A stretch of DNA of 37,427 nucleotides from Bacteroidales bacterium (GTDB lineage: Bacteria > Bacteroidota > Bacteroidia > Bacteroidales > UBA932): the NCBI GenBank assembly GCA_017395045.1, contig JAFPWG010000007.1:1-37427 (forward strand). The letters are read 5' to 3'. The first letter of the stretch is position 1. The number at the start of each line of letters is the position of its first letter. Shown piece by piece: positions 1 through 37,427 of this stretch. Both the position numbers and the translations under genes were made by a program. Under the pieces are notes generated by a model. That model was not told the DNA's origin. It saw only the letters and a program-made list of their open reading frames with translations, and made no database searches.

Positions 1-444
1 CCGGTACTCGTTTCTCATGTAGTCATACAGGCCGCTGATGACTTCCGTGGTCACATCCTTCAGGAGGATGTCCGTCTTGCCGATACGGTCGAGATACTCG
101 TTGATGCGCTTGCGGACATTGTTCTTATGCTGCATTGCCGATTCGCCGTTGCCACAACCGGCGGAATACCGGATGTATTCGTCACACCATTCCATCCATG
201 TGGTCGTACAGTCAATTCCGTCATCCGGCTTCTTGTCGAAATCCGGAGGATTGAGTATCCGGTCGGACCGAACCGCCATCGCCCTGAGATAGGTCCTCTT
301 ATTGTTGTCCTTGGCATCGGGGGCATCGTCCGGTATCAGATACAGGCGAAGGTTCTCCCTTTTGCGAAAGCCCTTCTCGTAGTATTCTAGGTACAAGCCC
401 CTGTTTCCACCCTTCAATGGTCTTTCTTTAATCTCGACTTTCAT
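1..444 (-). CDS. Tyrosine recombinase/integrase, N-terminal part (runs off left edge)
   Basis: Reading the minus strand from the ATG at 444-442 gives 148 codons with no stop before the window edge, so this is the N-terminal part of a longer protein. It begins MKVEIKERPLKGG and continues with a segment YLEYYEKGFRKRENLRLYLI that matches the corresponding segment of the neighbouring integrase (YLDMYYKGNRKKEGLKLYII), and later YLDRIGKTDILL matches YLTSIGKTDLLL there. These correspond to the arm-DNA-binding and SAM-like core-binding domains of Bacteroidota tyrosine recombinases. The catalytic domain lies outside the window and cannot be checked. The start follows the stop of the upstream integrase by 2 nt, so the two are almost certainly cotranscribed and translationally linked. 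Paralogy of the two is seen directly; a role in moving an element to the left is inferred. Confidence 0.82.
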   Translation of the reverse strand, partial: MKVEIKERPLKGGNRGLYLEYYEKGFRKRENLRLYLIPDDAPDAKDNNKRTYLRAMAVRSDRILNPPDFDKKPDDGIDCTTTWMEWCDEYIRYSAGCGNGESAMQHKNNVRKRINEYLDRIGKTDILLKDVTTEVISGLYDYMRNEYR

Positions 445-446
445 AA

Positions 447-1652
447 TCAGATTGAGTTTGCGGTTTGGGTTGCGGGAGGTGTCGTGGGATTGGTGAAGAG
501 GTTGTTCACCAGGTTCATGGTCTCGACCTTCTTCTGGTCCACGATCTTCGCGTACACTTCGGTCATCTGGATGCTGCTATGTCCCAACAGTTTGCTCACC
601 ACATAGAGGTTTGCTCCCAAGGTGAGAAGTGTCGTTGCCGCCGTATGGCGGCTGCAATGGTAGGTGATATGCTTGTCAATCTCGCAGTCCTTCATCCATT
701 CCTTAAGGACGGTCTCCACGGTATTTACCGAAGCCTTCAGTTCATGGAACACCTGGTCGATTCCTTCCATCTGCTCCGGCATCCATCGGAGCGCCTCGTA
801 GGACAGCGGGATCGTCACCGTCTTCTTTGTCTTGACCTGCCTATGCTCAATGTAACGGGCCTTCCCGTCGGCGGTGGTATGGATCTCGCTCCATTTCAGG
901 GACTTCATGTCACTGTAACGTAATCCGGTGAAACAGGAGAACAGGAATGCCTTCTTCACGATGTCATAGCGGCAGGGTGTCTTGATGAGGACCTTCAGTT
1001 CTTCAACCGTAAGGAACTCACGTCTGCCGTTCTTCATCTTCGGTTTTTCCTTGGCATCAAGCGATTTGAACGGGTTGCTGGGTATCAGTCCCTCAACGAC
1101 GGCCTTGTTCATGGCCTCGGCAACCCGGCACATCAGCAGTCTGGCCGTAGTGTCGCTCATCGTTTTCTTGCCCTTGTAAATCTTGCAGGTCCTGAGAAAC
1201 GCGACGAATCCCCGGCAGAAATCCTTGTCCACTTCCGAGAGGAGCAGATCCGTCTTTCCGATGGATGTAAGGTATTCCTTGACCCGATCCTTCGCGTTGC
1301 GCTTGGGTCTTACGCCGGACGGGGACAGTTTCTCGTCGCAGGTCACGAAGTCCTCCAGCCAGGAGAGCAGCGTCGTCCTCGACCTCTTCAGCTTCTCCCA
1401 GTCCACAAGGCCGTCCTTCTGGATGTCGAGGATCCGCTGGGCCTTGATCTGCTCGGCGAGTTTTCGGGTGTTCTTGTTTTGCAGCTTCGCCGCCGGAGAG
1501 GTCTCCGGAATGATGTAGAGTTTCAGCCCCTCTTTCTTGCGGTTCCCCTTGTAATACATGTCAAGATAGAGACTGATTGTCCCGCCGTCGAGGACTTTCT
1601 CCCGGATCCGGACGGGTTCCTTCACTTTGATTTCCTTTTTCGTTTTTGCCAT
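447..1652 (-). CDS. Tyrosine recombinase/integrase (phage integrase family)
   Basis: A 401-aa site-specific recombinase. Residues 12-75 form the arm-type DNA-binding domain, about 95-200 the SAM-like core-binding domain, and 210-375 the catalytic domain. The full catalytic set is visible: R245 in FTGLRYSD, K274 in QVKTKK, H332 and R335 in YHCSRHTAAT, H358 in LLGHSSIQMT and nucleophile Y367 in EVYAKI, so the enzyme should be active. Family members excise and integrate conjugative or mobilizable elements and prophages, or invert DNA. It is followed after 2 nt by a second, paralogous recombinase. A TATATTTG box on the minus strand at 1730-1723 probably drives it, with a leader of about 65 nt. 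Which element it serves cannot be told, because the rest would lie left of the window. Confidence 0.93.
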   Translation of the reverse strand: MAKTKKEIKVKEPVRIREKVLDGGTISLYLDMYYKGNRKKEGLKLYIIPETSPAAKLQNKNTRKLAEQIKAQRILDIQKDGLVDWEKLKRSRTTLLSWLEDFVTCDEKLSPSGVRPKRNAKDRVKEYLTSIGKTDLLLSEVDKDFCRGFVAFLRTCKIYKGKKTMSDTTARLLMCRVAEAMNKAVVEGLIPSNPFKSLDAKEKPKMKNGRREFLTVEELKVLIKTPCRYDIVKKAFLFSCFTGLRYSDMKSLKWSEIHTTADGKARYIEHRQVKTKKTVTIPLSYEALRWMPEQMEGIDQVFHELKASVNTVETVLKEWMKDCEIDKHITYHCSRHTAATTLLTLGANLYVVSKLLGHSSIQMTEVYAKIVDQKKVETMNLVNNLFTNPTTPPATQTANSI

Positions 1653-1722
1653 TTCCTAACCTTTGTTTTCGTATCGTTTCTGATGTTAATATATTGTGTA
1701 TCAAGTAGTTAAACCACCGACG

Positions 1723-1730
1723 CAAATATA
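1723..1730 (-). promoter_or_regulatory. Probable -7 promoter box for the tandem integrases
   Basis: TATATTTG on the minus strand matches the Bacteroidota TAnnTTTG -7 element and lies about 70 nt before the integrase ATG. No good -33 TTTG is seen at the usual 19-20 nt spacing. Confidence 0.5.
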
Positions 1731-1903
1731 ATACAAACGGGACAAAAACGAGACAGAACCAGCAAAAATGAATGAAAAAATCCGATATTGCAGCAATCAT
1801 GGGAAACGCTGTGATACTCGCCTAACGTGCTGATGTCTCTAATATTACATCGCCCACTTGACGTATCGTTTCCGATTGTTTTCCTCGCTACAAGAAATTT
1901 TCT

Positions 1904-1911
1904 TATATTTG
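1904..1911 (+). promoter_or_regulatory. -7 promoter box of the GH3 gene
   Basis: TATATTTG fits TAnnTTTG and lies 22 nt before the ATG at 1934. A TTTC at 1880-1883 is an imperfect -33 match at 20-nt spacing. Confidence 0.6.
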
Positions 1912-1933
1912 TAAACTATTATACGACAAGCCG

Positions 1934-4174
1934 ATGAACAGCAGATCCATCCTCCTCTCCCTGGCCCTCATCGCCGTCGCCTGCGGGCAGGCACCCCAGA
2001 AGAAATCGAACGTTCCCGTGTATTTGGACGACGCCCAACCCCTCGAGGCGCGGGTGGAAGACGCATTTTCGAAGATGACCCTCGACGAGAAGATCGCGAT
2101 GGTCCACGCGCAGTCCAAATTCAGCTCTCCGGGCGTACCGCGCCTGGGCATTCCGGAGGTATGGTGCACCGACGGCCCCCACGGCATCCGCGCGGAAGTG
2201 CTCTGGGATGAATGGGACCAGGCGGGGTGGACCAACGACTCCATCACGGCATTCCCGGCCCTGAGCGGCCTTGCCGCCACCTGGGACCGCGAACTCTCCC
2301 GCCTCTATGGCAAGAGCATCGGAGAGGAGGCCCGCTACCGGAACAAGACCGTGCTGCTGGGCCCCGGCGTGAACATCTACCGGTTCCCGCTGAACGGCCG
2401 CAACTTCGAATATATGGGCGAGGATCCGTATCTCGCCGGCGAGATGGTGGTTCCCTACGTGGAAGGCGTCCAGTCCAACGGCGTCGCGGTATGCGTGAAG
2501 CATTACGCCTTGAACAACAGCGAGGTGAACCGCCATACGGCGAACACCATCGTGGACGACCGCACTCTCTATGAAATCTATCTGCCGGCCTTCAAGGCGG
2601 CGGTCCAGAAGGGACACGCCTGGTCCATCATGGCGGCTTACAACCTCTACAACAACGAGCATCTGTGCTCCAACGAGATCCTGTTGGACAAGATCCTGCG
2701 CGGGGAATGGGGTTTCGACGGGGTCGTGATCAGCGACTGGGGCGGCGTACACAACACGCTGCAGACCGCGAAGCACGGCGTGGACCTGGAATACGGTTCC
2801 TGGACCGACGGCCTCACGATGGGAAAGACCAATGCCTATGACAGCTACTACCTGGCCACTGCCTACAAGGATGCGATCCTGAAGGGCGAGATAGGGACTG
2901 AGGAACTGGATGCCCGCGTGAAGCGGCTCCTGAGGCTCATTTTCCGTACTTCCATGGACCGGAACCGTCCTTTCGGCAGCCAGACTTCTCCGGAGCATTA
3001 CGCCGCGGCGCGCAAGATCGGCGCCGAATCCATCGTTCTCCTCAAGAACGACGGTGTCCTGCCGATGGAGAATCCGAAGAAGATCCTCGTCGTGGGCGAA
3101 AACGCCGTCAAGATGATGACGGTGGGCGGCGGCTCATCTTCCCTGAAGGCGAAACTGGAAGTATCCCCGCTGGACGGCATCAAAGCCCGGTATCCCGAGG
3201 CCGAGGTCATCTGGGAACGCGGTTATGTGGGTGACGTCGGCGGCGAATACAACGGGGTGTCCACCGGACAGGACCTGCAGGAATCCCGGAGCGCGGCCGC
3301 CCTGGTCGCCGATGCGGTAAAGGCCGCGGAAGGAGCCGATTACGTGATTTTCGTGGGCGGACTGAACAAGTCCAACGAACAGGATTGCGAGGGATTGGAC
3401 CGTATCCAGTACGGCCTTCCGTATGGCCAGGATGCCGTCATCGAGGCGCTGGCCGCGGCGACGGACAAGCTCGTCGTCGTGAATATCTCCGGCAATGCCG
3501 TGGCGATGCCGTGGGTGGAGAAGGTTCCCGCCATCGTGCAGGACTGGTACCTGGGTACCCAGGCTGGCCATTCCCTGGCCGACGTGCTCTCCGGCGACGT
3601 GAACCCCTCCGGTCACCTTCCGTTCTCCATCCCCGTCTCCTATGACAAGAACCCGGTCCAGACTGAAGCGCAGTATCCCGGTATCCTCCGGGACGGCACC
3701 ATCGACGGGATGCCCGTCCTGGACATGGAATATACCGAAGGTATCTATGTGGGCTACCGCTGGTACGACCTGCACGGCGGCGTCCTCTTCCCGTTCGGCT
3801 ATGGCCTGAGCTACACCACCTTCGAATACGGTGAGCCGGGAATCAACAGAAAATCCATGGCTCAGGACGGTACCGTGACGGTGACCGTTCCCGTCAGGAA
3901 CAGCGGATCCGTAGCGGGTGCCGAGGTGGTCCAACTGTATATCGCCGACGTAGAGGCTTCCGTGGACCGTCCGGTAAAGGAACTCAAGGGATTTGCCAAA
4001 GTGTTCCTCGAGCCCGGCCAGACGGCCGATGTGCGTTTTACCATCGACCGGGAAGCCCTCAGCTTCTTCGATGCGGAAAAGCATGGATGGGTAGCGGAAA
4101 AGGGCCTGTTCCGGGCTCTCGTCGCCGCCTCTGCCCAGGATATCAGGGGAACTGTCGAATTCGAACTGAAGTAG
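1934..4174 (+). CDS. Glycoside hydrolase family 3 lipoprotein (beta-glucosidase/beta-xylosidase type)
   Basis: A 746-aa exo-acting glycosidase of the BglX type. The N-terminus has a hydrophobic segment and a lipobox ending IAVAC (Cys17), so the protein should be lipid-anchored in the periplasm or outer membrane. The GH3 N-terminal barrel covers about 40-340, with KHYALNNSEVNRH at 189-201 and the nucleophile Asp268 in VVISDWGG. The GH3 C-terminal sandwich spans about 365-580 and carries the E482/E486-G-x-D-R motif expected to hold the acid/base. A fibronectin III-like domain (about 655-735, with VVQLYIAD and RPVKELKGF) ends the protein. The size and domain order are complete for the family. 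Exact sugar specificity (glucose, xylose or other) cannot be decided from sequence. It is not in an obvious SusCD locus here; the next gene holA starts 17 nt downstream. Confidence 0.92.
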   Translation: MNSRSILLSLALIAVACGQAPQKKSNVPVYLDDAQPLEARVEDAFSKMTLDEKIAMVHAQSKFSSPGVPRLGIPEVWCTDGPHGIRAEVLWDEWDQAGWTNDSITAFPALSGLAATWDRELSRLYGKSIGEEARYRNKTVLLGPGVNIYRFPLNGRNFEYMGEDPYLAGEMVVPYVEGVQSNGVAVCVKHYALNNSEVNRHTANTIVDDRTLYEIYLPAFKAAVQKGHAWSIMAAYNLYNNEHLCSNEILLDKILRGEWGFDGVVISDWGGVHNTLQTAKHGVDLEYGSWTDGLTMGKTNAYDSYYLATAYKDAILKGEIGTEELDARVKRLLRLIFRTSMDRNRPFGSQTSPEHYAAARKIGAESIVLLKNDGVLPMENPKKILVVGENAVKMMTVGGGSSSLKAKLEVSPLDGIKARYPEAEVIWERGYVGDVGGEYNGVSTGQDLQESRSAAALVADAVKAAEGADYVIFVGGLNKSNEQDCEGLDRIQYGLPYGQDAVIEALAAATDKLVVVNISGNAVAMPWVEKVPAIVQDWYLGTQAGHSLADVLSGDVNPSGHLPFSIPVSYDKNPVQTEAQYPGILRDGTIDGMPVLDMEYTEGIYVGYRWYDLHGGVLFPFGYGLSYTTFEYGEPGINRKSMAQDGTVTVTVPVRNSGSVAGAEVVQLYIADVEASVDRPVKELKGFAKVFLEPGQTADVRFTIDREALSFFDAEKHGWVAEKGLFRALVAASAQDIRGTVEFELK

Positions 4175-4191
4175 TGGCCGGAAAGGGTTAT

Positions 4192-5217
4192 ATGGAAACG
4201 GACCGGCAGGTCCGGAATCTCATTGGGGATGTCAAGTCCGGTTCCTTCAAGCCGGTGTACCTCCTGATGGGGGAGGAACCCTATTATCCCGAACTCCTGT
4301 GCCAGGCCATCATCGACAACTGCCTGCAGGACTGGGAGAAGGACTTCAACGAACTGATCTGTTACGGTGCCGACGTGGATGCCGATGCGGTGATTACCGC
4401 GGCCCGTCGCTTCCCGATGATGGCGGAGCGCCAGCTCGTGGTAGTGAGGGAGGCCCAGTCGATGAAGACGCTCGAGGAACTCGCCCTCTACTGCCAGAAG
4501 CCACTGGACTCCACCGTGCTGGTGATTCTCCTGCACGGGGCATCCGCGGACAAGCGGAAGGCCCTGTACAAGAGCGTCCTCAAAAGCGGCGTCATCGTGG
4601 AGTCGCTCCCGCTCAGGGACTACGAGGCGGAACAGTGGGTGTCGGCCTATTATCAGGAACGCGGCCTTTCCATCCACCCCGAAGCGGTCAGGCTGCTGGT
4701 GGAAGCCGCCGGTACCGACCTGGGAAAGATCGCCGTGGAGACGGACAAGCTCCTGAAGAACCTGCCGGAGGGCGTGAAGGAAATCACGCCGGAGGATATC
4801 GAGCAGAATGTGGGTATCAGCCGTCAGTTCAGCGTCTTCGAACTGACGAAGGCCCTGTCCTACAAAGATGCGCCCAAGGCCGTCAAGGTGGCCACCCATA
4901 TCGGCGAGGCCCCGAGATTCTTCATGCCCATGGCGGTGAGCGCCCTGTTCCTGCACTTCAACCGGATCCTCAAGTATAACGCCCTGATCCAGGCGGGGAA
5001 AGGAAACGATTCCGCCGCCAAGGCGAAGGTCCTGGGCGGGAATCCGTATTTCTTCAAGGAGTATGATGCGGCCGTCCGGAATTATCCGCTTCCCCGGTGC
5101 ATGCACGTCATTTCCCTCCTGTCCGATTACGACTTCAAGGGCAAGGGCGGAGAAACCGGTGAGGCGACTCCTGGGGAGCTGCTGGTGGAGTTGGTGACAA
5201 AAATCTTAAATATTTGA
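4192..5217 (+). CDS. holA: DNA polymerase III subunit delta
   Basis: A 341-aa clamp-loader subunit, which opens the beta clamp as part of the DNA polymerase III gamma complex. The start of the protein, SGSFKPVYLLMGEEPYY, and the segment RRFPMMAERQLVVVREAQSM are typical of HolA (an AAA+-like fold with a degenerate nucleotide site). The C-terminal region with FELTKALSYKD and FFMPMAVSALFLHFNRILKYN fits the collar domain. I chose the ATG at 4192 because the protein then begins METDRQVRNLI at a normal HolA length. An in-frame GTG at 4174, overlapping the glycosidase stop, would add only six residues. The gene reads on from the GH3 gene with no visible promoter between them. Identification rests on recognised family motifs. 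Confidence 0.88.
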   Translation: METDRQVRNLIGDVKSGSFKPVYLLMGEEPYYPELLCQAIIDNCLQDWEKDFNELICYGADVDADAVITAARRFPMMAERQLVVVREAQSMKTLEELALYCQKPLDSTVLVILLHGASADKRKALYKSVLKSGVIVESLPLRDYEAEQWVSAYYQERGLSIHPEAVRLLVEAAGTDLGKIAVETDKLLKNLPEGVKEITPEDIEQNVGISRQFSVFELTKALSYKDAPKAVKVATHIGEAPRFFMPMAVSALFLHFNRILKYNALIQAGKGNDSAAKAKVLGGNPYFFKEYDAAVRNYPLPRCMHVISLLSDYDFKGKGGETGEATPGELLVELVTKILNI

Positions 5218-5227
5218 TAAAAAATTA

Positions 5228-5257
5228 TTGCAAATCAATAAATATTATCTATCTTTG
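5228..5257 (+). promoter_or_regulatory. Promoter of the ABC exporter operon
   Basis: TTG at 5228-5230, then 19 nt, then TATCTTTG at 5250-5257: one of the best -33/-7 pairs of the Bacteroidota type in this window. The ATG follows 17 nt later. Confidence 0.8.
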
Positions 5258-5274
5258 CAGAAAACCAAACGGAT

Positions 5275-6132
5275 ATGTCTATCATAGAAGTCAAAAATGT
5301 GACCAAGACTTTCGGGGAGAAAGTGGCACTGAAGGACGTGTCGCTGTCCATTCCTGAAGGGAAGATCTTCGGCCTGCTGGGGCCGAACGGGGCGGGCAAG
5401 TCCACCCTGATCCGCATCATCAACCGGATTACCATCGCGACGGCCGGTGAGGTCCTCTTCCAGGGCCACCCCATCACCTCCGAAGACGTCCAGCACATCG
5501 GATACCTGCCTGAGGAACGCGGCCTGTACCGCAAGATGAAGGTCGGTGACCAGGCGATGTACCTGGCCCAGCTCCGGGGAATGTCCTCTCGGCAGGCTGC
5601 GTACGAACTCAAGCAGTGGTTCGTCCGTTTCGGCATCCAGGACTGGTGGAACAAGAAGGTGGAGGAGCTTTCCAAGGGTATGGCCCAGAAGGTCCAGTTC
5701 ATTACCACCGTGGTCCACAAACCGTCCCTGATGATCCTGGACGAGCCTTTTTCCGGCTTCGACCCGGTCAATGCGGACCTCATCCGCAAGGAGATCCTGC
5801 GCCTGAAGGATGAAGGTGCGACCATCATCCTCTCCACGCACAACATGGAATCAGTCGAGGAGCTTTGCGACGAGATCGCCCTGCTGGACAAGGCGAAACT
5901 CGTCATCACCGGCGGTACCGACGATATCCGTCACCGCTTCGGGGAGGACAACGTGGAGATCGAGTATACGGAAGACTATGTGCGCAAGACGGATGTTGTC
6001 TCCCGCGAGGCGGCGCCTGAGCGCCTGACCGAACTCATCGAAAAGGGCATCCGGATCAATTCCTACCGCGAACTCGTTCCGCGCATGAACGACATTTTCA
6101 TCAAACTCGTAACGGAAGGGGAGGGCAAGTAA
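5275..6132 (+). CDS. ABC transporter ATP-binding protein (NatA-like)
   Basis: A 285-aa ATPase subunit of an ABC-2 type exporter. It has Walker A GPNGAGKS at 36-43, the signature LSKGMAQK, Walker B LMILDEPFSGFDP and the switch His in STHNMES. The C-terminal 70 residues form the extra domain common in NatA/CcmA-type proteins of drug, sodium or lipid exporters. It has its own strong promoter and is followed after 1 nt by the permease gene, so the two proteins should assemble in the inner membrane. The substrate cannot be inferred: NatAB-like sodium extrusion and antimicrobial export are both reasonable. Confidence 0.92.
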   Translation: MSIIEVKNVTKTFGEKVALKDVSLSIPEGKIFGLLGPNGAGKSTLIRIINRITIATAGEVLFQGHPITSEDVQHIGYLPEERGLYRKMKVGDQAMYLAQLRGMSSRQAAYELKQWFVRFGIQDWWNKKVEELSKGMAQKVQFITTVVHKPSLMILDEPFSGFDPVNADLIRKEILRLKDEGATIILSTHNMESVEELCDEIALLDKAKLVITGGTDDIRHRFGEDNVEIEYTEDYVRKTDVVSREAAPERLTELIEKGIRINSYRELVPRMNDIFIKLVTEGEGK

Positions 6133-6133
6133 C

Positions 6134-7519
6134 ATGGATTTCAAGAAATTAGGCATCATCATCCAGCGGGAATACCTGAACAAGGTCAAGAAGAAGTCTT
6201 TCCTGCTCACGACGTTCGGCGTTCCGATCCTCTTCGCGGCGATGTACGCGGTGATGATCTTCATCATGCTCCGGACCGAAGGCGACTCCAAGCGGATCGC
6301 CGTCATCGACAATTCCGGCATCGTGATGGAGAAACTGGAGAATACCAAGCAACTGACCTTCAAGCAGCTCGACGAAACGGACCCGGATGCGGTGAAGAAC
6401 AACCTGGCGGACTACGATGCGGACATCCTCCTGTACATCTCTCCGCTGGACAGCGCCACCAAGTCGGTGACCGCGACCACCTATGCGGACAAGCCGATGG
6501 GCATGGAAACCGCCGAAGTGATCGAGAACCGGATCAACGATGCGGTGGAATCCTACCGGATCGACTCCTACGGGATCGAGGGGCTGGAGCAAATCCTTTC
6601 CGACATCCATTCCAACGTCCATCTGACGTCCTATACGGTGGATGAGGCCGGTAAGGAAACCATCTCCCAGAGCGAGGTATACATGATCATCTCGATGGTC
6701 CTGGCCATGGCCCTGTACATGTTCATCGCGATCTTCAGCGGCATGGTGATGTCCAGCGTCATCGAGGAGAAATCCAGCCGTGTGGTGGAAGTCCTCGTGT
6801 CGTCAGTCAAGGCTACGGAACTGATGTTCGGCAAGATCATCGGCGTGGCCCTCGTCGCCCTGACGCAGTTCCTGCTGTGGATTGTGTTGACCGGCATGAT
6901 CATCGGCATCATCGGCGGAGTCGTCGGGATGGACAAGATCATGGGCGGGGTGGACCAGTCCCAGATCGAACAGATGCAGGAGATGTCCATGGGTGCCGGT
7001 GCCGGCGCCACGCTGGACCTGCAGGCGCTGACCGATACCACCGCCGTGGCGGAGGGCCCGACCGGCGCGCAGGCCATCCTGGGCACCCTCGGTTCCCTGA
7101 ACTATGCGGAGATCGGCATCTCCTTCCTGCTCTTCTTCCTGTTCGGCTACCTGCTGTATGCGTCGCTGTTTGCGGCCATCGGCTCGGCCGTGGAGAACGA
7201 GGCGGACACGCAGCAGTTGCAGATTCCCGTCACGATTCCGCTGCTGGTCGGTTTCTTCGTGGCCTTCTATGCCTTCCGTTCGCCGGAAAGCAGCCTGGTA
7301 TGGTGGTTCTCGATGATTCCGTTCACTTCGCCCATCGTGATGCTCGCACGCCTGCCCTTCGGCGTTCCCGGCTGGGAACTCGTGCTGTCGATCGGCCTAC
7401 TCATCCTGACCTTCGTCCTGTGCGCCTGGGCTTCTGCGAAGATCTATAAGGTGGGAATCCTGATGTACGGCAAGAAATCTACTTTCAAAGACCTTTGGAA
7501 ATGGCTCAAGCAAAGCTAG
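6134..7519 (+). CDS. ABC-2 type transporter permease (NatB/YhaP-like)
   Basis: A 461-aa membrane subunit partnering the upstream ATPase. The protein begins with a cytoplasmic stretch (FKKLGIIIQREYLNKVKKKS), then a first hydrophobic segment at about 24-45, a large extracytoplasmic domain up to about 180, and a cluster of hydrophobic segments in the second half. This is the ABC2_membrane_3 layout of NatB. VIEEKSSRVVEVLVSS at about 215-230 is the coupling-helix region conserved in this family. The start ATG is 1 nt after the ATPase stop. The last 19 nt overlap the following lipoprotein gene, so the operon probably continues. Substrate unknown. Confidence 0.9.
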   Translation: MDFKKLGIIIQREYLNKVKKKSFLLTTFGVPILFAAMYAVMIFIMLRTEGDSKRIAVIDNSGIVMEKLENTKQLTFKQLDETDPDAVKNNLADYDADILLYISPLDSATKSVTATTYADKPMGMETAEVIENRINDAVESYRIDSYGIEGLEQILSDIHSNVHLTSYTVDEAGKETISQSEVYMIISMVLAMALYMFIAIFSGMVMSSVIEEKSSRVVEVLVSSVKATELMFGKIIGVALVALTQFLLWIVLTGMIIGIIGGVVGMDKIMGGVDQSQIEQMQEMSMGAGAGATLDLQALTDTTAVAEGPTGAQAILGTLGSLNYAEIGISFLLFFLFGYLLYASLFAAIGSAVENEADTQQLQIPVTIPLLVGFFVAFYAFRSPESSLVWWFSMIPFTSPIVMLARLPFGVPGWELVLSIGLLILTFVLCAWASAKIYKVGILMYGKKSTFKDLWKWLKQS

Positions 7520-8334
7520 TTGTACTTATCGCTCTCGCCGCGGTCTCCTGTTCGCAGGGACCGCGGATGGAGTGGAAGCGGATCCCGATGGACGGCAGCC
7601 GGACCGGCGTCGTTCCCGTGAATGCGGAGAACGTGGATACGGCCCTCGGCACGTTCGAGGATGATTACATCGCCCCGAACGGGACGCACTTCACCGAAGG
7701 GGCTACGCCGGAAGTGGCGATGCTCCTGATGGATGCGCAGCCGAAGATGGCCCGTCTCAAGCAGGTGGTCGGACACAACGCGCGGATGATGCTGAATCTG
7801 AGGAACCAGCCCGACCTTCCGCTCGGGAACCTGGTGGCGGACGCGCTCCGCGCCAAGGGCAGCGACTATTTCGGGGTGCCGATGGATTTCGCCATCACCA
7901 ACTACGGCGGTATCCGCATCCCGATGCCGGAAGGGGCGGTAACCCTGGACGACATCGAGTCCATGTTCCCGTTCAAGAACTACATGTGCTATGCGAAGGT
8001 ACGGGGGGAGGGCCTGCAGCGCCTTCTCGCCCAACTGGCCAAGACGCAGGCGTTCCAGCCGGTGAGCGGCGCCCGCGTGAAGGTGAAGGCCCACGAACTG
8101 GTGGAGGCGGAGATCGGCGGTAAGCCCATCGACCCGAAGCGGCTGTACAACGTGGCCACCATCGACTTCCTGCTTTCCGGCGGCGACCAGATCGCTATCG
8201 GCGCCCTGGCGGAGGACGTGATCCTGACGCCCGTGCTCATCCGGGACGTGATGCTGGAGTACGTGCAGGCGATGGAGGTTAAGGGGAATATCATCGACTA
8301 TGAGAGCGACGGGCGCGTCGTGATGGAGGACTAG
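7501..8334 (+). CDS. 5'-nucleotidase C-terminal domain lipoprotein
   Basis: A 277-aa protein that consists of the nucleotide-specificity domain (5_nucleotid_C) of UshA-type 5'-nucleotidases without the metal-binding catalytic domain. Family marks are LGNLVADALR, FAITNYGGIR, VTLDDIESMFPF and the segment DFLLSGGDQ. The N-terminus MAQAKLVVLIALAAVSC carries a lipobox with Cys at 17, so it should be anchored in the cell envelope. I use the ATG at 7501; it overlaps the permease by 19 nt. The catalytic metallophosphatase partner is encoded directly downstream (3 nt gap), the reverse of the domain order in single-chain UshA. Together they would hydrolyse nucleotides or related phosphoesters in the periplasm; a working two-chain enzyme is an inference. 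Confidence 0.88.
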   Translation: MAQAKLVVLIALAAVSCSQGPRMEWKRIPMDGSRTGVVPVNAENVDTALGTFEDDYIAPNGTHFTEGATPEVAMLLMDAQPKMARLKQVVGHNARMMLNLRNQPDLPLGNLVADALRAKGSDYFGVPMDFAITNYGGIRIPMPEGAVTLDDIESMFPFKNYMCYAKVRGEGLQRLLAQLAKTQAFQPVSGARVKVKAHELVEAEIGGKPIDPKRLYNVATIDFLLSGGDQIAIGALAEDVILTPVLIRDVMLEYVQAMEVKGNIIDYESDGRVVMED

Positions 8335-8337
8335 GCC

Positions 8338-9204
8338 ATGGACAGAACCGCAAGAATCCTTTTCATCTGCCTTTCCGTCGCACTGGCGGCATTTATCGGG
8401 TGGTACTGGCAGCATGGCCAGGACCATCCTGTCCACCATCTGGTAATCCTCCATACGAACGATACGCACAGCCATTTCGAGCCGGAACGGCTGGGTGACT
8501 ATGCGGGCATGGGCGGCATCATCGAACGGGCCGCCTTCGTGGACAGCGTCCGCAAGGCTGCGGGCCCGGAGAACGTGCTCCTGCTGCACGCCGGAGACTT
8601 CAGCCAGGGAACCACCTATTTCTCGGAACTGAATGGAAACCTGGAAATCCAGGCCCTGAACGCGATGCACTATGACGTCGTGACGCTGGGCAACCACGAG
8701 TTTGACAACGGCCTGGAAGACCTGGGCCGCCGCCTGTCCTCGCTGGAGATGCCGGTGGTGGTATGCAACTATGATTTCTCACCCTTCGAGGCGGGGAAGT
8801 ACATTACCCCGTATACAGTCCTGGAGCGTGCCGGCTTGAAGGTCGGCATCCTGGGCGTCCTGTGCGACCTCAAGTCGATGGTGGCCGGCGACATCGCCGA
8901 ACGCGTGCCCGAATTCCCGCTGTACGAAACGGTCCAGAAATATGCGGACCTGCTGAAACAGGAGGAGCATTGCGACCTGGTGATCGCTCTCACCCATATC
9001 GGCTATACCGAACACAACCCGGGGGACATCACGGATCCCATCCTGTGTTCGAAGACCCGGAACATCGACCTGATCGTGGGAAGCCATTCCCACACCTTCC
9101 TGGATAAAATGGAATACCACCCGAATGCAGACGGCGTACCTACGCCGGTCGTGCAGGACGGATGGATGGGCGTGTATATGGGGCAGGTCGATTACCGCCT
9201 ATAG
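8338..9204 (+). CDS. Metallophosphatase domain protein (5'-nucleotidase catalytic half)
   Basis: A 288-aa calcineurin-like phosphoesterase matching the N-terminal half of UshA-type 5'-nucleotidases. Metal-binding motifs are present in order: D42-x-H44 in HTNDTHSHF, D87 in HAGDFSQG, GNHEFD at 118-123, H in ALTHIGY and the pair in GSHSHTF. An N-terminal hydrophobic segment (about 7-23) is a signal peptide or membrane anchor, so the enzyme acts outside the cytoplasm. The specificity domain is supplied by the preceding gene. The stop lies in the palindrome CTATAG shared with the stop of the convergent yicC gene, so the two genes overlap by 6 bp. Confidence 0.9.
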   Translation: MDRTARILFICLSVALAAFIGWYWQHGQDHPVHHLVILHTNDTHSHFEPERLGDYAGMGGIIERAAFVDSVRKAAGPENVLLLHAGDFSQGTTYFSELNGNLEIQALNAMHYDVVTLGNHEFDNGLEDLGRRLSSLEMPVVVCNYDFSPFEAGKYITPYTVLERAGLKVGILGVLCDLKSMVAGDIAERVPEFPLYETVQKYADLLKQEEHCDLVIALTHIGYTEHNPGDITDPILCSKTRNIDLIVGSHSHTFLDKMEYHPNADGVPTPVVQDGWMGVYMGQVDYRL

Positions 9205-10089
9205 GATATTCATCGACTGTTCCCGGATTTTCTCCAACTCGTCTTTCATGCGGACAACCAGCTTCTGGATGCCCGCATGATTTGCCTTGGAGCCGGTCGT
9301 GTTGATCTCCCGGCCCATTTCCTGGATGATGAATCCCAGTTTCTTCCCGGGGTAGGGCTCCCCGTCGATGGTTTCCATGAAATACCGGCAGTGCTGGCGC
9401 AGGCGGACCTTTTCCTCGTTGATGTCGTACTTCTCCAGATAGAAGATGAGTTCCTGCTCGAAACGGGCGGGATCGGGCTTCTGTTGCAGGTCCTCGAGGT
9501 TTTTCAGAAGACGCGCCTTCACCGTTTCAATCCGTTCGACCTCGAGGGTTTCGATTTCGTCGTAGAGGTCCAGGATGGTGCGCACGCGGCCGGTGACGTC
9601 CTTGTACAGGACGGCCCCTTCCTGGCTGCGGAAAGCGACGAGATGGTCCAGCGCTTCGTCGATGGCCTTCTCCACCGCAGGCCAGTCCTCGTCGGTGATG
9701 GCGTCGGCCCGCTTGGCGTCCACGATGTCGGGGAGACGGAGGATGGAGGCCAGGAGCTCGCTGTTGTCTTCGTCACCGGGCGCGGTAAACCCCGGAAGCT
9801 CACGTCGGAGGGAAAGGATCTGCGTGTAATACGCCTTGACTGCCTCCGTGTTCAGGGGACGGACCGCGTCGGCCCCGCTGGCTTCGAAGGACAGGAAAAA
9901 GTCGATGGTGCCCCGCTGGAGCCGCTCGGCCAGTTTCTTCCGCACGGGAATGTCCTTTTCCTTGGGGAGAAGGGGAGTCTTGACGTTGATGTCCGCGCTT
10001 TTCCCGTTCAGGGAGCGGATTTCCACGGTGAGCTTTCCGCCGGCAAGCTGCGCTTCGGCCTTGCCGTAGCCGGTCATGGATTGGATCAT
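9199..10089 (-). CDS. yicC: YicC/YloC-family endoribonuclease
   Basis: A 296-aa protein of the YicC family, which in other bacteria is an RNA endonuclease involved in RNA turnover. The N-terminus MIQSMTGYGKAE and the ending INTTGSKANHAG...KDELEKIREQ are family hallmarks (YicC_N and DUF1732). I place the start at the ATG at 10089, giving normal family length; it overlaps the stop of the upstream serine palmitoyltransferase gene as ATGA, so the two are translationally coupled. In many genomes yicC precedes gmk (guanylate kinase); here it is followed by a convergent gene, and no gmk is nearby. The 3' end overlaps the metallophosphatase gene by 6 bp. Confidence 0.92.
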   Translation of the reverse strand: MIQSMTGYGKAEAQLAGGKLTVEIRSLNGKSADINVKTPLLPKEKDIPVRKKLAERLQRGTIDFFLSFEASGADAVRPLNTEAVKAYYTQILSLRRELPGFTAPGDEDNSELLASILRLPDIVDAKRADAITDEDWPAVEKAIDEALDHLVAFRSQEGAVLYKDVTGRVRTILDLYDEIETLEVERIETVKARLLKNLEDLQQKPDPARFEQELIFYLEKYDINEEKVRLRQHCRYFMETIDGEPYPGKKLGFIIQEMGREINTTGSKANHAGIQKLVVRMKDELEKIREQSMNIL

Positions 10090-11276
10090 TTGATGATGTC
10101 TAATTCCTTGAACACTTTGGTCAGGGCGGTCACGGCGCGGTCCACCTGCTCTTTCGTGTGAGTGGCCATCAGCGCGAAGCGGACCAGGGTGTCCTGCGGC
10201 GCGCATGCGGGCGGAATGACGGCATTGATGAACACGCCTTCGTCGAAGGCCCGCTTGGTGACGGTAAAGGTCTTTTCCAGGTCGCGTACGTAGAGCGGGA
10301 TGATGGGGCTCTCGGTCTCGCCGATCTCGAAGCCGGCCTCGCGGAACTTCGCCAGGGCGTAATTCGTAACCTCCCAGAGGGCGGCGATGCGCTCCGGTTC
10401 CTGCTGGATGATATGCAGGGCTTCCAAAGCGGAGGCCGTGGCGGCCGGCGTCGCGGAAGCACTGAAGATATAGGTGCGGGATGTATGACGCAAGTAATTG
10501 ATGATCACCTTGTCCGCAGCGATGAAACCGCCGATGGAGGCGAGGGACTTGGAGAAGGTTCCCATGATGAGGTCCACCTCGTTGGTAAGGCCGAAGTGGT
10601 CGCAGACGCCGCGGCCCTGACGGCCGAAGACGCCCAGTCCATGGGCCTCGTCCACCATCACGATGGTGTTGGGATACTTGTGCTTGAGGGCGATGATCTC
10701 AGGGAGTTTCGCCAGGTCGCCTTCCATGGAGAAGACGCCGTCCACGACGATGAGCTTGACGGTGTTCCGGGGACAGCGGCGCAGGCAGCGCTCCAGGTTC
10801 TTCATGTCATTGTGCTTGTAGTGCAGCGCCTTGGCGAAAGAAAGGCGGCGTCCGTCCACGATGGAAGCGTGGTCCCGGTCATCGCAGATGATGAAGTCGT
10901 TGCGGGTGAGCAGCTGAGGGATGACGCCGGAGTTCACCGTGAAACCGGTGGAAAAACAGAGGGATTCATCCTTGCCCACGAACGCGGCGAGTTCCTTTTC
11001 CAGTTGGACGTGCATGTCCAGCGTGCCGTTGAGGAATCGGGAGCCGGCGCAGCCGGAACCATATTGGCGGATGGCCTTGACGCCGGCCTCAATGACGCGT
11101 TCGTCATTGGTCAGGCCCGTATAGGCATTGGAACCGAACATGAGCACCCGGTGCCCGTCCATCTCCATTTCAGTCCCTTGTTTGCTTTCAATTTCGCGGA
11201 AATACGGATACACTCCCTTGGCCATCATCTGCTGCGGAAGGTCGTATTTCGACAGTCTTTCGTGAATCAAATCCAT
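10086..11276 (-). CDS. spt: Serine palmitoyltransferase (alpha-oxoamine synthase)
   Basis: A 396-aa PLP-dependent enzyme that condenses serine with an acyl-CoA (or acyl-ACP) to 3-ketosphinganine, the first step of sphingolipid synthesis in Bacteroidota. The sequence closely resembles Bacteroides SPT by recall: LPQQMMAKGVYPYFREIE near the start, LMFGSNAYTGLT, GSGCAGSRFLNGTLD and ACAPQDTLVR near the end. Active-site residues include H136 in DRDHASIVDG, D209 and H212 in VDEAHGLG, and the PLP lysine K243 in GTFSKSLASIGG. The related KBL and BioF enzymes share the fold; the strong match to the Bacteroides form favours SPT. It is first in a two-gene operon with yicC. Sphinganine-based lipids would be expected in this organism's envelope. 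Confidence 0.88.
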   Translation of the reverse strand: MDLIHERLSKYDLPQQMMAKGVYPYFREIESKQGTEMEMDGHRVLMFGSNAYTGLTNDERVIEAGVKAIRQYGSGCAGSRFLNGTLDMHVQLEKELAAFVGKDESLCFSTGFTVNSGVIPQLLTRNDFIICDDRDHASIVDGRRLSFAKALHYKHNDMKNLERCLRRCPRNTVKLIVVDGVFSMEGDLAKLPEIIALKHKYPNTIVMVDEAHGLGVFGRQGRGVCDHFGLTNEVDLIMGTFSKSLASIGGFIAADKVIINYLRHTSRTYIFSASATPAATASALEALHIIQQEPERIAALWEVTNYALAKFREAGFEIGETESPIIPLYVRDLEKTFTVTKRAFDEGVFINAVIPPACAPQDTLVRFALMATHTKEQVDRAVTALTKVFKELDIIK

Positions 11277-11327
11277 CTTGGGTTCATTTAGTACGTTGCG
11301 AAGTTAGTAAAAATAATTTAAAAACTG

Positions 11328-11335
11328 TATCTTTG
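11328..11335 (+). promoter_or_regulatory. -7 promoter box of glnS
   Basis: TATCTTTG with an imperfect -33 (TTAG at 11304-11307, 20-nt spacing). Only 8 nt separate it from the ATG at 11344, so the 5' leader would be almost absent unless translation starts at the second or third Met codon (11356). Confidence 0.65.
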
Positions 11336-11343
11336 TACGTTAT

Positions 11344-13005
11344 ATGGACAAAGCTATGGAAGAACGCAAACTGAATTTCCTCGAAGAAATCATTGAATCC
11401 GACCTCGCTTCCGGCAAGGTGGATTCCGTCATCACCCGGTTTCCTCCGGAACCCAACGGCTATCTTCACCTCGGCCATGCGAAGTCGATCTGCTTGAATT
11501 TCGGCCTGGCGCAGAAATACGGCGGGGTGACCAATCTCCGTTACGACGACACCAATCCGACCAAGGAGGACACCGAATACGTGGACTCCATCAAGGAGGA
11601 CATCCAGTGGCTGGGCTTCCGGTGGGACAAGGAACTCTATGCGTCCGACTATTTCGACCAGCTGTACGAGTGGGCCGAGGACCTGATCAAGCGCGGCCTC
11701 GCCTATGTCGATGACCAGACGCAGGAGGAGATCCGCCTGAACCGCGGTACCGTGGACAAGCCCGGTACGCCGAGCCCCTGGCGCGACCGCACCCCGGAAG
11801 AGAACCTGAAGCTCTTCCGTGAAATGAAGGGTGGCAAGTACGCGGAAGGGGAGAAAGTCCTTCGGGCGAAGATCGACATGGCCCATCCGAACATGATGTT
11901 CCGCGACCCGCTCCTGTACCGGATCAAGTTTGCACACCATCACCGCACCGGCGACAAGTGGTGCATCTACCCGATGTACGACTACACCCACGGCCAGTGC
12001 GATTCCATCGAACATATCACCCATTCCATCTGCACCCTGGAGTTCGACGTGCACCGCCCGCTCTATGACTGGTTCATCGAGACGCTGGGCATCTATCCGT
12101 CTCACCAGTACGAGTTTGCGCGCCTGAACCTCACGTACACCCTGATGTCCAAGCGCAAGCTCCTCGAGCTCGTGCAGAAGGGTCTCGTGAGCGGCTGGGA
12201 CGATCCCCGGATGCCCACCCTGTGCGGTGTCCGCCGCCGCGGCTACACGGCCGAGGCGCTCCGGATGTTCTGCGACAGGATCGGCGTTTCCAAGCGCGAC
12301 CAGCTCATGGACATCCAGCTTCTGGAATGGTGCGTCCGCCAGGACCTGAACGCCCGTTCCAACCGGTATATGGTGGTCCAGGACCCCATCAAGGTGACGC
12401 TCACCAACTATCCGGAAGACCGGGTCGAATGGTTCGACTGCCCGCTGAATCCCGCCGAGCCCGAAGGTGCAACCCGCAAGGTACCCTTCAGCCGTGAACT
12501 CTATATCGACCGCGCCGACTTCATGGAGGATGCCCCGAAGAAGTTCTTCCGCCTCAAGCCGGAGGGTGAGGTCCGTCTCAAATACACCTACATTATCAAG
12601 TGCAATGAGGTGATTAAAGATGCTGAAGGAAAGGTCGTTGAGCTCAAGTGCACTTATGACCCGACCACCCATCCGACCACCGGGGAGTGGCGTTCCGTCA
12701 AGGGTACCATCCACTGGGTTTCCATTCCGCATGCGAAGGGAATCGAACTCCGGAACTACGACCGTCTCTTTACCCTGGCGGACATGTCGCAGGTCCCCGA
12801 GGACAAGGACTACAAGGACTTCCTGAATCCGGAATCCCTCGTGGTTACGGCCGGCTATGCCGAACCCGCCCTCCTGGACGACGCTTCCGGCATCGCGGTC
12901 CAGTTCGAGCGCACCGGTTACTACGTGAAAGACAAGGATTCCACGCCGGATAAGCCGGTGTTCAACAAGACCACCGCCCTGAAGGATTCCTACAAACCGG
13001 AGTAG
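11344..13005 (+). CDS. glnS: Glutamine--tRNA ligase
   Basis: A 553-aa class I aminoacyl-tRNA synthetase charging tRNA-Gln. The HIGH motif appears as H42-L-G-H45 within PPEPNGYLHLGHAKSIC, and the KMSKS-type motif as LMSKRKL at about 267-273. The pattern PPEPNG and the beta-barrel anticodon-binding domain in the C-terminal 200 residues (GTIHWVSIPHA, LFTLADMS) distinguish GlnRS from bacterial GluRS. Length is normal. Alternative start codons exist within the first five residues (Met1 and Met5 at 11356). The glycan locus begins only 4 nt after its stop, so the first glycosyltransferase is probably cotranscribed with this essential gene. Confidence 0.95.
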   Translation: MDKAMEERKLNFLEEIIESDLASGKVDSVITRFPPEPNGYLHLGHAKSICLNFGLAQKYGGVTNLRYDDTNPTKEDTEYVDSIKEDIQWLGFRWDKELYASDYFDQLYEWAEDLIKRGLAYVDDQTQEEIRLNRGTVDKPGTPSPWRDRTPEENLKLFREMKGGKYAEGEKVLRAKIDMAHPNMMFRDPLLYRIKFAHHHRTGDKWCIYPMYDYTHGQCDSIEHITHSICTLEFDVHRPLYDWFIETLGIYPSHQYEFARLNLTYTLMSKRKLLELVQKGLVSGWDDPRMPTLCGVRRRGYTAEALRMFCDRIGVSKRDQLMDIQLLEWCVRQDLNARSNRYMVVQDPIKVTLTNYPEDRVEWFDCPLNPAEPEGATRKVPFSRELYIDRADFMEDAPKKFFRLKPEGEVRLKYTYIIKCNEVIKDAEGKVVELKCTYDPTTHPTTGEWRSVKGTIHWVSIPHAKGIELRNYDRLFTLADMSQVPEDKDYKDFLNPESLVVTAGYAEPALLDDASGIAVQFERTGYYVKDKDSTPDKPVFNKTTALKDSYKPE

Positions 13006-13009
13006 CCGT

Positions 13010-14017
13010 TTGAGCCCTCTTCCGTCCATATCCGTCATCATTCCCGTCTTCCAGGCATCGGCGTTTATCGATACCTGCTTGCAAAGCCTTGTTTCCCAGG
13101 ATTATACCGGGGAAATGGAATGCATCCTGGTCGATGACTGCGGAACCGACGACAGCATGGACAAGGTCCGCCGTTTCATCGACTCGTACAAGGGAAACAT
13201 CGTCTTCCGTCTGGGCGCCAACGACCGTAACAAAGGTGCGGCTGCAGCCCGGAATACGGGCCTGGCGCTTGCGGAAGGGGAGTATGTCTTCTTCCTGGAC
13301 AGTGACGACCTCCTTCCGGCCGATGCGCTCAGCGCTCTCGCGGCCCCGCTTCGGGAAAGGCGCTACGATATGGTCGTCGGAAAGTATGAGGAAAGCCAGC
13401 CGCTTTCGGAGCCCTGTCCATCCCTGCCGGACGGTACCGTCCTGGAAGGAGCGGATGTCCTGCGCGCCTATCTCCGGAAACAGCTTTCGGTCATCGTGTG
13501 CAGCAAGTTGTACCGGACCTCGTTCATCCGGGAAAGCCGGTTGGATTTCGTGGAGGGGATCATTTACGAAGACGATCTCTGGAGCTTTCAGGCCGCCGTC
13601 GTGGCCGGGTCCCTGTACGTGGTCGACCGGGTAACGTATTATTATACCATCCATCCCGGAAGCGTGATGACCTCCACCGTCCTGCAGAAGCGGATTCGCA
13701 GTTTCCTGACCGTCATCCGGGAAATGTACCGCTACGGGGTGGAGCATGGCCTACGGAACCGGGCTGATTTCCATCACCGGATAGAGCAGTACCGGCTGAA
13801 CCTCCTTCGGGTACTCCTGGACGACAAGTCGCTTTTCAATGAGACCTATCGTTCCGTGCGCCAGTCTGTTCCAAAACCTTGGAAGGAGTGTTTCCGTCTG
13901 GACGGGATGCGCTTGAACAAGCAGGTCCGGGACTTCCATCTGGCTTTGCCCGTCAAGGCCGGGGCTGCCTGGATGCGGGGCTGGTTCAAGGCAGAAGCGC
14001 TGCTGAAGGGCTTATGA
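13010..14017 (+). CDS. Family 2 glycosyltransferase
   Basis: A 335-aa GT-A fold glycosyltransferase. The fold begins at once with ISVIIPVFQASAFIDTCLQSL, and the donor-metal motif is D97-S-D-D100 in FFLDSDDLLPA. The strand before it, EMECILVDDCGTDDS, is typical. The C-terminal part is soluble-looking with no clear membrane segment. The only start that keeps the first beta strand is a TTG at 13010, four nt after the glnS stop. Acceptor and sugar cannot be predicted. Its stop overlaps the start of the next gene as ATGA, so it begins the glycan gene set by coupling to the acyltransferase gene. Confidence 0.88.
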   Translation: MSPLPSISVIIPVFQASAFIDTCLQSLVSQDYTGEMECILVDDCGTDDSMDKVRRFIDSYKGNIVFRLGANDRNKGAAAARNTGLALAEGEYVFFLDSDDLLPADALSALAAPLRERRYDMVVGKYEESQPLSEPCPSLPDGTVLEGADVLRAYLRKQLSVIVCSKLYRTSFIRESRLDFVEGIIYEDDLWSFQAAVVAGSLYVVDRVTYYYTIHPGSVMTSTVLQKRIRSFLTVIREMYRYGVEHGLRNRADFHHRIEQYRLNLLRVLLDDKSLFNETYRSVRQSVPKPWKECFRLDGMRLNKQVRDFHLALPVKAGAAWMRGWFKAEALLKGL

Positions 14018-15042
14018 TCGTCTTTTACCTCGTCATCGCCCTTCTTTGCCTGTGGGGTTTCGGATTCCGGCGGAAAACCGATGGGGACTATCTATCCCGT
14101 CAGCAGGGGGACAGCGTCAAGGGAATCTTCATCCTGATGGTCTTCCTCTTCCATGCGAATGCCTATGTCCAGGAGGCCGGATATGCCTATGCCCACTGGA
14201 CCGATGCGGTTTTCCTGGACCTCTGTGCCAAATTCGGTCAGCTGATCGTGGTGATGTTCCTTTTCTTTTCCGGTTACGGCGTGATGGCGTCCATCCGGAA
14301 CAAAGGAGCGGCTTACGTGCAGGCGATGCCCCGGCACCGGATCCTGACGGTGCTGGTGAACTTCGATGTGGCGGTTGTTGTCTTTGCGGTCCTGCAACTT
14401 CTTCTGGGACGGGTATTTCCCGTCAACCGGTACCTGCTGTCGCTCGTGGGCTGGGAACAGATCGGGAACAGCAACTGGTATATCTTTGTCATCCTGGTCT
14501 GCTATGCGGTTACCTGGCTGTCGGCACTGATTTGTAGGGGCGGGTACAAGATGTTGATAATCAGCGTTTTACTCCTCTCTGCTTTCTATGTTGTCCTGGT
14601 GCATTGCAAGGAACCATACTGGTATAATACGATGGTGGCCTATCCGTTGGGCATGGCCGCCGGGCTCTGGAAGGACCGGCTTGACAAGCTGCAGAAGACC
14701 CCTTTCTACTGGGTGGCCTTGGCGTCGGGCATCCTGTGTCTCGCCCTTACGTATATCCATCATGAGGATCCCGTGGGCCTGGTCCATTCTTTCCGCAGCG
14801 TAGTCTTTGCGGTCGTGATGGTCCTTCTCCTGATGAAAGTGAAGGTGGGGAACCCGGTCCTGGACTGGGCGGGGAAAAACCTGTTCCTCCTTTACATCTT
14901 CCATCGCCTCCCGATGATCCTGCTGTCGCACTTCGATCCCTGGGGGATCACGGCCGGCCATCCGGCGCTGTTTGTACTCCTATCCTTTGCCCTGACGCTC
15001 CTCATCGTGCCGATTGTACGCAGAATCCAAGTCCGATTGTAG
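14014..15042 (+). CDS. Acyltransferase family 3 membrane protein
   Basis: A 342-aa, strongly hydrophobic protein with many membrane segments. The segment GDSVKGIFILMVFLFHANAY near residue 30 resembles the first helix and catalytic His region of the Acyl_transf_3 (OafA/WecH) family, which transfers acetyl or other acyl groups to sugars across the inner membrane. An Arg-rich loop and the helical C-terminus fit too. I set the start at the ATG at 14014, which overlaps the preceding glycosyltransferase stop (ATGA); an earlier in-frame start would lie inside that gene. It probably O-acylates the glycan made by this locus. Confidence 0.8.
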   Translation: MIVFYLVIALLCLWGFGFRRKTDGDYLSRQQGDSVKGIFILMVFLFHANAYVQEAGYAYAHWTDAVFLDLCAKFGQLIVVMFLFFSGYGVMASIRNKGAAYVQAMPRHRILTVLVNFDVAVVVFAVLQLLLGRVFPVNRYLLSLVGWEQIGNSNWYIFVILVCYAVTWLSALICRGGYKMLIISVLLLSAFYVVLVHCKEPYWYNTMVAYPLGMAAGLWKDRLDKLQKTPFYWVALASGILCLALTYIHHEDPVGLVHSFRSVVFAVVMVLLLMKVKVGNPVLDWAGKNLFLLYIFHRLPMILLSHFDPWGITAGHPALFVLLSFALTLLIVPIVRRIQVRL

Positions 15043-15051
15043 TTTTTTGCG

Positions 15052-15059
15052 TATCTTTG
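15052..15059 (+). promoter_or_regulatory. -7 promoter box of the flippase-phosphonate operon
   Basis: Exact TATCTTTG ending 6 nt before the ATG at 15066. No -33 TTTG at the expected distance. A transcript from this box would be leaderless or nearly so. Confidence 0.6.
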
Positions 15060-15065
15060 TAAACT

Positions 15066-16595
15066 ATGGCATCGCCGTCAAACATATCGGAAAACAGCCG
15101 GAGAATCGCCAGGAATACCGCATTCCTTTACATCCGGATGCTCATCCTGCTGTTCGTGGGGCTGTACACCTCGCGGGTGGTGCTGAATGCACTGGGGCAG
15201 GACGATTACGGTGTCTACGGGGCCGTAGGCGGAGTCGTCTCTCTCTTCCTGGTGGTCACAGGGGCCGTTTCCGGGGCGATCAGCCGGTTCCTCGCCTTTG
15301 AACTGGGTAAGGAAAAGAGCAGGATGCGGGAGGTCTTCTCCACGACGGTGTCCATCCAGCTGGCCCTGTCGGTCGTGGTTTTCCTGTTGGCGGAAGTCGT
15401 CGGCCTGTGGCTGCTCCATACGCAGATGGACATTCCGGAAGGCCGCATGCAGGCGGCACAGTGGGTCCTCCACTGTTCCATTCTCCTGTTCGTGGTGAAT
15501 ATGCTCAGCGTACCTTACAATGCCGCCATCATCGCCCACGAAAAGATGGATGCCTTCGCCTATATCAGCATCGGAGAGGCGTTGCTGGCACTGGGGGCCG
15601 CCCTTGCCACGCGCTATACCCGGCACGATAAGCTGATCGTGTATGCGGTACTGATGCTGACGGTGGCCGTCATCGTCCGAGCCGTCTATAACCTGTATGC
15701 GCACAGGCACTTCCCGGAATGCCGTTTCCGCCTGAAAAGCATTGACCGTACCGTCATCCGGGAAATCGGTTCCTTCACGGGATGGACCTTCATCGGCAGC
15801 GTGGCCTCGGTGCTGAATGCACACGGTATCAACCTCCTGATGAACATCTTCTTCGGCGTCCGGGTGAATGCCGCCCGGGACGTCACCACGAAACTGGAAA
15901 GCAACGTTTCCCGCTTCATCAACAACATCACGACGGCCATCAATCCGCAAATCAACAAGTCCTATGCAGCCGGAAGGCTGGATTACATGCACCAGCTTGT
16001 CTGCAAGGCGTCCAAATACTCCTATTTCCTGTATTTCTTCTTTGCACTGCCCCTCATCCTGGAGGCTCCGGCACTGCTGAAACTGTGGCTGAACATCGTC
16101 CCGGACCATTCGGTGGCATTCGTGCGGATCGCCCTCCTGACTACCCTGTTCACGGCGCTGGGAACGCCTTTCGTAAACGCCATTTTCGCGACTGGTAACG
16201 TGAAGCGCTACGAGATTATCGCTTCGGTCACCAATGTCCTGGCCTTTCCGCTGTCGTACTTGGCCTTCAAGCTGGGGATGTCCCCGGAATGGGCATACTG
16301 GCTGGTGGGCGCCGTGTCCCTGGGACTCCTCGTCGAAAGGATCGTGATGGCGTGCCGGCAGACGGGCATGCGTCCGGGCATGGTCTGGAAGGATGTCCTG
16401 CTTCCTTCCCTGGTCGTTACCCTGACGGCGGCTATCATACCGATGGCGCTGTTCCTGCTGCAGCCACCATCCGTCGCACGCATGCTGGAGGTGGTTTTCT
16501 CCGGCTTCCTCTGTACCGCGGTCTGTTCCTTCTTCTTCGGGGCGACGGCAGGGGAGCGGGACGTGCTTGTTTCTAAAATTAAGAGCCTGATATGA
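15066..16595 (+). CDS. Polysaccharide flippase (Wzx/MVF-type)
   Basis: A 509-aa protein with regularly spaced hydrophobic segments, of the oligosaccharide flippase family that moves lipid-linked glycans across the inner membrane. Its N-terminus (RRIARNTAFLYIRMLILLFV, then YTSRVVLNALGQDDYGVYGAVG) is clearly paralogous to the second flippase at 24945-26495 (RIAKNTVIIYIRM, TSRLVLQALGASDVGIYSAVG). It heads an operon of tightly overlapping genes for phosphonate synthesis and transfer. Its stop overlaps the next start as ATGA, which suggests it exports the phosphonate-bearing glycan. No Wzy polymerase was seen near it. Confidence 0.87.
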   Translation: MASPSNISENSRRIARNTAFLYIRMLILLFVGLYTSRVVLNALGQDDYGVYGAVGGVVSLFLVVTGAVSGAISRFLAFELGKEKSRMREVFSTTVSIQLALSVVVFLLAEVVGLWLLHTQMDIPEGRMQAAQWVLHCSILLFVVNMLSVPYNAAIIAHEKMDAFAYISIGEALLALGAALATRYTRHDKLIVYAVLMLTVAVIVRAVYNLYAHRHFPECRFRLKSIDRTVIREIGSFTGWTFIGSVASVLNAHGINLLMNIFFGVRVNAARDVTTKLESNVSRFINNITTAINPQINKSYAAGRLDYMHQLVCKASKYSYFLYFFFALPLILEAPALLKLWLNIVPDHSVAFVRIALLTTLFTALGTPFVNAIFATGNVKRYEIIASVTNVLAFPLSYLAFKLGMSPEWAYWLVGAVSLGLLVERIVMACRQTGMRPGMVWKDVLLPSLVVTLTAAIIPMALFLLQPPSVARMLEVVFSGFLCTAVCSFFFGATAGERDVLVSKIKSLI

Positions 16596-18601
16596 AAGCT
16601 TTGATCCTGAATTCCGGCCTGGGTCGCCGGATGGGCGTATTGACCTGCGAGCAGCCGAAGTGCCTCACCGAAGTCGCACCGGGAGAGACCATCCTGAGCC
16701 GTCAGCTCCTGATGCTCGCCGATGCCGGCATCCGCGAGGTCGTGATCACGACAGGCTACCGTGCTACGGACCTGGAGGAGTATTGCCGTTTCCTGGACCT
16801 TCCCCTGCAGGTCCATTTCGTCCATAATCCCGATTATGAGAGTACCAACTATATCTGGAGCATCTGCCTGGCCAGGGACATCCTGGCCGATGACGACGTC
16901 GTCCTGATGCACGGAGACCTGGTGTTTGAGGCCGATGTCCTGGATGCCGTGCTGGCAAGCGGGGATACCTGCATGGCCGTGAGCAGCACCCTTCCGCTCC
17001 CGCAGAAAGACTTCAAGGCCGTGGTCCGGGACGGCCGTATCCAAAGCATCGGCATCCAGTTCTTCGACGATGCCGTGGCCGCCCAGCCCCTGTACCGACT
17101 GAACCGGGCGGACTGGAAGGTCTGGCTGGATGAGATCGTCCGCTTCTGCGCCCGGGACGAAAAGCGCTGCTATGCGGAGAATGCATTCAACGCCGTCAGC
17201 GACCGCTGCCGGATGGTCCCCCTGGACGTCGCCGACCGGCTCTGCGCGGAAATCGACACGCCCGAAGACCTGGAAACCGTATCGGCGTGGGTCCGGGAAC
17301 TGGCTTCCAGGAAGGTATATATGTGTTTTTCCACCGATTACCTCCATTCCGGGCATATCGCCATCATCCGGAAGGCCGGACGTCTGGGGCGGCTGACCAT
17401 CGGCGTCCTCTCTGACGAGGCGGTGGCGAGCTACCGGCGTTTCCCCATGATGCCCTTCCGCGAACGCAAGGAGTTGATGGGGAGCATCAGCGGCGTCGCT
17501 GACGTCGTGGAGCAGAAAACGCTCAGTTATGCCGACAACCTCCGTCGGCTCAAGCCGGACATCGTCGTGCATGGCGACGACTGGCGGGACGGATTCCAGA
17601 AACCCATCCGCGAAGAGGTGGTCCGCGTGCTTGCCGAATACGGTGGGAAACTGGTAGAGTTCCCCTATTCCCGCGATGCCCGCTATGAGGAGATGGACAA
17701 ACGCCGCCGCGCGGAACTGTCCATGCCGGACTTCCGCCGGGGGAGGCTCCGTAAACTTCTGGGAATGAAGGGATTGGTAACGGCCATCGAGGCCCATAGC
17801 GGCATTACCGGCCTGATTGCGGAGAACACCACGGTCCTGCAGGATGGCAAGACCTTCCAGTTCGACGCCATGTGGCTGTCGAGCCTCTGTGATTCTACGG
17901 CCAAGGGAAAGCCGGATACGGAACTGGTGGACATGACCAGCCGTTTCCGGACGGTGGACGACATCATGGAGGTGACCACTAAGCCCATCATCTTTGACGG
18001 TGATACTGGCGGACAGGCCGAGCATTTCATCTACACCGTCCGCTCCCTGGAAAGGATGGGCGTTTCCATGGTGATCATCGAAGACAAGACCGGTCACAAG
18101 GTGAATTCCCTGTTTGGGACGGAGGTCCCCCAGCAGCAGGAGAGCGTGGAGGCCTTCTGCGCGAAGATCGCGGCCGGAGTGAGGGCCAGGAAGACGTCCG
18201 ATTTCATGATCTGCGCCCGCATCGAGAGCCTGATTCTCGAGAAAGGCCAGGAAGACGCCCTTTCCCGTGCCCGTGCCTACGTGGCTGCCGGTGCCGATGC
18301 CATCATGATCCACTCCCGCAAGAAGGACCCTTCGGAGATATTCGCCTTTGTCCGGGCGTTCCGCCGGGAAGACCCGGCGACACCGCTGGTGGTGGTCCCT
18401 ACCGCCTTCAGCAGTGTCACGGAAGACGAGTTCAAGGCGATGGGCGTGAATGTCGTCATCTATGCCAACCAGCTTACCCGCAGCGGCTTCCCGGCCATGC
18501 AGAACGCTGCCAGAAGCATCCTGGAGCATCACCGGGCGCAGGAGTGTGATTCCCTGTGCCTGCCCATCAAAGAGATTATCAATCTGATACCGGAAGACTG
18601 A
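16592..18601 (+). CDS. Trifunctional nucleotidyltransferase / cytidylyltransferase / phosphoenolpyruvate mutase
   Basis: A 669-aa three-domain protein. Residues 1-235 are a LicC/PntC-type nucleotidyltransferase: LNSGLGRRMG and PKCL at the nucleotide site and D109 in VVLMHGDLVFE. Residues 240-365 are a TagD/ECT-type cytidylyltransferase with the H252-S-G-H255 signature. Residues 390-650 are a PEP mutase, with E497-D-K-T-G-H-K-V-N-S506 as the characteristic loop and IIFDGDTGG before it. PEP mutase makes phosphonopyruvate from PEP, the committed step of almost all phosphonate synthesis. PntC-like enzymes activate aminoethylphosphonate with CTP. PEP mutases with one cytidylyltransferase domain are common in Bacteroides; the added N-terminal nucleotidyltransferase is the unusual part. 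Downstream neighbours supply the next steps. Substrates of the two activating domains are inferred. Confidence 0.9.
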   Translation: MKALILNSGLGRRMGVLTCEQPKCLTEVAPGETILSRQLLMLADAGIREVVITTGYRATDLEEYCRFLDLPLQVHFVHNPDYESTNYIWSICLARDILADDDVVLMHGDLVFEADVLDAVLASGDTCMAVSSTLPLPQKDFKAVVRDGRIQSIGIQFFDDAVAAQPLYRLNRADWKVWLDEIVRFCARDEKRCYAENAFNAVSDRCRMVPLDVADRLCAEIDTPEDLETVSAWVRELASRKVYMCFSTDYLHSGHIAIIRKAGRLGRLTIGVLSDEAVASYRRFPMMPFRERKELMGSISGVADVVEQKTLSYADNLRRLKPDIVVHGDDWRDGFQKPIREEVVRVLAEYGGKLVEFPYSRDARYEEMDKRRRAELSMPDFRRGRLRKLLGMKGLVTAIEAHSGITGLIAENTTVLQDGKTFQFDAMWLSSLCDSTAKGKPDTELVDMTSRFRTVDDIMEVTTKPIIFDGDTGGQAEHFIYTVRSLERMGVSMVIIEDKTGHKVNSLFGTEVPQQQESVEAFCAKIAAGVRARKTSDFMICARIESLILEKGQEDALSRARAYVAAGADAIMIHSRKKDPSEIFAFVRAFRREDPATPLVVVPTAFSSVTEDEFKAMGVNVVIYANQLTRSGFPAMQNAARSILEHHRAQECDSLCLPIKEIINLIPED

Positions 18602-18602
18602 G

Positions 18603-19718
18603 ATGCTGGATCCCAAGAAGTTTATCGATACACTCCGCGAGCGGGGCGTCGACTTTTTCACCGGCGTGCCGGACAGCTTGCTGAAAGCTTTCTGCGCTTG
18701 CGTCGCCACCGGTCCCGACCGGCATGTGACGGCCGCCAATGAAGGAGCGGCGGTCGCCCTGGCGGCCGGCCATTATCTGGCCTCGGGCCGTCCCGGCCTG
18801 GTGTATATGCAGAATTCGGGGGAGGGGAACGCCGTGAATCCGCTGGCGTCCCTCACGGATCCGGCTGTTTACGGCATTCCTGTCCTGCTGCTTATTGGCT
18901 GGCGCGGACAGCCTGGGGTCCATGATGAGCCTCAGCACGCCAAGCAGGGGAGAATCACACTTTCGCTACTGGAGGTCATGGGTATTCCGTATGCCGTCCT
19001 GGCCCAGGACGCCGCTTTGGCTGCCGGACAGATCGACACGGCCTTGGCGTCCATGCGTGAAACCCGGAGTCCCTATGCCCTGGTGGTTGAGAAAGGCACG
19101 TTCTCGTCTTTCCCGGGGATGCAGGAGGCGGAGACGGCATGCATGACCCGGGAAGAGGCTATACAGGCTGTCGCCGCTGCCCTGGGGGAGAAGGATGTCA
19201 TCGTGTCCACTACCGGCATGGCCAGCCGGGAACTGTTTGAATACCGGGAAGGTACGGGACAGGGTCATGCCCGTGACTTCCTCTGTGTCGGTTCCATGGG
19301 ACATGCCTCGCAGATCGCCTTGGGCATTTCCCTGGAGCAGCCCGGACGGCGCGTCTGGTGCCTGGACGGGGACGGAGCCTGCATCATGCACATGGGCTCC
19401 CTGACGACCATCTCCGGGGCAGCCGGCTCCAATTTCGTGCATGTTCTCCTGAATAACCATGCGCACGAATCCGTCGGCGGGCAGCCTACGGCTGCGGACC
19501 ATGTCGACTTTCCCGCCGTCGCAAGGGCAGTGGGGTATCCGGTCGTGCTTCAGGCGGACAGCCTGGAAACCCTCAGGACAGTTCTGGGAAGCCTTCCTGG
19601 GAACGGGCCTGTATTCCTGGAAATAAAGGTGCGGAAGGGGCACCGGGAGGATCTGGGCCGGCCCACCACTACACCCGGACAGAACATGTCGGACTTCATG
19701 GATTATCTGAAACGATGA
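18603..19718 (+). CDS. aepY: Phosphonopyruvate decarboxylase
   Basis: A 371-aa thiamine diphosphate enzyme that decarboxylates phosphonopyruvate to phosphonoacetaldehyde, pulling the unfavourable PEP mutase reaction forward. The TPP-activating Glu is E47 in ANEGAAVALAAG. WRGQPGVHDEPQH at 100-112 is a stretch typical of phosphonopyruvate and sulfopyruvate decarboxylases. The Mg-TPP motif runs from G255-D-G-A to N283-N284. It starts 1 nt after the PEP mutase stop and its end overlaps the dehydrogenase gene by 4 bp. The symbol follows the Bacteroides fragilis polysaccharide B gene. Sulfopyruvate decarboxylase is the main alternative, ruled against by the adjacent PEP mutase. Confidence 0.92.
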   Translation: MLDPKKFIDTLRERGVDFFTGVPDSLLKAFCACVATGPDRHVTAANEGAAVALAAGHYLASGRPGLVYMQNSGEGNAVNPLASLTDPAVYGIPVLLLIGWRGQPGVHDEPQHAKQGRITLSLLEVMGIPYAVLAQDAALAAGQIDTALASMRETRSPYALVVEKGTFSSFPGMQEAETACMTREEAIQAVAAALGEKDVIVSTTGMASRELFEYREGTGQGHARDFLCVGSMGHASQIALGISLEQPGRRVWCLDGDGACIMHMGSLTTISGAAGSNFVHVLLNNHAHESVGGQPTAADHVDFPAVARAVGYPVVLQADSLETLRTVLGSLPGNGPVFLEIKVRKGHREDLGRPTTTPGQNMSDFMDYLKR

Positions 19719-20773
19719 GTGCGCAGCAGGTAATATTGGAAGGCCTGGACGGGCTTTCGGCGGCTTTGCAGGGGCGGAAACGGGTCCTGCTGGTGGCCGA
19801 TACCTCCTTCCCTTTCCTGTCCGTCAGGGATGATGTACTGGCGGCCGTGCGGCCTGCCGCGGTCTTCAACGACTTCCATTCCAATCCTGTCGATGAGGAA
19901 ATCCGCTCCGGCCACCGTCTATTCCGCGAAACCGGGTGCGATGCCCTGGTGGCGGTGGGCGGAGGAAGTGCCATGGATGTGGCCAAATGCATCAAGCTTT
20001 CCGAGATTGCCCGGGACGGTGCCGCCTGCGGGATACTGCTCATCGCCATTCCCACGACGGCCGGTACCGGTGCCGAATCCACCGGCAATGCCGTGTATTA
20101 CCTGGATGGAGTGAAACAGACGGTGGCCCACCCCTGCATCCGCCCCGATTATGCCTTTTTGGATCCCTCGGTACTAGAGACCCTCCCGCTCTACCAGAAG
20201 AAGTGCACCCTGATGGATGCGCTGTGCCAGGGCATTGAATCATGGTGGTCGGTGGCTGCCACGCCCGAAAGCCGTCTTTATTCGGAAAGGGCGATAAAGG
20301 GCATCACGACCCATTGGCGCCGGTATATCTTCGACAATGCCCCGGAAGCGGCCCGGCAGGTGATGTGGGCGGCCAATGACGGCGGACGGGCCATCCACAT
20401 CGCCCATACCACGGCGGCGCACGCCATGAGCTACAAATTGGCTTCGGTTTTCGGTCTCCCGCATGGGCACGCCGTGGCCGTGTGCCTGCCCGAAATCTGG
20501 GAGTATATGCTGCCGCGGGCAGACAAAACCCTGCAGGCGACCTTTGCCGATATCGCCGCGGCCATGGGGGCGTCGGACGTTGCGGAAGCGGTGGCCATGT
20601 TCCGAAGCATGATGGCGGATCTGTCGCTGCAGAGCCCGGTTGCAACGGAGAATCGCGGATCCCTCCTGGATACGCTGGCTGCTTCCGTCAATCAGACACG
20701 CCTTGCCAACAATCCGGTAACCCTGGATACGGAAGCGTGCAGATTCCTTTACGATAGAATTGTCCGGAAATGA
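19715..20773 (+). CDS. Iron-type alcohol dehydrogenase, probable phosphonoacetaldehyde reductase
   Basis: A 352-aa group III alcohol dehydrogenase. NAD(P)-binding is marked by VAVGGGSAMDVAKCIK (79-94) and IPTTAGTGAESTG (112-124). Metal-ligand positions are D168, H236 (AAHAMSY) and H250 (LPHGHA). The position four after D168 is Gln172 (DALCQGIE), where typical members have His. Next to PEP mutase and phosphonopyruvate decarboxylase, its expected reaction is reduction of phosphonoacetaldehyde to 2-hydroxyethylphosphonate, as for PhpC-type enzymes. The absence of an aminotransferase in the window supports this over an aminoethylphosphonate route. It overlaps both neighbours by 4 bp (ATGA). The substrate is inferred from context. 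Confidence 0.87.
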   Translation: MSAQQVILEGLDGLSAALQGRKRVLLVADTSFPFLSVRDDVLAAVRPAAVFNDFHSNPVDEEIRSGHRLFRETGCDALVAVGGGSAMDVAKCIKLSEIARDGAACGILLIAIPTTAGTGAESTGNAVYYLDGVKQTVAHPCIRPDYAFLDPSVLETLPLYQKKCTLMDALCQGIESWWSVAATPESRLYSERAIKGITTHWRRYIFDNAPEAARQVMWAANDGGRAIHIAHTTAAHAMSYKLASVFGLPHGHAVAVCLPEIWEYMLPRADKTLQATFADIAAAMGASDVAEAVAMFRSMMADLSLQSPVATENRGSLLDTLAASVNQTRLANNPVTLDTEACRFLYDRIVRK

Positions 20774-22017
20774 AGGAATTGAAGAAGAAACTCAAGCGCC
20801 TGCTGCTTCCTCTCTGGTACCACGGCTTCTGCAAGCCGCGGATTCTCCGGCGCATCCGTCGGCAGGACCGGATAACGGTGGTCTTCTTCACGATGAACGT
20901 GGCCATGTGGAAATACGACGGTTTCTTCAAACTGCTTCAGGAGGATCCGCGTTTCCATCCGGTCATCGTCTCTTTCCTGATTCCCACAGACAAGGAGGAA
21001 TACCGCCGTTACGTGCAGCAGAGCATGCAGGATTTCTTTGAGGCCAAGGGCTATCCCTTTTACGCATCTTATGATTTCGAGACGGGTAAGTATCTGGATA
21101 TCAAACAGCTGCATCCGGATATCCTCTTCTATGCCCAACCTTACGAGAGTGCTCCGGAACCCTATCGCACCAAGCATTTCCTGAGGACCTGCCTGTTCTC
21201 GTACATCCCGTATTGTTATAACATGGAGGATCTTCCGCTGTTCTACAACCAGCCCTTCATGAAACTGGCCTGGCGGATGTTCTTCCCTACGGAGCACCAC
21301 GCCCGGATGGTGGCGAAGTATTCCCGCCTTGGCGGCCGCCACGTCGTCGTGGCCGGATACCCCATGGCCGACGCCCTCCTTTCCCGGGAGCCTGCGGACG
21401 GGAGTGTCTGGAAGGAGAGGGACCCGCTGGTCAAGCGCGTCATCTGGGCTCCCCACCATTCCGTCCTTCCCAAGGATTTCCTGGATTATTCCCGTTTCCT
21501 GGAACTGGCCGACACGATGGTGGCGCTTGCGGAGAAGTACCGGGGCAGGGTCCAGTTCGCCTTCAAGCCCCATCCCCGCCTGAAACCCAAGCTGATGCAG
21601 CATCCCGACTGGGGCGTCGAGCGGACGGAGGCCTTCTACAGGCTATGGAAGGAAATGCCCAATACGGTGTTCGTGGAAGGGGACTACGTGGACCTGTTCC
21701 GCACGTCGGACGCCCTGATTCACGATTGCTCCAGCTTCATGGGCGAATACCTGTTCATGAACAAGCCCGTGGCCTTCCTGGGGAACCGCGGGGCGGTAAC
21801 CAGGGGGCTTAACGACTTTGCGAAAGCTTGTCTGGAGCAGCATTACCAGTTGGATGCCCGGGAAGACATCGAACGTTTCCTGGAAGAGGTCGTCCTGGGC
21901 GGGGACGATCCGATGGAACCCTCCCGCAGGACCTTCCGGGAGACGGTGCTTGCCACCGACGGCCAGAGTGTGGCCCGCCGCATCTATGATGCCTTCCGGG
22001 CGGGGATTCAGGGGTGA
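20770..22017 (+). CDS. CDP-glycerol glycerophosphotransferase-like (TagF/TagB family) transferase
   Basis: A 415-aa GT-B-like protein of the family that moves a phospho-alcohol from a CDP carrier onto a glycan or lipid (TagB/TagF in wall teichoic acid synthesis). Family marks in the second half are WAPHHSVLP near 225, FKPHPRLKP at about 263-271, and HDCSSFMGEYLFMNKP at about 319-334, which binds the nucleotide phosphate. The basic N-terminus (KKKLKRLLLP and RRIRRQ) fits peripheral membrane attachment. Sitting directly after the phosphonate genes, it is the best candidate to move CMP-activated hydroxyethylphosphonate to the glycan. An ordinary glycerol- or ribitol-phosphate donor is possible, but no gene for making one is seen here. 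Confidence 0.8.
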   Translation: MKELKKKLKRLLLPLWYHGFCKPRILRRIRRQDRITVVFFTMNVAMWKYDGFFKLLQEDPRFHPVIVSFLIPTDKEEYRRYVQQSMQDFFEAKGYPFYASYDFETGKYLDIKQLHPDILFYAQPYESAPEPYRTKHFLRTCLFSYIPYCYNMEDLPLFYNQPFMKLAWRMFFPTEHHARMVAKYSRLGGRHVVVAGYPMADALLSREPADGSVWKERDPLVKRVIWAPHHSVLPKDFLDYSRFLELADTMVALAEKYRGRVQFAFKPHPRLKPKLMQHPDWGVERTEAFYRLWKEMPNTVFVEGDYVDLFRTSDALIHDCSSFMGEYLFMNKPVAFLGNRGAVTRGLNDFAKACLEQHYQLDAREDIERFLEEVVLGGDDPMEPSRRTFRETVLATDGQSVARRIYDAFRAGIQG

Positions 22018-22029
22018 ATTAATGTAATA

Positions 22030-22845
22030 ATGGATAAAACGATGCCGGTTGTCAGTGTAATAGTTCCCAGCTACAACCTCGGGGAGTACCTCCCTGAAAC
22101 GCTGGACAGTGTCCTCTCCCAGACGTTTGCCGACTGGGAATGCCTGATCGTGGAAAACGGGTCCGCGGACCGTTCTCCCGCCATCGCCGCCGCCTATGCG
22201 GCGAAGGATGCGCGTTTCCGCGTTCTGGAGATGCCGGGAAACGTGGGCGTCGCCGCCGCCCGCAACAAAGGGTTGGAGGAGGCGGCCGGAAAGTACATCC
22301 TCCTGCTGGATGCCGACGACTTGATCGCGCCGCACTATATGGCCGAGGCCGTCCGGGCGCTGGATGCGGATCCGGCGCTGACGCTGGTTTACGGCCGTGC
22401 AGAACGTTTCGGAGCCCAGACCCGGTGGGATCTGCCGCCCTTCTCGATGGATACGATGCTTGCTAGGAACTGCCTGTATATCAGCTGCTTTTTCCGTCGC
22501 GAGCAGGCGGCCCGGTTCGACCCGGAGTTCCGGACCGGCTTCGAGGACTGGGACTTCTGGCTGTCTTTGCTGGAAGGAGTGGACTGCCCTAAGGTCCTGC
22601 AGCTGCCTTCCCTCTGCTTCCGTTACCGGACCCGCCGCCGTTCCCGGAACTTCGGCGTGACCGACGACGCGGTGAAGGACATCCGGAAACGCCTCTGGGA
22701 GAAACATAAGGATTTGTACGGCAGGTATTTCTGCAATCCGCTGGAGACGGTGGAATACCGCCGGATGGAAAGCGCTTTCCGCAAGGCTTCCCGCTGGTCG
22801 CTGGCCTGGAAACTGCGTCTTTTGTACAGGAGATTGTTCTCATGA
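22030..22845 (+). CDS. Family 2 glycosyltransferase
   Basis: A 271-aa GT-A glycosyltransferase. PVVSVIVPSYNLGEYLPETL opens the fold, ECLIVENGSADRS follows, and the metal-binding motif is D94-A-D-D97 in LLLDADDLIAP. FEDWDFWLSLL near 175 is the usual acceptor-side ED motif. The gene begins 12 nt after the TagF-like gene and its stop overlaps the next gene (ATGA), so it is in the same operon. Donor and acceptor sugars are unknown. Confidence 0.88.
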   Translation: MDKTMPVVSVIVPSYNLGEYLPETLDSVLSQTFADWECLIVENGSADRSPAIAAAYAAKDARFRVLEMPGNVGVAAARNKGLEEAAGKYILLLDADDLIAPHYMAEAVRALDADPALTLVYGRAERFGAQTRWDLPPFSMDTMLARNCLYISCFFRREQAARFDPEFRTGFEDWDFWLSLLEGVDCPKVLQLPSLCFRYRTRRRSRNFGVTDDAVKDIRKRLWEKHKDLYGRYFCNPLETVEYRRMESAFRKASRWSLAWKLRLLYRRLFS

Positions 22846-23657
22846 ACGGAGTCCTTGTCATCATCGTCACTTTCAACGGCATGAAGTGGCTGGACCGGTG
22901 CCTCGGAAGCGTCCGCGCTTCGGAGCTCCCGGCCGATCTCTACGTGTGGGACAATGATTCCACGGATGGCTCGGCAGACTTTGTCCAGGCACGCTTTCCG
23001 GAGGCGAAACTGGTCCGGAGCGCTGAAAACCTGGGCTTTGCCGAGGCCAATAACAAAGGCATGCAGTATGCCCTGGACAAAGGCTACGGCTATGTGTACC
23101 TCCTGAATCAGGATGCCTGGATCGAACCCTCTACGCTGGGGACGCTCGTCGCCGAATCTGAAGCCCATCCCGAGTTCGCCGTCCTGAGCCCCCTGCAGAT
23201 GACGGACGGGTTTGAGAAGCTTGACAAGCAGTTCGGGCGCATCATGAAGGAACCTGTGAAGCGCGTGATGGCGGCGCATTGGCTGGTCCCAAGGGCAGCC
23301 CTTGAGCGTATAGGGCTGTTTTCCGGTTTGTTCCCGATTTATGGGAATGACGACAACTGGTGCGACCGGGCCCGGTATCACGGTTTCAAGATCGGCATCG
23401 TACCTGCGGCGCGGGCGGTACATGATCGGGCTTATCGGGAGGAACCGAAGGAAAAGGTGATTTTCCGGAATTATTACATGGGCTCCCTTGTGCGCCTGTG
23501 CGACATCAACCGGCCGCTCTGGGAACGCTTCCTGTTCGTATGCCTGTTTACGGCCGTGAAGTCCGTAAAATACGGAAGCATCCTTCCCTGCAAGCACTTC
23601 CGCGCTTTGGTCCGGATGCTTCCCGAAATCCGTCAGGCCCGACAGGCCTTCCGCTAG
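22842..23657 (+). CDS. Family 2 glycosyltransferase (rhamnosyltransferase-like)
   Basis: A 271-aa glycosyltransferase of the WbbL-like branch. VLVIIVTFNGMKWLDRCL starts the fold, LYVWDNDSTDGS follows, and the DxD position is N89-Q-D91 (LLNQDAWIEP), common in this branch. NLGFAEANNKG at 63-73 is typical of rhamnosyltransferase-like proteins, and the GNDDNWCDR motif lies near residue 167. It is the last gene of the operon that begins at 15066. Its stop TAG overlaps the stop of the convergent transporter gene within the palindrome CTAG. The rhamnose preference is only a family trend. Confidence 0.87.
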   Translation: MNGVLVIIVTFNGMKWLDRCLGSVRASELPADLYVWDNDSTDGSADFVQARFPEAKLVRSAENLGFAEANNKGMQYALDKGYGYVYLLNQDAWIEPSTLGTLVAESEAHPEFAVLSPLQMTDGFEKLDKQFGRIMKEPVKRVMAAHWLVPRAALERIGLFSGLFPIYGNDDNWCDRARYHGFKIGIVPAARAVHDRAYREEPKEKVIFRNYYMGSLVRLCDINRPLWERFLFVCLFTAVKSVKYGSILPCKHFRALVRMLPEIRQARQAFR

Positions 23658-24955
23658 ATGGCTTTCCGGTGTACCCGGATTCCGTAAGCGGCGATGACCG
23701 CGAAGCATAGCGTGGGCAGGAGGAACGAAAGGTTCACCGCCGGCATGCCGAAAAGGGTTCCCTTGTCGATGATCAACGCCTGGAGCGGCGGCAGGACCGA
23801 GCCGCCCAGGATGGCCATGATCAGCCCCGCCGCCCCGAATTTCGCATCTTCCCCGATCCCTTCCAGGGCGATGCCGTAGATCGTCGGGAACATCAGGGAC
23901 ATGCAGGCGGAAACGGCCACGAGGCAGTACAAGCCGGCGGTTCCGGGCAGGAAAATGACGCCCAGCGTACAGGCGATGCCGGCCAGGGCGAAGGTGTACA
24001 GCATCTTCCCGGGCTGAAAGTACTTCATCAGCCAGGTGCAGATGAAGCGGCTGCAGCAGAAGAGGATCATCGCGGCGATGTTATACCGCTGCGAGAGTAC
24101 TTCGGCATCGATCTCGCTCATCCCCCTTTCCATGAAGATACGGGTTCCATACTGGATGATGAAGGTCCAGCACATGATCTGCACGCCCACATAGAAGAAC
24201 TGGGCGACGACCCCTTCGCGGTAGCGGGGGATGCCCAGCAGATGGCGGATGGACGCACCGACGCTGCGGGTGTTCTCTTCCTTCACCCGGGGCATCCTGG
24301 CTAGCAGGATGATTAGGAAAATGACGAGGATCACCACGCCGATGGCGACGTACGGGCCGATGAGGATGCCCAGGTCGGACTGCTTCATGGCTTCGAACTC
24401 CGCTTCGGAAAGGGTTGCCCGGGCTGCGGAATCCATCGGATTCAGCCGGGCCTGGATGAAGTTCATCGCCACGAACATTCCGCAGAGGGAGCCGATGGGA
24501 TTGAACGACTGGGCGAAGTTGAGCCGGCGGGTGGCCGTGGCCGGGTCGCCCATGGCGAGGATGTAGGGATTGGCGCTGGTCTCCAGGAAACTGAGTCCGC
24601 AGGTCAGGATGAAATAGGCGACCAGGAAGGGCCAGTACGACCCCGTGGACCGGGCTCCGATGAACAGGAAGGCACCGGCTGCATACAGTCCCAGACCCAT
24701 CAGGATGCCGCTTTTGTAGGAGAAGCGGCGGATGAAAAGGGCGGCCGGGAGGGCCATGGCGAAATACCCGCCATAGAAGGCCGCCTGCGTAAGGGCGCCC
24801 TGCGCGACGCTCATCCGGAAGATCTTGGAAAAGGCCTTGACCATCGGGTTGGTGATGTCGTTGGCGAAACCCCAGAGCGCGAAGCAGGAAGTGATGAGGA
24901 TGAAAGGGAGCAGGTAGTTTACGCCTTCGTATTTGAAGATATCCTTATTCTTCAT
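23654..24955 (-). CDS. fucP: Sugar:H+ symporter of the FucP (L-fucose permease) family
   Basis: A 433-aa major facilitator protein with about twelve hydrophobic segments. FALWGFANDITNPMVKAF near the start, QAAFYGGYFAMALPA, and the segment LETSANPYILAMGDP are typical of FucP and related glucose/galactose transporters. I use the ATG at 24955 (MKNKDIFKYEGV), which overlaps the end of the upstream flippase by 11 bp; an earlier in-frame start would lie further inside that gene. It is the last gene of a minus-strand operon with a flippase and a glycosyltransferase, so the imported sugar (fucose in the named member) may supply the glycan. The fucose specificity is not certain: the family also takes glucose, galactose and mannose. 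Confidence 0.85.
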   Translation of the reverse strand: MKNKDIFKYEGVNYLLPFILITSCFALWGFANDITNPMVKAFSKIFRMSVAQGALTQAAFYGGYFAMALPAALFIRRFSYKSGILMGLGLYAAGAFLFIGARSTGSYWPFLVAYFILTCGLSFLETSANPYILAMGDPATATRRLNFAQSFNPIGSLCGMFVAMNFIQARLNPMDSAARATLSEAEFEAMKQSDLGILIGPYVAIGVVILVIFLIILLARMPRVKEENTRSVGASIRHLLGIPRYREGVVAQFFYVGVQIMCWTFIIQYGTRIFMERGMSEIDAEVLSQRYNIAAMILFCCSRFICTWLMKYFQPGKMLYTFALAGIACTLGVIFLPGTAGLYCLVAVSACMSLMFPTIYGIALEGIGEDAKFGAAGLIMAILGGSVLPPLQALIIDKGTLFGMPAVNLSFLLPTLCFAVIAAYGIRVHRKAI

Positions 24956-26495
24956 TTCGAGTGGAAGAGGTGAAAAGATTGCGACGGATAAAGGCGAGGG
25001 CTTTCCGCTTTTCATCGCGGCTGAAGCCCAGAAGGCCGATGAGGACGGCAGTGACGAGGCCGGTGACCAGGAAGCCGGCGAGATGCTGCCAGGGCCCGGT
25101 CAGGGGAATGGTCCTGTAAGCCAGGAGGTAACCCGTCATCAGGAGGGAAATCCCGAGCGGTGCGGCATAGGCACGGCGCAGGAACCCGAGGACGTCGAAC
25201 CGGAACTGAGCGCGAAGGAGGAAGAACTGGATGACGCGGTTCAGGAAATCGGAAATGACGAAACAGGTCAGGATGGTGTATGCGGGAGCTCCGTTCCTGA
25301 ACAGGATATAACCGGCGGGAAGACACAGGAGGAACAGGACCGTGATCTCGATCTTGTACCACTTGATGCGTCCCAGCGCATTGATCAGCTGGGCCAGGCC
25401 GGCCGATGTCGTGGCGACGGCCGCAATGAGGAGGGTCCAGCGGGCCATGGTGATGGTTTCGGGCGGCATGTTGCTTCCCAGCCACAGTCCCATCAGGAAT
25501 TCCAGTTCGCTCCAGAGGGGGAAGAACAGCAGGAGGAACAGCAGGAGGCAGATCCGGCACGCCCGGCGGGCCAGCCGCGTGGCCGTCTCCACCCTTCCGG
25601 CGCCCACGTTTTGCGTGATTTGCGGGGCCGATGCGGCATCGAAGTTATTGACAAACTGGATGACGTAGTTCTGCAGGGTGAAAGCGTAGAAATAGGCGGC
25701 ATTGGTCGTGGTTCCGAAAAAGGCGTTGATGAGCATGTTGGAACCCTGGGACCGGGCGATGATGGCGGAGGACGACAGGAGATTGTAGTTGCTGAAAGTG
25801 AGGACTTCCCGGTATGCCGATCTCTCGCGTACGAGATTCCACCGGATGATCTCCGGCCATCGCCGCGCACTCATCCAGTGGTAGGCGATAAAGGCGATCC
25901 AAGTGCTGGCGCTCATCATGACGGCATAGATCCGGAGTCCGTAGGGATGTCCGCGCAGAAGGAACAGCAGCAGAACCAGCGACAGCTTCAGCAGGGTGTT
26001 GACGATGTCGACGATGGCCATCGTCCCGAATTTCTCATGGACCGTGAACAGGCTCTGGAAGGGGGTGTTGGCGATGCCGAGGCAGGCGACGATGGTCGAT
26101 ACCTGGAACACGAACATCGCGTCGGCCTCTTTTCCGGGCGGGACGTTCAGGCCGGTGTGGATATACCAGAGGCCGATGCTTTCCAGCAGCACGAGGATGA
26201 CGGCCGCTCCGCTGAGGTGGATGACGTGACAGATGTTGAACATCCGGTTGGGGTTGCCGTCGGCCTTGCCCATTTCGATGTTCATGAAGCGGATGGTGGT
26301 GATGGAAAGCGCCCCGGTGATGACTCCGACGAGCGCCACCGTGCTGCCTACGGCGCTGTAGATGCCCACGTCCGACGCGCCCAGCGCCTGCAGGACCAGC
26401 CGGCTGGTGATCAGTCCCACCAGGATGGTCAGGGCCATGCGGATGTAGATGATGACCGTGTTCTTGGCGATGCGTATGTCGGAGTTCTGTGCCAT
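24945..26495 (-). CDS. Polysaccharide flippase (Wzx/MVF-type), second copy
   Basis: A 516-aa multi-pass membrane protein of the oligosaccharide flippase family, paralogous to the protein at 15066-16595 through its whole N-terminal half. Motifs include NTVIIYIRMALTILVGL, LVLQALGASDVGIYSAVG and FIAYHWMSARRWPEI. I chose the ATG at 26495, which shares its A with the stop of the upstream glycosyltransferase gene (TAATG); this gives the same N-terminal context as the paralogue. Two flippases in one locus suggest two exported glycans, or one in reserve. Confidence 0.86.
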   Translation of the reverse strand: MAQNSDIRIAKNTVIIYIRMALTILVGLITSRLVLQALGASDVGIYSAVGSTVALVGVITGALSITTIRFMNIEMGKADGNPNRMFNICHVIHLSGAAVILVLLESIGLWYIHTGLNVPPGKEADAMFVFQVSTIVACLGIANTPFQSLFTVHEKFGTMAIVDIVNTLLKLSLVLLLFLLRGHPYGLRIYAVMMSASTWIAFIAYHWMSARRWPEIIRWNLVRERSAYREVLTFSNYNLLSSSAIIARSQGSNMLINAFFGTTTNAAYFYAFTLQNYVIQFVNNFDAASAPQITQNVGAGRVETATRLARRACRICLLLFLLLFFPLWSELEFLMGLWLGSNMPPETITMARWTLLIAAVATTSAGLAQLINALGRIKWYKIEITVLFLLCLPAGYILFRNGAPAYTILTCFVISDFLNRVIQFFLLRAQFRFDVLGFLRRAYAAPLGISLLMTGYLLAYRTIPLTGPWQHLAGFLVTGLVTAVLIGLLGFSRDEKRKALAFIRRNLFTSSTRNEE

Positions 26496-27403
26496 TACCT
26501 GCAATAGGGGACGCCGATGTGGAAGCGTTTGCGGAACTTGAAACGTAAGATGCCCAGGGCGAGGTTGCACTTGGAGATATGCTGGTCCTTCCTGAATGGT
26601 TCGGCCATCCGGGCTACCTCAGGACTCTCCCGGGTGTACTGTTCCCAGAACTCATAAAAAGGATAGAGAGGTATGTTCTCTTTCCGGAAAAACTGCTGTA
26701 CGTGCCAGTAGACCAGCATCCGGTCCCACACTTTCCGGGGTGTGTCGAAGAATTGCTTGCTCAGACTGTCGTCCCGGGAGGTCAGGCAGTACAGGACGGA
26801 AGGATCGTATGAAACCTTCCGGGCCTTGTGCCCGGATACGACGGAAAACAGGTAGTCATTCGCACAGACCGTCTCTTCGAAGCGGATCCGTTCGCGCAGG
26901 ATGAAGTCCCGGCGGATCATTTTTCCCCAGGGCTCCGTGTGCATGTAACGGTTATGGAATTCAATCAGTTCGGGGCGGCCGGCATACCTTTCCAGCAGTT
27001 CACTCCGGTATTCAAGCCGATAGGAGGGAAGGAGGGTCTCGGAATCCACGCTCTTGCACCCGAAATAGATGATGTCATCGTCATCTTCACAGTGGCTGTC
27101 GAGGAGGGAGAGGAACCCGTCGGCGAACAAGTCGTCGGAATCCAGGAATACCAGCCATTCACCCGTTGCGTGGTCCAGGCCGACATTCCGGGCGTATCCG
27201 GCTCCTTTCCCTTCCGGGGTGAATATCACCCGGCAATCGGCCCTCTCCAATCCGGGAAAGGCCTGACTGCCGGTCAGGGAAGGGTCGCTTGCATCATCGA
27301 CGACGATCACTTCCACGTCTTCCCGCTGCGGAACGGAATCCAGCGCCCGGCGCAGAAGCTCAGGATGGTTGCGGTTGGGGACGATGATGGAATAGCGCTT
27401 CAT
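26495..27403 (-). CDS. Family 2 glycosyltransferase
   Basis: A 302-aa GT-A glycosyltransferase. It starts MKRYSIIVPNRNHPELLRRA, has VEVIVVDDASDPS, and carries the metal motif D88-S-D-D91 in VFLDSDDLFAD. It is the first gene of the minus-strand operon with a flippase and the FucP-type transporter. Its ATG lies only 5 nt from a minus-strand TAATTTTG box. The C-terminal part is hydrophilic with many aromatic residues. Sugar specificity unknown. Confidence 0.88.
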   Translation of the reverse strand: MKRYSIIVPNRNHPELLRRALDSVPQREDVEVIVVDDASDPSLTGSQAFPGLERADCRVIFTPEGKGAGYARNVGLDHATGEWLVFLDSDDLFADGFLSLLDSHCEDDDDIIYFGCKSVDSETLLPSYRLEYRSELLERYAGRPELIEFHNRYMHTEPWGKMIRRDFILRERIRFEETVCANDYLFSVVSGHKARKVSYDPSVLYCLTSRDDSLSKQFFDTPRKVWDRMLVYWHVQQFFRKENIPLYPFYEFWEQYTRESPEVARMAEPFRKDQHISKCNLALGILRFKFRKRFHIGVPYCR

Positions 27404-27408
27404 AAAGG

Positions 27409-27440
27409 CAAAATTATGAAATAAATCCTATCTTTGCAAA
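27409..27440 (-). promoter_or_regulatory. Minus-strand promoter of the glycosyltransferase-flippase-fucP operon
   Basis: On the minus strand TTTG (27440-27437), 20 nt, then TAATTTTG (27416-27409). The start codon follows after only 5 nt. Its -33 element directly abuts the -7 box of the divergent plus-strand promoter. Confidence 0.6.
27429..27436 (+). promoter_or_regulatory. -7 promoter box of the 27463 glycosyltransferase
   Basis: Exact TATCTTTG, 26 nt before the TTG start. No recognisable -33 element at 19-20 nt. Confidence 0.6.
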
Positions 27441-27462
27441 GTACCAGAACGTTATCATCGGA

Positions 27463-28305
27463 TTGATCGCAGTCATCGTCATCAATTTCGGATCACCTGA
27501 CCTGACGGTCCGATTCGTCCGGGAAGAGTGCGCCAAGATCCGGGAGTCCCATCAGGTCGTCGTCGTGGACAATGCATCCACCGGCGTCTCCTACGACGCC
27601 CTGCGGCAGGCTCTTCCCGAAGCGGTCGTCTTGCGGTCCCCGGACAATCAGGGTTTTGCGCGTGCCAACAACCAGGGAGCGGAGTATGCGCTCCGGCATT
27701 TCCGGCCCTCCCATTTCCTGTTTTCCAATAACGACATCTATTTCCAGGATGCCCATGTGGTCGATTTCCTTCTTGACGTGATGAAAAGCCATCCGGAGGC
27801 GGGATTGATCGGACCGCAGGTCGTGGGCACGGACGGGAAAAGGCAGAGCCCCAATCCCCGGAGAACCTTTGCCGACACCTACCTGCTCCCGACGTGGGGA
27901 AAATGGTTTTTGAAAAAGGAGACTTTGCGGAAAAGGGTGCAGGCGGATTATCGGCAGAATGCCCAGGAGGGGCCCTGCGGCTGGATCCAGGGTTCCTGTT
28001 TCCTGGCCGATGCCGATGTTTTCGAGCGTGTAGGCGGATTCGACCCCGCCACATTCCTTTACGGAGAGGAACTGATCCTGACCGAACGGTTTGCCCGTGC
28101 CGGCAAAACGGTTTATTTCTGTCCACGCGTTACCGTCGTTCATGACCAGGGCGCGGTAACCCGGACGCTTTATGGCTCCAATCAGATCCGCAGGATGGAG
28201 TTCCAAAGCCTGGCATATTATTACCGGAAATATGCAGGTACTCCTCAATGGCAGGTTTTGCTTGGGAGAATAATCCTGGAATTCAATATCTTACGCGGAA
28301 AATAA
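27463..28305 (+). CDS. Family 2 glycosyltransferase (rhamnosyltransferase-like)
   Basis: A 280-aa glycosyltransferase of the WbbL-like branch. AVIVINFGSPDLTVRFV starts the fold, VVVVDNAST follows, and NQGFARANNQG at 62-72 and N89-N-D91 in FSNNDIYFQD mark the donor site. QGSCFLADADVFERVGGFD and LYGEELILTERF (about 183-215) are the family's acceptor-side motifs. No ATG is available at the right place, so the start is taken as TTG at 27463, which opens directly on the first strand. It stands alone on the plus strand between two minus-strand genes, and its stop lies 2 nt from the stop of the convergent gene. Confidence 0.86.
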   Translation: MIAVIVINFGSPDLTVRFVREECAKIRESHQVVVVDNASTGVSYDALRQALPEAVVLRSPDNQGFARANNQGAEYALRHFRPSHFLFSNNDIYFQDAHVVDFLLDVMKSHPEAGLIGPQVVGTDGKRQSPNPRRTFADTYLLPTWGKWFLKKETLRKRVQADYRQNAQEGPCGWIQGSCFLADADVFERVGGFDPATFLYGEELILTERFARAGKTVYFCPRVTVVHDQGAVTRTLYGSNQIRRMEFQSLAYYYRKYAGTPQWQVLLGRIILEFNILRGK

Positions 28306-28307
28306 GG

Positions 28308-29267
28308 TTAATGCCGGTTCCTTAACCATCCTGTGAGGCATTTGATGGGATGGTAGAGCCGCAGGTGAATCATCAAGAACCAGAATTTCTCTTCCAGCGG
28401 GCAGTCGGGAAGGAACAGAACCTTCCTGTCCACTTCCGGGAAAGCCTGTCTCCAGCGTCGATAGTATCCTGGGAGATGGACCAGGGGGCGGATCAGTGTC
28501 CTGCTCTTGTACTTGAAGAAGAGGATTTCCGGCTCATCCCCTGAGTATCCGTATCTGTCTTTGAGGATGCCCACCAGGAAACGGGCATTCTTCACCAGGG
28601 CTTCCCATCGGGCCGTGAGGGCGTCGTTCCCCTTTTCGTTGGAAATGGAATCATCCCGGAGACAATAGTGATAGAGCGGCTGGCCGATATGCCCGGTCCG
28701 CCGGGCCTTCAGGATCAGCTGCGCGGAGATCACCATGTCTTCTCCCATGTCGGCGACAGGCGCCTCGATGCCCTCACACAGGGTCCGGCGGGCCATCTTG
28801 CAGAACAGGGCGACCCTTTCCTTTCCCTGAAGCAGGCGGGCCAGGGAAGTGCATGCTCCCGGGACCTGCACTGCCGGAGCACCGTTCCGCTCTTCGGTGA
28901 AATCGCAGGTAACGATATCCAGGTCCTCCTCCTTGGCTTTCCAGTACATGAGACGGTAGGCGTCGATGTCAGGATAATCGTCACTGTCGCAATGGATTAC
29001 ATATTCGCCTCGGGCCAAGGACAGCCCTTGCATCCGAACGGCTGCCTGGCCGCTGTTCCGCGGCATGCGGAAAACGGTCGTCCGGTCTTTCCGCCCGGGG
29101 AACTCCTCCAGGACCTCGCGCATCACTTCGATGGACCGGTCCGGAGAACAGTCGTCGATGAAGATGAACTCGATATCTTCCAGCGTCTGTCTGAACAGCG
29201 CCCGGGCGCATCGGGCCATGTACGGCTCGACCTTGTAAACGGGTATGATGACACTGACGGCTGGCAC
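28308..29267 (-). CDS. Family 2 glycosyltransferase
   Basis: A 319-aa GT-A glycosyltransferase. It begins PAVSVIIPVYKVEPYMARC, has FIFIDDCSPDRS and the metal motif D94-S-D-D97 in HCDSDDYPD. I set the start at the GTG at 29267: an in-frame TTG at 29300 overlaps the promoter's own -7 box and cannot be transcribed as a start. The -7 box at 29305-29298 would then give a leader of about 25 nt. The segment PVADMGEDMVISAQLILKA near 190 is the ED motif on the acceptor side. Single-gene unit between two plus-strand units. Sugar unknown. Confidence 0.86.
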   Translation of the reverse strand: MPAVSVIIPVYKVEPYMARCARALFRQTLEDIEFIFIDDCSPDRSIEVMREVLEEFPGRKDRTTVFRMPRNSGQAAVRMQGLSLARGEYVIHCDSDDYPDIDAYRLMYWKAKEEDLDIVTCDFTEERNGAPAVQVPGACTSLARLLQGKERVALFCKMARRTLCEGIEAPVADMGEDMVISAQLILKARRTGHIGQPLYHYCLRDDSISNEKGNDALTARWEALVKNARFLVGILKDRYGYSGDEPEILFFKYKSRTLIRPLVHLPGYYRRWRQAFPEVDRKVLFLPDCPLEEKFWFLMIHLRLYHPIKCLTGWLRNRH

Positions 29268-29297
29268 GGATTCAAAAAAGCACGGTCCTGTTGGGTG

Positions 29298-29305
29298 CAA
29301 AGATA
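29298..29305 (-). promoter_or_regulatory. -7 promoter box of the 28308-29267 glycosyltransferase
   Basis: Exact TATCTTTG on the minus strand, about 30 nt before the GTG start at 29267. It is divergent to the plus-strand box at 29327, 21 nt away. Confidence 0.6.
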
Positions 29306-29326
29306 GAAATAATCGCCCGTTTTTTC

Positions 29327-29334
29327 TATCTTTG
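29327..29334 (+). promoter_or_regulatory. -7 promoter box of the 29339 operon
   Basis: Exact TATCTTTG with only 4 nt between its last base and the ATG at 29339, so the message would begin at or next to the start codon. No -33 match at the usual spacing. Confidence 0.6.
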
Positions 29335-29338
29335 TTTC

Positions 29339-30382
29339 ATGCAAGGCAAACTGGTCAGTATCCTCACCCCGATGTACAACACGGAAAAGTATGTACACCG
29401 GTTGCTGGATTCTGTCCTGTCCCAGGATTATCCCGCCATCGAAATGATCGTCATCGACGACGGATCGACGGATGGCTCCAGGGAAGTGGTCGAGAGGTAC
29501 GCCGGTCGTTTTTCCGGGAAGGGTTTTACGCTGAGATACGTGTATCAGCCCAATTCCGGCCAGTCCGTCGCCGTGAGGAACGGGCTTCAACTGGTCACGG
29601 GAGAATATCTTGCCTGGCCGGATAGTGACGATTATTACACGACGGGCGATGCCGTCTCCAAGATGGTCAAGGTGCTCGAATCGTCGGACCCGGCCTTCCA
29701 GATAGTGCGGACCCAGGTCCGGTATGTCAACGACCCCTCTCTTGAACTGCTGGGGATCAAAGGGACAGACGCCCATGAGGAAGAAGGGGAGTCCTTGTTC
29801 GAGGACTGCCTGTTCGACAGCAACGGTTTCTTCTATTGTGCCGGGTCCTACCTGGTCCGGACGGCCGTCCTGAAGGAATTGACCGGTTTCGATATCTATA
29901 CGGAGAAGAATGCCGGCCAGAACTGGCAGCTCCTACTCCCTGTCCTCTACCGGTACCGGTGCAAGACCATCCTGGAACCCCTGTTCACGGTCGTTGAACG
30001 CGCCAGCTCCCATAGCCGGGGACAGTACAGCGGGTATCAGCGGGCCCTGGTCAAGAAAGAGGCCTATTTCGACACGCAGATGGAGACCCTGAAACGGATC
30101 CATGGGATCTCGGAGGAATCGCTGTCCCGTTATCAAAGTCAGCTGGAGGAACGCCACAACAGGCATCTGCTTGAGCTCGCCATTGCGTTGAACAACCGCC
30201 GTGCCGCCCTGGAAAGACTCCCGTCCTGCAAGTCCGGAATGGGGCGGTCGGAATACCGGGCAAAGCGTTTTTGGCTGCACCTTCCCGGAGGGACCCGCTT
30301 TTTGAATGCCTACAAGGACATCCATCACCGCCTGCACCTGTCGAAGGTGTTTCTGAAAGGACTGACAACCAGACAATCATGA
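29339..30382 (+). CDS. Family 2 glycosyltransferase
   Basis: A 347-aa GT-A glycosyltransferase. The first strand LVSILTPMYNTEKYVHRLLD starts at residue 5, then IVIDDGSTDGS and the metal motif D95-S-D-D98 in AWPDSDDYY. The ATG at 29339 is preferred over an earlier in-frame ATG at 29291, because the -7 promoter box lies between the two and because the fold starts here. It heads a three-gene operon with an FrhB-like protein and a pyruvyltransferase, overlapping the next start as ATGA. TEKNAGQNWQLLLPVLYRY in the middle is typical of this subfamily's acceptor side. Confidence 0.88.
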   Translation: MQGKLVSILTPMYNTEKYVHRLLDSVLSQDYPAIEMIVIDDGSTDGSREVVERYAGRFSGKGFTLRYVYQPNSGQSVAVRNGLQLVTGEYLAWPDSDDYYTTGDAVSKMVKVLESSDPAFQIVRTQVRYVNDPSLELLGIKGTDAHEEEGESLFEDCLFDSNGFFYCAGSYLVRTAVLKELTGFDIYTEKNAGQNWQLLLPVLYRYRCKTILEPLFTVVERASSHSRGQYSGYQRALVKKEAYFDTQMETLKRIHGISEESLSRYQSQLEERHNRHLLELAIALNNRRAALERLPSCKSGMGRSEYRAKRFWLHLPGGTRFLNAYKDIHHRLHLSKVFLKGLTTRQS

Positions 30383-31491
30383 TCCAGATCCAAGACCGGA
30401 AACAATGCTGTGGCTGCTCCGCCTGTGCCGATGCCTGCTCCCGGAAGGCCATCAGGATGGTACCGGACGGGATGGGATTCCCATACCCGGCCGTGGACCG
30501 GGATCGATGCGTGGAATGCGGCATCTGCGAAAGCATTTGCGCCTTCCATCCGGTTACGGCTCCTGCCGGCCGGGCGTTTGCCGTACGCTTCCCGGATTAT
30601 CTTGACCGGAGTCAAAGCGGCGGGCTGGGTTATGCGCTGATGCGGAAGGCCGTCCGGGAAGGCATGGTCGTTTACGGAGCGGCGATGGGGGATGATTTCG
30701 TCGTCCGCCATCGCCGGGTCACGACGGAAGGAGGGCTGGAACCCCTGAGACTCAGCAAGTACGTCCAAAGCGACCTGACCGGTATTCCCGGTCAGGTGCT
30801 GGAGGATTTGAAGGCCGGGAAGAAGGTCCTTTTCACCGGAACGCCCTGTCAGTGTGCGGGCATCGGAGCCCTTGCTGGCAGTCATAGGGATGCCCTCCTG
30901 TTGGTTGACATCACCTGCCACGGCGTCCCGGGACCGTATGTATGGAGGGACTATCTGAAGTATATGGAAAAGCGGGAAGGGGAGCGTCTGACCGGCGCCC
31001 TGTTCCGCGATCCGGCACAAGGGTGGCACGGGTCCAGGGAAAAACTCTGTTTCGGCTCCAGGTCCGTCCTGAATGAGGATTACTCCTATCTGTATTTCCG
31101 GTGCTTCATGATGCGCCCTTCCTGTCTGGCCTGTCCTTTTGCCAGCCTTTCCCGGCCCTCTGACCTGACGATGGCTGATTGCTGGGGCGTGGAAAAAGCC
31201 CTTCCCGGCTTTGCCGACGACAACCGCGGCTGTTCGCTCATGCTGGTGAATACTGATGCGGGAAGCGCGTTCGCGGCCTCTTTTGATGAGAATCCCCGGA
31301 TCCGGGAAGTGGACATCGACGATGTGCTGCAGCCCAATCTCCAGGCCCCGACAGTGGCCCATAAGTACGCGCCGTTGTTCGAGCGCTCCTATGTCAAGCA
31401 TGGCTTTGCCTATGTGCTGCGGCATTTCGGAAAGGATTCCTGGAACCACCGCATCGCTTCCTGTATCGTGAAAGTCAAGAAATGGTTATGA
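30379..31491 (+). CDS. F420-hydrogenase beta-subunit-like (FrhB) iron-sulfur protein
   Basis: A 370-aa protein with two 4Fe-4S clusters near the N-terminus (C10-x2-C-x2-C-x3-C20, and RCVECGICESICAF at about 39-52), followed by the FrhB N- and C-terminal domains (VLFTGTPCQCAGI, VDITCHGVPGPYVW). FrhB-type proteins use flavin and pass electrons; in Bacteroidota glycan loci they sit next to pyruvyltransferases and are often called coenzyme F420 hydrogenase subunits, although these bacteria lack F420. Its role is likely a redox modification of a sugar, but this is unproven. The start at 30379 overlaps the upstream stop by 4 bp. Confidence 0.85.
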   Translation: MIQIQDRKQCCGCSACADACSRKAIRMVPDGMGFPYPAVDRDRCVECGICESICAFHPVTAPAGRAFAVRFPDYLDRSQSGGLGYALMRKAVREGMVVYGAAMGDDFVVRHRRVTTEGGLEPLRLSKYVQSDLTGIPGQVLEDLKAGKKVLFTGTPCQCAGIGALAGSHRDALLLVDITCHGVPGPYVWRDYLKYMEKREGERLTGALFRDPAQGWHGSREKLCFGSRSVLNEDYSYLYFRCFMMRPSCLACPFASLSRPSDLTMADCWGVEKALPGFADDNRGCSLMLVNTDAGSAFAASFDENPRIREVDIDDVLQPNLQAPTVAHKYAPLFERSYVKHGFAYVLRHFGKDSWNHRIASCIVKVKKWL

Positions 31492-32420
31492 GAGTCGGGA
31501 TCCTTACTTTCCATGCGGCCGACAATTATGGCGCCGTGCTGCAGGCCCGCGCCCTGGTGGAGGTCCTGCGCTCCCTGGGGCACGACGCCCATGTCATCGA
31601 CTATGCGCCGGCGTTCCTGACCCAGCCCTTCCGGCTTTGGCGGAACGACTGGTGGAAGCATCCCGTGGGCACGGTCAAGAATCTCGCGTCCAGTCTTGCC
31701 GTTGCGCGTCGCAGGAAGGGGTTCCAGGCGTTCCGGGAGGGCATGCATCTCACGCCCTATCCTCCGGAGGGCTTCGACGCGGTGGTCTTCGGCAGCGACC
31801 AGATCTGGAACAAGGTACTCAACGGGGGAGAACGGCTCTGGTATGCTCAGGATCCCGCTTTTGATCATACCCGAAACATCGCCTATGCGGTGAGCAGCGG
31901 TTCGGTTCCCCTTCCGGACGGGATCGATTTCAGCCGTTTCCATCGTCTGAGTGTCCGGGAGCCCCTGCTTCAAGACGAGCTTAGGGGGCGGGGGGTGGAA
32001 TCGACCCTCGTCCTGGATCCCGTCCTCCTGGCAGGAAGGGAAGTGATGGATTCCCTGGCCTGCCCCTGTCCCGTCAAAGGCAGGTATGTCGTCGCCTACG
32101 AAGTGATCGGGAATCCCAAGGTCATGCAGATCGCATCCCGCTTCGGCCTTCCGGTCGTGCGCATCGCCTCCAATCCCCGGTTCAGCGGGCGCAAGAGGTA
32201 TGTTCCCGGCGAATTCATCTCCCTCATCCGCGGGGCTGAACATGTGGTCGCGTCCTCGTTCCATGCGGTTGCTCTTGCTAAGCTCTATGGCATCGATGCG
32301 GTTTTTCCTCCGTCCGGCACACCCAAGGACGACCGGATCCTGAACATCCTCTCCCCGAAAACCGGTCTGGAGACGCTGCGTGCGCAGTCCTTTGAATTCC
32401 TGAAGGAGTCCCTTGCGTAA
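31488..32420 (+). CDS. Polysaccharide pyruvyl transferase
   Basis: A 310-aa GT-B-like enzyme of the CsaB/WcaK family, which transfers pyruvate from PEP as a ketal onto a sugar in an exported glycan. Motifs: ADNYGAVLQARAL at 11-23, FGSDQIWN at about 100, and SSFHAVALAKLYGI near 256-269. I use the ATG at 31488, which overlaps the FrhB stop as ATGA; the ATG two codons earlier is also possible. It is the last gene before secA. In this locus both the mutase and this enzyme would draw on PEP. The pyruvylated sugar is unknown. Confidence 0.87.
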   Translation: MRVGILTFHAADNYGAVLQARALVEVLRSLGHDAHVIDYAPAFLTQPFRLWRNDWWKHPVGTVKNLASSLAVARRRKGFQAFREGMHLTPYPPEGFDAVVFGSDQIWNKVLNGGERLWYAQDPAFDHTRNIAYAVSSGSVPLPDGIDFSRFHRLSVREPLLQDELRGRGVESTLVLDPVLLAGREVMDSLACPCPVKGRYVVAYEVIGNPKVMQIASRFGLPVVRIASNPRFSGRKRYVPGEFISLIRGAEHVVASSFHAVALAKLYGIDAVFPPSGTPKDDRILNILSPKTGLETLRAQSFEFLKESLA

Positions 32421-32443
32421 AAGGACGAAAATGCGTATCTTTG
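32413..32443 (+). promoter_or_regulatory. Promoter of secA
   Basis: TTG at 32413-32415, 20 nt, then TATCTTTG at 32436-32443, overlapping the end of the pyruvyltransferase gene; ATG 24 nt downstream. Confidence 0.75.
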
Positions 32444-32467
32444 TGGGATTAAGATTTATACTGAAAA

Positions 32468-35400
32468 ATGGCATTAGCAGATATATTGAAGAAAGTGTTC
32501 GGATCCAAGTCCGACCGTGACATGAAGCAGGTGAAACCGATGCTGGACAAGGTCCTTGCGGCCTATCCCGGCATCGATGCCCTTTCCGATGATGAACTTC
32601 GCGCGCATTCCGCCGCCCTTCGCGAAAGGATATTCGCCGTGGAGAAGCCCTTCGAGGACCGTATCGCCGAAATCAAGGAGGAAATGGAAAAGGACATCCC
32701 TGTCTCCGAGAAGGAAGCGCTTGCCACGGAATCCGACAAACTCGTCAAGGACGAGGATGACGCCATCGAGAAATGCCTTGACGAGATCCTCCCCGAGGCC
32801 TTTGCGATCATGAAGTCCACCGCCCGTCGTTTCGCGCAGAACGAAACCATCGTGGTGAATGCCACCGATTTCGACCGCGACCTGGCGGCGAAGGGCCGCG
32901 ATTTCGTCCATATCGAAGGCGATAAGGCCGTCTGGCAGAACCACTGGGTGGCCGGCGGCAACGAAATCACCTGGGACATGGTCCATTACGATGTCCAGCT
33001 GATCGGCGGTATCGTCCTGAACGGAAGCCTGAAGACGAACAAGGAGCAGCGCGGAAGCATCGCCGAGATGGCGACCGGTGAGGGTAAGACCCTCGTCGCC
33101 ACGCTCCCCGTGTTCCTGAATGCGCTGGCCGGCAAGGGCGTGCACGTGGTGACCGTGAACGATTACCTGTCCAAGCGTGACTCCGAGTGGATGGGGCCGC
33201 TGTATCAGTTCCACGGTCTCAGCGTGGACTGTATCGACAAGCACCAGCCCAACTCCGACGAGCGCAAGCGCGCCTACAACTGCGACATCACCTTCGGTAC
33301 GAACAACGAGTTCGGCTTCGACTACCTGCGTGACAACATGGCCATGCGGATGACGGACCTCGTGCAGCGGAAACACCACTACGCCATCGTGGACGAGGTG
33401 GACTCCGTGCTCATCGACGATGCCCGTACCCCGCTCATCATCTCCGGTCCGATGGCCAAGGCGGCCGACGACGAGCAGTTCATGGAGTACCGTCCGTATG
33501 TGGAGAACCTGTATAACAAGCAGCGCACCCTGGTGAACCAGACCCTGAACGATGCCAAGAAGGCCATCGCGGCGGGGGATGAGGCCGAGGGCGGAAAGCT
33601 CCTCCTGCGTTGCCACAAGGGCCTCCCGAAGTACCAGCCGCTCATCAAGTTCCTCTCCGAGCAGGGCATGAAGCAGCTCCTGCAGAAGGCGGAGAGCTTC
33701 TATATGCAGGACAACGAGCGTGAGATGCCGCAGGTGACCGACGAACTCTATTTCGTCATCACCGAGATCCAGAACAGCGTGGACATGACCGACAAGGGCC
33801 ACGAAGTCCTTGCGAACGCCGTCTCCGACCCGAACTTCTTCGTGCTTCCGGACATGGGCTCCGCTATCGCCGAGATCCAGAACGACACCACGCTCTCCGC
33901 AGTCGAGAAGGCCGAGAAGAAAGATGCCCTGATGGAGGACTTCTCCCTCAAGAGCGAGCGCGTCCATACGGTCATCCAACTCCTCAAGGCCTATGCCATG
34001 TTCCAGAAGGACGTGGACTACGTCATCGTGGACAACAAGGTGAAGATCGTCGATGAGTCCACGGGCCGTATCATGGAGGGACGCCGCTGGAGCGACGGTC
34101 TCCACCAGGCCGTGGAAGCGAAGGAGAACGTGAAGGTGGAAGCCGCCACGCAGACCTTCGCCACCATCACCCTGCAGAACTACTTCCGCATGTATCATAA
34201 GCTCGCCGGCATGACCGGTACGGCCGAAACCGAGGCGGGCGAATTCTGGAGCATCTACAAGCTGGACGTCGTGTCCATCCCGACCAACCGGCCGGTCATC
34301 CGCGACGACCAGGACGATATCATCTACAAGACCCGCAAGGGCAAGTTCAACGCGGTCATCGACCGGGTGGTCGAACTCACGAACGCCGGGCGTCCGGTGC
34401 TGGTGGGTACCACCGACGTGGAGACTTCTGAGCTCCTTGCGAAGATGATGCGCCTGCGGGGTCTGCGCCCGAATGTGCTGAATGCCAAGGAACATGCCCG
34501 TGAGGCCGAAATCGTGGCCCAGGCCGGCCAGAGCGGCAAGGTGACCATCGCCACGAACATGGCTGGCCGTGGTACCGATATCAAGCTCTCTCCGGAGGTG
34601 AAGGCCGCCGGCGGTCTCGCCATCATCGGCACCACCCGTCACGACAGCCGCCGGGTGGACCGCCAGCTGCGCGGCCGCGCCGGCCGTCAGGGCGACCCGG
34701 GTTCCTCCACCTTCTATATCTCCCTGGAAGACGACCTGATGCGTAAGTTCGGTTCCGAACGTATCGCCGGCGTCGTGGACAAGTTGGGTATGGCCGACGA
34801 CGAAGCCCTCGTCTCCGGCATGCTTTCCAAGTCCATCGAGACAGCCCAGAAACGTGTGGAAGAGAACCACTTCGGCTACCGCAAGCGCACGCTCGAGTAT
34901 GACGACGTGATGAACTATCAGCGCGAGGCCATCTACGCCCGCCGCCGCAACGCCCTCTCCGGCGAACGCATCGAGATCGACGTCCAGAACATGATGTCCG
35001 ATACGGCCAACATCATCACCGAGCGGGCCGAGGGAATGGACTATGCCTCCTTCGAGGAGTATGTGATCGCTACGCTTTCCATCGACCTGGGCTTTGATTC
35101 TGAGTTCTATGAGCACGCGAAGCCCAAGGAGATCGCCGACCGTCTTTGCGCCCATATGCAGGAGGTTTATGACCGTCGTATGGACGCGATGGTGGATAAG
35201 GTGAATCCCATCATCAAGCAGGTGTTCGAGAAACAGGGGTCGATGTATGAGAACATCGCCATCCCGGTTTCCGACGGCAAGCGGATGCTGAACCTCTCCG
35301 TGAACCTGAAGAAGGCCTACGAGACGGAGAGCCGTGAGGTGGCGAAGGCTTTGAGCCGCAGCATTATCCTGTACGAGATCGACGAATACTGGAAGCAGCA

Positions 35401-35785
35401 CCTGCGCGACATGGACGACCTGCGCCAGAGCGTCCAGAATGCCGCCTATGAGCAGAAGGATCCGCTGGTGGTATACAAACTGGAGAGCTACAACCTCTTC
35501 TCCCAGATGCTGGAAGAGTTGAATGAGGCCGTGCTCACTTTCCTCCTGCGCGCTTTCATCCCGCTGCGTGACGCGAACGAGGCCAGGGCTCCCCGCCAGG
35601 CTGCCCCGCAGCCCCGCCGCGACCTGCAGCAGCTGCGCACCAACGATCCTTCCCAGCTCTCCACCAACGGCGAGCAGAAGTCCCGGATGCCTGTCCACGT
35701 GGACAAGAAGGTGGGACGGAACGACCCTTGTCCCTGCGGCTCCGGCCTCAAGTACAAGAACTGCCACGGCAAGGGCCTGGTCTAG
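32468..35785 (+). CDS. secA: Preprotein translocase subunit SecA
   Basis: The 1105-aa motor ATPase of Sec export, acting with SecYEG at the inner membrane. Walker A is [11 protein letters not shown] at about residue 200, the DEAD-type motif [13 protein letters not shown] is at about 308, and [15 protein letters not shown] and [14 protein letters not shown] belong to the second nucleotide-binding domain. The C-terminus carries the zinc-binding SEC-C motif [18 protein letters not shown]. The protein is longer than E. coli SecA (901 aa), as usual in Bacteroidota; one extra segment is the charged stretch at about 55-110. It has its own promoter and is followed after 19 nt by the bactofilin gene. 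Confidence 0.97.
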
Positions 35786-35804
35786 ACAACAACAATAACA
35801 AAAT

Positions 35805-36239
35805 ATGGCTAAAACAATGGAACCTGTCAATGTGAACGAAGTGAGCCGGATTTCCGCCGGTACCACTTTCAAGGGAGAAATCACCACTCCTACCGACCTC
35901 CGTGTCGACGGCATCTACGAGGGCAAGATCTGCTCCAAGGGCCGCGTCGTCGTGGGGGAGAAGGCCCAGATCAAGGGCGACATCATCTGCCAGAACGTCG
36001 ACTTCAACGGAACGATGCACGGCAATTTCTATGTCAAGGACACCCTTTCCCTGAAGGGCGGCTGCACCATCGAAGGCGACCTGAACATCAAGCGTCTGCA
36101 GGTGGAGCTCGATGCCAAGTTCAACGGCAACTGCCGGATGATCAGCGAGGCTGAATTCGACAAGATCGTGGCCCAGATGACCGGACGTCCCATCCCGGCG
36201 GCTCCGGCCCAGCCGGCTCCTGCCCAGCCGCAGAAGTAA
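35805..36239 (+). CDS. Bactofilin (polymer-forming cytoskeletal protein)
   Basis: A 144-aa protein with one bactofilin (DUF583) beta-helix core at about 12-115, showing the regular hydrophobic-glycine repeat (TDLRVDGIYEGKICSKGRV, then KAQIKGDIICQNVDFNGTM). The short N-terminal tail and the Pro/Ala-rich C-terminal tail (PIPAAPAQPAPAQPQK) are the usual disordered ends. Bactofilins polymerise without nucleotide and position cell-wall enzymes or shape determinants. It is cotranscribed with secA (19-nt gap) and followed by a hairpin terminator at 36260. Confidence 0.93.
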   Translation: MAKTMEPVNVNEVSRISAGTTFKGEITTPTDLRVDGIYEGKICSKGRVVVGEKAQIKGDIICQNVDFNGTMHGNFYVKDTLSLKGGCTIEGDLNIKRLQVELDAKFNGNCRMISEAEFDKIVAQMTGRPIPAAPAQPAPAQPQK

Positions 36240-36259
36240 GGTGTAAAGCATTGAGGTAT

Positions 36260-36298
36260 AAGTGGTGAAACTAAAAAGTTTTACCACTTAACTTTTTT
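36260..36298 (+). terminator. Rho-independent terminator after the bactofilin gene
   Basis: A 12-bp stem at 36260-36271 and 36278-36289 (one G-T pair, loop TAAAAA), followed by AAC and a run of six T. It ends just before the start of the next gene, so msrC probably has its own start of transcription or depends on readthrough. Confidence 0.75.
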
Positions 36299-36301
36299 GT
36301 T

Positions 36302-36748
36302 ATGTCAGAAAAGGCAGAAAAATACCGCCTGCTGGAGCGGCAGGTGGCCTCCTTGCTGGAAGGGGAGACGGACGTCATCGCCAAGATGGCGAACGTCGCC
36401 GCCGTCCTGCATGAAACCTTCGGTTTCTGGTGGACCGGATTCTACCGGGTGGCCGGGGAAGAACTGATCCTGGGCCCGTTCCAGGGGCCCGTTGCCTGCA
36501 TGCATATCCCGTTTGGCCGGGGGGTCTGCGGGAGCGCCTGGAAGCAGAACGGAACGATCGTCGTCCCGGACGTCGAATTGTTCCCCGGACACATCGCCTG
36601 CAGCAGCGCCTCCCGCAGCGAGATCGTCGTCCCGGTCCACGGTGCGGACGGAGCGGTGACCGCCGTCCTGGATATCGACAGCGACCGGCTCGCCACCTTC
36701 GACGAGGAAGACCGGGTGTGGCTGGAGCGGATCGTGACGCTACTGTGA
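36302..36748 (+). CDS. msrC: Free methionine-(R)-sulfoxide reductase (GAF domain)
   Basis: A 148-aa single-GAF-domain enzyme that reduces free methionine-(R)-sulfoxide with thioredoxin. The three Cys residues C66, C76 and C100 have the same spacing (10 and 24) as the redox cysteines of E. coli MsrC/YebR (84, 94, 118), in the contexts VACMHIPFG, GRGVCGSAW and GHIACSSASRSEI. Length matches the family. It lies between the bactofilin terminator and the tRNA; 3 nt separate the terminator T-run from the ATG, so its promoter must lie within the hairpin region or upstream. Confidence 0.92.
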   Translation: MSEKAEKYRLLERQVASLLEGETDVIAKMANVAAVLHETFGFWWTGFYRVAGEELILGPFQGPVACMHIPFGRGVCGSAWKQNGTIVVPDVELFPGHIACSSASRSEIVVPVHGADGAVTAVLDIDSDRLATFDEEDRVWLERIVTLL

Positions 36749-36780
36749 TTTGCAAGTTTCGCAAATTCGGCTTATCTTTG
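36749..36780 (+). promoter_or_regulatory. Promoter of the tRNA-Val/tmRNA unit
   Basis: TTTG at 36749-36752, 20 nt, then TATCTTTG at 36773-36780; the tRNA begins 11 nt later. The -33 element lies in a perfect 6-bp inverted repeat (ATTTGC at 36748-36753 with GCAAAT at 36761-36766) without a T-run. Confidence 0.75.
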
Positions 36781-36791
36781 CAATCCTTTTC

Positions 36792-36866
36792 GGGCGATTA
36801 GCTCAGTTGGTTCAGAGCACCTGCCTTACAAGCAGGGGGTCGACGGTTCGAATCCGCCATCGCCCA
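36792..36866 (+). tRNA. tRNA-Val (UAC)
   Basis: A 75-nt cloverleaf with acceptor stem GGGCGAT/ATCGCCC, anticodon stem CCTGC/GCAGG around the loop CTTACAA (anticodon TAC) and the T-loop GGTTCGAATCC. The discriminator is A and no CCA is encoded. It lies 8 nt before the tmRNA and is probably cotranscribed with it. Confidence 0.96.
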
Positions 36867-36874
36867 CACTCTTT

Positions 36875-37268
36875 GGGGGTGTTTTGGTTTTGACAGCGTT
36901 GCTGTCGGACGGTAAGCACGTCGGGCGTGGGGACCTTGCCCGTTAATCTCAGATCCCGAAAAATCAGTTGCCAACAACAACTATGCACTCGCTGCTTAAT
37001 TAGCCAAGCTGATTAGCTTAATCCGCGACGCCTAGGCTGCGCCGCCGACGAGTATCCCTCGGAATTTCCGCCCGTTATCTTCCGGCCCAGGGGTATCATT
37101 CAGAACGGGACGCTCCGGTGGACGCCTTTAAAACCGGCTAAGACGAAAGGCTAAGGCTGTCTTCGCCCGCCCTCCGGCAGGGACAGTTCGAAAACCAAAG
37201 GAAGGATAAGCGTGTAGAAAGCCGCCAGGCGCGGCGTTTGGACAGCGGTTCGAGTCCGCTCACCTCCA
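36875..37268 (+). ncRNA. ssrA: tmRNA (transfer-messenger RNA)
   Basis: A 394-nt RNA with a tRNA-like end formed by GGGGGTG at the 5' end pairing with CACCTCC at 37261-37267 (one G-T pair), then the discriminator A; no CCA is encoded. The 3' part has the T-arm GGTTCGAGTCC. The tag reading frame lies at 36970-36999: codons for ANNNYALAA then TAA, a variant of the Bacteroidota GE(N/T)NYALAA tag with Ala-Asn in place of Gly-Glu. It rescues stalled ribosomes with SmpB. Several pseudoknot-forming segments follow the tag. Confidence 0.95.
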
Positions 37269-37272
37269 CAAG

Positions 37273-37306
37273 AATCCCATTCAGATGATGCTGAGTGGGA
37301 TTTTTT
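37273..37306 (+). terminator. Rho-independent terminator of ssrA
   Basis: A 12-bp stem (37273-37284 with 37291-37302, one G-T pair) around the loop ATGATG, running into a T-tract. It ends the tRNA-tmRNA unit. Confidence 0.9.
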
Positions 37307-37313
37307 GTTTTTA

Positions 37314-37334
37314 GTATCCCAAATCGTATCCCAA
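37314..37334. repeat. Tandem 9-bp direct repeat downstream of ssrA, possible attachment site
   Basis: GTATCCCAA occurs at 37314-37322 and again at 37326-37334, 12 bp apart, just after the tmRNA terminator. The rest of the window to 37427 is AT-rich and holds no recognisable gene. The 3' end of ssrA is a frequent target of integrating elements, so this may be an att or integrase-binding site; no integrase is seen on this side. Confidence 0.4.
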
Positions 37335-37427
37335 TATCAACAAGAAAGAGTCAACAATAGTTGTTTGTAAGCATACATGAATACTCCCTCTACTCAAAAG
37401 GGCGAATGAAGGATAAGTTCGATATTG

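Follow-up and report, generated by a model that had tools for sequence, protein, structure and literature searches.

Locus architecture and proposed pathway

The locus studied here combines a PEP mutase with a phosphonopyruvate decarboxylase and an iron-type alcohol dehydrogenase (ADH), which raises the question of which phosphonate it makes and where that phosphonate goes. It lies in a 37,427-nucleotide stretch of a Bacteroidales contig (JAFPWG010000007.1), referred to below as the window. A preliminary description, made from the letters alone, proposed that 2-hydroxyethylphosphonate (HEP) is activated as a CMP derivative and attached to a surface glycan. Our analysis leads to a similar answer: the locus is probably a phosphonyl-tailoring cassette within a surface-glycan locus, making CMP-HEP for glycan transfer.

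ORF calls confirmed the genes for the PEP-mutase fusion, decarboxylase, ADH and TagF-like protein on the forward strand (Table 1). The four genes had been described as overlapping. This holds for the decarboxylase/ADH and ADH/TagF-like pairs, which overlap by 4 bases each, but the PEP-mutase fusion and decarboxylase ORFs are 1 base apart. For the upstream acyltransferase-3 gene, the ORF start given in Table 1 falls within the preceding gene, and translation probably begins near 14014.

Table 1 Features of the cassette and its neighbors (positions in the window).
Feature	Positions	Strand	Residues	Family, motif or overlap
Glycosyltransferase family 2	13010..14017	+		PF00535
Acyltransferase-3 family membrane protein	13879..15042	+		PF01757
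MatE/oligosaccharide-flippase-like protein	15066..16595	+		PF01554; 4-base overlap with downstream PEP-mutase fusion
PEP-mutase fusion (whole ORF)	16592..18601	+	669	PF12804 + PF01467 + PF13714
MobA/LicC-like NTP-transferase domain	16592..17296	+	1-235	PF12804
Fom1-type cytidylyltransferase (CyT) domain	17306..17716	+	239-375	PF01467; HSGH motif 17345-17356
PEP mutase domain	17741..18601	+		TIGR02320 above cut-off; EDKxxxxxNS at 18080-18109
Phosphonopyruvate decarboxylase	18603..19718	+	371	TIGR03297 above cut-off
Fe-type ADH, proposed phosphonoacetaldehyde reductase (PhpC-like role)	19715..20773	+	352	PF00465/PF25137
TagF-like transferase, proposed CMP-HEP:glycan phosphonotransferase	20770..22017	+	415	PF04464
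Glycosyltransferase family 2	22030..22845	+		PF00535
Glycosyltransferase family 2	22842..23657	+		PF00535

Profile matches agree with the families first named for these genes, namely a PEP mutase with two nucleotidyltransferase domains in a single chain, a decarboxylase, an iron-type ADH and a TagF-like protein. The PEP mutase domain scores 388.9 bits against TIGR02320 (cut-off 319.55), and its EDKxxxxxNS motif reads EDKTGHKVNS. The decarboxylase scores 488.6 bits against TIGR03297 (cut-off 312.5), and the TagF-like protein scores 34.4 bits against PF04464 (Glyphos_transf; gathering score 22.1) over positions 142-291 of the 367 in the profile. Three of the window proteins scanned match no family. 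The source genome (2.67 Mb, 96% complete) has a single PEP mutase.

In the proposed pathway, the PEP mutase would convert PEP to phosphonopyruvate, the decarboxylase would convert this to phosphonoacetaldehyde, and the Fe-ADH would convert phosphonoacetaldehyde to HEP. The Fom1-type CyT domain would then form CMP-HEP; the N-terminal NTP domain perhaps also makes CMP-HEP, or replaces CyT in some relatives. Finally, the TagF-like enzyme would pass the HEP phosphonyl group from CMP to a hydroxyl of a glycan that the adjoining glycosyltransferases and flippase may build. HEP is the predicted product because the dehydrogenase stands in the place of a transaminase. Enzyme families, gene order, conservation, motifs and the lack of a PhnW match in the assembly are observed; it is from these that we infer the ADH substrate, the substrate(s) of both nucleotidyltransferase domains, the TagF donor and the acceptor.

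An alcohol dehydrogenase in place of an aminotransferase

The name given to the ADH rests on context, because the protein scores below every curated NCBIfam cut-off (TIGR03405, 126.9 versus 423.7 bits). A homolog in Segatella copri carries the annotation "phosphonoacetaldehyde reductase". Glu260 was considered as a metal ligand and dropped on the basis of ADH structures. We surveyed the gene neighborhoods of the best 80 of 205 ADH relatives and found a PEP mutase in 73 of the 80 (38 in Bacteroidota, 33 in Bacillota and 2 in Spirochaetota), with the decarboxylase also present in 70. These counts include one contig of 125,111 bases twice (L041 and L058), retain other near-copies (e.g. L082/L099) and take L078 as an ADH locus. 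The window shows the same linkage of Fe-ADH with PEP mutase and decarboxylase, as expected of a phosphonoacetaldehyde reductase. Two C-P lyase operons end with an ADH of this family, with no PEP mutase within view, which counts in favor of the proposed role. On the other side, the surroundings of three relatives (L090, L111 and L127) contain none of the cassette genes. The cassette is widespread, occurring in many gut and rumen bacteria, rather than peculiar to its own genome. Cultured carriers include Segatella copri DSM 18205 and Xylanibacter ruminicola D31d.

The preliminary description had noted the lack of an aminotransferase in the window and proposed a genome search for an aminoethylphosphonate (AEP) transaminase. 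No aminotransferase family match was found among the window proteins scanned, and the source genome contained no match to a PhnW/AepZ protein at E<=1e-3, which speaks against an unlinked PhnW there. Neither the locus nor the 96% complete assembly gave a match to the AEP transaminase (PhnW/AepZ, TIGR03301) that characterizes the AEP-type Pnt pathway. The broader family PF00266 matches at 8 places in the genome, 4 of them above cut-off; of two strong matches, one is SerC and the other is L002 (E 4e-129).

We compared the two genes across 18 genomes of the same family with a CyT-PEP mutase match. The cassette ADH (E<1e-40) was present in 13 and PhnW (E<1e-200) in 3, each count including the genome of the query. 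All three PhnW genomes were without the cassette ADH, and the two genes occurred together in 0 of the 18. Two genomes whose CyT motif reads HPGL (G194 and G249) have neither. As counter-evidence, a distant class-V aminotransferase (28-29% identity) occurs in G245 (E 4e-25) and in G248 (E 8e-22), both of the HEP type; such matches in the other HEP-type genomes are all weaker than 1e-7. Sampling 364 genomes across the order gave 16 with a PEP mutase above cut-off, of which 13 were of the ADH type; the PEP mutase of one genome in the sample (G412) has 533 residues and no CyT.

Before the wider search, we set down the rule that loci with an aminotransferase have lost the CyT histidine and encode PntC as a gene of its own. 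The rule fitted the three HPGL loci with PhnW already known, plus L143. It failed in L157-L160, four genomes of one family with PhnW, an intact HHGH, no ADH and no separate PntC, and we do not claim it because these loci contradict it; this failed part of the prediction also counts against the proposed pathway. L153, at a contig end, was left undecided.

Which nucleotidyltransferase domain would activate HEP

CMP activation had at first been ascribed to a PntC-type domain, which the N-terminal NTP domain does not resemble. It barely matches Tde-PntC (6pd1, E 0.015), whereas a separate NTP gene from an AEP locus matches the same structure at E 2e-39, and His107 (16910-16912) occupies the place of the acidic, amine-contacting Glu at PntC position 104. 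We therefore rejected the domain as a PntC. The motif at this site is H-G-D in all 63 PEP-mutase fusions readable there and in 3/3 readable split genes, and E/D-S-D in the 20 other NTP rows (18 distinct genes).

The CyT domain has the Fom1 CyT as its top structure match (5x3d, E 3.6e-41), with 64 of 120 residues identical (53%), and shares with it the HxGH motif and common residues. Fom1 is described as a CyT-PEP mutase making CMP-HEP (PMC6697681). CyT position 247 is Ser in Fom1 and in 102/102 ADH-linked CyTs, Gly in the four aminotransferase-linked CyTs with an intact HxGH, and Ile, Val or Thr in all six with HPGL or HPGI; L098 and L130, without a readable CyT, were excluded from the motif counts. 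In S. copri and L047 the motif reads NSAH. A phylogenetic tree placed the Fom1 CyT inside the two-domain group (100/99), with identity to two-domain cassette CyTs of up to 73%. The HPGL CyTs form one clade, unchanged after the addition of L143, which indicates that they represent few independent events. Judged by these residues and relationships, CMP activation of HEP would be best assigned to the Fom1-type CyT domain rather than to a PntC. Against this scheme stand the NSAH motif of S. copri and L047 and the presence of two nucleotidyltransferase domains with intact motifs, one of which is left over.

Glycan context and alternative readings

In 8 other genomes of the family, TagF relatives lie in HEP-cassette loci (2), less than 4 kb from another cytidylyltransferase (5) or in an undecided setting (1). 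Outside HEP loci, 5/6 are thus within 4 kb of a cytidylyltransferase, a raw count with no background rate. TagF is not a universal partner of the cassette: for 29 of 73 PEP-mutase loci, some on short contigs, in-house profiles detected no LicD and no TagF within the retrieved flanks. LicD occurs near it in many loci. L051 encodes an ADH-LicD fusion, and in L109 LicD is fused to a more distant Fe-ADH domain. Together with the TagF context, the ADH-LicD fusions point to a predicted role in glycan decoration.

TagF itself polymerizes glycerol phosphate, and HEP retains a free hydroxyl to which a next unit could be added. The TagF-like enzyme might then polymerize HEP or insert a teichoic-acid-like backbone diester instead of a terminal group, a variant compatible with the earlier steps. 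The sequence features compared here do not tell priming from polymerizing enzymes apart. LicD, which serves as a decorating enzyme for phosphocholine, lies near many cassettes and so speaks against this variant, which we consider rather unlikely. We give still less weight to HEP being released, or serving as an intermediate to another phosphonate such as methylphosphonate or a diffusible compound. HEP is described as such an intermediate elsewhere (PMC8931226, PMC9381506), but no oxygenase family of the kind of MpnS or HepD was found among the window proteins scanned, and the cassette is flanked by a flippase-like gene and glycosyltransferases, in addition to the LicD/TagF neighbors and ADH-LicD fusion of other loci.

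It is equally improbable that an unlinked or atypical aminotransferase makes AEP, with one nucleotidyltransferase domain activating AEP and the ADH serving otherwise. A class I/II aminotransferase (PF00155) adjoins the mutase in L051, genes of its cluster lie near the mutase in L046 and L050, 4% of the source genome may be missing, and L002 is characterized at the PF00266 level only. The absence of a PhnW match argues against AEP, as do His107 in the NTP domain and CyT residues that follow Fom1 rather than the aminotransferase-linked CyTs. AEP-type loci of the same family carry PhnW and a separate NTP gene, with no cassette ADH. Glycan-bound, CMP-activated HEP, as first proposed, is strengthened as a prediction by the linkage of ADH to PEP mutase, the lack of ADH/PhnW co-occurrence, the Fom1-type CyT and the fusions.

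Possible implications for HEP glycans and fosfomycin

A broader reading is tentative, and we lean somewhat against it. CMP-HEP glycan tailoring may be widespread and unrecognized in gut and rumen bacteria, and would then be the prevailing PEP-mutase context in the sampled order. The early fosfomycin pathway (CyT-PEP mutase, decarboxylase and reductase) would share its origin with the cassette. Fosfomycin synthesis puts a CMP on HEP and takes it off again, which is puzzling; under this reading the step would be left over from activating HEP for surface-glycan transfer, and its existence would have an evolutionary explanation. Within the family, residues at a small number of positions (CyT Ser/Gly247 and NTP His/Glu107) would decide whether HEP or AEP is used.

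Apart from this broader reading, the cassette predicts which surface phosphonate many gut and rumen Bacteroidota and Clostridia carry, with ADH versus PhnW as a simple gene rule and the residues just named as candidate determinants; the example described for such bacteria in our sources is AEP.

Comparison with known systems

In the fosfomycin pathway, the decarboxylase is Fom2 and the reductase FomC; Fom1 feeds an antibiotic, and CMP is later removed. The front end of this pathway resembles the cassette in its CyT-PEP mutase architecture and CMP-HEP (PMC6697681). The window protein differs from Fom1 by an additional NTP domain at its N-terminus and a CyT identity of only 53%, and the cassette neighbors are glycan genes and TagF/LicD. 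The Pnt pathway, with PntC and an AEP transaminase, likewise has a PEP mutase fused to nucleotidyltransferase domains, and its CMP activation was proposed to serve surface tailoring (Rice 2019, PMC6697681). That study describes 42 triple fusions with the same kind of domain among 1485 Ppm sequences, and the word "dehydrogenase" is absent from its main text. The cassette differs from the Pnt pathway in having an Fe-ADH for PhnW and an NTP domain that is not PntC-like.

A title and abstract search, covering few subscription journals and thus a weak negative, turned up no paper on a HEP cassette from either Bacteroidota or Bacillota. HEP-bearing glycans are already known in other organisms. Phosphonoglycans of Glycomyces and Stackebrandtia reportedly bear HEP, as Yu is said to have described in 2014, and marine polysaccharides are described as bearing HEP esters (PMC9381506). 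These share HEP on a polysaccharide with the system predicted here; they come from other lineages and are likened to it by product alone. Capsular polysaccharide B of Bacteroides fragilis, first named as the nearest case, is likewise a Bacteroidota surface polysaccharide with a C-P group, but carries AEP rather than HEP (PMC12413058). It thus shares its place as nearest relative with Fom1 and with the HEP glycans of other organisms.

The predicted HEP cassette

The open reading frames and family matches of the window bear out the four genes of the preliminary description. Gene 1 does join a PEP mutase to two nucleotidyltransferase domains in one protein, with a MobA/LicC-like NTP transferase (NTP, PF12804), a cytidylyltransferase-like domain (CyT, PF01467) and a PEP mutase (PF13714) that exceeds the TIGR02320 cut-off and carries the motif EDKTGHKVNS. 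It is followed by a phosphonopyruvate decarboxylase above the TIGR03297 cut-off, an iron-type alcohol dehydrogenase (ADH) identified by family match, which met no curated enzyme model, and a TagF-like PF04464 protein. The cassette is flanked on the same strand by a flippase-like gene upstream and two glycosyltransferases downstream, and GC content across the window is 0.54-0.61. Residue 172 of the ADH, in the DALxH motif, is Gln in the window and the commonest variants and His in others; we take this His to be a metal ligand.

Coordinates of features in the window and in fetched loci (L numbers)
Feature	Source	Position	Strand	Details
Tyrosine recombinase PF00589	window	447-1652	-	~15 kb from cassette
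Four-gene cassette	window	16592-22017	+	
ADH	window	19715-20773		
Second surface-glycan block	window	24945-32420		flippase-like protein, several GT2, FrhB-like iron-sulphur protein, polysaccharide pyruvyltransferase
PEP mutase fusion	L010, Segatella copri plasmid	14001-16007		CyT motif NSAH
Cassette ADH-LicD fusion	L051	4684-6663		660 residues
Class I/II aminotransferase PF00155	L051	7942-9138		near HEP cassette
NTP-transferase/PLP-enzyme fusion	L076	9156-10967		~600 residues, CobD/HisC-like
NTP-LicD fusion	L080	3169-4842		
Cassette-family ADH	L094	7905-9062		ends C-P lyase operon
Cassette-family ADH	L097	7920-9041		ends C-P lyase operon
Fe-ADH-LicD fusion	L109	5092-7926		more distant Fe-ADH domain

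ADH and aminotransferase

The proposal that the ADH stands in for an aminotransferase gained support from a search of the 2.67 Mb assembly (96% complete), which gave no PhnW/AepZ (AEP transaminase) match at E<=1e-3 with the L057 protein, itself passing TIGR03301, as query. This genome has one PEP mutase gene. Class V aminotransferases match at 8 places, 4 of them above cut-off and two strong, one of the strong matches being SerC.

Across the 364 genomes of the order-wide sample, PEP mutase exceeds the TIGR02320 cut-off in 16: 13 with the ADH cassette (window included), one with an aminotransferase (G623, locus L143), one at a contig edge (G555, L153), and G412, which was left out of this typing. 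The cassette is found in 13/398 genomes of the window's own family. Thus, PEP mutase is rare, yet its ADH form predominates in the order-wide sample. In 18/398 family genomes a single match covers both the CyT and the PEP mutase; with the query's own genome counted in each case, 13 of the 18 have the cassette ADH (E<1e-40), three have PhnW (E<1e-200), none has both, and G194 and G249 have neither. The HEP-type genomes G245 and G248, the latter from the window's genus, contain a distant class V aminotransferase (28-29% identity). All three PhnW loci have a separate NTP gene, and the one tested matches the AEP cytidylyltransferase Tde-PntC at E 2e-39.

Distribution and evolution

We scanned one genome per species (84,980 species) for the ADH and fetched the best 80 of 205 relatives. 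PEP mutase accompanies the ADH in 73 of these 80 (within 1.5 kb in 71/73; Bacteroidota 38, Bacillota 33, Spirochaetota 2), and the decarboxylase is also present in 70 of the 80. The putative HEP cassette is therefore widespread, with good sequence support. Gene order is mostly mutase-ADH-decarboxylase in Bacillota and usually mutase-decarboxylase-ADH in Bacteroidota. The S. copri plasmid has the window's four-gene order; its fusion is 70.6% identical, and its ADH bears the annotation phosphonoacetaldehyde reductase. The PF04464 gene there is of another type, giving no BLAST match to the window's TagF type.

Among the remaining seven relatives, the ADHs of L094 (C-P lyase called from PhnI and PhnJ by Pfam) and L097 (from shared clusters) have no PEP mutase in view and possibly act catabolically on HEP or phosphonoacetaldehyde. 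L106 and L135 start at contig ends; the fetched loci L090, L111 and L127 contain no cassette gene, and neighbours of L111 recur in the cassette loci L102 and L108.

Further architectures were observed. Decarboxylase and ADH occupy a single open frame of 736-778 residues, a possible fusion, in L045, L050 and L089. Genes similar to the L051 aminotransferase, for which PF00155 was shown, lie near the L046 and L050 cassettes. The fusion type of L076, where the PLP-enzyme domain was shown, adjoins the HEP cassette there and in L081; its layout resembles that of FrbH. Genes of similar length (601-617 residues) with N-terminal matches occur in 11 family-search loci, L029-L039.

A midpoint-rooted tree of 89 CyT-PEP mutases placed triple fusions (NTP, CyT and PEP mutase) and their split or cut relatives on one side and two-domain proteins on the other, with the HPGL-motif group a single clade within the two-domain HEP loci. 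The CyT of Fom1, the CyT-PEP mutase that starts fosfomycin synthesis, shares up to 73% identity with the CyTs of two-domain cassettes and fell in the two-domain group with support of 100/99 on a tree built from few columns. L091 and L104, from MAGs titled Oscillospiraceae, cluster close to the window, a placement that points to inter-phylum transfer or to contaminated MAGs.

Nucleotide activation

The best structure match of the window CyT is Fom1 CyT (5x3d, E 3.6e-41, 64/120 identical), and PMC6697681 gives CMP-HEP as the Fom1 product. In the first set, HxGH is kept in 83/85 readable ADH-linked proteins (window and L078 counted); all 5 CyT-PEP mutases without ADH have HPGL. The two exceptions, S. 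copri and L047, have NSAH. In both, the NTP motifs remain intact, a hint that this domain may replace the CyT there.

A prediction fixed beforehand, that an aminotransferase goes along with a lost CyT histidine and a separate PntC, was checked against 25 further loci drawn from 393 genomes at order level and 395 at phylum level. HxGH is present in each of the 17 that carry the ADH; L143 has a PntC-aminotransferase fusion and the CyT motif HPGI, L153 is a contig end, and L161 and L162 have an aminotransferase and no CyT match. The motif rule was broken by L157-L160, which combine an aminotransferase with intact HHGH and have no ADH and no separate PntC nearby. The aminotransferases of L157 and L160, the two tested, exceed the TIGR03301 cut-off. 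The CyT of these four loci presumably serves AEP and may be a cytidylyltransferase of family PF01467 that is specific for AEP. Residue 247 is Ser in 102/102 ADH-linked CyTs and Fom1, Gly in L157-L160, and Ile, Val or Thr in the six HPGL/HPGI proteins. Since L157-L160 keep HHGH yet differ at 247, 280, 282, 329 and 358, these letters track the predicted chemistry better than the HxGH histidines.

Activation, for which the preliminary description named PntC as precedent, is better ascribed to the Fom1-type CyT: the window NTP domain matches Tde-PntC at only E 0.015 and, judged by sequence, is not a PntC. Its His107 aligns, via NTP genes of AEP loci, with Tde-PntC Glu104, described in PMC6697681 as positioned for contact with the AEP amine. 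H-G-D is found in 63/63 readable fused NTP domains and likewise in three split genes (L098, L109, L125), and E/D-S-D in 20/20 other NTP rows (18 distinct). His107 would fit an amine-free substrate such as HEP. Two-domain loci have no N-terminal NTP domain, which is therefore dispensable for cassettes of this kind.

Link to glycans

LicD or TagF genes, by in-house profiles, lie in the fetched flank of 44/73 PEP-mutase loci, and LicD is fused to ADH or NTP domains in three loci (see table). The window's TagF type is rare (9/398 family genomes at E<=1e-20) and lies inside a HEP locus in 3 of the 9, the window, G248 and G266 (hypergeometric 0.002, relatedness ignored). A cytidylyltransferase lies within 4 kb of TagF in 5/6 non-HEP loci (IspD-type in L164, L166 and L168, PF01467 in L163 and L167; L165 was not counted as positive), with no background rate for glycan loci. 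The PEP mutase fusion is the sole cytidylyltransferase found by family scan of the window proteins. Because TagF relatives adjoin cytidylyltransferases and the fusion is the only one found in the window, CMP-HEP is the likely TagF donor.

Comparison with known systems

Glycomyces and Stackebrandtia phosphonoglycans reportedly carry HEP. Rice 2019 counted 42 triple fusions, and the word dehydrogenase is absent from its main text (PMC6697681). The preliminary description held a HEP version to be new or little described. No HEP cassette of gut bacteria was found described in titles and abstracts, a search with most subscription journals outside its coverage; HEP on polysaccharide is known from marine dissolved matter (PMC9381506). 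We therefore regard the cassette as encoding a putative variant of known HEP-polysaccharide chemistry.
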